IMG/VR virus record: IMGVR_UViG_3300042691_010994
Coordinates: 1 to 48,696 of that record
Length of the DNA: 48,696 bases
From: a virus
Strand: one strand, 5' to 3'
Shown: positions 1 through 48,696 of the stretch, piece after piece
Layout of the letters: each line of letters opens with the position of its first letter
How positions within the stretch are numbered: the stretch's first letter is position 1
The notes under the pieces: generated by a model
Seen by the model: the letters and a program-made list of their open reading frames with translations, nothing else
Databases searched by the model: none
Told to the model about the DNA's origin: nothing
Made by a program: the position numbers and the translations under genes

Positions 1-11
1 GTGTCTTGAAC

Positions 12-29
12 GCCCGGGCGGAGCCGGGC
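12..29 (-). terminator. weak hairpin downstream of the giant gene
   Basis: A short inverted repeat, GCCCGG with a 6-nt loop and CCGGGC, lies about 25 nt past the stop codon of the giant virion gene. On the minus strand it is not followed by a T tract, so it may be a weak or factor-dependent 3' end, or only RNA structure. Positions 1-51 hold no gene that I can see. Confidence 0.3.
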
Positions 30-51
30 ATCTACGGTGGGGCGATCGGCG

Positions 52-3000
52 TTATGTTTTACCGCCCGCCACCCTCTCCTCCACGAGGCGGGACTGGCGA
101 ATAAAGGCATTGGCTCTGTCTTGCTTGGCCTTGTCCAGCATGTCCAGACGTATGCGCTTTTCTTCCGCTGTCAGGTCGTTGCGCTCTTGGGTGCGGCGGA
201 TGTCTGCGTTGATGCGGCCGACCACCTGTCGATACTGGCCTGCCATCGGGGCCATAGCCAGCTCAGCGCGGTGCGCGTCGCGGTATTCAATCGCTTCTTC
301 ACGGCGACCTTCGCTGATCATCTTGTTGAGCGTGGTGCGTGCCTCCATCGCTTCCTGAGCTTCGCGGTACACCACATCCGCATCAGCGCCGCCGTACTTT
401 TTCTGGAAGGCTGTGCCGATCAACGGCAGGTCTGACGCACGACCGGCTGGCTTTTCACCCTTGTCTCCGCGCTCGAACAAACCGTTGGCGGTAGCGACAG
501 CGGCCAGAGGCAGCACGCCGAAGTACCCACGCACAATATGCTCGATCTGGATGGGCGACAAGATAGGTACAGCCTTGCTCATCTGCTTGGCCAGCTCTGT
601 GGTGGTCGCAAGGTAGCGCTCCTCAGTGCTGAGGCCCTGCAAACGACGGGACTCGACCTCGCCTCCAGTCAGGAAGTTCTTGTTGGTCCAAACTTCTGCA
701 ATGGGTTTAGCAATCTGTGGGACGCCCATGGACGAGTAGCCGGGGATGGAGCCCAAGAACAGATCACGCAGCGCTTGCCACTGAGCTTTACCGTCGGTCT
801 CGGCACGCATGGCATCAACTGCAGCCACGGCCAGCGAGTAGAAGTAACCAGCTTCAAACGGGATTGGCATCTTCAGTGGCTCGTCCACGCCCGGGATAGG
901 CAAGAAGAAGTTGGAGTACTTGTCCCGTGGTCGAGCGTTGCGGAAGTACTCGTCGTCCTCCATGGCCATGGCGTACACGAGGCCGGTGGCCATCAGCAGC
1001 ATGGCGTTGTTGTAGAACTTGCGCTTGATCTGTTGCTGCTCTTCAAACGGCATGTTGCCCCGGGCGGCTTTGACCAGCACGTTCAGACCTTGAATCTGGG
1101 CGTTGAAGAACGGGATCAAACGGGCAGCGTACTGCAGCGTTGGCGACAGCCCACGCTTGTAGAAGTTCATGGACTCCATGGTCATCATGTCGGCTTCGAC
1201 TTCTGACAGACCGTTCTCCTGCGCGTTCTTGAGCACCAACGCCAGCGTGGCAGCATCGGCACGCATCGCGTATCGGTCGGCTGCGGCCAACACTTTGTCG
1301 AACGCGCTTTGGTCTTTGCCGCTGGCAAGCTGGAGCGCCATCTTCTTCATGTCAGACATGTCGCCTGCGAAGATGTTGGACTGGATCAAACCCTTTTCGA
1401 TCAGCTTGGCCTGCGCATCGCTGGTGCCCCGGCTCATGCGAACAAACTCAGCGCCTGCTTTGAAGATGGCCGAGAATGTGTTGGAGTTCAAACCACCCGT
1501 AAAGGCTGCGGCCATTGGCTCTCGGATCAGCTTGCGGGCGATGTACAAGGGCGTGCGGGTCACACCAGCACGCAGCCAGTCAGCCGCTACGCCGCCCAAC
1601 TTGAGGAACCCGGGAAGCGCAAGGCTTGCGCCTTCCAAGCTCTGAACGACCAGCTCTGCCGGAATGCCTTCGGCTGCGGTGCCTTTGGTGTTGACGATCA
1701 GGTAGCGCTCGCCTTTGTCATCAGGTTTGTTTGGGTCCGGCTCTTGGTAAAAACGAATTACGCGAGCGTCATCAGGACCTTTGCCGGGCTTGATCGTCAT
1801 CAAGTTAGTGGGTTTCCCCGTCACTGGATCAACAGGGCCCATGCCTTTGCCCAGCGCCTGCAAGCCGTACGCCACGCTCTTCGTGGCGTTATTGGTCAGC
1901 GCCATGTCAGTCAACAGCAGCGTGTTGCGCTGGATGGCTTCGTTCAAAGGCAGGAGCTTGGTGTCACCGCCCTTGAGTTCAGCAAGATATGGCTGGCGAC
2001 GGATGTCTCCCACGTTGAACGTGACGTTGTTGTTGAAGACCAGATCGGCTTTGCCGTTCTCGTCCACGCGGTAGAAGGGAACATAGTCGCCCTCCTTGAG
2101 CAAGTCAGCCGCCATCTTCTTGGAGATACGCCCGCTTTCCGCAAGGAACTCGATCATGCCTTTGTTGTACGCGCTGTACTTGCGGCGCACATTCTCCAGC
2201 GCAGCTTTCAAAGCAGGGTTGGCGTTGGCAGCGGCCAAAGCAGCGTCCAACTCGGCTTGCTCCAGCTTCATAGCGCCCAAGTCCAGCTTTGGCAAGCCCT
2301 TGTTGTTAGCACGAACTGCGACCAGATACGTCTGAGCAAGGTCGGTCTTCATCTGTGGATCGTCCACAGGAATGTCAGCGATGGCGTCGAACACTTCACG
2401 GGCGCTGTTCTTGTTGGAGCTGCGGTAGCCTACGAAACCCTTGTCGTCCTTGTACGCAACCAGCGGGCCGCTGTTCATGACGGTGAACATCTGCGCCATC
2501 TTCTGCTCAGCCTTGCGCACGTGGTACATGGCTTGGGTGAACAGCTTGTCGTCACCGAACTTGAGCGTCTCGCGTAAGCCCGCACGCATGTCCACGGCCT
2601 GCATCTCAGTCTGCAGCGCAAGGTTGTTGCCCAGCTTCTCTCGAAGCGGCTTAGGTTGTGCAATGATTTTCTTCGACAGCGCTTCCAGTGCGTCGGCTGG
2701 TGCGCCGCGAGAGAACAACAGGCCAGACGCAGGACCGATCGGGTTAATGTCAGACGCAATAATCGCAGCGCCTTGGTCTTTATCTAAAAAGTCCACGTAG
2801 TTGTAACGCGACTTATCCGACACTGGTTGGTTGCGTGAAGGTCTGTCCAAAAACTTATTGCCTGCAATACCAAACGAAGCCATTAAGTCTGAAACGACTT
2901 TCTGGTTACCCATAGCAAGTTTAAATGCGTCATACACATCTTTACCCGACGGGTTGGGGTCGCCGCTAAGCTCCCGATTAAAGCGAGCTTTTTGTCCGTT

Positions 3001-6000
3001 GGTCAACGACTCAAAGACTTTACGTAAAGCATCCCCAACACGCGCAGACTGGTCAAGTATGGGCGCATCCAAGTTGATAAACGCTTCTTCTGGCTGACCA
3101 TGCAGCGTACGCAGCAGGCGACCTTTAGGTGGGTCAGGCAACAGCGTTGGCGGCAAGTCAGAGCGGTAGTCAAAATCTTTGGCGTCTAAAAGCTCGATCT
3201 GTAAAAGATTTTGTTGATGGATTTTTTTTATTGCTGGCGTTGGCGCAAACTTGATAGCCGAACGTGCGTTGTCACGCGCGATGTCTAACAAGTCCTCCAT
3301 GGCTTTGCGGAACTCGGCTTCCGTTTTGTAGTAGGGCTCGAGGTGATAGTTCTCCAACAACCCAATAGCCGTACCAACATCCGCGTTGGCTTTTTTATTC
3401 TTTTTCCACTTAGCAACCGCTTCGTCAAAATTCAACCCTTTATAGACAGGCATGTTGTAGCCTGCAGCATTCCACTTTTTTATTTCTGGCAAGTCGTACC
3501 AAGCGTTAACCACGTCTATAGTACGCCCGCTGTTCTTCTTCTCGGCAACGCGTTTGTAGTACTGCGCAATGGATTCGCGTTCAGCGCGGTATGTGCCCCA
3601 GCCAAAAGCCTGTGACCCTTCCCCAGAGCTCATGTACGTGTGGTCAAACTCGGTAAAAGTTCCAGCAGTGCCGTGCCAAGTTCCTTTTAGTTCAAGCTGC
3701 GCTGCACCATACGCCATGTTGACGAGGTCGCCTACTTTGACGCTCTCGGGCGCAATACCAAATTTTTCCAGCGCTTTTGTAAAAGCATCGACGATCATGC
3801 GCAACCAGTTCTGCACAGCCGAGCCGCTCTTAACTCCGGCAGGGGTTACACCTGCTTTAACAGCTTCTTCAACGGCGTAGGCAATCAGCTCGTCGTCTAC
3901 TTGGTTAGCAGGGGTGCCCGCTTCTCTTACACGCTTTTCTGCCGCACGCCCAATTTTTCCTTCCATCGTGTTGGCTGGCGCTTTGCTCCAGCTACGAACT
4001 GCGTTTGCCAACGCTTTGAATTGCCCAGCATTGAAGAAGTTGCGGAAGCCAATGTGCACACCAACTTCGTGCAGCAAGATTGCAAGCCCTTCGCCTTTAG
4101 CAATATTGTCGGCAAACATGTAGGCGCGTGCTGTGTTTGGGTCAACAAACGCTTTTGCATCCGAAGGAATCTGCCCCGCATACTTTGGATTTGCTTGCAG
4201 GAAATCGGCAACAGAGTTGTACACGGAAACTTTCTTAGCGTACGTATCTTCATCCCCGACAGCCCGGCGAAGTTCGTTGCGCAGCTCCGTTGTCGTCAAA
4301 CCCTGCACAGGAACGCCACGAGAAAATTCAAAGTCCTCAATAGCGTCAGACACACCCATGTCGAACCCGCTGACGCCGGTGCTACCTTCAACATTAGGCG
4401 CACGTAGGGAGGCGTACTCCATCATTTCGGTTTGCAGCTTCGTACCTTCCGCTTTGGCCAACAAGCGTTGTTTGATGCCCAACTCTTCCCGAATAGTGGC
4501 AAGACGGTCACGGGTAACCACCGGTATTCTCAACGGGTCTTTTGCCAAGTCAACAGACGCTTGCAACGCGTCGCGCTCGTTCTCCAGCGTTGCTATTTGA
4601 TTACGGTACATCGACACGTTGGAATCCACTGCTGCCAAAATAGCTGCGCGTGTCTTCAAGTCCTGATCTGCAAAATCGTCGGCCAAATCGGTGGGTGTTT
4701 TTGCTGCCAACAAACGCTCAGCAAAAGCATTGGCGTCAGCAACAGCCTGCTCCGCTGTGGGCTGCGCAACAGTACGCTTCTCGACGATCGGCTGCTTGGT
4801 TACACCAGCATCGGCCTTGGTCTCGGCAGTACCTGCGCGTAACTTGCCCGGAGCAGCGGACTGCACACGGGTAGCCTGCGACACAGCGCCCACGGTTTTG
4901 GGAGCCAAACGATCGACTTCGGCTTGCTGCTTGTTGACCTTCTCTTGCAAGTCACGAATTTTCTCCGCACGCTCTTCTTTCTTGGCTTTACCGCGTGGCT
5001 CCTTTGCCGCCTGCATGGCAGCAAGCTGACCTTCCATAGCGCTCAGGCGGTCCTTTGCCGTACCGTACGCTTGTACGCGTTCCAGTTCGGCATCCATCTG
5101 CTCTTGTTGTTCACGCGACACACGCTTGCCTTTGACGGTAGTCTGGCCAGTCTTCTTGTCTGTGCGGAGGTCTTTTGTGGCTGCGCCTGTGGTGACATCA
5201 ATACGCTTGATGCCCAGTCGGTTTGAGCGCACGCCCGTCAGGACTTGCAGTTCACGCTTGTACCGCGCCAGTGTTTTAGCCCGATCTTTTTTGGTCTCTT
5301 CTGGAATAGGCTTGCCCGTCTTTGGGCTGACTGTTTGTTTCTCCAGCTCCTCTTGGTTCTTGATGTTCGTAGTCAGTTTGTCAATTCGCTTGTCGAGGTC
5401 TTGTGTGACTTCGGGGTCGCCAGACAGCAGCACACGGGCGCGGTTCTCTTGCACCAGCTTACGTGCTTTGGCTTTTTCGTAGTTGCCCAACGATTTTTGC
5501 AGTGCCGCAACGCGCTCGTTGCCATCCGCAACTTTTTTGTTCAGCGCGGCAATGCGGTCTGGCGTTTTCTCATCGACCAACTGTTCTTCGGCTACAGCGA
5601 CCTGAATCTGCATCTCCTCGATGCCTGCTTCAATTTCTTTGATGCTGGCGTCAATCCGGTCAGAGTCTTTGTCCGACACACGCAGCAGCTCCAGCATCTG
5701 CTGGCGCTGACTGAAGTCAATTCGTTCGCCGGGTAGAGCCGCAAGTGCAGCCGTGCTTGCCTGAAACTCTTCCAGTTTTTTCTTGTCGGCCGCAGTTTGC
5801 GCATCGCGCTCGGCTTTGGACAGCGGCTCAATCTTAATGGCCGCAAGCGCCGTGGCGAATGTGTCTTCTTGTTTGGGCTGCTTGGGCTGCAGGGCTTGGC
5901 CAGCTTGGGCCAATTGTTTTTCGGCAGCAGCAATGTCGCGCTCTACGGCAGCAATCTGTGCGTCTGTGCTTGCCATTTCAGTGGCCACAGAACCTTTCAG

Positions 6001-9000
6001 CTCAAGGGCAGCGGCCAGCTCTTGTTGTGCTTGCTCGAGTTCTTTCTTGTTCTTGCGACTGCGCTTTTGTGCGGCTGATGCGTATTCCAACGCCATGCCT
6101 GCGTCAAACAAAGCCTGTGCGTCTTGGTCCAGTGTTTTTTCTTCGGCCAGCAACTGCAACTGAAGGTTCAGATCAGCGTTCAAAAACGCCAGAAGTGTTT
6201 CATCCGCTCCTGCCTTACGACTTGCGGTGATCTGCTGTTCGATGGCGGTGATAACTTCGCGTCGTGCTTTACGCAGAGCCGAGAACGTGCGCTTGCTTAC
6301 GGGCTGCTCAATCGCCGTTGCATATGCTGTCTTGGCTTCGGCTGTCTTTTGAGCAGCCTCAACAGCGGCTGTGTCCACGCTTTGAAACGCGGCAAGGTTG
6401 TCGGCAATTTTTTGACCGATGTCTTCAACGGTTTGTGCAGTGAAGTCAAACTGCTGACGCGCTTGCATGTAGTCAGCTTGCAGGTCTGCCAACTCCGCAT
6501 CAAGGCGCTCGTAAATTTTCTTCAGGTTGGCTTCAGCGGTAGCAAGCAAGTCCTTGGCGATGTTGGCGTCAGCGCCGCGCTTAGTCTGCAGGTCTTTTTT
6601 GCGTTCTTCAAACGCCGCCAACTGCTTGGAGATGTTCTCGACTTTTTTGCGAAACAGTTGAATGCGGGCGTGTGTGCGGCTGGCTGTGTCTTTGCCGATG
6701 CCCATGGCTTGGCGCATGATCTTGAGCGCATCACTGGCCAAGTATTTCTGGAACTCAGAAGCAGTGGCAAACGCCGTTGATTTCTTGGCGGGGGCATATC
6801 GCTCGGCGGGGGAGCCTTGCAGGGGACCTACATCTTCTGGAGAGACGAACTGCGCCTTGCCCTTGCCGACACGCGTCTCGGACTGTGGGGCCACGGCTTT
6901 TGGCATGAACCGCCCGGGCAGCTCTTGCTGCCCACTCTCTTGCAGCTTGCCTTCCTCCAGCCGCGCCAGCTCGTTTTGCAAGTCGCGGGTCATCTCGGGG
7001 CTGGAACGGCCCGTCGTGGTCAAGCGGTTAAGCCACTCGCCTGCCATATTCAAGCGATCTGGGTTGGCAGCAAACACGTTAAAGTTGTTTGCAATCTGGT
7101 TGAGCACCGCCATGTCTTCTGGCGCATAGCGTTCGCGACGCTCTGTGCGTGTGCTCTGGTCGTTTTGTGCAAATGCCCGGTCCATCTGCTCGCGCAGCAT
7201 GTCGGCACTGGTTGTTTTGGGCGTCGCAACTTTTGTCGCGGTCTCACCGCGCTCTGTGCCGCCGCGCCACTTCTGGCTGATGGCGTCAAGCCGAGCGTTG
7301 GTGTATGTCAGAACTTCGGGGGTTGCCCCGTACCGTGCAAGGGTGCCGAGCTCGTTCCGTACATCCTGCTCAATTTCAGTCAGGGTTTCGGGACGCAGGT
7401 CTGGGCGGGCAGAACGAATCTCGTCAACTATGCTGGCAGCCACAGCTTCTTGAGAGCCTTCTTCTTTGTTGGCCACCTTTGTGAGCGCGGCTTGCCGTGC
7501 GGCTTCTGCCTCACGCTTGGCTTCCAGCGATGCTGGGAACTGGCCAAGCTGGCTTTGGATACCTGCTGTTTCTTGGCCAAGCTCCCCGATAGTGGACTCC
7601 GATGCGCGGTCTTGCAGGTCCCGAATCTGCTCTGTCAGACTGCGAATGGTCTCCCGGTACTGCGCACCACCGCGCACGTTCCGTTGCGCATACGCGATCT
7701 CGAGCTGGCGCTGCAAGTCGGCCAACTGCTGCCCCACATTACGGCGATCCGTTACGCCTGCGGCCTGCCCCACACGCTGCTCACCAAAGAGGTCCCCCTG
7801 CTGAATGACTTCGCGGGGCATGGCGGCTTGCCGTTCTGTGAACGCAATATCAGAGTCGGTGACGCCTTGGCGGCGATCGGTATCAAGCGCTTCGGATTGC
7901 TCCATGAACGCGGCCATTGGGTCGGCCGGGGCCTTGCCGATTTTCTGTTCTTTAAGCTCTGCTTGCCGAGTTGCCAGCTCTTCCTTACCCATGTCTTTGA
8001 GACGCTTGGCCACAGCGTTGCGGATAAGTGTGCTTTCACTGGACGACAAGCCGGGCAGCGGCGTACGGGTCTCGACAACCAGCCCCGCTTTGTACGGGTC
8101 TTGCAGAAGGTACTCGACAAAGTCTTGCCCTGTAGGATCGTATGTCTGCGTACGAGCCAGCTCCATACGCTCGGCGGCGTACGACATCGGGATGTTTGCT
8201 ACGCGGGCACGCTCAGCTTCTTGCGCTTTGCGGCGCTCGACAGACGGCACCAGTGGGTCAGCGAACGCGAGGCCAGACTCTTCGTAGGCGGTGTCCTCCA
8301 CGGGCGTGACGGCGCGGTCTTGCACTGTCTTTGTCCGCTCGAGCAGGTAATCCATCGGGGACAAGCCTGCCACACGCTGCTGCTCCAGCGCTTGGTCGTA
8401 AATGCCTGCTTGCTTCAGGCGGTTGACTTCAGGGGCAAGCTCGCTCCGAGCAGCCTCATTTATACGAAGCTGGTTGTTGATGACCTTGTTGAACGCTTTG
8501 TCCTCCGCCTCGGTGCTGGAGTCTTTGGAGATTTTGCGAATCTGTTGCTGCAAGCTGAGCTTCTCTTGCTCCAGCGTCTTGAGTTGGTTGGCAACTTTCA
8601 GAGCGTAATCCGGCGTCTGCTTTTCAGCGGCTTCTTTCTCAGCAGCAATACGCTCTTGCTCGGCGGCTGCGGCTTGAGCAATATTGCGCTCTTCGCGCTC
8701 GGCTTTGGCTGCTTGAGTTTTGGCACTGCTGCGCTCAAACGCACGTCCAACAGGTGCAAGTGTGCCACCAAGCACAGCGCCGCCGATGAAGCTCTCGATG
8801 TACTCCTTGCGGGCTTCGGGATCAGCGATTTCCAAGCCAGCTTGCAAGCGCTCGAGCGTTTGTTGGGCCACCTCAGTGAGACCCTCACGGCCCATGGCAG
8901 CGCCTGTTTTGGCGGTGTAGTCCATAGCCGCCTTGCCCAATGTCTGGGTAGCGATTGCTTTGGCTTGCTCAGTTGTTAGCTTGGAGCCTACGGAGCCGAA

Positions 9001-9618
9001 CAGCTTGCCCACACCGGGCAGCAACGCCATGGCAGCCGTATCAATCAAGGCTTGAGGGACGGCCGCAGCAGCGGCAGCGCCCAGACTGGTCTCTTCCAGT
9101 GACTTGCCGGTGTCCATCTGACGGGCCAAGTTGGAGCCAGTGAACTGGCCAGTAGAGACAGCGCCAGCGCCGAGCAAGCCGAGACCTGCGGCGACGGGTG
9201 CGGATACTGGAGCGGCCAAAGCCGCAAGACCTGCGGCGGCTGGAGCGACCATATATGGCAGGGAACCGCCAAGGGTCTCTTTGAACTTCTGGAAGGGGGC
9301 TTCGGTCCAGCCTTCTTCGGTGGGGGTGAAGCGTGCAGCCGCTTTAGCTTGGGCGGCTTCGTATTCTTTCTGAGCTTCGGCTTCGTCTTTGAATCCCAGC
9401 TTACCCTTGAGCAGCTCAAACTCACCGCCCAATCGGGTTGCGCTAGCAGACGCAGCGGCTTTTAAACCTGTGGTGTCTTGCTTGGGTTTTTCCGGCTCTT
9501 TGCGAACGCCAAAAGAATCCGGATACATGCTTTGCGCACGTTCGTAGGCTTGCTCGGGGGTCTCCCCCTCACGAACTTTTACAGAATTGCCGTCGGGAAG
9601 GGGGACGTATTGAGCCAT
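52..9618 (-). CDS. giant polyvalent virion/ejection protein (ART-like and LPD38-like regions)
   Basis: A 3188-residue protein, the largest in the window and last in the virion block. It is probably carried in the capsid and delivered with the DNA. Visible parts in order: a short N-terminal module (YVPLPDGNSVKVREGE) common at the start of such proteins; an Ala/Gly hydrophobic stretch near residues 115-215 that could interact with membrane; a long charged coiled-coil region (about 300-1650); HEVGVH at 1850-1855; an ADP-ribosyltransferase-like segment starting WHGT (His1982) followed by GEGSQAFGWGTY, the signature of the 'ART in polyvalent proteins' family; and a C-terminal LPD38-like region from about 2675 to 2900 (TRTPLYIARKLIREP, then RLIPFFNAQIQGLN). 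No strong Shine-Dalgarno precedes the ATG. Enzyme activity is inferred from motifs only; the virion role rests on position and on family precedent. Confidence 0.8.
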   Translation of the reverse strand: MAQYVPLPDGNSVKVREGETPEQAYERAQSMYPDSFGVRKEPEKPKQDTTGLKAAASASATRLGGEFELLKGKLGFKDEAEAQKEYEAAQAKAAARFTPTEEGWTEAPFQKFKETLGGSLPYMVAPAAAGLAALAAPVSAPVAAGLGLLGAGAVSTGQFTGSNLARQMDTGKSLEETSLGAAAAAAVPQALIDTAAMALLPGVGKLFGSVGSKLTTEQAKAIATQTLGKAAMDYTAKTGAAMGREGLTEVAQQTLERLQAGLEIADPEARKEYIESFIGGAVLGGTLAPVGRAFERSSAKTQAAKAEREERNIAQAAAAEQERIAAEKEAAEKQTPDYALKVANQLKTLEQEKLSLQQQIRKISKDSSTEAEDKAFNKVINNQLRINEAARSELAPEVNRLKQAGIYDQALEQQRVAGLSPMDYLLERTKTVQDRAVTPVEDTAYEESGLAFADPLVPSVERRKAQEAERARVANIPMSYAAERMELARTQTYDPTGQDFVEYLLQDPYKAGLVVETRTPLPGLSSSESTLIRNAVAKRLKDMGKEELATRQAELKEQKIGKAPADPMAAFMEQSEALDTDRRQGVTDSDIAFTERQAAMPREVIQQGDLFGEQRVGQAAGVTDRRNVGQQLADLQRQLEIAYAQRNVRGGAQYRETIRSLTEQIRDLQDRASESTIGELGQETAGIQSQLGQFPASLEAKREAEAARQAALTKVANKEEGSQEAVAASIVDEIRSARPDLRPETLTEIEQDVRNELGTLARYGATPEVLTYTNARLDAISQKWRGGTERGETATKVATPKTTSADMLREQMDRAFAQNDQSTRTERRERYAPEDMAVLNQIANNFNVFAANPDRLNMAGEWLNRLTTTGRSSPEMTRDLQNELARLEEGKLQESGQQELPGRFMPKAVAPQSETRVGKGKAQFVSPEDVGPLQGSPAERYAPAKKSTAFATASEFQKYLASDALKIMRQAMGIGKDTASRTHARIQLFRKKVENISKQLAAFEERKKDLQTKRGADANIAKDLLATAEANLKKIYERLDAELADLQADYMQARQQFDFTAQTVEDIGQKIADNLAAFQSVDTAAVEAAQKTAEAKTAYATAIEQPVSKRTFSALRKARREVITAIEQQITASRKAGADETLLAFLNADLNLQLQLLAEEKTLDQDAQALFDAGMALEYASAAQKRSRKNKKELEQAQQELAAALELKGSVATEMASTDAQIAAVERDIAAAEKQLAQAGQALQPKQPKQEDTFATALAAIKIEPLSKAERDAQTAADKKKLEEFQASTAALAALPGERIDFSQRQQMLELLRVSDKDSDRIDASIKEIEAGIEEMQIQVAVAEEQLVDEKTPDRIAALNKKVADGNERVAALQKSLGNYEKAKARKLVQENRARVLLSGDPEVTQDLDKRIDKLTTNIKNQEELEKQTVSPKTGKPIPEETKKDRAKTLARYKRELQVLTGVRSNRLGIKRIDVTTGAATKDLRTDKKTGQTTVKGKRVSREQQEQMDAELERVQAYGTAKDRLSAMEGQLAAMQAAKEPRGKAKKEERAEKIRDLQEKVNKQQAEVDRLAPKTVGAVSQATRVQSAAPGKLRAGTAETKADAGVTKQPIVEKRTVAQPTAEQAVADANAFAERLLAAKTPTDLADDFADQDLKTRAAILAAVDSNVSMYRNQIATLENERDALQASVDLAKDPLRIPVVTRDRLATIREELGIKQRLLAKAEGTKLQTEMMEYASLRAPNVEGSTGVSGFDMGVSDAIEDFEFSRGVPVQGLTTTELRNELRRAVGDEDTYAKKVSVYNSVADFLQANPKYAGQIPSDAKAFVDPNTARAYMFADNIAKGEGLAILLHEVGVHIGFRNFFNAGQFKALANAVRSWSKAPANTMEGKIGRAAEKRVREAGTPANQVDDELIAYAVEEAVKAGVTPAGVKSGSAVQNWLRMIVDAFTKALEKFGIAPESVKVGDLVNMAYGAAQLELKGTWHGTAGTFTEFDHTYMSSGEGSQAFGWGTYRAERESIAQYYKRVAEKKNSGRTIDVVNAWYDLPEIKKWNAAGYNMPVYKGLNFDEAVAKWKKNKKANADVGTAIGLLENYHLEPYYKTEAEFRKAMEDLLDIARDNARSAIKFAPTPAIKKIHQQNLLQIELLDAKDFDYRSDLPPTLLPDPPKGRLLRTLHGQPEEAFINLDAPILDQSARVGDALRKVFESLTNGQKARFNRELSGDPNPSGKDVYDAFKLAMGNQKVVSDLMASFGIAGNKFLDRPSRNQPVSDKSRYNYVDFLDKDQGAAIIASDINPIGPASGLLFSRGAPADALEALSKKIIAQPKPLREKLGNNLALQTEMQAVDMRAGLRETLKFGDDKLFTQAMYHVRKAEQKMAQMFTVMNSGPLVAYKDDKGFVGYRSSNKNSAREVFDAIADIPVDDPQMKTDLAQTYLVAVRANNKGLPKLDLGAMKLEQAELDAALAAANANPALKAALENVRRKYSAYNKGMIEFLAESGRISKKMAADLLKEGDYVPFYRVDENGKADLVFNNNVTFNVGDIRRQPYLAELKGGDTKLLPLNEAIQRNTLLLTDMALTNNATKSVAYGLQALGKGMGPVDPVTGKPTNLMTIKPGKGPDDARVIRFYQEPDPNKPDDKGERYLIVNTKGTAAEGIPAELVVQSLEGASLALPGFLKLGGVAADWLRAGVTRTPLYIARKLIREPMAAAFTGGLNSNTFSAIFKAGAEFVRMSRGTSDAQAKLIEKGLIQSNIFAGDMSDMKKMALQLASGKDQSAFDKVLAAADRYAMRADAATLALVLKNAQENGLSEVEADMMTMESMNFYKRGLSPTLQYAARLIPFFNAQIQGLNVLVKAARGNMPFEEQQQIKRKFYNNAMLLMATGLVYAMAMEDDEYFRNARPRDKYSNFFLPIPGVDEPLKMPIPFEAGYFYSLAVAAVDAMRAETDGKAQWQALRDLFLGSIPGYSSMGVPQIAKPIAEVWTNKNFLTGGEVESRRLQGLSTEERYLATTTELAKQMSKAVPILSPIQIEHIVRGYFGVLPLAAVATANGLFERGDKGEKPAGRASDLPLIGTAFQKKYGGADADVVYREAQEAMEARTTLNKMISEGRREEAIEYRDAHRAELAMAPMAGQYRQVVGRINADIRRTQERNDLTAEEKRIRLDMLDKAKQDRANAFIRQSRLVEERVAGGKT

Positions 9619-9646
9619 GGTGTTAAATTGTGTCGGTCAATGGAAA

Positions 9647-9668
9647 GGCTCGGGACCGAATCCGAGCC
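9647..9668 (-). terminator. intercistronic stem-loop before the giant gene
   Basis: The 68-bp gap between the 609-residue gene and the giant gene contains a perfect 7-bp stem (GGCTCGG/CCGAGCC) with an 8-nt loop. On the minus strand only TTT follows, so it is at best a leaky terminator or a processing site between two large late genes. Confidence 0.4.
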
Positions 9669-9686
9669 GTTAAACTATTTTACGGG

Positions 9687-11516
9687 CTAATCAAACGCTT
9701 TGCCAGTAGGTTTATTGCTGACGTTGGCGGGTCCCGCACGCATCGCCTTTTGATAATCGCGCTGGAATGCAGTGAGATCGGCCAAAGTAAGCGGTTTGAA
9801 GCTAGGATCGTTCGCGTTCTTGGCATTGATTTCGCCCAGAATCTTAAACGCAGCCATGCCTGTCTTATCAGCCGTAAGTTCTTGAACGCGCTTCAGACCC
9901 GACTCGTACTTCTCCTTGTCCGTTGTGCCGGTGCCCAACAGCATTGCTGTGCGGGCCTCACTGGGCAGCATATTGGCACGGGCATTTGCGGCGTCTCTGT
10001 CCAAAGTTGCAATTTTTTCGGTTGATTTGATTCGCTTATCAGTTTGAGTTGCTTCAGCCGCCAATGTCTTGTCGGTTTTAAGGTTGTCCGCCGCAGCGGC
10101 AAACAACGTGGCAATCCCCTGATTAGTCATTTTCAGGTCTTCTCTTGCACCTGTGTAGAACAGTCCTTCGGCCTGTCGTTCGAGCGAACGCGCTTCGGCT
10201 TTAGCGGCTTTTATGTCGCGGGCGTTCATGTCGGCACGGTTCAAGCGCAGGTCGTCCAGACGATCACGGGCTTCGGCAAACTTGTCCTTGGCTGCGTTGA
10301 TCTTTTCCATGCCCTGAATGTAGCGCTCGCTTCCGACCTGCACGCCTTTACCCAAAGCCACTCCAATACTGCCCGGCGTTGTCATCATTGCAGCGCCTGC
10401 TTGCAGCAGAGCCAAGCCGAGATACTTGTCGCCCATACCCTCAAGCCCTTTTTCTTGTTTAAGCAAGCGGGCCTCACGGTCTTTGTACGGATCAACTTGG
10501 TCCTTGATTCGTTTTTCCTCATCCGTTACCAGCTTCCTAGCTTCTTCCCGCAGTTTACTTGCGTATTGGACGTCAGCGTTTCTGGCCGCACCTAGTGCAA
10601 GTTCTTGATTGCGTTTGAACTCCGCCATCAGCGTGTCGAGACCACCTGTCTCTGGTTTTGCAGAAGGATCGGTTACGGCAGCGGGGGTAGTAGCAGGGGC
10701 ACCGACAACGGGCTTGCGCGTAGTATCGGGACGTGGCGCGGCATCGCGGTTACCTGTGGGTGCAGGTTTTTTTGTAGGCGCGGGTGCTGTTGCGGGAGCC
10801 TCTGCTGCTGTGGAGGGCGTTTCGAAGTCCGCGCGTCGTGTGGGCGGCGCACTGGCGTCTGCCTTGCGCTGCTCGTCAGCCAAAATGGCATAATCAGAGG
10901 CAGTCCCCACACCCTGTGTAATTCTGGCTTGTGCTTGGCTGAGTTGATATTTCCTACCCTGTTCGCGGGCTGCAGCCAACTGGCGTTGGAAAAATGGCAA
11001 CTCTTCGGGAGCACCTTCTTGTGGCATAAATGGCGTAGCGCCGGGCACATACCCCGGAATATCTCCCATAACACCCGCAGTGGGAGCAGCATAAGGCCCG
11101 CGCACCAGACTACCGTCCCGAGGGTTACCTTGGTAACGTGGTACGTGTCCACCTTCAGCCATCATCATGACTGGCTCTTGGCCAAATGTGCTTGGGCCTT
11201 CGTCGTAGCCTTCGTAGCCCATGATGCCGCCTTCGGCCGCAAACTGCATGTTGCCAGCAGGCAACGCACCGATACCCACATCTTCAGGCAACTGCTGAGG
11301 AGCCATCTGGGCCAACGCTTGGTCAGCCACTTTGGGCTGGGGCTGCATACCCTGAGCGCCTTGCTGGCTCATGCGCAGTTTCTGGCGGTTCTGGCTCTCT
11401 TGGAAAGCCAGCGGGAAGATGTAGGGGTCGTTCTTGTGCATCGCAGCGTATTGCTGCAAAGCGCGGTCATCCATGAACCGCAGAGTGGAGCTGACGTCGC
11501 GTTGGTCGATTGCCAT
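9687..11516 (-). CDS. virion protein, possible ejection protein (609 aa)
   Basis: I do not recognise a named family. The N-terminus (MAIDQRDVSSTLRFMDDRAL) and the Met/Gln-rich first 130 residues resemble internal virion proteins that precede giant polyvalent proteins. It carries two copies of an A-E-G-G-x motif (EGG at 95-97 and 121-123), a Pro/Ala/Thr-rich linker at about 210-290 and then a long alpha-helical, Lys/Glu/Arg-rich segment likely to be coiled coil. There is no signal peptide; a short hydrophobic patch (LALLQAGAAMMTTPGSIGV) lies in the second half. The ATG follows AAGGA, and the upstream stop TAA is part of that Shine-Dalgarno. Its place after the tail hub and beside three other large proteins suggests an internal capsid or ejected role, which is inference. 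Confidence 0.65.
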   Translation of the reverse strand: MAIDQRDVSSTLRFMDDRALQQYAAMHKNDPYIFPLAFQESQNRQKLRMSQQGAQGMQPQPKVADQALAQMAPQQLPEDVGIGALPAGNMQFAAEGGIMGYEGYDEGPSTFGQEPVMMMAEGGHVPRYQGNPRDGSLVRGPYAAPTAGVMGDIPGYVPGATPFMPQEGAPEELPFFQRQLAAAREQGRKYQLSQAQARITQGVGTASDYAILADEQRKADASAPPTRRADFETPSTAAEAPATAPAPTKKPAPTGNRDAAPRPDTTRKPVVGAPATTPAAVTDPSAKPETGGLDTLMAEFKRNQELALGAARNADVQYASKLREEARKLVTDEEKRIKDQVDPYKDREARLLKQEKGLEGMGDKYLGLALLQAGAAMMTTPGSIGVALGKGVQVGSERYIQGMEKINAAKDKFAEARDRLDDLRLNRADMNARDIKAAKAEARSLERQAEGLFYTGAREDLKMTNQGIATLFAAAADNLKTDKTLAAEATQTDKRIKSTEKIATLDRDAANARANMLPSEARTAMLLGTGTTDKEKYESGLKRVQELTADKTGMAAFKILGEINAKNANDPSFKPLTLADLTAFQRDYQKAMRAGPANVSNKPTGKAFD

Positions 11517-11525
11517 GATTTTTCC

Positions 11526-12584
11526 TTACGCCATCCGAGAAAGAGCCAAGTCGGCCAGACCTGCTGGTCGAGAGTTTACAGCGCCGCCTTCTGCGTAGCT
11601 GCTCACCATGCCACCTTCTTTGCGGCCACCCATCAAGTACGCGCCACCCAAAGACGTAGCTGCACCGAGGAGTTGGTTAGTCGTAGAAGGACCGGGCTGG
11701 TAAATTGTTGAAGACTGCTGTGTCAGAGGCAAACCACGCAGCATGTCGGACATGAAGCCCAACTGCTTGTACGGGTAGTTCTGTGCGTTCAGGTAGTCCT
11801 GATACTGATTGTTCAAGATGTTCTGAACTTGCTGTTGCTGCTGTGCACCGAACTGGTTTTGCAACTGCGTTGCGCCCATGTTCTGGGTGTACTGCGTATT
11901 GCCCAAGGTTCCCAGTGTGTTAGCGCCGGTAAGCGCTGTCTGCAAGCCCTGAATACCCAGACCCGCACCGAACTGGCCTTGCTGGGCGTTGAGGTTAGCC
12001 GCTGCTTGGTTGGCACCTTGCTCGGCGTTGAACTGCTGCATGCCTTGCTGGAACGCGTTCTGTGAACCCGTGGCTTGGATGCCAGCCAGTGTGCGCTGCA
12101 AATCCGCATTGCCTTGAGAACGCATGATGGCGTCGCGCCCCCCACCGAACGCGCCCGAACGGGCGGCTTGGGCTTGCTGTGTCTGGGCTGCAATGTCAGC
12201 TTGCCGCTTGGCCTGCTGTGACTGCACGTCCACCACATTCTGCATGTACGGAGACATGTACTGCTGCGCTTGCCCGGGGGAGGTAAACGATTTTGCTTGG
12301 TATGGGTTGTACGTGAAGCTGGTGTTGAGAGCGCCAAGCCCCGCCATACCGGCCAAAGCCGTTGCGTCTTTCAACTGCGGAGCAGTCTGCATCAAAGCTG
12401 CGTTCTCGTACGACTGCTGCTGCAATGGGGAGAACTGCGCTTGGCGGTCGCCCATGTACTGCATGTACGGGTTGTACTCAAGATCAGTCAGTGCGGCGGA
12501 CTTACCCAGCAGGTCCTCAACGTACGGCTTAGCGTAGTCGGGGATGGAGGTTTGTGACAGGGATTGCGAAACTTGGGTGGCCAT
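11526..12584 (-). CDS. Gln/Ala-rich virion protein, possible ejection protein (352 aa)
   Basis: The protein is dominated by Gln, Ala, Asn and Gly (AAQTQQAQAARSGAFGGGRD at its centre), with predicted helical heptads and almost no Lys before the C-terminus. Such low-complexity proteins sit beside DNA-transfer genes in podoviruses. The C-terminus has KEGGMV (322-327) and AEGGAV (331-336), a motif shared with several other virion proteins here. An excellent AAGGAG lies 7 nt upstream of the ATG and overlaps the TAA of the preceding gene, so translation is probably coupled. No enzymatic motif is visible. A DNA-channel or ejection role is inferred from composition and position. Confidence 0.65.
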   Translation of the reverse strand: MATQVSQSLSQTSIPDYAKPYVEDLLGKSAALTDLEYNPYMQYMGDRQAQFSPLQQQSYENAALMQTAPQLKDATALAGMAGLGALNTSFTYNPYQAKSFTSPGQAQQYMSPYMQNVVDVQSQQAKRQADIAAQTQQAQAARSGAFGGGRDAIMRSQGNADLQRTLAGIQATGSQNAFQQGMQQFNAEQGANQAAANLNAQQGQFGAGLGIQGLQTALTGANTLGTLGNTQYTQNMGATQLQNQFGAQQQQQVQNILNNQYQDYLNAQNYPYKQLGFMSDMLRGLPLTQQSSTIYQPGPSTTNQLLGAATSLGGAYLMGGRKEGGMVSSYAEGGAVNSRPAGLADLALSRMA

Positions 12585-12595
12585 GTATTGGCTCC

Positions 12596-15526
12596 TTATG
12601 CTGGAAGGTATTTGTCAGCGCGGGTGTTAGCTGCCACGCGGCTCTTGCCAGTAGTCTTGCCACGGGCTTTCTGGACACGGTCCATCATGGCGTACAGCTT
12701 GCGTGCGCCAGCTTCGGTTGAGCCGTTGCCCAACTCAGACACAATACGGGCCGGAACCACGAACTCACCATCGGCAAGGCGTGCAGGTTGCTTGTCGCCA
12801 ATCGTTGCAGGGATGCTGTCAGACACGCCATCACCGGGGCCGCGCAGCAACCGACCACCATCCGAGTAGCCGCCGAGGTTGTACTGGGAAGCTGAGCCGC
12901 CACCGGCCAAAGCGCCAAGCCCACCGAGGGCCATGCGGCGAACGATGCCGCCCCGTGCCTTGTTGTGGGACACCAGACCATCCGCAATATACGTATGCGC
13001 GTCTGTGACGGTCATCTTGACTACGGGGCCTTCACCCAATGTAGTAACGCCTGTCAGTGTCTTCGTATCGCCCCCTGCTGCACGTACTACGTCGCCAACC
13101 GCAAGATCACGCATTTGTTTCCAAACGCCATCCGCAGTCAAAAACTTGTGCGTTGTAGATACGATGATTTTCTGGTTATCAAACACCGCTTCCACTTTTG
13201 GCTGCTGGATGATCTCAACAAACTCGACAGGGAAGTCGCCATAAACGAATGTGTCTTCGTGCAGCGTGTGCAGCATATCGCCAACGCGGAGGTCTCCCGC
13301 GCGAACTTGCCCGCCACCGGCCAAAAGAACCATTACGTTGGGGTCAACGCAGCCGCCCGCAGTTCCGTCTGCACTTCCGCTTGCTCCGGGAGTACCGCTT
13401 GTATCTCCGGGACCGGGACCATCGTCACCACCCCCGTAGCCACTATTGTCAGTTTGCACATTTGCATTTGTAGCCGCTGTGCTTTTTTTCCTAGCTGCAG
13501 CCAAACGTGCCCGGGCTTCGGCAATCGAGATACCCAGTGCAGCGGCAAGCTGTGCTTCGGAGATGTTGTTCTGTGTCACAAAATCAAACAAGCCAGCGTC
13601 GTTTTTGCCGTCTTTGAACGGCGTGATGCCTTTGATGACTTCGCTCGGTGTTAGGCCCACCACACGCTCGCCCGCGCTGTTGTAAGACAGTGGGCGGTAG
13701 TTGGGGTTCTCGACATACCTTCCGTTTTGGAAGATGTACTTTTGCGTTGGACGGCCTTCGGCTGCGGGGATGCCAGTAACAACTTCGTTGTACGGGCGCA
13801 TGATCTGCTCAGCGCCAGACTTGATGGGGTTTGCCCCCTTACCCATAAGGTGCTCGTACGCTGCCAAAGAGTCGCCGGTTTGGCGGTTGAAGCGTTGCTC
13901 AAACTCTTCCATGGTCTTGGGCGCAGGGTTGACGTAACCCAAGCTGCCGCCCCGTTGCTCGTAAATGTCCCGGAGCTGGCCCATGCCCGTGAAGCCGCCT
14001 TCTGGGATGCCGGGAATGTTGGGGCGAGTTGTGATCGTGCCGTTGGGGTTGACGTACGTGTTGCCGCCACCGCCGACGCCGTCTGGCAGTTTGGTCACGG
14101 TCGTAATTGGCCCCGGAACAACAACTTTTTTCTGCTCTTTGAACAGCTCGTCCAGCGTCTTGCCGGTGGCGCGGATAACGTCCTGTTCTTTGTACCCCCA
14201 CGTATCCATAGCCCGCTCGGCTTCTGCGCGTTTTGCAGTGGGGTACTTGCTTAGCCAGTCGTTGATGTTGGACGACAAACCGGCCAAGCCACCCATCGGG
14301 GTGTCAGGAACGCCAACATCTGGGTGGAACGCAGAGTACAGGGCAGCGTTGGACAAGCCTGAAGCACGCATCGCATTCACAACATCTGCGGAGTTAAGGC
14401 CGTACGTGCTGATTGCGCTGCTAATATCGGCAGCGGTTGCGTTGGGGTTTTGGTTGAACCAATTACCCACCATGGTGTTATACGCATCGGAGCCCGCTGC
14501 AGGACCTGCCGAGGCTGCTTGGGCTACCGGGCTCAAAAACTGCTGGTAGCCCTGCGTGATTATGTCGTCGCCAATTCCGCGACTCTGCAGGAAAGCCACA
14601 GCCTCGCGCTGATTGGCTGCGGTGTCGCCCCCTGCACCACCGGCAAACTGCGAATAGGCCGCAGCGACATCTGCTGCCGAACTGCCTTTGTCTAGGCCAA
14701 GGTACAAGGGTTGATCCGACGTGCCGCCTGCGGCCAACGCCACGATCCCGCCTTGGGCCATGCCCTTGTACTCGCTGGCTGGGTAGTTTCCGGCGCTGGT
14801 GTATGTCTGTCCGTACGGATCGAACGTGTAGTTGCGGATGGTGCCCGTGTCTTGGCGTGGGGTGGCGGTTTGCACGCCTTCGTCGGCGTTGATGGCAGAG
14901 ATGGCCGCAAGGCCCGCCCCGATGTTGTTCTTTGCAAAGTTTCCAAACGCAGCGGGTGAGTCCGTAACCGCTTTAAAGCCTGTGGCCAGCTTGTCGTAAG
15001 GCGTGGCAGAAGCCAGACGCTCTCCGATAGCCCTTTGCGCAATATCATCAGCAGCAGGAGAAAGCGCGGCCTCACCAGTAAGCCCTTCAGCCGCGAGGGC
15101 TGCGTTGCCTGCTTCAGCAGACATTGCGCCTGTGCCTGCGTTTGCCAACCCACCGGCCAAACTTGCGCCGCCGTACGCGCCCAGACCGGCCATAAGGCCG
15201 CGAGACAGGCTGCCAGTGGCCAGAGCAGACAGGCCACCAACGGCAATACCAGTACCCGCCGCCGCACCAAGGCCAAACATACCGCCAACCGCAGTACCAA
15301 CGCCGGGAGCAAAGAAGTTAAGCGCTGCGCCAGCAATCATGGGCAGCATCTTCTTCAGGAAGTTGGCTTCCGGTAGGCCAGTCTCGGGGTTGATGGTCAG
15401 CGATCCGCCGCCTTTCAGAGCCATAGCTTGCAAGCTCTGGACCTCTTCCGGAGTCATGTGGACGAGCATCGAGTCGCCGCCGCGACCTTTAGTGGCCATA
15501 TGGCCAGCAAGCGCATGAAGGCTCAT
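12596..15526 (-). CDS. large virion protein with an intein-like Hint domain (976 aa)
   Basis: The first 50 residues are polar; then comes an Ala/Gly hydrophobic region (about 55-130) like those of membrane-active ejection proteins. The middle (about 260-720) is mixed and Gly/Asn/Pro-rich. Residues 726-855 form a complete Hint fold of intein type: Cys726 opens block A (CVDPNVMVLLAGGG), block B has VSTTHKF, block F has DAHTYIADGLVSHN, and Asn855 ends the domain. The next residue is Lys, not Cys/Ser/Thr. After it, residues 856-976 carry a module (DGEFVVPARIVSELGNGS, then GARKLYAMMDRVQKAR) that is frequent at the C-terminus of phage structural proteins. SD AAGAGG lies 5 nt before the ATG. The Hint domain may cleave or splice the protein during assembly; this is untested. 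Confidence 0.8.
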   Translation of the reverse strand: MSLHALAGHMATKGRGGDSMLVHMTPEEVQSLQAMALKGGGSLTINPETGLPEANFLKKMLPMIAGAALNFFAPGVGTAVGGMFGLGAAAGTGIAVGGLSALATGSLSRGLMAGLGAYGGASLAGGLANAGTGAMSAEAGNAALAAEGLTGEAALSPAADDIAQRAIGERLASATPYDKLATGFKAVTDSPAAFGNFAKNNIGAGLAAISAINADEGVQTATPRQDTGTIRNYTFDPYGQTYTSAGNYPASEYKGMAQGGIVALAAGGTSDQPLYLGLDKGSSAADVAAAYSQFAGGAGGDTAANQREAVAFLQSRGIGDDIITQGYQQFLSPVAQAASAGPAAGSDAYNTMVGNWFNQNPNATAADISSAISTYGLNSADVVNAMRASGLSNAALYSAFHPDVGVPDTPMGGLAGLSSNINDWLSKYPTAKRAEAERAMDTWGYKEQDVIRATGKTLDELFKEQKKVVVPGPITTVTKLPDGVGGGGNTYVNPNGTITTRPNIPGIPEGGFTGMGQLRDIYEQRGGSLGYVNPAPKTMEEFEQRFNRQTGDSLAAYEHLMGKGANPIKSGAEQIMRPYNEVVTGIPAAEGRPTQKYIFQNGRYVENPNYRPLSYNSAGERVVGLTPSEVIKGITPFKDGKNDAGLFDFVTQNNISEAQLAAALGISIAEARARLAAARKKSTAATNANVQTDNSGYGGGDDGPGPGDTSGTPGASGSADGTAGGCVDPNVMVLLAGGGQVRAGDLRVGDMLHTLHEDTFVYGDFPVEFVEIIQQPKVEAVFDNQKIIVSTTHKFLTADGVWKQMRDLAVGDVVRAAGGDTKTLTGVTTLGEGPVVKMTVTDAHTYIADGLVSHNKARGGIVRRMALGGLGALAGGGSASQYNLGGYSDGGRLLRGPGDGVSDSIPATIGDKQPARLADGEFVVPARIVSELGNGSTEAGARKLYAMMDRVQKARGKTTGKSRVAANTRADKYLPA
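12962..13351 (-). other. Hint (bacterial-intein-like) domain, codons Cys726-Asn855
   Basis: 130 codons inside the 976-residue virion protein. All core intein sites are present except the downstream nucleophile: N-terminal Cys, AGDLRVGD in block A, the S-x-x-H of VSTTHKF, DLAVGD, and a terminal His-Asn. Lys follows the Asn. The absence of a homing endonuclease and of a Cys/Ser/Thr at +1 fits a type-A bacterial-intein-like (BIL) domain better than a classical mobile intein. BIL domains are known to self-cleave and sometimes splice by a different route. Confidence 0.85.
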
Positions 15527-15560
15527 ATTTGCCTCTTAAAAATAGGGTTGGTGGATGTTA

Positions 15561-15827
15561 TCATGTTGCGGTCTTTATGCGAAGCACTTGGCTGGTTGAA
15601 CCCGTGGTGGTGTCCCGGAACACGTCGCCAAGGCGCAGATTTGCTTCATCCGCATCCGTTGGCAGGGTTTCCAAGTTCAGATTCAGCGTGGCTGCGCCCA
15701 CGTTACCCGGGTTGCTGAGCTGGTTGAAGTACAGACGCAAGATGTTGTTCAGTTGGTCCTGATACCGGCGCTCATACTCTTCCGGGGCCAGTGGCAGGCT
15801 TGGAGGGGATACGTTAAGTTCAGCCAT
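15561..15827 (-). CDS. small virion-associated protein of unknown function (88 aa)
   Basis: An 88-residue protein with a predicted helix holding an aromatic/Asn-rich pattern (YQDQLNNILRLYFNQLSN) and a beta-rich C-terminus. I recognise it only as a recurrent partner of the preceding hub-like gene in related phages. Its ATG overlaps the upstream TGA by one base (TGATG), so the two are translationally coupled and probably act in the same substructure. No catalytic or membrane motif is visible. The 24-nt gap after it holds the SD of the next gene. Confidence 0.6.
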   Translation of the reverse strand: MAELNVSPPSLPLAPEEYERRYQDQLNNILRLYFNQLSNPGNVGAATLNLNLETLPTDADEANLRLGDVFRDTTTGSTSQVLRIKTAT

Positions 15828-18250
15828 CAGCGTCTCCCGTCAGGGCGGATGTCAATTCGAGGTGCGCCGATCTGCCATGCCGTATTGATCTGGTTGGATT
15901 CGATCTTGAAGATCAACTGGCGACCGCGCATGCGGGTGTAAATCTGCCCGGCAAACTCTTCCGTGATGACATAGGTCGAGCCCTTGGCCACCGGTGCCCC
16001 AGCCGAGCTGGTCACCCCAGAACCCGAGTTGGACAGACCGTACAGCGTCATGGTAACGGCTGGCGCTTGCATAGTGGGCGAGTTGCTTGAGTTTTCAAAG
16101 GTCAGGTCGGGCAGCACGCGCCAGACAAAACCAAACTGATGCCCGTCTTGAATATCAAACTCAGACGACGAAATGTTGGCCGCAATAGGCAGCGTGGTGC
16201 CGGTTTCGTTGTCGTTGATGCCGCTCTCGTGATACACGATGTTGTTGGTGTATGTAGCTGCCATAGGGAAATCCCTAATACCAGAGTCAAGCCAAGCCGT
16301 ACGGCCCAAGTTGCCGTAGTACCAGATTTTCTCAAGGTAGTTATACACAACGTAGCGGTTAACCGTGTTGTTGAGCGTTACGCCATCCTCTTCATACTGC
16401 GAGCAATAGAACCACCAGACCTCATTGAAGCCCTCGTTTGTGCCTGCAAACACCTGCGCCGATTGGGCTTGGTTGAAGTCGCTGAACACGTACCGGCGCA
16501 CGTCGCAGTTGAGCGTTTGCACGCGGCCATCGTAGGCGTAGAACTTGTCCACACCCATCCAGTAAACAACGCCCGATGCCAGAGCAACCGCGTTGGGGCC
16601 TTCAATCGAAATGTTGCTGCCAAGCAACTGCGTTTGCCACACGTTAGGTGGGCCAAGGTACTGAAGCGAATAAACCGCAGAGTTTGTGAACACCACAATT
16701 TCTTGCCGGGTCTGGATGGCCGTGACGATCTCGGAGCCGTCAGACAGGCGGATGCTGCCCGCTTGGTTGGTAGCGTCTGGCGTCCAGTTGTAGGGGTCGT
16801 CTTGGTTGGACCAGCGGATCAGCATCGGGTCCTGCTCGGTGCTGCCGTAATCGTTTGCGCCGAAGGTAATGATAAATCGGAAGGTGTCTGACACCAAGAT
16901 ACGATTTTGCACTGCGGGAACATCAACGATTTTTGACACGTACGCGCCGGACAGGCTACCTGTAATGAGCACGGTCCCCGTATTTCCAACGCTGGTAACC
17001 CCCGACAAAGCAACGCCGCTGTGATCCGCCGAAGCAAAAACCCCGGTCGTACCTGAAGCAGACACCCCAGAAAGCGCAACGCCCAAAAGGTTTGTTGCCC
17101 CTACAGCGCCTTCCGCAGACACGCCGCTCAGGTACACACCCGTTTGAGCAGAAACCGCCGCAACTGTACCCGTGCCACCATTTGCGCTGACCCCCGATAA
17201 AGTCAGTAAAGGGGTAACACTTGCAACAACAGTACCGACGCCACCTAAACCGGTAACACCAAGCACGTTTGGTGGCAGAGAAGCGCCGACAAAATCCCCA
17301 TTTGCGTCCAGCAACCGGTAGCTTAGCCCGTCTGGATCAAAAACATAATAGGTCGTGTCCGGCTGCATGCTTGGTGGTAAGTTGCCCTGAAACTGCAACG
17401 CTGCGCCAGAAGTAAACAGTGTTGAACCTGTAATAACGGTTGGGGTTGTTAACGAAACCTCGACAGGACCGCCTAAAGAATTGAGCAAAACACCCCGAGA
17501 AGTAACCCCGCCTGTGGCGTTCCAGTAGTAAATCCCGCCACCGCGTGGCCCGAAGACCAAATCTTCCCCGTAGTTCTGTTGGCTCCACAGACGTAGGGCT
17601 GAAGTTGACGTGCCTCCCGTGCCCCAAGTTCCAGAACCCCACGGGCCAGCGCCCCAACCAGTAAGCGGAATCGCAAACGTAGGACCTGTGTTGATCTGGT
17701 AGGCAGCGGTAACCGTGCCGCCCCCGGGCGAGCCTGACACATCTGTAGCGTTGGCAACTGCGCCAACAGTGATGGTGTACACATTGGCGTTAACCAATGT
17801 AATTTGGTGTTCTTTGTTAAGCAGTGCGGCAGTGATGTTGCCGCCAAGGCCCGTTGCCCCGCTGAACGTAACAAAGTCGCCGTTGGAGCAGCCATGCGCC
17901 GTGTCCGCCACCGTGATGACCGCAGAGCCAAGGGTTGCCGTGAAAGGGTTGGTCAGCGTGACGGTAGTGCGAATCGGCGTGATGTCGTTGTATGCCCCGC
18001 CCTTTTCAATGTAGAACTTCAAGTTTGTGCCAACACCTACTAGGTTCAGGTTGGCAAGCGTTGTCCAGTTCCACAATGAGCGGCACACACCAAGGAATGT
18101 GTTTGGTGAAATGCGCTGCCAGCCGCCGATCTTCTCTGGCGTGCCTTGGCGAAAGCGAACCTTGTCGCCGTCGTACCACCCGCCTTCGGTGGTGTAGCGT
18201 GTGTTTTCCCGGTTAATCCCGGGTTTGAACAGTATCTTGGATAAGGGCAT
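15827..18250 (-). CDS. beta-rich tail hub / DNA-stabilisation-like protein (807 aa)
   Basis: A long beta-strand-rich protein. The N-terminus (FKPGINRENTRYTTEGGWYD, then VRFRQGTPEKIGGW) and the repeated WSNQDD, VVFTNSAVYSLQYLG and VYWMGVDKFYAYDG strands look like blades of a propeller. This recalls the P22 gp10-type packaged-DNA stabilisation or tail hub proteins, which close the head-tail channel. Residues about 340-425 hold four to five copies of a LSGVSAxGxxGxV repeat that looks inserted into the propeller. The ATG follows GAGGT at 5 nt. Its position between lysis genes and large internal proteins fits a tail or hub protein. The gp10 comparison is from overall pattern and is only moderately secure. 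Confidence 0.6.
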   Translation of the reverse strand: MPLSKILFKPGINRENTRYTTEGGWYDGDKVRFRQGTPEKIGGWQRISPNTFLGVCRSLWNWTTLANLNLVGVGTNLKFYIEKGGAYNDITPIRTTVTLTNPFTATLGSAVITVADTAHGCSNGDFVTFSGATGLGGNITAALLNKEHQITLVNANVYTITVGAVANATDVSGSPGGGTVTAAYQINTGPTFAIPLTGWGAGPWGSGTWGTGGTSTSALRLWSQQNYGEDLVFGPRGGGIYYWNATGGVTSRGVLLNSLGGPVEVSLTTPTVITGSTLFTSGAALQFQGNLPPSMQPDTTYYVFDPDGLSYRLLDANGDFVGASLPPNVLGVTGLGGVGTVVASVTPLLTLSGVSANGGTGTVAAVSAQTGVYLSGVSAEGAVGATNLLGVALSGVSASGTTGVFASADHSGVALSGVTSVGNTGTVLITGSLSGAYVSKIVDVPAVQNRILVSDTFRFIITFGANDYGSTEQDPMLIRWSNQDDPYNWTPDATNQAGSIRLSDGSEIVTAIQTRQEIVVFTNSAVYSLQYLGPPNVWQTQLLGSNISIEGPNAVALASGVVYWMGVDKFYAYDGRVQTLNCDVRRYVFSDFNQAQSAQVFAGTNEGFNEVWWFYCSQYEEDGVTLNNTVNRYVVYNYLEKIWYYGNLGRTAWLDSGIRDFPMAATYTNNIVYHESGINDNETGTTLPIAANISSSEFDIQDGHQFGFVWRVLPDLTFENSSNSPTMQAPAVTMTLYGLSNSGSGVTSSAGAPVAKGSTYVITEEFAGQIYTRMRGRQLIFKIESNQINTAWQIGAPRIDIRPDGRR

Positions 18251-18281
18251 GGACTACCTCAGTGTTGCTACATTTTCGCAC

Positions 18282-18797
18282 TTAACTCAGGAAGAGCGCA
18301 ATCTCGGCCTCGCGGCGCTTGACCAGCCCCGGCAAGACTTTTCCACCCCCCTTGGTCCAGACTCTAAACGCATCGGCTGCGCCTTCCCAATCACTCCGGT
18401 TTGCCCGCATGCGGATGGTGCTGCGTTGCAGGTTGCCTAGCCCGAAGTTATAGGAAATAGAGACCAGAGCGTCAAAGCTGCCTTGACGCCCAACCACACC
18501 GGGAACAAGACGAAGAACACCCCGTTCAAAAGTTCCGACATCAGCTCGGAATAGTTCGTCGATCTCCGTTTTCGTCCAGACACGGTTGTCCTCCGGTTTC
18601 AATGGCATCTCTTTGCGGATCATGGGGATGTCGGCTGTGGTCTTGCCGGGGGGCCGCACCACGGGGAGCCTGATCTGCTCTTGGTACAGGACGTGGCCGT
18701 AGCCGATCGTCCAGATGTGCGCTGGGCAAAGGTAAGGCCGAGAGCGAAAGCCCTCGTACTTATGCATCAGGTCTTCACCTGCCTTGCTCAGTTTCAC
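18282..18797 (-). CDS. endolysin, GH24 lysozyme (171 aa, GTG start)
   Basis: A T4/P22-type muramidase that cuts the peptidoglycan glycan chain at the end of infection. From the GTG start it reads MKLSKAGEDLMHKYEGF; the catalytic triad is Glu15, Cys24 and Thr30, spaced exactly like T4 lysozyme Glu11-Asp20-Thr26, with Cys in place of Asp as in several phage enzymes, and followed by WTIGYGH. The longer reading frame begins with TTG at 18827 without an SD. The GTG is preceded by GGAG at 6 nt and overlaps the holin stop as GTGA, so it is much the better start. No signal peptide is visible, so export to the wall should depend on the upstream holin. Confidence 0.92.
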   Translation of the reverse strand: MKLSKAGEDLMHKYEGFRSRPYLCPAHIWTIGYGHVLYQEQIRLPVVRPPGKTTADIPMIRKEMPLKPEDNRVWTKTEIDELFRADVGTFERGVLRLVPGVVGRQGSFDALVSISYNFGLGNLQRSTIRMRANRSDWEGAADAFRVWTKGGGKVLPGLVKRREAEIALFLS

Positions 18798-19297
18798 TTC
18801 TTGCTCCAGCCGCGAGAGCCAAACCAAAAACCAATGATACCGCCGAGCATGGCCATCTCATCGCTGGAGAAGATCAGGTCGGCATACTTGATGACATCGT
18901 CGATGTTCTGGATCAAGCCGGGGTGGTTCCACAAGTACCAAGCCATGAAGGCGTTAATCGCCACCAGCTCTAGCACAAAGATGTATGTCACTGTTGGGCG
19001 CACTGTGCCCACGTAGCTGGACACCCATGTGGAAGCCTTTTCCAACACCTTGGCATCATGGGCCAGAGCAGCCTCGGTCATCCGGGCATCGGTTTCCATT
19101 GCCACCTGCTCGGTGCGGATTTCTTCAACCTTGGCTTGGGCGGCAAAACCAGCAGCAGCCAGTTGGAGTTCACGCTCAGTTTGGACTTGAGCCAGACGCA
19201 GCTCGTGCGCTTGGTCGGCCTTGTTCTGGAAGTACTCCAGCAGCTTTGGAAGGCCGGAGATCAGCAGACCCCCGAGAGTTGAGAACAATGAAAGCAT
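18794..19297 (-). CDS. holin, 3-TM GTA-holin-like (167 aa)
   Basis: Small membrane protein predicted to form the inner-membrane lesion that releases the endolysin. A weak N-terminal hydrophobic segment is followed by a charged helix (about 25-90), then two clear membrane spans at about 101-123 and 148-160. The C-terminus IGFWFGSRGWSKK is characteristic of the 'holin of 3 TMs, for gene-transfer release' family. The ATG overlaps the previous TGA by one base and follows AAGGGG; its own stop overlaps the endolysin GTG. These couplings place it firmly in the lysis cassette. Confidence 0.85.
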   Translation of the reverse strand: MLSLFSTLGGLLISGLPKLLEYFQNKADQAHELRLAQVQTERELQLAAAGFAAQAKVEEIRTEQVAMETDARMTEAALAHDAKVLEKASTWVSSYVGTVRPTVTYIFVLELVAINAFMAWYLWNHPGLIQNIDDVIKYADLIFSSDEMAMLGGIIGFWFGSRGWSKK

Positions 19298-19914
19298 CAG
19301 TTACCCCTTTTGGTTAGCATTGCGCTGGCAATTTCCAGCATGAATTTTACTTGCTCAAGGTTTTCGGGCTCTTGCGCCCAGCCCACAGTGATCTGCCCAA
19401 CAAAGCGGTGGTTATCCGGTGGGACGCTGATCCGGCAGGTAAACCCCACCCCCTTCTCGATGTACCAGAGACCCACCTCTGACTGTGCGTAACGGTACTC
19501 CGAACATGGAATCTGGTTGGTCATCAGCTTGATGACGTCAGAATTGTTGGCCTGATTCTGGCTGAAGAGTCCGACGTCGATGTCCTCGATGGTCTTGTCC
19601 CGCCCATCCTTGGTGTATGCCTTGTACAGCACCCGGCTTCCGAAGAGCGGATTGACCTTGAAAACGGCCACCACGTTGGCACCCGTCTTTTTGAACAGCA
19701 TGGCGCTGGCCTCGTCGGCTCTTGCAGTATTGATCTCCGGCAGCTTCTTGGACTCCTTGTAGGCGTCCAACATGAAGGTTTGGTTCTGCCAAAGGAAGTA
19801 CCCAGCGAAGGCAATCACGCCCATCAAAATGATGGCGAACAGCTTGAACGGCGAGTCCACATACCCGAGCACCTTGTCGAGTGTGGAGTTGGGGCTTAGC
19901 TTTTCGTCGCTCAT
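19297..19914 (-). CDS. single-TM protein with a periplasmic domain, lysis cassette (205 aa)
   Basis: I do not recognise the family. A cytoplasmic N-tail of about 21 residues precedes one membrane span (22-42, FKLFAIILMGVIAFAGYFLW). The remaining 160 residues would be periplasmic, and their two cysteines (Cys137 and Cys160) could form a disulphide. The gene lies inside the lysis operon, starts with an ATGA overlap with the gene upstream and ends with a TGATG overlap with the holin. An antiholin or lysis-timing sensor, built like T4 RI with one anchor and a periplasmic domain, is a reasonable guess, but there is no sequence resemblance to RI that I can point to. Confidence 0.65.
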   Translation of the reverse strand: MSDEKLSPNSTLDKVLGYVDSPFKLFAIILMGVIAFAGYFLWQNQTFMLDAYKESKKLPEINTARADEASAMLFKKTGANVVAVFKVNPLFGSRVLYKAYTKDGRDKTIEDIDVGLFSQNQANNSDVIKLMTNQIPCSEYRYAQSEVGLWYIEKGVGFTCRISVPPDNHRFVGQITVGWAQEPENLEQVKFMLEIASAMLTKRGN

Positions 19915-20357
19915 CGCAAGTGCTTCATGTAAATTACAAAACCGCCGATCATCAAGCCAGCAAGTACGATAGTAGCCATACCAATGGCGATGTACTCAGC
20001 CATCTGCTCAAGCTGCTGTTTGCGCCTGAGTGCCTCACGGGCTGCGGCTTCTTTGGCTTCCCTGCGCTTACGAGCTGCTTGCGCTTGGAACTGCTGCCAG
20101 TCGCCCCACATTCCCGGACGGCCAGCGTAGACCATGCGCTCACGCAGCTCTTCTTCTTGTTGGCGCATTTGCTCAAGCGCCATAAACTCTGCAAGGTCGG
20201 AACCTCCACCTTTCTTGGTGGCCTGCTCCTGAATTTTTGCCTTGTTATCGAAGTAATCAAAAACCCGTGTCCCGAGCTGGTGAAGCTCCTTGCCGTTTGC
20301 CAGAGCACCTTTTATTACTGCAAAGGCCGCATTGGCGGCGGCAATTTCTGCCAACAT
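19911..20357 (-). CDS. tail-anchored coiled-coil membrane protein, lysis cassette (148 aa)
   Basis: Residues 1-30 are helical and Ala-rich; 30-120 are highly charged helix with heptads (EQMRQQEEELRERMV, then RKRREAKEAAAREALRRKQQ); residues 122-143 form a clear membrane span; only KHLR follows. This is the opposite topology to an i-spanin, whose anchor is N-terminal, so a spanin call is not supported. It starts with SD GGGATGA and overlaps the next gene by ATGA. A role in lysis control, or in tethering a complex to the inner membrane, is suggested by its position only. Confidence 0.65.
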   Translation of the reverse strand: MLAEIAAANAAFAVIKGALANGKELHQLGTRVFDYFDNKAKIQEQATKKGGGSDLAEFMALEQMRQQEEELRERMVYAGRPGMWGDWQQFQAQAARKRREAKEAAAREALRRKQQLEQMAEYIAIGMATIVLAGLMIGGFVIYMKHLR

Positions 20358-20360
20358 ACT

Positions 20361-20453
20361 TCATCCCAACATAAGAAGGACGGCCCGCGCCGTCCATACC
20401 GTCAAGCCGACCAGACTGGCCGCTGCGATAAATGCAACGAGCCAGTCTCTCAT
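20361..20453 (-). CDS. 30-residue single-TM peptide
   Basis: A short ORF, MRDWLVAFIAAASLVGLTVW followed by TARAVLLMLG, is nearly all hydrophobic with Arg/Asp at the start, as expected of a one-span membrane peptide. It fills the gap between the fibre chaperone and the tail-anchored protein: the upstream TGA ends 2 nt before its ATG, and the next ATG lies 3 nt after its own stop. It has no clear SD and would depend on coupling. It is first in the lysis cassette, so a holin accessory or pinholin-like role is possible. Confidence 0.55.
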   Translation of the reverse strand: MRDWLVAFIAAASLVGLTVWTARAVLLMLG

Positions 20454-20455
20454 GG

Positions 20456-20923
20456 TCAGGGAGCCACAGGCCAGTCGATGGTCCAAGGAAAGCCTGCTTG
20501 TGCGGTGATGTCACGCAGTGCTTGGCGGTATGTAAGCCAGACCACGGGTATTTGAATACCAAGGCTGTCTTGGGCATTTTGCTCTACGGCCTTGGAAACA
20601 ACCCAGTCGGATGCTGACAGCTTGGCGTTGCGGTCTGAGCGAACAGCAGCGGCTTGTGCTGAGTCTGTGGCTGCAATGCCTTCTGCGTCCATGTCAGACA
20701 CGCTGAACTTGCTGTACCACTTGCCATCAATCTGCTCCACGCCATCTCGGAAGGCGACTTGGTAGCGAGTGGGCTGTGCCTGTGGGCCATTGAAGACCAC
20801 ATCACCACCAAAGCTGTTGATGGTGGCCTCTGTGAGCGGCTGTGGCATTGAAGTATTGGGATGCAAGGCGCGGAACTCTTGCTCCATCACCACTGCGCCT
20901 GTTTCTCTGATTCGGATTTCCAT
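20456..20923 (-). CDS. phage tail (fibre) assembly chaperone-like protein (155 aa)
   Basis: The C-terminal half has the signature of the phage tail assembly chaperone family: RNAKLSASDWVVSKAV, then WLTYRQALRDITAQAGFPW and WPVAP at the end. These proteins help fibre subunits fold or trimerise and are usually encoded directly after the fibre. The N-terminal 75 residues are beta-rich and variable. The gene follows the large duplicated-domain fibre gene by 9 nt, with SD AAGGAAT, which supports the call. Confidence 0.75.
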   Translation of the reverse strand: MEIRIRETGAVVMEQEFRALHPNTSMPQPLTEATINSFGGDVVFNGPQAQPTRYQVAFRDGVEQIDGKWYSKFSVSDMDAEGIAATDSAQAAAVRSDRNAKLSASDWVVSKAVEQNAQDSLGIQIPVVWLTYRQALRDITAQAGFPWTIDWPVAP

Positions 20924-20932
20924 GATGATTCC

Positions 20933-22861
20933 TTATGCGATTGCCAAGAAGATGTATGTTTCGCCACTGGCGTTAACTAGCGAGTTGTTTCTTAAAATAA
21001 AACCACTGGAGTCTATGTCGAATACGTTTGATAACGCAAAAGCTGAAGCTCCATTAAGCGTTACATACACATCAGTGCCAGATGAAACGCTATACACATA
21101 TATCCAATCGCCAGTCCCACTGGTACGTTTTACTAAAACTCTACGAGCGCCGCTTGTAAAGCCGCAATCAATTGTTTGAGTTGCACCATTCCCTGTGTAA
21201 CTGCCAACCTTGCTCACGCCGGGGCAAGTTGCAAAAAAGTATGAAACAAAATTTACGCCACTACCGTTAACGGTTGCTGCTGTTCCCGTAGTGAATTGCG
21301 ATGCGGTCGGGTATGTGCTGTTCCATCTGGTTGCACCAGTTGCTTTTGCGGCATTTGTATTAAGAACCAGATACTCTGTGTTAGCGAGAGCAGTTGACCC
21401 AACCTCCCATGCGCCAGAAGCCCTAGACTTAACAATCCACAACTCAGGCGCAACACCCAAGTTGTGCGTTCTTGATGTGTTTGATCCAGTGCCTGTGTAG
21501 CAGACCAAATCCATAAACGATGGCGCTCTCCTAAGCGCCAAATATGTATAACTGACGTTAGCGCCGTTGGTGTAATTTGAAGCGTCCGTTCCGATACGTG
21601 TTCCATCCTGCAAATCGAAAGGGTAGACAAGAAAATTGTTGTCTGTTACCTCTGCTACGGTTGCGTTCAACCTTAAATACGGTCTGCCAATTTGTCGATT
21701 GACCACAACGCCCGGGAAGACGGTGGCGCTTCCATCCAAATCATTGACAGATCGGGTTAGGAAAAAGTCAACTGGACCAGCACCAAGACCAGCGCCAATT
21801 GTTCTGGACGTAGTATTTCCTGTGTAGCTACCCACAGCCGCTACGCTAGTAGCAGTCTCAGGAACTTTCATCGGGCCACGGCGAATGGCGATGTAGATGA
21901 GTGTTGCACCCGCTGCCCACCCCGCTGCTTGAAAGCCAGTTGATGTAGGGTTTGCAACGCCGTATGTACTGCTTTCAGCGGCGCTGGAGTTTGCAAGCAA
22001 CATCTGTTCCGTGTTTGTTGTTCCATTTAGTGTGGCATTGCCTCGCATTGAATCAACCAAACACCACCCACCGAAGTCGCTGGAGAGCTTGACGATTGCC
22101 CACTCAGGCTCATACCCAAGGTTGACCGTAGCGTTGCCACTGCCATCAACCGTAAATGACCCGCACGAAATTACATTATCCGTACCAGACAGGCCAAAGC
22201 CACCAGCGTTATGGGCAAAGACATAGGCAACGTAAGTGCCGCCAGAAGCGTTGACCGTTACGTCAGTTCCAAGACTAAATTCAGTGGATGTTGGTGTTGT
22301 GCTGTTCCAGCGTGTAGCACCAGTGGCTTTTGCCGCTGTGGTGTTTAAAACCATGTATTCGGTGTTGGCAAGGCTGCGGTGGTAGACCTGCCAAGCGCCA
22401 GTGGTGTCGGTACGTTTAACAATAATGCACCCCGGCACAGCGCCAAGGTTGTGGGCAATAGTACGGTTAGCACCTGTGCCTGTCCATGTGACCACATCAA
22501 AGAATTTTGCTTGCTCTCGAAATGTCCATGAGGCGTAGGTGTCGTTTAAATTGTTGGCCCGAGTGCCTCCGGCGGGTAGCGTAAAGCCGGCTGAATCAAA
22601 AGATGTGAAGCTGGAACCAGCTTGTGCGTTGGCTAACTCAGTAAAAAGAGCATTAGCTGCCCCACGGGCCGTATCTGTTAATTGATGACCTACGGCGGCA
22701 TTTCTCTTTTTCAACCACACCAAACCACCCTTACCAACCAAATCAATGCCGTTGGTGATCGAAAGGGAAGCGCCTGTGCCTGTGTACAGGTAGGTGCTGA
22801 ATACGTCTTCGATGTAGTTAATAACATCGCCACTGACTGCTGAAGTATTTGAACTGAACAT
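20933..22861 (-). CDS. tail fibre / receptor-binding protein with duplicated domains (642 aa)
   Basis: The protein is beta-rich, with high Thr, Gly, Asn and Ser. At least four related modules are seen, marked by YTGTG or SYTGN, then HNLG and IVKR. Two of them (about residues 121-215 and 449-546) share LANTEYxVLNTxAAKATGAT almost exactly, showing an internal duplication. This architecture resembles fibre proteins of marine and freshwater phages. SD AGGGG lies 5 nt before the ATG. It is followed by a fibre chaperone gene, so it is the best candidate for the host-range determinant. Confidence 0.75.
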   Translation of the reverse strand: MFSSNTSAVSGDVINYIEDVFSTYLYTGTGASLSITNGIDLVGKGGLVWLKKRNAAVGHQLTDTARGAANALFTELANAQAGSSFTSFDSAGFTLPAGGTRANNLNDTYASWTFREQAKFFDVVTWTGTGANRTIAHNLGAVPGCIIVKRTDTTGAWQVYHRSLANTEYMVLNTTAAKATGATRWNSTTPTSTEFSLGTDVTVNASGGTYVAYVFAHNAGGFGLSGTDNVISCGSFTVDGSGNATVNLGYEPEWAIVKLSSDFGGWCLVDSMRGNATLNGTTNTEQMLLANSSAAESSTYGVANPTSTGFQAAGWAAGATLIYIAIRRGPMKVPETATSVAAVGSYTGNTTSRTIGAGLGAGPVDFFLTRSVNDLDGSATVFPGVVVNRQIGRPYLRLNATVAEVTDNNFLVYPFDLQDGTRIGTDASNYTNGANVSYTYLALRRAPSFMDLVCYTGTGSNTSRTHNLGVAPELWIVKSRASGAWEVGSTALANTEYLVLNTNAAKATGATRWNSTYPTASQFTTGTAATVNGSGVNFVSYFFATCPGVSKVGSYTGNGATQTIDCGFTSGARRVLVKRTSGTGDWIYVYSVSSGTDVYVTLNGASAFALSNVFDIDSSGFILRNNSLVNASGETYIFLAIA

Positions 22862-22870
22862 CAGTACCCC

Positions 22871-23368
22871 TTAGACGGTGTAGTTCTGACCAGCATTGCT
22901 TCCGAGCCAGTTTGTTCCATCAGCAGTGAAGATGAACTTGTCGGCCTTGGATGCTGTGCTGGTGATCGTTGGGGCTGTGCCACCGGGCCACTGAACTGCC
23001 GCAGGCCATGTCACTGTGCGTGAGCCTGTGCCGTCTTGCTTCTGGATCAGGATAAAGCTCTTGCCAGCCGTTGCCGTTGGGAAGGTGTATGTGCAGTTGC
23101 CTGTCAGGGTCAGGATTTGCACAGTGCCGTTGGCGAGGTCAATCGTGTAGGCAGTGCTGGTGTTAGCCGTTGCAACCTCTTCGGTGTAACCGTTGGTGAA
23201 CGTGCCAGCTTCGATGGTTTTGTTGGTGAGGGTTTGTGTGCCTGTCAGCGTTGCCAGAGATGTCGGGAACGTGTTAGTCCCCGAGGTCAGGTCTTTGTTT
23301 GTGACCGTGTTCGTGCTGGTCGATGTCAGGACGTTGGTCGGGGTGATGATTCCAGATAGTGTTGCCAT
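22871..23368 (-). CDS. small tail-fibre-like beta protein (165 aa)
   Basis: Thr/Asn/Gly-rich protein with the repeated phrase TLTGTQTLTNKTIEAGTF, common in phage fibre shafts, and a C-terminal domain (SFILIQKQDGTGSRTVTW, then FIFTADGTNWLGSNAG) typical of distal fibre or spike segments. The phrase LTNKTI also occurs in the 438-residue fibre gene upstream. It starts after AGGAG. It is probably a short fibre or an accessory tip subunit; the receptor is unknown. Confidence 0.65.
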   Translation of the reverse strand: MATLSGIITPTNVLTSTSTNTVTNKDLTSGTNTFPTSLATLTGTQTLTNKTIEAGTFTNGYTEEVATANTSTAYTIDLANGTVQILTLTGNCTYTFPTATAGKSFILIQKQDGTGSRTVTWPAAVQWPGGTAPTITSTASKADKFIFTADGTNWLGSNAGQNYTV

Positions 23369-23371
23369 GCT

Positions 23372-23731
23372 TTACTCCTGAGTAAGCGGGTATTTTGTCA
23401 TTAACTCAAACGCCTGCTCGGGCGTAATGTCTTGCGAGGCTACAGCGTCTACATCGCTGCCATCACGAATGGCGTGAATGCAGCAAAATACCGTACCCGG
23501 CTCCAATGCAGTGAACTGATGCGTGATGCCCTTGGGCGTGACGATCAGGTGCGGTGCGGTGAACTCCTGCTGCCCGTTGTCGTGCTTCATCAGCACCTTG
23601 CCAGTAGCCAGCAGTGTGATGTGGTCAAACACATGGGCATGGCCTTGATGGGTGTCGCCAGCGTTGATAAAGCGGTGCATCTTCACAAAGACGTTATCCA
23701 CCAGCTTCAGGTCGGTTAAGGGTTCAGACAC
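23372..23731 (-). CDS. cupin-fold protein with an all-histidine metal site (119 aa, GTG start)
   Basis: A single-domain cupin. Motif 1 has perfect family spacing: Gly25, five residues, His31-x-His33, three residues, His37 in place of the usual Glu, six residues, Gly44. Motif 2 has Pro66-x-Gly68, two residues and His71. The four predicted ligands are therefore all histidine. Cupins bind metal and include dioxygenases, isomerases and sugar-modifying enzymes; the substrate cannot be told. The start is GTG with GGAG at 6 nt, and the gene overlaps the one before it by 8 nt. It sits among fibre genes, which suggests modification of a glycan or fibre, or a structural use of the fold. Confidence 0.8.
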   Translation of the reverse strand: MSEPLTDLKLVDNVFVKMHRFINAGDTHQGHAHVFDHITLLATGKVLMKHDNGQQEFTAPHLIVTPKGITHQFTALEPGTVFCCIHAIRDGSDVDAVASQDITPEQAFELMTKYPLTQE

Positions 23732-24059
23732 GGGTCACTCCAATTTGTGCAGCTTCCATTTCAGGATTGCGCCACTGGCAAGTTTCTTCGTCCAGAATCC
23801 AGCCACCGCCCGCAGGCATTGGTGCAATGAATGCGTTGCGCTGCGTGTCGTAGGTAAAGCCCATTCCAGCGTAGTTCTTGCGGATGTTGCCGTTGTAGCT
23901 GGTCTGCATCCAGATGGTGTCGGCGCCAAACAATGATTGGCAAAACGCGATGCCGATTGCTTCAGACTCCTGTCCTTGCTCATTAAGAATCATGTCGTTA
24001 CCAACCACGATGACGCGCAGCACAGTGTTGTTTGCGTCCAGTTCTGCAAAGTGAGCCAT
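23724..24059 (-). CDS. conserved tail-region protein of unknown function (111 aa)
   Basis: The start is taken at MAHFAELDANNTVLRV: SD GGAGG lies 8 nt upstream and the ATG overlaps the TAA of the glycine-rich adhesin (TAATG). An in-frame ATG 15 nt earlier lies inside that SD and is unlikely. The sequence (VVGNDMILNEQGQESEAIGI, WMQTSYNGNIRKNYAGMGF, then an aromatic C-terminus with DEETCQW) is a pattern I know from many marine and freshwater phages, always near fibre genes. Its function is not established. Confidence 0.75.
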   Translation of the reverse strand: MAHFAELDANNTVLRVIVVGNDMILNEQGQESEAIGIAFCQSLFGADTIWMQTSYNGNIRKNYAGMGFTYDTQRNAFIAPMPAGGGWILDEETCQWRNPEMEAAQIGVTRV

Positions 24060-24898
24060 TACTGGAACCTCCATTTGATGATTACAACGCCAGAGCCGCC
24101 TGAGCCTCCTGCCGTGCTACCTTGTTGAGCACCACCACCACCGCCACCTGTGTTTGACGATCCATTGCCGGGGGCGGTAGAGCCAGCCTGACCTCCTCCA
24201 CCTCCACCAGTGCCGCCATTGGTTCCATTGGCATTAGAGCCACCACCACCGCCACCACCGCCTCGGGTTACTGATGTACCAGTAATTGATGATGCAAGAC
24301 CATTACCGCCTATGCCCGGTAAATTACTTGGCCCTGCGTTGCTTCCTGCTGCACCAGCACCGCCGCCACCGCCACCAAATGAAAGTGTCTTTGTTCCAAG
24401 TCCGTTACCACCAGCATTACCTTGGCCTGATGTTCCTGCTGCCCCTGCTACGTTTTCAGAACCGCCGCCACCAGAGCCGCCTACACTTGGGGCTGGTCCA
24501 AAAGCGCGCCCACCACGACCACCGCCAGTGGATGTGATGGAGGAAAAAGAAGAATTTGACCCAGCATTGCTGGTGCTAGAAGAGCCTGCTCCTCCAGCGC
24601 CAACGGTTACGGTAAAGCTGCCTACAGTGACAGCAAATCCGGAAGCTGTGCGATAACCACCAGCACCTCCACCACCACCGTTTCCAGTGCCGCCTGAACC
24701 ACCGCCAGCAATCACAAGGTACTCAACCACCGAACCTTCAGTTGGGCTGGACCCGAGGCTATCAACTGTAAATGTCCCTGTTGCGTTGAACGTGGCGATC
24801 TTAAAGTTACCGGACGTAGTAACCGTGGCCCCCGATGTGGTGACATCCATGTAGGGTGAACCACCCAACGCCGCCATTAATTGTTGAATGGCGCTCAT
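24059..24898 (-). CDS. glycine-rich adhesin / fibre tip (279 aa)
   Basis: The start is set at MSAIQQLMAALGG, whose ATG overlaps the upstream TGA (ATGA); an upstream in-frame ATG lacks this coupling. A short N-terminal helix and beta strand lead into EYLVIAGGGSGG, then about 200 residues in which runs of Gly alternate with Ser/Asn/Ala, ending in GGSGVVIIKWRF. This is the architecture of glycine-rich tail adhesins, in which packed polyglycine type II helices display variable loops that contact the receptor. It lies between the long fibre and the duplicated-domain fibre. Confidence 0.75.
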   Translation of the reverse strand: MSAIQQLMAALGGSPYMDVTTSGATVTTSGNFKIATFNATGTFTVDSLGSSPTEGSVVEYLVIAGGGSGGTGNGGGGGAGGYRTASGFAVTVGSFTVTVGAGGAGSSSTSNAGSNSSFSSITSTGGGRGGRAFGPAPSVGGSGGGGSENVAGAAGTSGQGNAGGNGLGTKTLSFGGGGGGAGAAGSNAGPSNLPGIGGNGLASSITGTSVTRGGGGGGGGSNANGTNGGTGGGGGGQAGSTAPGNGSSNTGGGGGGAQQGSTAGGSGGSGVVIIKWRFQ

Positions 24899-26211
24899 GT
24901 CAAACCTGTCCCACTGATGATCCACTCGGTTGTTGTCAGCTTGATTGCTGTGGCAACGCCATTGGCTGCGAGTGTTCGACTGCCTGTAGTGCCAGCGCCA
25001 GCAAGACGCATGGTGTCTGTGGTGATTGCAATGGTCACAACACCAGCGCCGTTCTGGTTAATGAACGACAAAGCCGTGCCAATAGGGTAGGCGACAGAAC
25101 TGTTTGCAGGGATCGTAAATGTCCGTGCTGTGGTGTCTGCGCTCGGGTGAAAGATTTGCTTGCCTGAGTCGCTTAAGACTGCCGTATAAGCAGTGCTTTG
25201 GCTGTTTTGCGGAATGATCCGAAAGCCAACTTCATTAGTTCCATCAACAGTCAGCGTGTTGTTTGCGCCGCTGATGGTTTTATTGGTCAGCGTCTGAACA
25301 CCAGCAAGTGTTACAGCAGTGCCGCCATTGCCACCGATCTGAGCGTAGACCTCCCACGTTGTGCCGTCATACACAAACTGAACGCTTGCGCCTGTGATGT
25401 CGCAGGTCAGGTCTTCGGCCAAGCCGCCGATGGTCGAGCCGTTACGTGCCACCGTGAGGTTGTTCGTACCCCAAGCATTACCGGCGTCAGCAATCACTAC
25501 CTGAGCGCCAGTTGAGGGAGTGGCAGGCAACGTCACAGTAAATGCACCGCCCGAGGTGTCAGTGAGTACGCCTTGCTTGTCCGTGGCCGTTACAGGGGTT
25601 GTGGTGAAGATGTATGTTAGGCCCCCGGCTGGAAGGGCGGCTGATGTCCAAGTTGTGCCGTTGGAAGACAAGACGTTCCCGGACGATCCGGGAGCCACAA
25701 AGCCGACAGCAGAGGTGCCGTTACCCAAGATGACGTTGTTGGCTGTGAGGGTCGATGCGCCTGTGCCGCCGTTGGCAACCGGGAGCGTTCCGGTCAGGTT
25801 GGAGATCGCCGTGGAGGCTACCTTCACAAAGTCCGAACCGTTCCAAGCAGCTAAGCATTTCTCACCCGCAACAATTGTCACGCCCGTTGTTGGGCCTGCG
25901 CCGCGCAGCACGACAGAGCCTGTGCCTGCGTTGATGACAATGTAGGGCTTGCTCTGGGCGGGGGCTGTGATGTTCCGGGTCGTAGCCCCGTTGGTTGCCG
26001 TCCACAGCAGAACTGCCTGACGCGCTTGGTTGGCCGCAAGGACTGTAGTGGTCAGCGTAACGTCAGCGTCTGTGCTCAGCGTAGTGGTGCCCGCAACGGC
26101 CGAATCAACCAGCGAAGTGATTGAGTCGTTGACTACATCACCCCATGTGCCGTCAAGTTCGCCTTCGACCGGCAGGGCCAGTCCGAGCAATGATGTATTT
26201 CCTGTTGGCAT
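24895..26211 (-). CDS. tail fibre protein (438 aa)
   Basis: The N-terminus SLLGLALPVEGELDGTWGDV is a particle-attachment module widespread in phage fibres. The shaft includes NLTGTLPVANGGTGASTLTA, and further on VTLAGVQTLTNKTISGA. The C-terminal domain is beta-rich (FTIPANSSVAYPIGTALSFI). There is no enzymatic motif. SD AGGAG lies 6 nt from the ATG and contains the stop of the repeat-protein gene. It overlaps the adhesin gene by ATGA, suggesting that the two assemble as shaft and tip. Confidence 0.75.
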   Translation of the reverse strand: MPTGNTSLLGLALPVEGELDGTWGDVVNDSITSLVDSAVAGTTTLSTDADVTLTTTVLAANQARQAVLLWTATNGATTRNITAPAQSKPYIVINAGTGSVVLRGAGPTTGVTIVAGEKCLAAWNGSDFVKVASTAISNLTGTLPVANGGTGASTLTANNVILGNGTSAVGFVAPGSSGNVLSSNGTTWTSAALPAGGLTYIFTTTPVTATDKQGVLTDTSGGAFTVTLPATPSTGAQVVIADAGNAWGTNNLTVARNGSTIGGLAEDLTCDITGASVQFVYDGTTWEVYAQIGGNGGTAVTLAGVQTLTNKTISGANNTLTVDGTNEVGFRIIPQNSQSTAYTAVLSDSGKQIFHPSADTTARTFTIPANSSVAYPIGTALSFINQNGAGVVTIAITTDTMRLAGAGTTGSRTLAANGVATAIKLTTTEWIISGTGLT

Positions 26212-26220
26212 TTACGACTC

Positions 26221-27060
26221 CTAAGTTGCAACCGTCGTCCAAGCGGCGGATTGCGGATTGTTGATATTTTGCCAGTTTGCGGTCTGGGTATCCACCACAT
26301 TTTGCCAATTAGCTGTCTGCAAGTCATCCACCGGCTCCCAGAAGTAGCGCCCGGATTGCGTCTCGGTGATGGCCATGGACTCTGCACGACTAAGCCTGTA
26401 GCTCGTTGCTGCACTCTGCTGCGCCGCCAGTGTGGCCGACTCCACGATAGATGCAACAAACGCAACGGCTGCCGCCTCTGTGGCCGTCGCCGCCATGGTC
26501 TCATCGACCGATAGGGCAAACGTAGCTTCGACCGTCTCGGCAGCAGTCAGCTCCATGGACTCATCGACCGTCTCGTTGAAAGCTGAACCAACCAACTGAG
26601 ACTCGCCAATTGCAGCCGTCTCGTCAACCGACAAGGCAAACGTGGCCGCTACCGTCTGATCCTCTGCAATCGCTGCGCTCTCTGTGACCGACAGGGCGAA
26701 TGTCGCTGCGACCGTCTGGGAATCCGTTACTGCCGCAGACTCTGCAACCGATACCCCATAAGCCACCGTGGTGGTTTGCTCTTCAGAGATGCCCGCGCTC
26801 TCGGCAACAGACTCGGTGAACGCAACAACAGCGGACTGGTCTTCGGCAATCCCGGCAGACTCGGCAACAGAAAACGCAAAGGTGGCTGCTACCGTCTGGG
26901 CTTCCGCAATGGAAATCGACTCGGCTACAGCAAGCAAAAATGTTGTTGCTGCTGTTTGTGCTTCGGAGAGGGCGGCAGATTCCTCAACGCTTACGGGAAA
27001 GGTCTCACCCCCGCCCCAAGCGTTAGAACCCCAAGTGCCTATGCCCCATCCGGTTGCCAT
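26221..27060 (-). CDS. fibre-like protein of eleven 20-residue repeats (279 aa)
   Basis: Residues 1-24 carry GWGIGTWGSNAWGGG, an attachment motif seen in other virion proteins. Residues 25-244 are eleven tandem units, each exactly 20 residues, near VAESAxIAExQTVAATFALS. The last 35 residues have three shorter Trp repeats (LQTANWQN, TQTANWQN, PQSAAWTT). No Cys is present, and the only basic residues are four Arg at the end of the repeat array. Fixed-length acidic/hydrophobic repeats suggest an elongated beta-structured shaft. It lacks an SD and starts 1 nt after the previous stop, so translation is coupled. The role is inferred from neighbours. Confidence 0.7.
   Translation of the reverse strand: MATGWGIGTWGSNAWGGGETFPVSVEESAALSEAQTAATTFLLAVAESISIAEAQTVAATFAFSVAESAGIAEDQSAVVAFTESVAESAGISEEQTTTVAYGVSVAESAAVTDSQTVAATFALSVTESAAIAEDQTVAATFALSVDETAAIGESQLVGSAFNETVDESMELTAAETVEATFALSVDETMAATATEAAAVAFVASIVESATLAAQQSAATSYRLSRAESMAITETQSGRYFWEPVDDLQTANWQNVVDTQTANWQNINNPQSAAWTTVAT
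26329..26988 (-). repeat. eleven in-frame 60-bp tandem coding repeats
   Basis: Codons 25-244 of the repeat fibre gene divide into eleven consecutive 60-bp units. Protein similarity is high, while the DNA has diverged at synonymous positions, so the array is old and maintained by selection. The best-preserved phrases are QTVAATFALS and VAESAGI. Confidence 0.9.
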
Positions 27061-27061
27061 G

Positions 27062-27625
27062 TTAGGTCAGAGTGGCGGAGTACGACACGGCGATGGAGTC
27101 ACCGTCCACGACAGCCTTGGAGCTGGAGAAGTCACCAGCCGAGAACAGCGTACCAGTGGTGTTGTCAATCGTTGCGCTGCCACCAATGTTGATGAAGCAG
27201 CCAGCCACTGTGCCGGTCGATGTGATCGAGAAGGTAGAAGCCACCGAGGTAGCCTTCACGCCAGCAGCGGCAGAGCCAAATGTGGGGGTCTTGCGGTTGC
27301 CAGAGTATGTGGGGGCGTTAGCCAAACCCACTTCCAGCCAGCCGCCGTGAGAGGCTTGGGTGTCTGCCACGTTGGCGGAGCCTGCGCCTTTCAGGCCCAT
27401 AACCACTGCGCCAGCGGCAGAGTTGCCCAAAATGGTGTCCAGCGTCAGGTTCTTGCCCACGGTAGTGACCAAGTTTTTGATGTCGTCTTCCCACTTGACG
27501 TTACCCTGCGCGTCATAGCAGACGGCGTGGTACGAGCCTTGAATGCTCATAGTGTCAGCGGGTGTGGTGTTGTACTTGCAAGCCGCATCAGCCTTATCGG
27601 TTGCGGTGATTCGATCTGTGGTCAT
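27062..27625 (-). CDS. virion structural protein of unknown function (187 aa)
   Basis: Residues 28-60 (IQGSYHAVCYDAQGNVKWED, then NLVTTVGKN) match a conserved pattern found in tail-region proteins of many phages. The rest is small-residue beta-rich sequence (STFSITSTGTVAGCFINIGG). SD AAGGA lies 6 nt before the ATG. It is probably a tail or fibre-base component; the exact role is unknown. Confidence 0.6.
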   Translation of the reverse strand: MTTDRITATDKADAACKYNTTPADTMSIQGSYHAVCYDAQGNVKWEDDIKNLVTTVGKNLTLDTILGNSAAGAVVMGLKGAGSANVADTQASHGGWLEVGLANAPTYSGNRKTPTFGSAAAGVKATSVASTFSITSTGTVAGCFINIGGSATIDNTTGTLFSAGDFSSSKAVVDGDSIAVSYSATLT

Positions 27626-27634
27626 GATAGGTCC

Positions 27635-28081
27635 TTACGAAATGCGCACGATGGCGCTGTTGGCATCGGGGGTTGGGAAGACAATCTGAAATGTTGTGTT
27701 GCTCACGGTCTTGTCAGACCCGAAGTCCAGCACAGCCACAGACTTATTACCTTCGGTTGCGTTGTAAATCAAAGCGCCGCGTGCAGTAAATGTAGCGCCA
27801 GACCACGTTGTGTTGGCAAACGACCAGTAAGACGTAGGCACCCCAGCGCTGTTGTTAGCCGCTGTGGGAGTCACGCTGATCACCAGCGTGTTCCCGCCCG
27901 CCACGTAACCAGCCCCAACAACTTCGCCCGCCGTGGCGTACACCGCCGTAGAAGCATCCAAGTTGGCAGCAGCCGTATACAACGCAACCTTAAATGTGTC
28001 TGGCGTTGTCGGCCCAAAGTTATGAATGCCCTGCGGCAGCTCAACCTTGAAGCTGGTGGTGGCGGTTTGCGCGATGGTCAT
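27635..28081 (-). CDS. virion beta-protein, paralogue B (148 aa)
   Basis: The pattern SFKVELPQGIHNF, DTFKVALYTAAANLDASTAV and GEVVGAGYVAGG recurs in the neighbouring 152-residue protein, so the pair arose by tandem duplication. It is all beta by appearance, with no membrane or catalytic motif. It has no SD; the ATG lies 1 nt after the paralogue's TAA. Such proteins are annotated as phage structural proteins in related genomes. Confidence 0.6.
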   Translation of the reverse strand: MTIAQTATTSFKVELPQGIHNFGPTTPDTFKVALYTAAANLDASTAVYATAGEVVGAGYVAGGNTLVISVTPTAANNSAGVPTSYWSFANTTWSGATFTARGALIYNATEGNKSVAVLDFGSDKTVSNTTFQIVFPTPDANSAIVRIS

Positions 28082-28082
28082 A

Positions 28083-28541
28083 TTAGGTAGTCGCCAAACG
28101 CAAGAGCGCGGTAGCTGTACTGTTTGTTGGCATAGTCAGCGTAAAAGTTCCAGCCGTGATCGTTTGATCACCGAACGTGTGCACGCTCACCGCCTTGTTG
28201 GTCTTGCTTGTGTTGTACAAAAGCAAGCAGTTAAATGCCGTTGTCAGTGTAACGGACGTGTACACAATCGACGCGGACGGAGTCCAGTAAGCTGTACCCG
28301 CAGTGGCAGATGTGTTGCTGCTTAGCGGCGAAGTTCCGTTTGTAACAGCGACGCCCCCGGCGGTATAACCCGAACCGGAAACTTCTCCGGTAGCTGAGTA
28401 CACGGTTGTTGCGGCGTTAACCGTTGCGGAAGATAGGTACAGCGCTGCCTTAAACGAGTCGCCAGTACCCGTTGTAAAGTTGTGTGTTCCGGTCAGCAAC
28501 TCGCCCATAAACGAAGTGCACATTGCTTGCGTGTTTGCCAT
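28083..28541 (-). CDS. virion beta-protein, paralogue A (152 aa)
   Basis: Paralogue of the following gene: CTSFMGELLTGTHNF, SFKAALYLSSATVNAATTVY and GEVSGSGYTAGG align with its copy in order and spacing. The C-terminal halves also match (AVSVHTFGDQTITAGTF against AVLDFGSDKTVSNTTF). SD AGGAG is well placed. The two may form a hetero-oligomeric collar or fibre base; this is inference. Confidence 0.6.
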   Translation of the reverse strand: MANTQAMCTSFMGELLTGTHNFTTGTGDSFKAALYLSSATVNAATTVYSATGEVSGSGYTAGGVAVTNGTSPLSSNTSATAGTAYWTPSASIVYTSVTLTTAFNCLLLYNTSKTNKAVSVHTFGDQTITAGTFTLTMPTNSTATALLRLATT

Positions 28542-28552
28542 GTCGGGCTCCT

Positions 28553-28747
28553 TTATTCAAAAACTGCGGTGGATGCGCCTATGACAAGCGCTTTCTTTAA
28601 GTGAACGTGTACAGAACGGTGAACCAACTCGCCGTCCAGCCAGTACTCTACCCACTTAACTATCTCGTCATCGTTCTCAGACTGGCCTTCTTTTTTCTCA
28701 AGAAGGGCGTCATCCATGTCGCCTTTGGTCGTTGTTACGATCGCCAT
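28553..28747 (-). CDS. small conserved acidic protein (64 aa)
   Basis: A 64-residue protein, MAIVTTTKGDMDDALLEKKE at the start, then an acidic stretch and a beta-hairpin-like VKWVEYWLDGELVHRSVHVH. I recall the N-terminal phrase from small phage proteins encoded beside the head-tail adaptor, but no function is known. SD AAGGAAAA precedes the ATG. Confidence 0.6.
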   Translation of the reverse strand: MAIVTTTKGDMDDALLEKKEGQSENDDEIVKWVEYWLDGELVHRSVHVHLKKALVIGASTAVFE

Positions 28748-28756
28748 ATATTTTCC

Positions 28757-29419
28757 TTACGTTACTTTTTGACGGAACTGACCCGAACGGTAGGCATCCT
28801 GCCGCTCCAGACCATCCCCCAGACGTTTGGCCAACGCAAGCGCTTCCATGAACTTCTGGTTGTACAGGGTCATCATGTCCGTCTCACCCTTCATGTAGGT
28901 GTACGCCTCAACTAGCGAACCATACAAAAGCACAGAGTCGAAATTGTCACCAAGCCACGAAGTACCTGCATCAACAATTGACGTAGGGTAGTAGAAGTAA
29001 TGAAGTTCAACTCCGAAAGACGCAGAGGGGGTTGGCCCCAAAATGAAGGTGAGTTCATCTTCGTTGTCCGATCGTGGTCCAAACAAAGCGTAATACTTGG
29101 GCAAACCGTTGTTTGCCGGGGCGGGGTTGGGGTACGCCTGCCGGATGAAGTTCACATCCTTGTTGAGCAGGTACTCATAGTTACCCAAGGCGTCAATCAC
29201 CGCAAGAGAGTAGGAAGCCAAAAAGTCAGTCGGGCACTCCAAGTACTTGTTGCTGGCCGTTGTTACGCCTGTGACGTTCTTGCGCAGGGAGGGGAACTGC
29301 ACCGAGTTAAAAATGCGCTGCTCAGCCTGCTTCACGAAGACAGGTACTTCCGCCTCAAAAGAAGCGTCCTGATTCTCCGTGTAGGCGATGATCGCCGCTT
29401 TAAGCTGGGTGTAGTTCAT
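28757..29419 (-). CDS. head-tail adaptor, SU10-type (220 aa)
   Basis: The start MNYTQLKAAIIAYTENQDAS and the segment FVKQAEQRIFNSVQFPSLRK are the hallmark of the adaptor family named after coliphage SU10. These subunits bind under the portal and carry the short tail. A beta domain in the middle (YYALFGPRSDNEDELTFILG) and C-terminal helices (YNQKFMEALALAKRLGDGLE) complete the fold. SD AGGTAGAG lies upstream. This is the clearest evidence for a short-tailed particle. Confidence 0.8.
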   Translation of the reverse strand: MNYTQLKAAIIAYTENQDASFEAEVPVFVKQAEQRIFNSVQFPSLRKNVTGVTTASNKYLECPTDFLASYSLAVIDALGNYEYLLNKDVNFIRQAYPNPAPANNGLPKYYALFGPRSDNEDELTFILGPTPSASFGVELHYFYYPTSIVDAGTSWLGDNFDSVLLYGSLVEAYTYMKGETDMMTLYNQKFMEALALAKRLGDGLERQDAYRSGQFRQKVT

Positions 29420-29427
29420 GCTCTACC

Positions 29428-29631
29428 TTATGCCATCGGGCCTCGGGCCATCACGCCTTTGGTAGCCGCGCCCGTACCACGGATTTTAATGCCCGAGGTT
29501 TTGGTTGGCTTGTACTCGTTGCTGTGGTTGTTGGCCACGGTCACATTGGTGTCCAGCATATGCTTCATGGCGTTGACCTTGGGCAGCACTGCCTGTGTAG
29601 GGGCGGCTTTGGTTTTTGAAGATGTTGCCAT
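29428..29631 (-). CDS. small basic protein with a GIKIRGTGAATKGVMARGPM tail (67 aa)
   Basis: A 67-residue basic protein. Its last 20 residues form a Gly/Arg-rich tail that I know from other freshwater-phage small proteins encoded at this place; the next gene ends in a related phrase (TRTVRGTGI). It is probably a minor virion component or a DNA-contacting peptide. Function unknown. A weak GGT precedes the ATG. Confidence 0.6.
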   Translation of the reverse strand: MATSSKTKAAPTQAVLPKVNAMKHMLDTNVTVANNHSNEYKPTKTSGIKIRGTGAATKGVMARGPMA

Positions 29632-29633
29632 GA

Positions 29634-29822
29634 TCAGATACCTGTTCCGCGCACGGTACGTGTCGGCGCTTTTTGGTTGGCGACCTTGGACAAGTTACGG
29701 CCCATTTTCAGCATATCGCTGTTGGTCTTGCCGCCGGCTCGCATTTTTTTGACCGCAGCATCGGGATGCGCGGTACTCATGCCTTTACCCATGTGGGCTT
29801 TGAGTGCTTCTTTAGCGTTCAT
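29634..29822 (-). CDS. small basic protein with an RGTG tail (62 aa)
   Basis: A 62-residue Lys/Met/Gly-rich protein (MNAKEALKAHMGKGMSTAHP at the start) ending VRGTGI, echoing the neighbouring 67-residue protein. It has an internal AGGK motif. SD AGGAG lies upstream. The two adjacent genes may be distant paralogues or partners. No function can be assigned. Confidence 0.55.
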   Translation of the reverse strand: MNAKEALKAHMGKGMSTAHPDAAVKKMRAGGKTNSDMLKMGRNLSKVANQKAPTRTVRGTGI

Positions 29823-29823
29823 G

Positions 29824-30216
29824 TCAAACTCCTATCTGAACTGTGACTGTACCAACTTCTACGCTCAAAGCCAAGTTGTTTGGCGTCAGAGCACTATCAA
29901 AGAACCGCGACCCGCCTACCGGATTCCAGCCCCACTGAATATCTCGGCTACCACCTGTGGTGTAGCCTGCTGTGTTCACGCCCGCCGTAACGTACGTGGT
30001 GTCCCTACGTGGGTTGCGTACAGCCTGCGGGTCGTCGATCGGGTACATACCCAACTGCAACTGCGGCTGATCCGGGTCCCAACACGAACTGCACACCAAG
30101 ACGTTGTTGATCTTGGTCTTGACCACCAGCTTGCGCAGGGCTGTCAGCTTGAACTGCTGCCCACACCGATCGCACATGGCGATCGAATTCTTGCCGGAGG
30201 AAAAACGGTTTCCCAT
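29824..30216 (-). CDS. zinc-ribbon virion-region protein (130 aa)
   Basis: Cys15-x2-Cys18 and Cys42-x2-Cys45 form a treble-clef or ribbon zinc site (MCDRCGQQFKLTALRK, then VLVCSSCWDPDQPQ). The remainder holds a Pro/Asp-rich linker (YPIDDPQAVRNPRRD) and a C-terminal domain including DIQWGWNPVGGSRFF. Its ATG abuts the TAA of the adaptor-like gene. The pattern is common next to head-tail genes in related phages; a structural zinc and a role in the neck are inferred. Confidence 0.65.
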   Translation of the reverse strand: MGNRFSSGKNSIAMCDRCGQQFKLTALRKLVVKTKINNVLVCSSCWDPDQPQLQLGMYPIDDPQAVRNPRRDTTYVTAGVNTAGYTTGGSRDIQWGWNPVGGSRFFDSALTPNNLALSVEVGTVTVQIGV

Positions 30217-30915
30217 TTACGTACTGCTTCCAATGAACATCTGGCGCGGAACGAACCGCACTGCCGCCTTCTCGCGGTCTTCCGTGCTGGCCAGCTCCCA
30301 TGCCTCGTCGTACTGCTGCTTGAGCACACCCAGACGTTCTGTGCCGCCGGGGACCTTCAAGGCCAAGTAATAGGCCAAGCCTGCAACCATGCAGGGCAGG
30401 AAACGGAAAGGCATGTCCATCGTGTTGACGCCGTTGCCAGCGTCTTGGATGCGGCGCAGCCGCCAGTACACAAAGGTGTAGGGCTGCGAGTTGTCTGGGA
30501 TTGGCCAGACGGTGATCCGTGGGGTGTTCAAACGCTCAATCCAGACCTGAATGGGCCGGGCTTGTTGCAGCTTGTTTGGGATCGTGGCGTAGGTAGAAAC
30601 ACTGATACGCGTGATGGTCAGGTCGGCCTGTGTTGACACATTCCCTGCGCCCGTGCGGATGACGTGCTCCAGCAGGTCCACGGTGTCTTCTGGCAGGTTG
30701 TATGTGGCCGTGCCCGCCACCAGCGGGATTGACCCCTGCTCGTAGGTGAACATGTTCAGGCCACGGTTGGCCCAATCGGCAAACATCAAGTTCATTGACC
30801 GGCGTGCCGTACGCAGGTCGTAGCCCGTACGCATCTCACCGCCCACGCGCTCGAACGCCTCCTCAACGATTTCCGTCAAGTCGAGGTTGAAGCTGGATGT
30901 ACCGGAGGTTGCCAT
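30217..30915 (-). CDS. head-tail connector / tail-tube-A-like protein (232 aa)
   Basis: The N-terminus contains LTEIVEEAFERVGGEMRTGY, DLRTARRSMNLMFADWANRG and LNMFT, a well-known pattern of connector proteins in podoviruses and SU10-like phages. The centre is beta-rich (NLPEDTVDLLEHVIRTGAGN) and the C-terminus helical (FRFLPCMVAGLAYYLALKV). It overlaps the preceding TAA by TAATG. It probably forms a ring between the adaptor and the tail hub. Confidence 0.7.
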   Translation of the reverse strand: MATSGTSSFNLDLTEIVEEAFERVGGEMRTGYDLRTARRSMNLMFADWANRGLNMFTYEQGSIPLVAGTATYNLPEDTVDLLEHVIRTGAGNVSTQADLTITRISVSTYATIPNKLQQARPIQVWIERLNTPRITVWPIPDNSQPYTFVYWRLRRIQDAGNGVNTMDMPFRFLPCMVAGLAYYLALKVPGGTERLGVLKQQYDEAWELASTEDREKAAVRFVPRQMFIGSST

Positions 30916-31148
30916 TATCTAAACCCTGCTGTTTTCTTTGCGATGGTCTTGGGCTGCGCTACAAACTGTTTGCCTGCGGCTTTACCAGCACGCTTGGCTC
31001 GAGTGGTTGCGGCGTACTCAGCCGGTGACAGAGATTTTATGGCTTTCTCAGGCAAATACCGCTCCCCCGTCTTACTCGACGGCTTTCCAGACTTGGTGCG
31101 CCATTTCTGGTCACCCCAGTCCTTGAGCGATTTTTGTGGTGCTTTCAT
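30915..31148 (-). CDS. DUF5872-like small basic protein (77 aa)
   Basis: KSLKDWGDQKWRTKSGKPSS, TGERYLPEKAIKSLSPAEYA and the basic tail AGKQFVAQPKTIAKKTAGFR match the DUF5872 pattern across nearly the whole length. Charge is strongly positive. Function is unknown; its position among connector genes and its charge suggest a virion DNA-associated role. The ATG overlaps the stop of the cysteine mini-protein (ATGA). Confidence 0.7.
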   Translation of the reverse strand: MKAPQKSLKDWGDQKWRTKSGKPSSKTGERYLPEKAIKSLSPAEYAATTRAKRAGKAAGKQFVAQPKTIAKKTAGFR

Positions 31149-31276
31149 GCAAAATCTTCTTCGGTTAGACCAGCTTCTTCAAGAGCCAATTCCTCAAGAA
31201 TCTCGTCCGTGCCACAAGTGCATGGACCGTCTTCTTTGATGGCGCAATCGCCAGCATGTTGTGCGTATTCAGTCAC
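31145..31276 (-). CDS. 43-residue cysteine mini-protein (GTG start)
   Basis: A short ORF begins at GTG with SD GGAGGT 7 nt upstream and ends in an ATGA overlap with the next gene; it overlaps the previous gene by 8 nt. It encodes three cysteines (Cys11, Cys19 and Cys21 in GDCAIKEDGPCTCG) followed by an acidic helix (ILEELALEEAGLTEEDFA). The PCTCG pattern occurs in other small phage proteins and may bind zinc. Coupling on both sides argues that it is real. Confidence 0.65.
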   Translation of the reverse strand: MTEYAQHAGDCAIKEDGPCTCGTDEILEELALEEAGLTEEDFA

Positions 31277-31544
31277 GATAACCACCTCCAGCAGCTTTGT
31301 ATTTTTTGGCTACGAGCTGAGCTTTACGGGCTGACCACTGACCTGCGCCAGTGCCTTGGGTTGCAGCAGCTTTTACTTGGCTGACAATCCGCTTGCGCAG
31401 CTCTGGCTTGGTGTAATTGCCAGCAGCGTTTACCTTCCCGCCTTCAGCGTACTGCGTGAAGTCGGTGTTATCCCGGCGAGCTTTACGCTTGCCTTTGGGC
31501 ATTTTGGATGGGAGCACAGCCCCCATCCCTCGGCTGGCCATCAT
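31269..31544 (-). CDS. small basic conserved protein with a KGKRKARRDN motif (91 aa)
   Basis: MASRGMGAVLPSKMPKGKRK, RDNTDFTQYAEGGKVNAAG, KPELRKRIVSQVKAA and GQWSARKAQLVAKKYKAAGG are all pieces of a family I recall from freshwater and marine phages. It is very basic, with an AEGGKV motif near residue 33. The start is uncertain between the two leading Met codons; TAAG lies upstream. Function unknown, probably virion-associated. Confidence 0.65.
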   Translation of the reverse strand: MMASRGMGAVLPSKMPKGKRKARRDNTDFTQYAEGGKVNAAGNYTKPELRKRIVSQVKAAATQGTGAGQWSARKAQLVAKKYKAAGGGYRD

Positions 31545-31548
31545 GGTC

Positions 31549-31902
31549 TTAGCAGGCTTTGCCGCCCATGGCCATCTTGACCTGCTTACCCTTGGTGTGG
31601 CCCTTGGTTACACAGCCGTCAGCGCGAGTAACGCCGCCCTTGGCAAAGGGCTTGCCCTTGGCTTCAGCCATTTCGTGTTTCATCATGGACTTGGGAGCGC
31701 CCTTCTTTTTCATGAAGGCCATCTCTTTTGCCACCATCGCTTTGGACTCTTTCATATCGCCACCTTTTGCAAATTTGCGGTTCTTGTCCGCGTTGGAAAA
31801 CTCTTTGCCCACCGACTGTGGGACTCCTGCCTTCTTGGCAAACTCGGGGTTGTTGGCCACCGCTGCCATGAAGTTGTGTTGTTTCTTGCTAGTTGAGGGC
31901 AC
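31549..31902 (-). CDS. DUF3008-like basic protein (117 aa, GTG start)
   Basis: The N-terminal 45 residues (SKKQHNFMAAVANNPEFAKK, GVPQSVGKEFSNADKNRKFA) match the DUF3008 family, found in both bacteria and phages. A second part contains MKESKAMVAKEMAFMKKKGA and two AKGG motifs. The start is GTG with AAGGAG at 7 nt, inside the upstream gene (14-nt overlap). It is strongly basic. Function unknown. Confidence 0.7.
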   Translation of the reverse strand: MPSTSKKQHNFMAAVANNPEFAKKAGVPQSVGKEFSNADKNRKFAKGGDMKESKAMVAKEMAFMKKKGAPKSMMKHEMAEAKGKPFAKGGVTRADGCVTKGHTKGKQVKMAMGGKAC

Positions 31903-32137
31903 TGCGCTGCTCCTTCATGAAGTCATCAATCTTGCCCTCAAGCCGGTCCAGCCGGGCCAGAACACGATTGATGTCGCTGTGCACATCCGCCTTGGTCACA
32001 TACTTCTCAGCGTTCTCTTCGCGGGTCTTGCTCAGCAAGATGCTCAGGCGCTTGACCTCGTCATGCGAGACCTTTACCCAAAGCAGCAACGCCGCAGAAG
32101 CGAACGACAGGACTGTGTTCCAAACTGGCAAGTCCAT
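31889..32137 (-). CDS. single-TM coiled-coil protein (82 aa)
   Basis: Residues 5-22 (VWNTVLSFASAALLLWVK) form an N-terminal membrane span or signal anchor. The rest is charged helix (HDEVKRLSILLSKTREENAE, then DINRVLARLDRLEGKIDDF). This topology resembles small i-spanin or holin-like proteins. It lies far from the lysis cassette, so a virion or membrane-docking role is as likely. There is no SD; the ATG follows the upstream TAA by 3 nt. Confidence 0.6.
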   Translation of the reverse strand: MDLPVWNTVLSFASAALLLWVKVSHDEVKRLSILLSKTREENAEKYVTKADVHSDINRVLARLDRLEGKIDDFMKEQRSALN

Positions 32138-32140
32138 GAT

Positions 32141-32395
32141 TTAGCACTTCCACGCCCGCAGGCTTTTGTTGATCCGAGAATCCGGGTCTTTGGCCGTCTT
32201 CTCGCTGGTCAGCTTCTTCTTCATGCCTTCCATACGGGCGCAAAAAGAGTCGCGGCGTTTGCCGCCCTCGGGTTGAGGGGCCTTGAGCCCGGGCTTGCCC
32301 GGGTTCGCCTTGTTGTAGGAAGCCCGACCCTTGGCGTTCAAGCCACCCTTGTCGGATTTGCCCTCTTTGCGTTGCCATGCTGGAGATTTAGCCAT
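32141..32395 (-). CDS. DUF6321-like basic protein (84 aa)
   Basis: The whole protein fits the DUF6321 pattern: MAKSPAWQRKEGKSDKGGLN, KRRDSFCARMEGMKKKLTSE and DPDSRINKSLRAWKC at the end. It is strongly basic, with two Cys. Function is unknown, though it is repeatedly found in phage structural regions. The ATG follows the upstream TAA after 2 nt without an SD. Confidence 0.75.
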   Translation of the reverse strand: MAKSPAWQRKEGKSDKGGLNAKGRASYNKANPGKPGLKAPQPEGGKRRDSFCARMEGMKKKLTSEKTAKDPDSRINKSLRAWKC

Positions 32396-32397
32396 GA

Positions 32398-33198
32398 TTA
32401 AGTGTGCCCGGCATCGTAGCTGTTAGCTACTAAAAGCAAAATGAACATTGACGAACAGGCATTATTATTTGAACTGCCAATCGCCGTTGCTTCAAGCGTG
32501 GTTTTCTCTGGAACAGCCAACGGGTACTCAAACGTGTAGTCGGCCACGCCGTTGTTGAGAGAGGTAACCGCAGCGGTGCGCCGGATATTGTCCGTGCCTC
32601 TGGTCAGCAACCTGCCCTGAATTTGATTGGAGCCACCGGCCTGTCCAGAAGAGAACAACCCCTGAGAGACGTATGCGGTGTATCCAGCAGGGACCGTGTA
32701 GCTGCCCGTGATTGTCGTGTTGTAGTCAAATTTGATGACGTCGTACACGGTCGCAGGGACGCCTGCGGTCACAGTACCCGTGCCAATGTAGATGTCCCCC
32801 GCCGCGCTGTTGCCAGAGCCTGCTGTTGCCACGTAGGCGTAATTCACGCGAAGCATGAATGTGGTCATCGTCACGGCTGTTTGGCCGTTCATGGTGACGG
32901 TCTCAGAGACCTCGTTGTAGTTGGCATCTAAGCCCTCTACGACAATCGTCCGAGCACCAGTGCCTGCGCTTGTGTCGTTCGCGCTTGAGGAGCTGACAGT
33001 CATCTGAAGCGCAGCAGCCGGAAACGTGATCAGGCTTGGCAGAGGCCAGACAGTCACCTGTGCTGTGTCCACGTCTTGGTTAAAACCAAACACCGTCACA
33101 TTGCGGTGAAAAGCAATTTGCCCACGCGACACTTGTAGCTCAAACGGCTCGTACAAGCCTCTTTGAGTTACGGAGGAGACTTTGCCGTAATTAGGCAT
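32398..33198 (-). CDS. virion structural beta-protein (266 aa)
   Basis: An all-beta, Thr/Ala/Gly-rich protein (FELQVSRGQIAFHRNVTVFG, DVDTAQVTVWPLPSLITFP, and a C-terminal EATAIGSSNNNACSSMFILL). I recognise the pattern only as a common phage virion protein close to the capsid genes. It may decorate the head or line the neck. It begins 8 nt inside the preceding gene. Confidence 0.6.
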   Translation of the reverse strand: MPNYGKVSSVTQRGLYEPFELQVSRGQIAFHRNVTVFGFNQDVDTAQVTVWPLPSLITFPAAALQMTVSSSSANDTSAGTGARTIVVEGLDANYNEVSETVTMNGQTAVTMTTFMLRVNYAYVATAGSGNSAAGDIYIGTGTVTAGVPATVYDVIKFDYNTTITGSYTVPAGYTAYVSQGLFSSGQAGGSNQIQGRLLTRGTDNIRRTAAVTSLNNGVADYTFEYPLAVPEKTTLEATAIGSSNNNACSSMFILLLVANSYDAGHT

Positions 33199-33463
33199 AA
33201 AACACCGTTACCTTGGCGTTGGTCAACACGACGTATGCGTCGGTTTGAAACACAATGCCGTCAGCCGGAATCACCATCGAAAAGGTTTCGCCGTTGGCTG
33301 AAGTGTTGATGGTCATCACTATTGTTCCGCTTGCGCCGCCATCCCTGAAGACGACAGAACCCGCACTGGTTCCCGGCTCAATCAAAGCGCCGCGAATACG
33401 CGTGCGCTGGTTGAACGCAGTACCAGACGCAGCCAGCGATACGGCTTTTATGTCGGTTTGCAT
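33191..33463 (-). CDS. small virion beta-protein (90 aa)
   Basis: The start is placed at MQTDIKAVSLAASGTAFNQR, where AGGAG lies 7 nt upstream; an earlier ATG has no SD. The rest is beta strands (IRGALIEPGTSAGSVVFRDG, then TIVMTINTSANGETFSMVIP). Probably a head decoration or minor structural protein by position. Not otherwise recognised. Confidence 0.6.
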   Translation of the reverse strand: MQTDIKAVSLAASGTAFNQRTRIRGALIEPGTSAGSVVFRDGGASGTIVMTINTSANGETFSMVIPADGIVFQTDAYVVLTNAKVTVFYA

Positions 33464-33477
33464 AATCAATCTCCTGT

Positions 33478-33497
33478 AAAGCAAGGGCCGAAGCCCC
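33478..33497 (-). terminator. small UUCG hairpin between head genes
   Basis: On the minus strand GGGC-TTCG-GCCC is followed by TTGCTTT, a compact stem with a stable UUCG tetraloop and a broken T tract. It probably gives partial termination or protects the 3' end of the upstream transcript. Confidence 0.4.
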
Positions 33498-33506
33498 CGA
33501 GATCAA

Positions 33507-33731
33507 TTAACCGGCCGAGACTTTGAGGGTGCCTGCGTCATTCCAGAGACGGCCAGCAACAGTAGGATCACTTGTTGGCAATGCAGTCATGGAGATAGAT
33601 GCGTTGGTCAGGGAGGCCACGCCCGAAGCAGTCAGTGTAGTTGCGGCGACAGGGCCTGCGACAGCACCGGTGACAGCGCCAATGAAGCCGTTTGTGGACG
33701 TAACTGGGCCGGAGAAGGTAGTTGATGCCAT
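33507..33731 (-). CDS. small virion protein (74 aa)
   Basis: The start MASTTFSGPVTSTNGFIGAV has SD GAGGAAA upstream; an in-frame ATG 39 nt earlier has none. It is Thr/Ala/Gly-rich and ends in LPTSDPTVAGRLWNDAGTLK, a phrase common in small phage head or fibre proteins. It is the first gene after the promoter inside the HNH gene. Probably a decoration-type protein; unproven. Confidence 0.6.
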   Translation of the reverse strand: MASTTFSGPVTSTNGFIGAVTGAVAGPVAATTLTASGVASLTNASISMTALPTSDPTVAGRLWNDAGTLKVSAG

Positions 33732-33756
33732 GATAGTTTCCTCATGCGGTTGAGGC

Positions 33757-33812
33757 GTATCTGTCTGCATGACGTCAGCCCCGGGGCTGTCAGATACACC
33801 GGATAAGTCCGG
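33757..33812 (-). promoter_or_regulatory. structured 5' leader with nested inverted repeats
   Basis: Three stems are packed between the promoter and the 74-aa gene: CCGGA-TAAG-TCCGG (33799-33812), the 14-bp palindrome CAGCCCCGGGGCTG (33776-33789), and outer arms GTATCTG/CAGATAC (33757-33763 and 33791-33797). In RNA the outer arms could enclose the palindrome. The layout resembles an mRNA leader that affects stability or translation. Confidence 0.5.
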
Positions 33813-33823
33813 GGATTAAAAGC

Positions 33824-33852
33824 AATATATCACTGCTCCGGTGGGTGGTCAA
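33824..33852 (-). promoter_or_regulatory. sigma70-type promoter in the 3' end of the HNH gene
   Basis: On the minus strand TTGACC (33847-33852) and TATATT (33824-33829) are separated by exactly 17 bp, each matching the consensus at 5 of 6 positions. Transcription would start near 33817, just ahead of the structured leader, and drive the 74-aa gene and the following virion genes. It overlaps the last HNH codons. Confidence 0.6.
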
Positions 33853-34432
33853 CGAGTTTGTTGGACTTTTTTAAGTTCTCGTCCTGAGTGATAACGCGCA
33901 GGTTCCACGGCACGTGCAGGCCGCACACGCCCTCTCCTTGCAGCGGTATCTCATGGTCAACCGCGTGCCGCACACCTGTGGCCCGGCTCAACTCAATGGC
34001 CAGCCGGTACTTGAGCCTGATCTCCATCTTCTGTGCGGGGGACAACCACTTGGGCGTAGCGTCACGGAAGCGGCGGCGACGTAAGCTGACCAACTCCTTG
34101 TACAAGTCCGGGTTGGCCTCTTTGTATTTCTTTTTGTACTGGTTCTTAGCCTCATCTGGGCGGGCTTGCGCAGAGGCAATGACGGCGTCTTTGTTACGCT
34201 CGTAGTAGCCTTTTTTGGCTTTCTGCCCGGCCTCGGACTTGTTGTATTCTTTGAAGTAATCCGCTCGGGTTTCAAGGGCCTGTGCCCACTCAACCTTCAG
34301 GCACTCAACGCATGATCCCTTGGTTTTGCGTGGTGCTATGTGGCCGTGCTTGCAGGGGTCGCCGGTGAAGTAGTACTTGGCTCCGGTCGCTTTGGCCTCG
34401 GCTCGGGTCTTGGGTAAGTTTGTGGTGTTCAC
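33830..34432 (-). CDS. HNH endonuclease (200 aa, GTG start)
   Basis: The C-terminal third has the HNH core: His156, Asp159-His160 (HAVDHEIPLQGEGVCGLHVP), His173 with VPWNLRVITQDEN and then LKKSNK. The N-terminal part has a possible zinc site (Cys27, His29, Cys41, Cys44), and the middle is Lys/Tyr/Ala helix likely to bind DNA. Free-standing HNH genes are usually homing endonucleases that spread between phages. It lies directly after the capsid gene and its terminator, with its own GTG start (AGGAG, 6 nt). There is no sign of an intron in the capsid gene. Confidence 0.88.
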   Translation of the reverse strand: MNTTNLPKTRAEAKATGAKYYFTGDPCKHGHIAPRKTKGSCVECLKVEWAQALETRADYFKEYNKSEAGQKAKKGYYERNKDAVIASAQARPDEAKNQYKKKYKEANPDLYKELVSLRRRRFRDATPKWLSPAQKMEIRLKYRLAIELSRATGVRHAVDHEIPLQGEGVCGLHVPWNLRVITQDENLKKSNKLVDHPPEQ

Positions 34433-34465
34433 GGTGTGCTCCTGTTTTGATACCGGAAATTATAC

Positions 34466-34496
34466 ACCAAAGAAAAGGGCCTCCGAAGAGGCCCTT
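34466..34496 (-). terminator. strong intrinsic terminator after the capsid gene
   Basis: A perfect 9-bp stem AAGGGCCTC/GAGGCCCTT has a TTCG tetraloop on the minus strand and is followed by TTTTCTTT. It lies 13 nt past the capsid stop and separates the packaging/head transcript from the HNH gene and later virion genes. Confidence 0.85.
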
Positions 34497-34509
34497 CAAT
34501 CCTTACGGA

Positions 34510-35439
34510 TTAGGAGCCACTAGAGCCCCAGATACCGAGTGGGTCACTGTAGCCAAAGCTGTAACGCTCACGGGCTTTGTAACGCACGTTACCGGTGTCA
34601 AAATCCCCGTCCATTGACGTAGCCAAGGCGGAACGCTCGAAATGCTTCAAGCCGTTTGGCACGTCTGTAGTCAGGAACCAAGCGTTGTTGTCGGTCAAGA
34701 AGTGGTTGACGGTATAGCCGCCAGACACTGTGCCCATTTGCTTCAACGCGTTGATGTCGTTGTCAGCAGTACCAACACGCAGCTCAGTGTCAAGCAAACG
34801 CTTGGCAACGAACATCAGTGATGGAGGGATGACCAACTTGACGGGCTTGGCTGCAATCAGCAGGTTACGCTCGTCAACCCAAGCAGCGATCTGGATCGTT
34901 GCGTTTTCCAACGAGGTCTCGTTCAAGTCCACGCCGGTTGTTGGGCTGTTGTAGTTAACGCCGCCGCCCACGAGTGGGTGACCAACGCGAGTGCCGGAGC
35001 TGTTGTTACCGAACAAGGACACGCCGTCGCCGCCGAGAACGGAGCCGGAGAAACCGGTGTTCAAGACAGAAGCAGCTTTAACTTGCTTGGTGTAAGCCAT
35101 ACCGCGAGCCAGAGCCTTGGTGTAGCGGGCAGACAGACTGTCGTACAGGTTGTCTTCCACTGCTTCTTCCGTGATGGAGAAGCCCAGAGCGATGGTTTCG
35201 TGGGTGTAGCGAGCAGTGAAGGCTTCCTGCGCGTTGTCGTAAGCGATGGCGGAGCCTTCGTTCTTGACAGGAGCAGCGCCAAAACCGGCCAGCTTGGTCT
35301 CTTCTTCAAAGCTACGCTCAGATTTCTCTGTTTCGTAGATTTCTTTGTGCTCTTCGCCGTAGCGTTTGTACTCCAAACCGAACAAAGCGTTCAAGCCGGG
35401 GAGCAGTTCTTTGAGCAGTTGTGCGCGTGAAATTGCCAT
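34510..35439 (-). CDS. major capsid protein (309 aa)
   Basis: The N-terminal helix (MAISRAQLLKELLPGLNALF) leads into an E-loop-like charged segment (EEHKEIYETEKSERSFEEET) and a core with AYDNAQEAFTARYTHETIAL, DERNLLIAAKPVKLVIPPSL and HFERSALATSMDGDFDTGNV. The pattern and length match HK97-fold capsid proteins of Mu-gpT/SU10-type phages. It follows the scaffold and two small head genes in the usual order, has a strong SD (AAGGAG) and its own terminator, consistent with very high expression. Confidence 0.85.
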   Translation of the reverse strand: MAISRAQLLKELLPGLNALFGLEYKRYGEEHKEIYETEKSERSFEEETKLAGFGAAPVKNEGSAIAYDNAQEAFTARYTHETIALGFSITEEAVEDNLYDSLSARYTKALARGMAYTKQVKAASVLNTGFSGSVLGGDGVSLFGNNSSGTRVGHPLVGGGVNYNSPTTGVDLNETSLENATIQIAAWVDERNLLIAAKPVKLVIPPSLMFVAKRLLDTELRVGTADNDINALKQMGTVSGGYTVNHFLTDNNAWFLTTDVPNGLKHFERSALATSMDGDFDTGNVRYKARERYSFGYSDPLGIWGSSGS

Positions 35440-35452
35440 GGTACTTTACTCC

Positions 35453-36061
35453 TTACAGGCCAACGGCATTTGTCATGCTGTTGTAGCCGGGGTTGAACTT
35501 CACGAAGACATCAGGGAATGCATCGGTCACGGGGGACGCGAAGCCCATGATGCGGAAGGCCGCACTGGTTGTGACAGTGGTGGACTCCAACGCGCTTGTC
35601 GAGTTGCCAGTCTGGGTAGAACCAGTGCTGGTGCTCTGAGCAGCGGCGAAGAAGGTGTTTGCACCGACGTCAGATTGGTCGGCCACGCCGTCCAACTGAG
35701 CTTGGAAGATCACGTTTGGATCGTCCACGACGTAAGCAGTTACCACGCCGGTTGTGCCGGAGGGATAGTACTGGCCGTAGATTTGCTGACCTTGTGCGTT
35801 GATGTAGGAGCAACCCACAAAAACACCCAAAGAACCTGTCAGGGTTGTACCTGTAGGCAAAGCATTGGTGGTTGCGTCTGCGCCAGTGGCGGTAGACAGG
35901 GCGATGTAACCATCAGCACCGATGTGAACGACTTGGCCGTAGAAGAGGTTTGTGGCCTCACCAGCGGGGTCAATCAGGTACTGCGAGGTTGCACCGGCGT
36001 AGGGCATGCCGTCGGCACGCTTTACGGGTTTCAGACCGTAGGGGGAAGCAGTCGTTGCCAT
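35453..36061 (-). CDS. head protein, possible decoration protein (202 aa)
   Basis: The start MATTASPYGLKPVKRADGMP and the pattern QYLIDPAGEATNLFYGQVVH, GTTLTGSLGVFVGCSYINAQ, FNPGYNSMTNAVGL are typical of small head proteins encoded just before the capsid gene in related phages. It is beta-rich, with no enzymatic motif. SD AGGAG lies 7 nt upstream. A decoration or capsid-stabilising role is inferred. Confidence 0.65.
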   Translation of the reverse strand: MATTASPYGLKPVKRADGMPYAGATSQYLIDPAGEATNLFYGQVVHIGADGYIALSTATGADATTNALPTGTTLTGSLGVFVGCSYINAQGQQIYGQYYPSGTTGVVTAYVVDDPNVIFQAQLDGVADQSDVGANTFFAAAQSTSTGSTQTGNSTSALESTTVTTSAAFRIMGFASPVTDAFPDVFVKFNPGYNSMTNAVGL

Positions 36062-36075
36062 TTAAGGACTCCTTG

Positions 36076-36534
36076 TTACTTTGAACCAGAACCAAAACCA
36101 CCACCGCGACTGGTCGTTGACTTGCGGTCAGCGAAAAGCGGCATGCGGGGGTCATTGTTTCGCATGAAACTGTTATCAACAGAATCCATCTGGGCTTGCG
36201 CTTGGTTGGCGTAATACTCGTCACGGGCTTGGGCGCGTTCACGTGGCATCTTGCAGAGCATGAGACCACCGATTTCGACGTTGCCAGTTTTCGCATTACC
36301 CTCAAGCATAAGCTCGGGATGGTCTACTGCTTTGACCGGTTCCCAACCTTCACGCATCTTGGTAGACACGTTCGTGTTTTGGGCTTCACCTAGCACGTGT
36401 GTCGCAATCCAGCGATACACCATACCGGGTTCAGGGGTTGGATCAGGCAGTGCGCTCGGAGGTGCGTACACGTACCGAGTATTTTTTTCGCGTGACTCAA
36501 GGGCACGGGGGTTCCGGGTTGTTGTTTCAGCCAT
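36076..36534 (-). CDS. conserved head-region protein (152 aa)
   Basis: SREKNTRYVYAPPSALPDPT, YRWIATHVLGEAQNTNVSTK and GWEPVKAVDHPEL recur in a family from phages of this type; the tail is Gly/Ser-rich (GGGFGSGSK). It has mixed charge and no membrane segment. SD GGAGAAA lies before the ATG, inside the end of the scaffold gene (8-nt overlap). Function unknown; it probably works in head assembly. Confidence 0.6.
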   Translation of the reverse strand: MAETTTRNPRALESREKNTRYVYAPPSALPDPTPEPGMVYRWIATHVLGEAQNTNVSTKMREGWEPVKAVDHPELMLEGNAKTGNVEIGGLMLCKMPRERAQARDEYYANQAQAQMDSVDNSFMRNNDPRMPLFADRKSTTSRGGGFGSGSK

Positions 36535-37477
36535 TCGATTTCTCCAGTTTTGCTACTTCAGCAGCGTATTGCTGCGGGGTCAGTCCGTACTTTTTCGCCA
36601 ACGCCATTTGCGTTTGCGTGAGCTGGACTTTTCGTGCTCCAGTCGAACGGGTCGCCGGTGCCACGACAGAAGCAGGTCGTCGGGAGCCATCGCCGGATTT
36701 CGGCCGGTCTTCACTACCACCGAACACGTCGGGGAATGTTGACTTCATGCGAGAGTCGATTCTCTCGAAGTATTCATCAGAGCGGGGGTCAAGTCCCGAG
36801 TTGACTAGTTTTTGGTGCAGCCCTAGTGCAAAGCTGGTGTGTTCCTCAAAACCGTCTGCCCCAAACCACTGGTTTTTTGCCTGCCAGCGCAGCGTCTTTT
36901 CATCGACTTGGGGTGTTTTGTCTTGCTGTTGACGTGTTTGTACAACAGGCTCATCCACTTGTAAAGGGGTGTGACGGTAATTTTTTACATTTTCCGCACG
37001 CATCTTGGCGTCCATCAACGCTTCGGATGCAGCAGCAATGGCTTCGTTGTCAAAAGACTCTTGCGCTTCCTTCAAAGCACGGCGAGCTTTTTCGACTTCC
37101 GAGTCTGCGATCTGCTTGACGGAGGCCACATACTGCTCATTGCCCGTGTTCACGGTCTGTTTGAGTCGGTTGTTCTCCGCCATCATGTGCTGTGCAAGAC
37201 GCTCCAGCTCTTCTTTCTCACGCAGCAAAGCCTCCTTGGCACGTCGCTCGTCGTGACGGGCGTGTGTCAGGTCCTTGATACGCTTCTTGACGTTGTCAGA
37301 GTAGCTCTCGATCTCTTCGTCTGTCGGGTCAGCCACGTCACGGTCCAAAGGCTTGCGGCCTCTGTCTTGCGCGGGGGTGTCATCAACGACTTCGATCTCG
37401 ATGTCGGCCTCATTGTCCACTGTCAAATCGACGGTGGTGTCCTCGACTTCGTCGGGGAATTTGAACGAATCTGCCAT
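36527..37477 (-). CDS. scaffolding protein (316 aa)
   Basis: The start is taken at MADSFKFPDEVEDTTVDLTV with AAGGAG 5 nt upstream; a longer frame lacks an SD. The N-terminus is strongly acidic, followed by a long coiled coil (KRIKDLTHARHDERRAKEAL, then EELERLAQHMMAENNRLKQ) and a C-terminal basic helix (RKVQLTQTQMALAKKYGLTP) of the kind that binds capsid subunits. Charge layout, length and position before the capsid gene fit an internal scaffold. No protease domain is seen. Confidence 0.75.
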   Translation of the reverse strand: MADSFKFPDEVEDTTVDLTVDNEADIEIEVVDDTPAQDRGRKPLDRDVADPTDEEIESYSDNVKKRIKDLTHARHDERRAKEALLREKEELERLAQHMMAENNRLKQTVNTGNEQYVASVKQIADSEVEKARRALKEAQESFDNEAIAAASEALMDAKMRAENVKNYRHTPLQVDEPVVQTRQQQDKTPQVDEKTLRWQAKNQWFGADGFEEHTSFALGLHQKLVNSGLDPRSDEYFERIDSRMKSTFPDVFGGSEDRPKSGDGSRRPASVVAPATRSTGARKVQLTQTQMALAKKYGLTPQQYAAEVAKLEKSNG

Positions 37478-37487
37478 TTTTACTCCT

Positions 37488-37922
37488 TTAAGCGCGGGTA
37501 TATCCGCGAGGGTCTTGCACAACACACTCAATTTGGTCGTCGTTCAGCACCCTGAACTCTTTACCAAACACCTTGAAACGCGTACCTGTGTAGGTGCGCA
37601 CGAGAACAAAATCACCCTCTTTGCACCAAGGACCTGAAGGGAACTTGGCAGGGTCTTTGTAAGCGTCTGGTCCGACCCGTATGACGAACAACACGGTTGT
37701 GGCATGTTCTTCGGCTCGCATGGTCGCAGCATCTCGGACAAGGTCGAGACTCGTACCGGCGATTTTTTCGTCAACCTCTGGCACGATGCACAGCAGCTTG
37801 TAGCCCGTTGGGACCGGCAGCGCCGTGGCTTTGGTTTCAGCATCCGCGTTCTCGTCTGGGGTGTCGAGGGGTTGGATGTGTTTGGGCAGGGTAATGCCCG
37901 GAGGCAGAATGATTTCACTCAT
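37488..37922 (-). CDS. GroES-like co-chaperonin (144 aa)
   Basis: Residues 37-140 show the GroES fold pattern: GYKLLCIVPEVDEKIAGTSL with a mobile-loop-like stretch, VLFVIRVGPDAYKDPAKFPS, GPWCKEGDFVLVRTYTGTRF, KVFGKEFRVLNDDQIECVV. In family terms it should form a heptameric lid on a GroEL chamber and assist folding of a bulky substrate such as the capsid protein, like T4 gp31. It is longer than E. coli GroES (97 aa), with an N-terminal tail of 36 residues. It overlaps the upstream gene by 8 nt and is made with scaffold and portal. Confidence 0.8.
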   Translation of the reverse strand: MSEIILPPGITLPKHIQPLDTPDENADAETKATALPVPTGYKLLCIVPEVDEKIAGTSLDLVRDAATMRAEEHATTVLFVIRVGPDAYKDPAKFPSGPWCKEGDFVLVRTYTGTRFKVFGKEFRVLNDDQIECVVQDPRGYTRA

Positions 37923-38109
37923 CTGATTGCTCTACTTTCTCTGCAAGGTCTAGGAGATGACGCTCTGCGGTCGCAAGACCTTGAATGATTCCACAGAGTT
38001 TTTGGTATTCGTCGTAATTGCGACATGCCCCACCAGCCAAGTCATCGGCGTAGTTGTTCATGTCGGTGCGTATTTTTTCGCGCAATACGCGTGCGAAGTC
38101 TTGGATCAT
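37915..38109 (-). CDS. small conserved head-region protein (64 aa)
   Basis: The 64-residue helical protein MIQDFARVLREKIRTDMNNY, GACRNYDEYQKLCGIIQGLA, TAERHLLDLAEKVEQ is a recognisable phage family placed between portal and scaffold or GroES genes. Function unknown; perhaps a portal-associated or assembly factor. Its SD is distant (GGAG, about 12 nt). Confidence 0.65.
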   Translation of the reverse strand: MIQDFARVLREKIRTDMNNYADDLAGGACRNYDEYQKLCGIIQGLATAERHLLDLAEKVEQSDE

Positions 38110-38115
38110 GTGTGA

Positions 38116-40599
38116 TTACTCTCCGGTTTTGCCGCGTTGGGAGGCTGCGGCTATCGCCTGCTGAAGCTGTTGGGCTTTGCTCTTTGCGATGTCAACACCA
38201 ATCTTGATGCCTTCACGTTCTTGCTCAAACTGAGCCTTGTTCTTGCTCTCGTTGATCTGGGCACCCACGCGCAGGGCTTCCAGCTCCAGATTGCCAGAGA
38301 CCTTTTGCTCTTCCAGCTCTTGCTTGTCGGCTGCGATGGCGGCGTCCACAAGGATTTTCTTTTCCTTGAGCTCGACCTCTTTGGCCCGGAGTTGCAGTTC
38401 TTGCTGTTGCATTTGTACAACAGGGTCTTGCATCTGCTGCTGGGCCTGCATCTGAGCAGCCTTGGCTTGGTCCTGCATCAGCACCTGCTGCGCGGCTTGG
38501 GCCATCATCCCTGACAGAGCGATCTCCACGTTCGGTGGCAGTTGATCGCCTTCGGGCGGCAGTGGGAGACCCAGTTGCTGCTCGATCTTCTGGCGCATCA
38601 TGAAGCCAACGTGCTCGGCCACGTGTGCAGTCAAGGCGGCTTGGATCATCGGAGCCCGTGGGTTCTGGCCGATGAGCTGCGCAACGGTTGGGTCCTGCAG
38701 CATGGCCATGTGCACTTGGATATGCGACTGGTGGTCTTGGTGCAGGAACGCCTTGGCGGGCTCACCCTTCAAGATGTGCTGGTTCTCGGTGACCGGGTCG
38801 GTCGGCTTCATGTCTTCTTCCAGCGGCACCAGCTTGTCGGCGTGCTTGATGCCCAGCACCTCCAGCATGCCACGGTGCAACTGCGGCAGGTCGTAAATGT
38901 CCGGAGCCATCTGGGCCATCTGGATCACAGCTTGGTACTGCACCACGCGCTGGGAAAGGGTAGCGGCATTGGGATCGCTCACTGGCAACACGTCCACATG
39001 ACGGTAGTCGGTGGCCTTGGCCTTGGGGCCTTCTTCGCCATCGGGCTCGTAGGTGTACTCGTCGTCCGTGAAGTCGCGGATGATGGCAGCCAGAAGCTGC
39101 AGCTCTTCCTTCAAGGCAAAGTGCACACGGGCTTGGACGGCCGTCATCACCTTCAACTGGCGCTCCAGCAGCGCAAGGGTCGAGCCCACAGGAGCGTTGG
39201 CTCCCATGTCGGAGACCTTCATATCGGCTGTTGCGGCAAAGCGACGGCCTTCTTCCACGACCTTGTCCATCAGCGCAGCCAGAACTTGGCTTGGCTCTTT
39301 GTAAGGCAGCGGCAAGATGTTGTCGCGCATCGTGCCCGAACCCACGTCCACATCGCGCCACTCGCCCGGAGCGATCGGGGTGTCGTCTCCCTTGATCCGC
39401 AGACCACGGGACTTCAGACCGCCGGGCAGGTTGGAGAGCGTACCGGCGTCGATCAACTGACGCATCAAACTGGTGGCCGACTTGGCAAACCCGCCGATCA
39501 GGTGGAACAGACCGAAGCCATATGCACCGAAGCCGGGGATGTACTGGTAGTGCACGAAGTGCTGGCGCTTGAGTTTGAGCGGGTCGTCTTCGCGCCAGTT
39601 GCGGCGGATCGACAGCACGGTGTTTGTGCCACGGATGAATGTCACCACGTAAGGCAGCGCGATGCCTGTGGGTTCGCCGTCGTCCTCGTCTTCAAAGCCC
39701 TTCAAGTCCAAGTCCACGTGGCACTCGTACAGCGTGAAGCGGTCGTCGTTCAGGTCGCTGAAGCCCGTCTCTTTGTCCTTGGCCTTGTTGATCTCGTCTG
39801 TGGCTTTGTCCGGCTCGCCCAGTTCCACGTCCAGATAGAACCCAGCTTGCTGCAGCTTGACGATCTCGTTCTTGGTCTTGCGCATGACGTGCGTCAGGCG
39901 GTAGCAAGTCTGGATGTTGGATGTGCCGTAGGGCAGCAGGATGTCCTCGGCCGGGATGAAGATCGACACCTGACGGGCCAGACTCGGGTCGTAGTACACC
40001 TTCTTGAATGCGGAGCCGGTGGCCGGGAGGCTCCACAGCATGCGCTCGTGCTCAGGGCGGAACTCGTGCATGTTCTCCGTGAGCTGGAAGTTCATGTCCT
40101 CTTCCACGCGCTTGGCCGCATCTTTCTTCTCTGGCGTCTCCTTGCCCACGATCTTTGTGCGCACGGGGCCTTTGGCCGGGAATGTCTCGGTGATGGTTTC
40201 TGACTGGAACCTGACAACCGCCTCGGTGATCATGGGGTGGAACACGCCCGATGCGCCGTTCCACGGCTCGGTGCGCTCCTCGATCTGCAGGCCCAAGAGC
40301 TTGAGGCCCTCGGTATATGCCTTCTCCCAGTCCTTGCGGCTGTTGCGGTCGTTGTCAATGTCGCTTGACAGGTCGCTGGCCATGGTGCTCATGGCCCCCT
40401 CGTCCATTAACTCGGCCAAGTTGGCAGCAAAGTCTTCGGCGGTTTCTTCGCCGGGGGTTAGCTCGATCTCCAGATCGCCCATGCCGATGGTCACAGACTC
40501 AGGGTCCACGATCTCAATCTCGATGGGCTCCTCGGCTTCGGCTGCTGCCGCGATGCCCGTGGGTTGCTGGTACAGCGCTTTGTCGATGTTGGTGGCCAT
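38116..40599 (-). CDS. portal protein (827 aa)
   Basis: Dodecameric ring at the packaging vertex. The N-terminus is acidic (IEIEIVDPESVTIGMGDLEI). The portal core starts at about 85 with RKDWEKAYTEGLKLLGLQIE and EPWNGASGVFHPMITEAVV, then FRPEHERMLWSLPATGSAFK and YQYIPGFGAYGFGLFHLIGG. The C-terminal 140 residues are Gln/Ala/Lys coiled coil (AKAAQMQAQQQMQDPVVQMQ), likely the barrel or crown. It is longer than most portals because of both ends. SD AAGGA lies 11 nt upstream. It follows the terminase. Confidence 0.88.
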   Translation of the reverse strand: MATNIDKALYQQPTGIAAAAEAEEPIEIEIVDPESVTIGMGDLEIELTPGEETAEDFAANLAELMDEGAMSTMASDLSSDIDNDRNSRKDWEKAYTEGLKLLGLQIEERTEPWNGASGVFHPMITEAVVRFQSETITETFPAKGPVRTKIVGKETPEKKDAAKRVEEDMNFQLTENMHEFRPEHERMLWSLPATGSAFKKVYYDPSLARQVSIFIPAEDILLPYGTSNIQTCYRLTHVMRKTKNEIVKLQQAGFYLDVELGEPDKATDEINKAKDKETGFSDLNDDRFTLYECHVDLDLKGFEDEDDGEPTGIALPYVVTFIRGTNTVLSIRRNWREDDPLKLKRQHFVHYQYIPGFGAYGFGLFHLIGGFAKSATSLMRQLIDAGTLSNLPGGLKSRGLRIKGDDTPIAPGEWRDVDVGSGTMRDNILPLPYKEPSQVLAALMDKVVEEGRRFAATADMKVSDMGANAPVGSTLALLERQLKVMTAVQARVHFALKEELQLLAAIIRDFTDDEYTYEPDGEEGPKAKATDYRHVDVLPVSDPNAATLSQRVVQYQAVIQMAQMAPDIYDLPQLHRGMLEVLGIKHADKLVPLEEDMKPTDPVTENQHILKGEPAKAFLHQDHQSHIQVHMAMLQDPTVAQLIGQNPRAPMIQAALTAHVAEHVGFMMRQKIEQQLGLPLPPEGDQLPPNVEIALSGMMAQAAQQVLMQDQAKAAQMQAQQQMQDPVVQMQQQELQLRAKEVELKEKKILVDAAIAADKQELEEQKVSGNLELEALRVGAQINESKNKAQFEQEREGIKIGVDIAKSKAQQLQQAIAAASQRGKTGE

Positions 40600-40613
40600 G
40601 TGTCAAATCTTCC

Positions 40614-42152
40614 TTAATAGTACGCAGCCCGGCGGGCTTGGTATATGCGGTCGTCCTTCTCGTCGGTGTCGAGCGAGATGAAGCCGCCTTGTCTGAAGCG
40701 CAGCAATGCTTGGGTGGTCGTGTCCACGAAGTCGTCATGCTCCCCCACGGGGAACGCGGCCATCTCCTCGATCACTTCCCGCGCCCAGCGCGTGTCAGGT
40801 GCCCAGACTTTACCCGAACTGAACAAATCCGCAACCGCGTTCAGGCGCACGAGCTTGTCGTTGCCACGGCTGGGGCTGAACTCCTGCACGGGTATGCCCA
40901 TGTTGCGCAGCTCTTGGATCAGGGGCGCTCCGGCCGCTTTCTTTTCCACAATGAACGCATCGGGCTCCCACTCTTTCCAGTGCTTGAGCGCCGTGGCCTT
41001 GAGGTCCGGGAACGTCATGCGGTCTTTGAAAGCATCCAGCAGGATGACCTGTGGCGTGTCGTTCTCTTCCTCGTTGTAGAACACGCCCCACGTGGTGCAT
41101 GCGCTGTAGTCGGAGTTGTTCTTGACTTCAAACGCCGTGTCCCAGCTCTGGATCACGTAGTCGCAGCGTGGGGGCTCGTCGCCCTCCCATATGCGCCACA
41201 TCCTGCGGCTCACGATGGCTGAGTTCTCTGCGGTGGGCTGCTGCATGTACTGGGCGTTCCAATACTTGGGGTCCAGCGCAGCTTTTGTGGACTTGAGGGT
41301 GGCCAGCGGCCACTGCTCGGGCCAGAGCGACTTCTCGTTGTCGGTGTCTTCGTGCAAGATGGCCGGAAGCTCCACAATCTCCCACGGCTCGGCCTCTGGG
41401 TTCTTGGCTTGGTAGCTGATTAAGCGCCCGGTCAGGTCCAGCAAGGACCAACGCGTCATGACCACGATGATCCCCCCGCCCGGCATCAGTCGTTGGAGCG
41501 GACCCGTTTGGAACCAAGACCATGCAGTGTCGAAAGCCAGCCGTGAGTTGGTCTTAACGTCCTGCTCCGAGTGGGGATCGTCAATAACGAACAGGTCAGC
41601 ACCACGACCAGCAAGAGCACCGCCGACACCAGCAGCATAGTACTGACCACCAACACTTGTAGACCACTTACCAGCAGCCTTTTGGTCGTCAGCCACCATT
41701 GTTTGGGGGAAAATCTCACGGTATTCCTCTGTGTCGATCAAGTTTCGGATGCGACGACCAAAGTCTTCGGACAAACCCGCCGTGTGGGTGCCCATGATGA
41801 TCTTCTTGTTGGGGTACTTGCCTAAAAAATAGGCAGGAAACAGGTAAGAGCTGAACTCCGACTTGCCCATACGCGGCGCGATGTTGATGATGACGCGCTT
41901 TTTGCGCCCCTCGATCACGTCCGTGAAGATTTTGGCCAGCTTCCTGTGGTGCGGCCCGATCTTGAACCCCGGATAGACCGCCGCAGCGAACCCCAGCATG
42001 TTGTCTTGGGCAGCGGCCAGCCGGGCGCGGGACTCGCGCAGCTCCAAATCGTTGAGCAGCTCCATCTTCTCTTGGACGGACATCGTCGGCAGTGCGCGTT
42101 GAAGCGCCTCCAACTCACGCTTGGTCAGCGTTGTCAGCTTGGACAGGTTCAT
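40614..42152 (-). CDS. terL: terminase large subunit (512 aa)
   Basis: Motor and nuclease that packages the genome. ATPase: Walker A APRMGKS (92-98), Walker B LFVIDDPHS with Asp191-Asp192, and a coupling motif near MTRWS (232-236). RNase H-like nuclease: Asp338 in SWDTAF, Glu403 in VEKKAAG, and Asp473/Asp474/Asp477 in HDDFVDT. All core residues are intact and the length is usual. The ATG lies 38 nt inside the small-subunit gene, with no strong SD, so translation is probably coupled. Confidence 0.95.
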   Translation of the reverse strand: MNLSKLTTLTKRELEALQRALPTMSVQEKMELLNDLELRESRARLAAAQDNMLGFAAAVYPGFKIGPHHRKLAKIFTDVIEGRKKRVIINIAPRMGKSEFSSYLFPAYFLGKYPNKKIIMGTHTAGLSEDFGRRIRNLIDTEEYREIFPQTMVADDQKAAGKWSTSVGGQYYAAGVGGALAGRGADLFVIDDPHSEQDVKTNSRLAFDTAWSWFQTGPLQRLMPGGGIIVVMTRWSLLDLTGRLISYQAKNPEAEPWEIVELPAILHEDTDNEKSLWPEQWPLATLKSTKAALDPKYWNAQYMQQPTAENSAIVSRRMWRIWEGDEPPRCDYVIQSWDTAFEVKNNSDYSACTTWGVFYNEEENDTPQVILLDAFKDRMTFPDLKATALKHWKEWEPDAFIVEKKAAGAPLIQELRNMGIPVQEFSPSRGNDKLVRLNAVADLFSSGKVWAPDTRWAREVIEEMAAFPVGEHDDFVDTTTQALLRFRQGGFISLDTDEKDDRIYQARRAAYY

Positions 42153-42741
42153 CTGGCGTTTCTGGGATGTCGTCCGGGGTGGTAGAGACGTCGATCACGT
42201 CAATCACACCCATGAACTTGTTGAGCTTGTCCTTGATGCGCTGCTCGACCTCGGCGTCGGACATGACGGTTTGCTTGACCTCCACCTTGTCGGTGAACAG
42301 CCCCACTTCCGTGACCTTGCCCAGCAGGCCCAGCGCTTTGAGCCGGATGTTGGCGTTGGGGTTCTCGCAGTCTTCCAAGATTTTGGCCACCGCGTAGCCG
42401 CGCAGCTCCTTGGCCTGATTGACAAACTCCCAGTCGTATGCGGTGAGCATGCCGACCAAGTGCTGCACAGCTTTGGGCGTCTGTATGTTAGTGAGCGCTG
42501 ACTGAATGGATGCTGGCGTAGAGCCTGTTGTCAGTGTGGCGAATGCCGCCCGGGCCGTTTGCGTTTCGGCTTCCGTCTGAACCTTGTCGTCGTCGAGTCC
42601 CAAGTCCTTGAGCCAGTCGGCCGTTGCAACCTTGGCGTCGATCGTCTGTGTTGGCGTGGCCTTAGCTATAGGCACGAAAGCATCCGGCATCTCTTGAAAG
42701 ATGACGGGGTCCAATTCGCCTGAGATGAGGTGGTCCAGCAT
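42115..42741 (-). CDS. probable terminase small subunit (208 aa)
   Basis: Identified mainly by position directly upstream of and overlapping terL. The centre is helical (KAVQHLVGMLTAYDWEFVNQ, then ELRGYAVAKILEDCENPNA), followed by LGLLGKVTEVGLFTDKVEV and a highly acidic C-terminus. A DNA-binding helix-turn-helix is not obvious. SD TAAGGA spans the stop of the leader ORF. It would recognise the packaging site. I am fairly sure of the assignment because related phages have the same pair. Confidence 0.7.
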   Translation of the reverse strand: MLDHLISGELDPVIFQEMPDAFVPIAKATPTQTIDAKVATADWLKDLGLDDDKVQTEAETQTARAAFATLTTGSTPASIQSALTNIQTPKAVQHLVGMLTAYDWEFVNQAKELRGYAVAKILEDCENPNANIRLKALGLLGKVTEVGLFTDKVEVKQTVMSDAEVEQRIKDKLNKFMGVIDVIDVSTTPDDIPETPDEPVQADNADQA

Positions 42742-42747
42742 TTGTCC

Positions 42748-42825
42748 TTACGGTTGGCGGGTTGCAGTCCCGATGCGCAGAGTGTACACTGACAACGGCA
42801 GTGCTGCAATCTTTTGATTTCGCAT
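42748..42825 (-). CDS. 25-residue leader ORF before the terminase genes
   Basis: ATG with a near-perfect SD (AAGGAGAAGCAAATG) opens a 25-codon frame, MRNQKIAALPLSVYTLRIGT plus ATRQP, whose TAA forms part of the SD of the small terminase gene. It is basic, with no membrane segment. It may be a leader peptide that couples translation into the virion operon, or a remnant of a gene; whether the peptide itself matters is unknown. Confidence 0.5.
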   Translation of the reverse strand: MRNQKIAALPLSVYTLRIGTATRQP

Positions 42826-42857
42826 TTGCTTCTCCTTGGGTCAAGGGACCCATTCAG

Positions 42858-42890
42858 CCCCCCGCGTCGCAAGGCCCGGGGGGTTTTTTT
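42858..42890 (+). terminator. strong plus-strand intrinsic terminator
   Basis: CCCCCCG/CGGGGGG arms with a 12-nt loop are followed by seven T on the plus strand. No plus-strand gene lies to its left in this window, so it would stop antisense transcripts running out of the virion block before they enter the early genes. Confidence 0.8.
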
Positions 42891-42951
42891 CGTCCCCGGT
42901 ATTTTTCAAATTTTTATAAAATTTTTTGGGGGTGCTTAAAAATTAAGCAAG
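42891..42951. promoter_or_regulatory. AT-rich divergent control region with a 17-bp palindrome
   Basis: Between the two gene blocks lies an AT-rich run with TTTTATAAAA (possible -10 material on both strands) and the palindrome TGCTTAAAAATTAAGCA (42933-42949), a good operator candidate. The half-site TGCTTAAAAA recurs at 44192-44201. No well-spaced -35 element is visible, so any promoter may use a phage-specific factor. Confidence 0.45.
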
Positions 42952-42975
42952 GGGGTGGTCTGCTGGGGTTGGGGT

Positions 42976-43003
42976 TTGTGCTGCCGGGTTGGGCTTGTAT
43001 AAG
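42976..43003 (+). promoter_or_regulatory. possible promoter for the plus-strand block
   Basis: TTGTGC (42976-42981) and TATAAG (42998-43003) are separated by 16 bp on the plus strand; the -10 matches consensus at 5 of 6 positions but the -35 is poor. The transcript would begin near 43010 and have a leader of about 215 nt before the first gene. From 43004 to 43187 I see no convincing gene. Confidence 0.3.
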
Positions 43004-43187
43004 GTTTTACAAAATGGTGAGTGCGGTTGCGGAACAGTGTTCATGTGGACGACGGTCTGCTCTACACACAGGGCTTGGTGGGGGTACGGTGGGGTCTTAG
43101 GTACGCCGTTCTGCCCCGTCAGTAGTGCTAAAAACACCCCCTTTCGTAAACTAGAGGCATCGGTTAGGGAATGGTTCCTTAGCCGGT

Positions 43188-43205
43188 GGGGGGAACTGTT
43201 CCCCC
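43188..43205. repeat. intergenic palindrome, copy 1
   Basis: GGGGGG-AACTGTT-CCCCC, with T at the centre, 21 nt upstream of the first plus-strand gene. It is one of six related palindromes between genes of this block. In RNA it would fold as a GC hairpin with a small loop. Confidence 0.85.
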
Positions 43206-43226
43206 GAGTTACCTTTGGAGAATCAA

Positions 43227-43628
43227 ATGAGCAAAGCAATCAAACACGTTCAGGCATTCATTGCCCTGAACACAGTCGCCTACACCGCCGCCGCTAAGGT
43301 GTTCACGCAGATCGAGTCGCAGTCAGACGTGTGGGCCGAAGCGCTTGCGAAGGCGGGCATCATGGGCCCGGACATTCGGGTCTACGCCATCATGTGGGTG
43401 TCCGAGCAGTCAGGCGTGGCGCCCAAGGACGGGCAACGTGGCCTGTGCTTCACGAAGGACAGCCGTGAGGACAGCCGTGTGAAGTATCTGGTGGCGGTTG
43501 CCACAGGTGCGGCGGCGGCGAAGGCGGCCAAGCGCAAGAGCGATGCCGCAGACCCTGTGGAAGCCTTGCTCAAGAAGTACGCCGCATTGACCCCTGCGCA
43601 AAAGCGTAGCTTCAAAGCCAAGCTGTAA
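43227..43628 (+). CDS. unrecognised protein (133 aa), first plus-strand gene
   Basis: The start is set at MSKAIKHVQAFIALNTVAYT, with GGAG 7 nt upstream; an earlier ATG 12 nt back overlaps that SD. It is Ala-rich and helical, with a middle segment IRVYAIMWVSEQSGVAPKDG and a basic C-terminus (AAKAAKRKSDAADPVEALLK, ending RSFKAKL). No family is recognised. Its place beside the control region suggests an early, possibly nucleic-acid-binding protein; this is inference. Confidence 0.65.
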   Translation: MSKAIKHVQAFIALNTVAYTAAAKVFTQIESQSDVWAEALAKAGIMGPDIRVYAIMWVSEQSGVAPKDGQRGLCFTKDSREDSRVKYLVAVATGAAAAKAAKRKSDAADPVEALLKKYAALTPAQKRSFKAKL

Positions 43629-43630
43629 GT

Positions 43631-43649
43631 CGGGAGAACGGTTCCCCCG
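43631..43649. repeat. intergenic palindrome, copy 2
   Basis: CGGGAGAAC-G-GTTCCCCCG lies 2 nt after the first plus-strand gene, with one mismatch between the arms, and is followed by AGTTTTCTG. It could act as a terminator or 3' hairpin. Confidence 0.8.
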
Positions 43650-43720
43650 AGTTTTCTGTGGCGGTGTCAGCGAAGGCTGGCCCCGCTGTTTCTTTTCTTG
43701 TCAAACCCTTGGAGATTCTT

Positions 43721-43915
43721 ATGTTCAAAATCAACCAACAAGTGCGCCGCAACCCAAAAATCTGGCGCAACGACAAAACCATATTCACCATCGTGAGCAT
43801 CGAGGGCAACCGCATCATGTGCCAACGCCCCGGCAAAGAGCGCAACACCTTCACAGGCAAGCTCGAAGCCTACGCCCCAATGCCCTACATGAAATCCGAA
43901 CTCATCGCCAACTGA
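43721..43915 (+). CDS. unrecognised small basic protein (64 aa)
   Basis: The start MFKINQQVRRNPKIWRNDKT has SD GGAG 6 nt before it; a longer frame has none. A small beta-type domain is likely (IFTIVSIEGNRIMCQRPGKE, then NTFTGKLEAYAPMPYM), perhaps an OB- or SH3-like barrel, but the family is not recognised. It is basic. It is followed after 10 nt by the next gene, so the two are co-transcribed. Confidence 0.6.
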   Translation: MFKINQQVRRNPKIWRNDKTIFTIVSIEGNRIMCQRPGKERNTFTGKLEAYAPMPYMKSELIAN

Positions 43916-43925
43916 AAGGCCCATC

Positions 43926-44138
43926 ATGCGCAACCTCACCAACCCCATCGTGTCCGAGAAGGGCACAGTCGAAGTCCGTGGTCAGGCGTACCACCTGCAA
44001 ACCATCAGCTACGGCTCACGCCACCACATCCACGTCTTCCGCAAGGCAGAGCTTCACAGGCACGGGCTCGTCTTCACCAGCCAGCGTGAGTACGAGATGT
44101 GGAAGACCCAGCTTGGCGCACAGCGTGAGCTCTTCTGA
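43926..44138 (+). CDS. unrecognised small protein (70 aa)
   Basis: MRNLTNPIVSEKGTVEVRGQ, then YHLQTISYGSRHHIHVFRKA and FTSQREYEMWKTQLGAQREL. It is His/Arg-rich, mixed alpha/beta, with no known motif. The ATG is 10 nt after the previous stop, with a weak SD (GAAAGG). It ends 4 nt before palindrome copy 3. Confidence 0.6.
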   Translation: MRNLTNPIVSEKGTVEVRGQAYHLQTISYGSRHHIHVFRKAELHRHGLVFTSQREYEMWKTQLGAQRELF

Positions 44139-44142
44139 TATG

Positions 44143-44167
44143 ACTGGGGGGAACGGTTCCCCCCAGT
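44143..44167. repeat. intergenic palindrome, copy 3 (perfect)
   Basis: The best copy: two perfect 12-nt arms around a single central G, with core GGGGGGAAC-G-GTTCCCCCC extended by ACT/AGT. It starts 4 nt after a stop codon and ends just ahead of the long AT-rich gap. Confidence 0.9.
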
Positions 44168-44222
44168 TGTTATGCATAAAACGCATAAGGTTGCTTAAAA
44201 AAGAGGCAATTTTTTGCTATCC

Positions 44223-44241
44223 AACACTGGATGACTTAGAC
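44223..44241. repeat. direct repeat, left copy
   Basis: AACACTGGATGACTTAGAC, the same as the right copy at 44541-44560 except for one missing T. It is preceded by AATTTTTTGCTATCC. Confidence 0.8.
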
Positions 44242-44540
44242 CGAGCATCGGACGCGCTAAGTTGTTGTTTTAATTGGCGTTTCCCCAAAACCGTCACCAC
44301 TACTACTACTACTAACTATATAAATATATTTATATATATATCTCTCTATGTGTATGCGTTCTCCCGCAGGCAAGCCAACTTTTCTTGGCAATCCCTAGCG
44401 TAGTTCCCCCCGCAGACTACTAGTGGTGACAGTTTGCCCGTTTTCGCCCGCAAACCCGCATGAATGCTGGGTTCCAGATGTCCAACTTTCAGACCGATTC
44501 ATCCAATCAAGGACGAAACCCGGTAGAATCAGTACTTTTA

Positions 44541-44560
44541 AACACTGGATGACTTTAGAC
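44541..44560. repeat. direct repeat, right copy, abutting a start codon
   Basis: AACACTGGATGACTTTAGAC lies directly before the ATG of the 283-residue gene and 318 bp from its left copy. A protein bound here would block or guide initiation of that gene. Confidence 0.8.
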
Positions 44561-45412
44561 ATGACCAAGTACCACACAACCTTCACCCCTCGGGCACTCG
44601 AATCCAAGCTCAAAGCCTCTGGCATGAGCGGCGACGCCGTCTTCAAAGCGGTCGAGCAAGCCAAGCGTGCACGCCGTGCACTGCAATCAGACCGTGTATT
44701 CCTACGCCACCACCGCAACGAGTGGCGCTCCCTGCTCACGCCGCTGAGGCAAGAACTCAATCACGCCATTGGTGGCCTGCGCTATGACGAGGACGATGTC
44801 CTGCGCTGTGATGCCTTCGACCTGTACGTGCAGACCTTGGAGTCGATGTACTACAAGATGCTGGCGCTGTCCGAGACCATCCACGGTGACAAGAAGGCGA
44901 TGCCCTCACAGGTGGCGGCGCATCTGAACGAGGTGCACGCTGAGACAGGCAAGGGCTTTCACATCCCCAATCGTGGCGTGCACTGGGTGGACTGGGCACC
45001 GCCCAAGAAGCGGGCCGCTGTTGAGCACGCCTTCGATGTGTGGGCAACCTCCGGCACACGCAAGCGCCATGCCAAGGGTAAGGTGCCGTTCCTACGCATC
45101 GACAAGGGCGACAAGTTTGACAAGCGCCGGGCCACATTGCTGGCGGCGGCGCACAAGGAGCGGGCAACCCTGACGCTTCAGTACGAGGTGGCCATGCAGG
45201 GTGTGCACAAGCGTGAGGCTGAGCTGGCCGAGCTGGGGGCAACCCGCAAGCCAGCGAAGAACGAGCTGCATGAACGCTTGGCCAAGCGGATTGACAGGGC
45301 AACCCGTGCGATACACCTGCTGACGCTACGCACACAGGCTGATGGGGCACTGCCTCGGACATGGCACGGTGTACTGCCCAAGCCAGAGAAGAAAGTTAAG
45401 ACAAAGAAATAA
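44561..45412 (+). CDS. unrecognised basic protein (283 aa)
   Basis: The largest complete plus-strand gene. Start uncertain: ATG 44561 directly follows the direct repeat; ATG 44549 is inside it; the open frame extends back to 44423. None has a good SD. The protein is strongly helical and basic (HNEWRSLLTPLRQELNHAIG, then DLYVQTLESMYYKMLALSET), with a Trp/His-rich patch (FHIPNRGVHWVDWAPPKKRA) and a Lys-rich tail (PKPEKKVKTKK). No enzyme motif is recognised. It may bind nucleic acid, for example the repeat-rich gap in front of it; this is inference. Confidence 0.65.
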   Translation: MTKYHTTFTPRALESKLKASGMSGDAVFKAVEQAKRARRALQSDRVFLRHHRNEWRSLLTPLRQELNHAIGGLRYDEDDVLRCDAFDLYVQTLESMYYKMLALSETIHGDKKAMPSQVAAHLNEVHAETGKGFHIPNRGVHWVDWAPPKKRAAVEHAFDVWATSGTRKRHAKGKVPFLRIDKGDKFDKRRATLLAAAHKERATLTLQYEVAMQGVHKREAELAELGATRKPAKNELHERLAKRIDRATRAIHLLTLRTQADGALPRTWHGVLPKPEKKVKTKK

Positions 45413-45436
45413 CTGGGGGGAACGGTTCCCCCGAGT
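45412..45436. repeat. intergenic palindrome, copy 4
   Basis: ACTGGGGGGAAC-G-GTTCCCCCGAGT, one mismatch in the arms, starting in the stop codon of the 283-residue gene and followed by TTT. It may double as a terminator. Confidence 0.85.
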
Positions 45437-45441
45437 TTGAT

Positions 45442-45469
45442 TGGTGTGCGATTGCGGGGCCGCACACCA
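45442..45469 (+). promoter_or_regulatory. 5' leader hairpin
   Basis: A perfect 9-bp stem TGGTGTGCG/CGCACACCA with a 10-nt loop lies between palindrome copy 4 and the SD of the next gene. It is placed like the hairpins at 46240 and 47934 but has a different sequence. Confidence 0.55.
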
Positions 45470-45504
45470 TGCCGCATATACCCTGCCCCCAAAGGAGAAA
45501 GCAA

Positions 45505-45675
45505 ATGAGTGGATTCAACGAGTATGTGGTGGTCATCGAGACCGCTGGCGATGGCGAACGCACACGCGAGTACTTTGAGTACAACGCCCTGAGTTCAAGC
45601 GAGGCGCAAGCCTACGCATTCGACGACCTTGCCGACAACCAGCGTGTGGTGTCGGTGTGGCAACGTGTTCTTTAA
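45505..45675 (+). CDS. unrecognised small acidic protein (56 aa)
   Basis: The start MSGFNEYVVVIETAGDGERT is preceded by AAAGGAGAAAGCAAATG. A short beta strand, then an acidic helix (REYFEYNALSSSEAQAYAFD) and a final strand (NQRVVSVWQRVL) give the look of a compact alpha/beta domain. No family is recognised. Its TAA overlaps the SD of the next gene. Confidence 0.65.
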   Translation: MSGFNEYVVVIETAGDGERTREYFEYNALSSSEAQAYAFDDLADNQRVVSVWQRVL

Positions 45676-45686
45676 GGAGAAAGCAA

Positions 45687-45947
45687 ATGAAAGAACTGAA
45701 AGAACTGAAAGAACTGCGGGCCTTCTGTGAGGGCTATCTTGAAGGGCTTATGGCATGCAACGCCATCATCCCTGACATGGACGACTGGGTTGTCTGGGGT
45801 GAGTACGACATCAACTTCATTGGCGCTGAGTACTCAGGCCACGCCAAGACCGACAACGACCTGCACGTGGACGCATACAAGGCAGGCTGGACGGACAGCA
45901 TCGGTGACCCCATCCACAGCTTCACTATCTTTGGAGAAAGCAAATGA
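45687..45947 (+). CDS. unrecognised protein with KEL repeats (86 aa)
   Basis: The N-terminus MKELKELKELRAFCEGYLEG comes from a 9-bp tandem repeat (GAAAGAACT, three times). The rest (IIPDMDDWVVWGEYDINFIG, then DNDLHVDAYKAGWTDSIGDP) is acidic and Trp-rich. No family is recognised. It has the SD element GGAGAAAGCAAATG and a stop overlapping the next start (ATGA). Confidence 0.65.
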   Translation: MKELKELKELRAFCEGYLEGLMACNAIIPDMDDWVVWGEYDINFIGAEYSGHAKTDNDLHVDAYKAGWTDSIGDPIHSFTIFGESK

Positions 45948-46210
45948 GCGAAACAACTTACATCGACATGACCAAAGATTTGGTCAAGCACCATCAGCCA
46001 ACCTTCCACTTCCTGTGCGTCAACGCATTCGAGTGGCGCACGGGCGATGACCTGCACACGCTGATGAAGGCGATGGACAAAGAGAAGCACACCTACTGGG
46101 TGTGGTACGTGCCCGGTGAGTCAACCGCTCCCTATGCGATTGACTTCTACCAACCCCAAGTCGAGGGCAGTTTCGTGCTGGCCCAAGTCGAGAAGAAAAC
46201 CCGTAAGTAA
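45944..46210 (+). CDS. unrecognised protein (88 aa)
   Basis: MSETTYIDMTKDLVKHHQPT, then FHFLCVNAFEWRTGDDLHTL, HTYWVWYVPGESTAPYAIDF and a C-terminal KKTRK. Mixed alpha/beta with many aromatics. It starts by an ATGA overlap and the shared SD element, so it is made together with the 86-residue protein and may bind it. Function unknown. Confidence 0.65.
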   Translation: MSETTYIDMTKDLVKHHQPTFHFLCVNAFEWRTGDDLHTLMKAMDKEKHTYWVWYVPGESTAPYAIDFYQPQVEGSFVLAQVEKKTRK

Positions 46211-46230
46211 CTCGGGGGAACTGTTCCCCC
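46210..46230. repeat. intergenic palindrome, copy 5
   Basis: GGGGGAAC-T-GTTCCCCC (core 46214-46230) begins right after the stop codon of the 88-residue gene and lies 9 nt before the leader hairpin of the next gene. Confidence 0.85.
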
Positions 46231-46239
46231 AAGACCGTG

Positions 46240-46258
46240 GGCACTGCGGCTCAGTGCC
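46240..46258 (+). promoter_or_regulatory. covarying leader hairpin, copy A
   Basis: Stem GGCACTG/CAGTGCC with loop CGGCT, preceded by CCGTG, 34 nt before the start codon of the 156-residue gene. Copy B at 47934-47952 has the same layout with one compensatory base-pair change, which supports a real RNA structure. Confidence 0.7.
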
Positions 46259-46292
46259 ATTCCCTATCAACTTTCTTTCCAAGGAGATTTCC

Positions 46293-46763
46293 ATGTCTAC
46301 ATTTTCCAAGCAAGTGGCTAACGCCGTGCGTACAAACCGTGCAGAGGTCAAGCGCCTCGCCCTCAAAGCCAACCTACTCAAACACCCCGAGGTCAAGAAA
46401 TCCTTCGAGATGCTCCCACCCAAAGTGCGCAAGGACGCAACGCTGGCCATGTCCGTCTTCAGCAACAGCGTGTTCATCAACCTGCACGTGTTCGACCTCG
46501 ACTCATTCAAAGACAAGCGCTTCACCAACCGGCTCGAGCGCTTCATCGACTGGGAGACCACGACCAATGACTACACCCATCACCTGCCCAACAAGGACGT
46601 GCGCTTCGATAAGAAATGCCACGACGACAAGGTGGGCGACTTCACCATCAGCGTGCAGATCATGGCCTATGTGAAAGCAGACAGCCCCCTGTGCCGCATC
46701 GTGACCACCGGGTTCACCGAAGAAGTTGTGCGCAAGGAAGTCAAGCAGATCGTCTGCGCATAA
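46293..46763 (+). CDS. unrecognised basic protein (156 aa)
   Basis: The start MSTFSKQVANAVRTNRAEVK has AAGGAG 8 nt upstream. The N-terminal half is helical and basic (RLALKANLLKHPEVKKSFEM); the C-terminal half is alpha/beta with LERFIDWETTTNDYTHHLPN and VGDFTISVQIMAYVKADSPL. There are three Cys. The family is not recognised. Its mRNA leader carries palindrome copy 5 and hairpin A, so expression may be controlled after transcription. Confidence 0.65.
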   Translation: MSTFSKQVANAVRTNRAEVKRLALKANLLKHPEVKKSFEMLPPKVRKDATLAMSVFSNSVFINLHVFDLDSFKDKRFTNRLERFIDWETTTNDYTHHLPNKDVRFDKKCHDDKVGDFTISVQIMAYVKADSPLCRIVTTGFTEEVVRKEVKQIVCA

Positions 46764-46770
46764 GTGAGAG

Positions 46771-46791
46771 TGGGGGGAACGGTTCCCCCCA
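46771..46791. repeat. intergenic palindrome, copy 6 (terminator-like)
   Basis: TGGGGGGAAC-G-GTTCCCCCCA is perfect and is followed on the plus strand by GTTTTTAA, so this copy has all the features of an intrinsic terminator. It lies 8 nt after a stop codon. Confidence 0.85.
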
Positions 46792-46802
46792 GTTTTTAAC
46801 CC

Positions 46803-46821
46803 GAGGCGCTAAAGCGACCTC
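46803..46821 (+). promoter_or_regulatory. short leader hairpin
   Basis: GAGGCGCT and AGCGACCTC pair with one bulged A, just upstream of SD AAGGAG of the 61-residue gene. It repeats the order palindrome, hairpin, SD seen elsewhere in the block. Confidence 0.4.
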
Positions 46822-46838
46822 TAACAAGGAGAACGAAG

Positions 46839-47024
46839 ATGGATACAGGACAAGAACACGAGTGGCACATCGAGCTGGATTACCTGCTATGCAAGGTGCG
46901 CCATGCCAAAGAGATTCTCGGTACGGGCGGCTTCGACTGCGCTTACCAAGCCAACAAAGAGTTGGAGCCTGTGTTGTTCAGGCTTCAGGAACTGTGCGAG
47001 ATAACCCAAGGAGAAAGCAAATGA
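46839..47024 (+). CDS. unrecognised small acidic protein (61 aa)
   Basis: MDTGQEHEWHIELDYLLCKV, then RHAKEILGTGGFDCAYQANK and a final helix LEPVLFRLQELCEITQ. It is all-helical with three Cys and no known motif. SD AAGGAG is placed 8 nt before the ATG. It overlaps the next gene by ATGA. Confidence 0.65.
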   Translation: MDTGQEHEWHIELDYLLCKVRHAKEILGTGGFDCAYQANKELEPVLFRLQELCEITQGESK

Positions 47025-47296
47025 AACTCAACGTATACAACGACCCCGGCCATGGCTGGGTTGCAATCAAACGCTCTGTCCTCATCAAACTGGGCATCGA
47101 GCACAAGATCACTTCATACAGCTACCAGCGTGGGCAGACCGTCTATCTCGAGGAGGACTGCGATGCATCCACGCTCATCAGTGCGGCGCGTGATGCCGGT
47201 ATTACCTTCGGGTTTGTGCACAAGCACACCGACAAGCGCAGCCCCATCCGCAGCTACGACTATTTCAAACCAACCACCACAGGAGCATCAGCATGA
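47021..47296 (+). CDS. unrecognised small protein (91 aa)
   Basis: The start MKLNVYNDPGHGWVAIKRSV follows the shared SD element GGAGAAAGCAAATG. The pattern HGWVAIKRSVLIKLGI, YSYQRGQTVYLEEDCDASTL, DAGITFGFVHKHTDKRSPIR recalls small alpha/beta proteins of plasmids and phages, but I cannot name the family. It is coupled on both sides (ATGA). Confidence 0.7.
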   Translation: MKLNVYNDPGHGWVAIKRSVLIKLGIEHKITSYSYQRGQTVYLEEDCDASTLISAARDAGITFGFVHKHTDKRSPIRSYDYFKPTTTGASA

Positions 47297-47505
47297 AGTT
47301 CATTGAAGAGTTAGCCAAAACGCTCAGCGATATTGCTGACGGACGCACACACTCAGACATTGCTTTGCGTGTAGCACAAGCGCTACCGTGGGCGAACGAC
47401 GAGGACAAGTCCATGCTGCACCGCTTCTTAAAAGGAAGTTACACCGAGGCAGACTGCTTCGCCCTAAATGTGTTCGCTGTATTAACCCACAACCAAGGAA
47501 ACTGA
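47293..47505 (+). CDS. unrecognised small helical protein (70 aa)
   Basis: MKFIEELAKTLSDIADGRTH, then SDIALRVAQALPWANDEDKS and MLHRFLKGSYTEADCFALNV. All helices, near-neutral charge, one Cys. No family is known to me. ATGA overlap with the previous gene; the next ATG follows 1 nt after its stop. Confidence 0.65.
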   Translation: MKFIEELAKTLSDIADGRTHSDIALRVAQALPWANDEDKSMLHRFLKGSYTEADCFALNVFAVLTHNQGN

Positions 47506-47506
47506 A

Positions 47507-47920
47507 ATGACCATCGAAATGATTGAACCCACCACTCCCGCAACCCCAACTCAACCAACCCAAGGAGTATTCATGGACAACTTCCAAGCCCCCAACCTCG
47601 TCGGCATCATCATGCAGGCGCTTGAGTCACACATCACTGCGCTTGTCGATAAGCGGTTCAACGAGCGTATGGCGGACATGCCTGCGCCAGACATGGACGA
47701 GATAAAAGACGAGATCACCGAAGCCATCGACGAGAAGATGAGCGAGATCAAGGACGAGATCAACGACATGATCGACGAGAAGATCAGCGACCACCAGTCT
47801 GAGTACGACCACGACGAGTACGACCAGTGCGTGCGCAACGTCGATGACGCTGGGCTTGACGATCTTGAGGACAAGATCAGAGACGTCCTGCGCAACTCGT
47901 CCTTCACCATCAACCTGTAA
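47507..47920 (+). CDS. unrecognised acidic coiled-coil protein (137 aa, two possible starts)
   Basis: Residues 65-95 form a strongly acidic heptad repeat (DEIKDEITEAIDEKMSEIKD, then EINDMIDEKISDHQ), likely a coiled-coil oligomer, followed by an Asp/Tyr/His-rich stretch. Two starts each have an SD: ATG 47507 (AAGGAA, 7 nt) and ATG 47573 (AAGGAG, 5 nt), which would give 137 and 115 residues. The region between them is Pro/Thr-rich. DNA mimicry or sequestration of a host protein is possible on charge alone, but this is speculation. Confidence 0.65.
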   Translation: MTIEMIEPTTPATPTQPTQGVFMDNFQAPNLVGIIMQALESHITALVDKRFNERMADMPAPDMDEIKDEITEAIDEKMSEIKDEINDMIDEKISDHQSEYDHDEYDQCVRNVDDAGLDDLEDKIRDVLRNSSFTINL

Positions 47921-47933
47921 TCAATAACCCGTG

Positions 47934-47952
47934 GCCACTGCGGTTCAGTGGC
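47934..47952 (+). promoter_or_regulatory. covarying leader hairpin, copy B
   Basis: Stem GCCACTG/CAGTGGC with loop CGGTT, preceded by CCGTG, 28 nt before the DUF932 start codon. Relative to copy A, the second base pair of the stem changes from G-C to C-G and one loop base changes; all else is the same. Confidence 0.7.
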
Positions 47953-47980
47953 AAACCTTAAACCCAATGGAGATTTTTAA

Positions 47981-48696
47981 ATGGCACACATGATTGACAC
48001 TTTTTCCCGCGCAACTGCTTCGTATGCATCCACCCAACGTGAGTGGCATGGCCTTGGCCAACTGATGGTGCCCGGTGCATCGATCGAAGACTGGCAACGC
48101 GAAGCTGGCATGGACTACAAAGTCCAGCGCTCACTGATCCGCTACGCTACCCAGCGTGACATCGCGACGCCGGATCAGTTCCGCACAGTGGACGACAAGC
48201 ACGTGCTCTTCCGCTCAGACACAGGGGCGCCGCTGGGTGTGGTGTCCGACAACTACAAGGTGGTGCAACCCACCGAGGTGCTCGAGTTCTTCCGTGATTG
48301 GGCCGCACAAGGTGGCCTGACCATCGAGAGCGCTGGTGTTCTGTTCGGTGGCAAGCGCTACTTCGCAACAGCCAAGCTGGCTGACGCTGTCTCTCTCGAT
48401 GGTGGGCGTGACAAGATCGTGCCCTATGCACTGCTGTCCACCTCTGCGGATGGCTCATCGGCAACGGAAGGCCGCTGGACTGCGGTGCGTACTGTCTGCA
48501 ACAACACGCTGACCATGGCGCGTAAGGGTGCGGCGGTATTCAAAGTATCGCATCGGTCTGTGTTCGTGGCCGAGGATGCACGCATGGCTGTCGAGTCTGC
48601 GCACGAGGAGTTCGGTGCGTTCATGTCAGCGGCACGTCACCTTGCCGCAATCAAGGTGGATCAGGAGTGGGCCGAGCACCACACGTTGCAGTTGCT
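47981..48696 (+). CDS. DUF932 family protein, 3' end outside the window (first 238 aa)
   Basis: Starts MAHMIDTFSRATASYASTQR and continues with EWHGLGQLMVPGASIEDWQR, DTGAPLGVVSDNYKVVQPTE, then GVLFGGKRYFATAKL and AVRTVCNNTLTMA: the conserved order of the DUF932 (phage/plasmid-like protein) family. These proteins are widespread on phages and plasmids and have no firmly established function. GGAG lies 8 nt before the ATG, and the leader carries hairpin B. The frame is open to the last base. Confidence 0.85.
   Translation, partial: MAHMIDTFSRATASYASTQREWHGLGQLMVPGASIEDWQREAGMDYKVQRSLIRYATQRDIATPDQFRTVDDKHVLFRSDTGAPLGVVSDNYKVVQPTEVLEFFRDWAAQGGLTIESAGVLFGGKRYFATAKLADAVSLDGGRDKIVPYALLSTSADGSSATEGRWTAVRTVCNNTLTMARKGAAVFKVSHRSVFVAEDARMAVESAHEEFGAFMSAARHLAAIKVDQEWAEHHTLQL

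Follow-up and report, generated by a model that had tools for sequence, protein, structure and literature searches.

We describe a family of Hint domains in phage virion proteins in which the terminal Asn is always followed, within the next few positions, by a lysine that, on the alignment evidence presented below, is the hallmark of a distinct phage family and not merely the mark of a missing nucleophile. It is by the residue past the terminal Asn that inteins and BILs are commonly classified, and anything other than Cys, Ser or Thr at that place is read as the lack of a nucleophile. We propose that the Hint domains of this phage-wide family may use the side-chain amine of this obligate downstream lysine as acyl acceptor to join or cap virion and tail proteins through isopeptide bonds, with neither ATP nor a separate enzyme, and we put the probability of this reading at roughly 0.45. 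Hint domains and BILs are known, as is one BIL that forms an isopeptide bond. A search that covered mainly literature outside subscription journals returned no description of the conserved lysine, of Hint processing of virion proteins or of a phage-wide Hint family with an obligate Lys past Asn in such proteins. If the lysine is the acceptor, Hint domains would have another way to finish their reaction, one spread through phage structural proteins, and would offer a compact, genetically encoded means of isopeptide ligation. Such a role would also account for the many phage tail proteins that close with a Hint domain and only a few residues after it.

The domain under study lies in a long minus-strand ORF of the window, by which we mean the whole 48,696-base virus record analysed here, and it is surrounded by structural genes that all lie on the same strand (Table 1). 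The ORF itself is assigned to no PHROG and its C-terminal module resembles tape-measure C-termini weakly (E 0.01), so that the designation of its product as a virion or ejection protein is a guess from gene position. The predicted structure of the C-terminal module (pLDDT 46.7) is too poor for use. Ubiquitin-like domains were sought in the ORF by a Pfam search at the level of sequence, and none was matched. The structural gene block closes with a 3188-residue protein (52-9618, minus strand) that bears an LPD38 polyvalent-protein domain close to the C-terminus, and a GroES-like co-chaperonin match (phrog_3188; 37488-37922, minus strand) sits between the portal and capsid genes.

Table 1. Hint-bearing ORF, its parts and neighbouring structural genes in the 48,696-base window.
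Feature	Position	Strand	Remarks
Hint-bearing ORF	12596..15526	-	976 aa; probable virion (ejection/tail) protein
N-terminal body, aa 1-692	13451..15526	-	occurs in Hint-less relatives too
Gly-rich hypervariable linker, about aa 693-725	13352..13450	-	last part resembles L081 linker
Hint domain, aa 726-855	12962..13351	-	profile, predicted fold, alignments
Cys726 (Cys1, expected thioester nucleophile)	13349..13351	-	invariant: 39/39 and 78/78 alignment rows
Block B His, aa 793 (SxxH)	13148..13150	-	invariant in family alignments
His854-Asn855 (block G)	12962..12967	-	invariant in family alignments; degenerate copies known in four-Hint protein
Lys856, +1 residue, proposed acyl acceptor	12959..12961	-	Lys at +1 to +4 across family
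C-terminal 121 residues, aa 856-976	12599..12961	-	DNA match to Hint-less L076 from aa 859
DNA ejection protein, phrog_4287	11526-12584	-	adjoins Hint ORF
Virion structural protein, phrog_3287	15827-18250	-	adjoins Hint ORF
Capsid	34510-35439	-	
Portal	38116-40599	-	
Terminase	40614-42152	-	
Tail-fibre-like genes		-	same virus record

The Hint domain runs for 130 residues from Cys726 and ends in Ser-His-Asn, after which come Lys856 and 120 further residues. A first-pass annotation made from the DNA alone had claimed just such a complete domain with Lys at +1, and translation, profile and predicted fold agree that it was exact. As a single sequence the domain scores 22.6 bits against PT-HINT (Pfam PF07591), its nearest Pfam family, which is under the cut-off of 27.7, and 16.0 bits against the intein C-terminus model TIGR01443, barely over the cut-off of 15.6. 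The doubt raised by these weak matches was removed by a family profile, A5, built from 39 rows of diverse relatives: in the comparison with BIL and intein families that the annotation had proposed as a check, A5 matched inteins in the PDB and the Clostridium BIL 2lwy at E of about 1e-11 (2.5e-11 for 2lwy). AlphaFold2, run with a 78-row alignment, predicted the Hint domain with a pLDDT of 91.5 and a pTM of 0.85, and structural alignment of this prediction gave Z scores of 15-21 to inteins, BILs and hedgehog, among them 21.2 for the Ssp DnaB mini-intein, 21.2 for BUBL1 BIL2 (the second-best match) and 19.6 for 2lwy. The dN/dS of the domain is 0.08-0.34 in five pairs, indicating purifying selection and hence a Hint frame that is genuinely coding and not open by chance; together with the invariance of the catalytic residues, these values rule out a decaying remnant.

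The predicted Hint fold, Cys1, the block B His and the C-terminal His-Asn place the domain in the Hint superfamily. In class 1 inteins the +1 residue is Cys, Ser or Thr and the insertion occupies a conserved site of a conserved protein, whereas here Lys856 (and, family-wide, a Lys at +1 to +4) follows the Asn and the insertion lies in a variable, Gly-rich linker; relatives without the Hint are also without this linker. Nor does the domain have the features of a class 3 intein, that is, no Cys1 and a Cys at position 4 of block F, since Cys1 is present and Lys occupies that position. We considered this block F Lys as a class-3-like nucleophile and rejected it: it is found in only 29 of 39 rows and was partly selected by the scan patterns. 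What the domain does share with type-A BILs is a His-Asn end without Cys, Ser or Thr at +1 and a location in a hypervariable region of a non-conserved protein. Taken as sequence, the domain is probably a complete and active BIL-like Hint.

To define the family, we scanned with Hint alignments and scored the matches by a profile cut before block G, which therefore selected neither His-Asn nor Lys, and obtained 79 clusters at 70% identity. All 78 clusters that could be read past the domain have His-Asn followed by Lys, at +1 in 34, at +2 in 42 and at +3 in two. Two further scans, with patterns drawn from the first 48 residues of the Hint only, likewise returned no new member with Cys1 and a readable end that was without Lys, which was at +4 once. 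In all, every one of the 166 distinct family domains that retain Cys1 (173 distinct domains in total) carries Lys at +1 to +4, with 77 at +1, 85 at +2, three at +3 and one at +4; the background frequency of Lys at +4 to +15 is 2.2%. On a maximum-likelihood tree the register of the Lys changed at least 11 times, an approximate count given that many forks are weakly supported, and the Lys was never lost. Shifts also occur inside supported clades (e.g., those of L187 and L255), which indicates that they are real. A register that shifts while the residue is kept is what would be expected if the long side chain is what counts. The annotation's argument from Lys at +1 to a type-A BIL thus stands in part: the domain is BIL-like and without Cys, Ser or Thr at +1, but a lysine that is invariant across the family is not just an absent nucleophile.

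Beyond the lysine, the family is marked by a T-x-H-E-x-T motif with W/Y-G, and by Ser-His-Asn in place of Val-His-Asn. Two candidate exceptions to the lysine rule fall outside the family. One, L447, has VHN followed by C. The other, L223 (1-888, plus strand; 37.8 bits), is a second Hint of CFAPGT type on a contig shared with a family member, ends in SHN followed by VYATLQCEI, and has neither Lys nor Cys, Ser or Thr at +1. In L202 and L219 a second Hint-like domain stands right after the Lys-type Hint and has no Lys near its end; that of L202 reads GGGGGCVALESF ... HHNVPINEQ.

The same profile also picks up inteins in phage terminase and helicase genes, and at +1 these carry Thr, Ser or Cys. 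At +1, roughly half of the bacterial PT-HINT domains show Cys, Ser or Thr; eight bear Lys there or at +2, and the others are mixed. Because of these eight, Lys after Asn must be said to occur outside phages too, yet only this phage family, among the sets examined, has it throughout. Five bacterial Hint proteins (L321, L326, L327, L330 and L343) end in HN-K and zero to four more residues, and the C-terminal Lys type is accordingly not limited to phages. A scan of bacterial genomes returned four loci only, a search for PT-HINT in 249 genomes from the L168 phylum found none and so gave no control, and plasmids, searched with a single member (the L305 Hint), gave no match.

In inteins, the N-extein is passed to a nucleophile, the conserved residue right after the Asn, and attack of Cys1 on the preceding carbonyl to form a thioester is known Hint chemistry. 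From the conserved residues, Cys726 would attack the carbonyl of Gly725 to form such a thioester, and the side-chain amine of Lys856, standing in the place of the intein Cys, Ser or Thr, would take the acyl group from Cys1 by aminolysis. Cyclisation of Asn855 would then free the Hint, leaving a Hint-free product in which an isopeptide bond links the body (aa 1-725) to Lys856 in the C-terminal module. In relatives whose Hint is C-terminal, the same reaction would trim the Hint from the tail protein so that a short lysine-linked tag remained. For the protein of the window, we regard it as close to an even chance that an active BIL-like Hint uses Lys as acyl acceptor to give an isopeptide-linked product; the reaction, the product and any timing in assembly are deduced from sequence. 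We favor lysine as the acceptor because of its presence in 166 of 166 domains, its shifting register, the Cys, Ser or Thr at the same place in genuine inteins, its loss together with Cys1 (below) and the likeness to BUBL1 BIL2. Against it, invariance alone fits an acceptor, a catalytic or a structural lysine equally well, the co-loss comes from a single lineage, the likeness to BUBL1 BIL2 does not extend to the position of the lysine, and an isopeptide-linked tag has no evident use where just 2-12 residues follow.

One phage protein (L422, 345-3860, plus strand; also L423-L428) contains four copies of the Hint, set in proline-rich linkers, and two of the copies show complementary defects. In L422 and L427, copy 1 has kept Cys1 and the Lys at +2 and lost His-Asn (SRT followed by VK), whereas copy 2 has lost Cys1 (NPFP or NQFP for CPAPW) and kept SHN, and here the Lys is gone as well (SHN followed by RR). 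Copies 3 and 4 of L422 are intact, with LK and K. The co-loss, seen in one lineage and two sequence variants, supports a tie of the lysine to the Cys1 (thioester) step and not to the Asn, as far as such sequences can tell. It is the reverse of what is expected if the Lys side chain attacks the succinimide of Asn855 and not the Cys1 thioester, which would give a cross-link at the C-terminus of the Hint itself, since the first copy has no Asn and keeps Lys and the second has Asn and lost Lys. The adjacency of two invariant residues, Asn and Lys, would suit this route, and isopeptide cross-links between Lys and Asn are known from other phage proteins, namely the HK97 capsid, but we consider it extremely improbable. 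The linked fashion in which the degenerate copies lose residues also speaks against a stable, non-processing Hint with a structural role, whose lysine would hold the exit strand in place through a salt bridge, perhaps with the conserved His-Glu of the family. The T-x-H-E-x-T motif, which is kept in the phage family and absent from other Hints, could mark such a structural site; however, a structural Hint needs neither Cys1 nor Asn, and dozens of diverged clusters keep every catalytic residue unchanged. We therefore judge this explanation very unlikely.

Comparison with relatives that lack the domain bears on how it came to be where it is. A scan of viral contigs gave 550 relatives of the ORF, 80 of which were retained; among distinct fetched ORFs with both N- and C-terminal parts, 61 are without the Hint and six have it. 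In the Hint-less relatives the C-terminal module comes almost directly after the body. The earlier description of the Hint as lying between a body and a conserved C-terminal module is borne out, as both parts occur without it, joined directly, in many relatives. The Hint-less L076 matches the C-terminal module with 85% DNA identity from aa 859, the fourth residue past Asn855. Lys856-Ala-Arg lie outside this shared part and therefore probably travel with the Hint. The closest Hint found, that of L081 (72% identity), matches the ORF in the Hint only and has a similar Gly-rich linker, the body and C-terminus of L081 being otherwise unrelated. The presence of a like linker and Hint in an otherwise non-matching protein suggests that linker, Hint and Lys may move as one cassette.

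The annotation had tied the Hint to ejection proteins, a link that does not survive the wider survey: family hosts include J-like central tail fibre proteins (phrog_5616, phrog_31), other tail proteins (phrog_376), a protein with a tape-measure-like end (phrog_3547) and large proteins of unknown function (phrog_358). The stretch after the Asn is no longer than 12 residues in 41 of the 78 clusters; L166, for instance, ends SHNIK and L162 ends SHNGK. The post-Hint segments of L107, L231 and L298 carry a motif like the start of an S74 endosialidase-type chaperone (SDxxLKxNI), and by this motif two self-processing domains may stand side by side in these proteins.

Two further explanations were considered. 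In the first, the domain acts as a type-A BIL as published: the Cys726 thioester is hydrolysed and Asn855 cyclised, N- and C-cleavage dominate with some alpha-amine ligation, the last 121 residues are released, and the Lys aids catalysis or fits the site and is no acceptor. The phage lambda tape-measure protein undergoes C-terminal processing, and the weak likeness of the C-terminal module to tape-measure C-termini points the same way. Cys1, the block B His and His-Asn, intact and without Cys, Ser or Thr at +1, form the type-A pattern (PMC4031507). However, the published mechanism needs no particular +1 residue, yet the Lys is invariant, and in about half of the family there is almost nothing to release, so we hold this course to be somewhat unlikely. 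Release of the last 121 residues, which the annotation had proposed, may still take place in this one protein; as a family-wide function it is excluded, because with fewer than 13 residues past the Asn in about half of the family, fragment release cannot be the shared purpose. In the second explanation, a hedgehog-like use, the Cys1 thioester hands the body to an amine on another virion protein or on the host surface and the cis Lys is accessory. Many Hint hosts are tail-tip proteins, and BUBL1 BIL2 is reported to conjugate ubl4 to separate substrates (PMC8616854), but a separate acceptor explains neither a Lys directly past the Hint nor the invariant Asn, and we regard such dispensing as improbable.

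With lysine as the acceptor, the nearest parallel is BIL2 of the Tetrahymena thermophila BUBL1 polyubiquitin locus (PDB 6y75, 6tmm), which is reported to end its splicing with an isopeptide bond to a lysine side chain (PMC8616854). The predicted phage Hint aligns with it at Z 21.2 over 140 residues, and both are without Cys, Ser or Thr at +1. Unlike the phage family, BUBL1 BIL2 is eukaryotic and lies between ubiquitin-like domains, and a zinc site is described there. In its solved chains +1 and +2 are occupied by M and Q, and its acceptor Lys is placed in the following ubl5 domain, not at +1 to +4, so that the parallel is one of chemistry and not of position. Class 1 mini-inteins (DnaB, DnaX, phage terminase and helicase inteins) share the fold, with Z up to 21.2, and blocks A, B, F and G; they differ in having Cys, Ser or Thr at +1 and conserved enzyme sites, where the phage family has Lys and variable linkers or C-termini. 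PT-HINT, found in bacterial proteins that include polymorphic toxins, is the nearest Pfam family, below cut-off, and a minority of its bacterial members have Lys at +1 or +2, but most have Cys, Ser or Thr or a mixture at +1 and none of the T-x-H-E-x-T motif. Type-A BILs, which sit in hypervariable regions of non-conserved proteins (PMC7765530, PMC5874633), agree with the phage domains in Cys1, the His-Asn end, the +1 position and the hypervariable location. In comparison with the nearest solved BIL, 2lwy of Clostridium thermocellum, the sole BIL compared for motifs, the phage family stands apart by its virion proteins, its invariant Lys past Asn, its T-x-H-E-x-T motif and its S-H-N for V-H-N.
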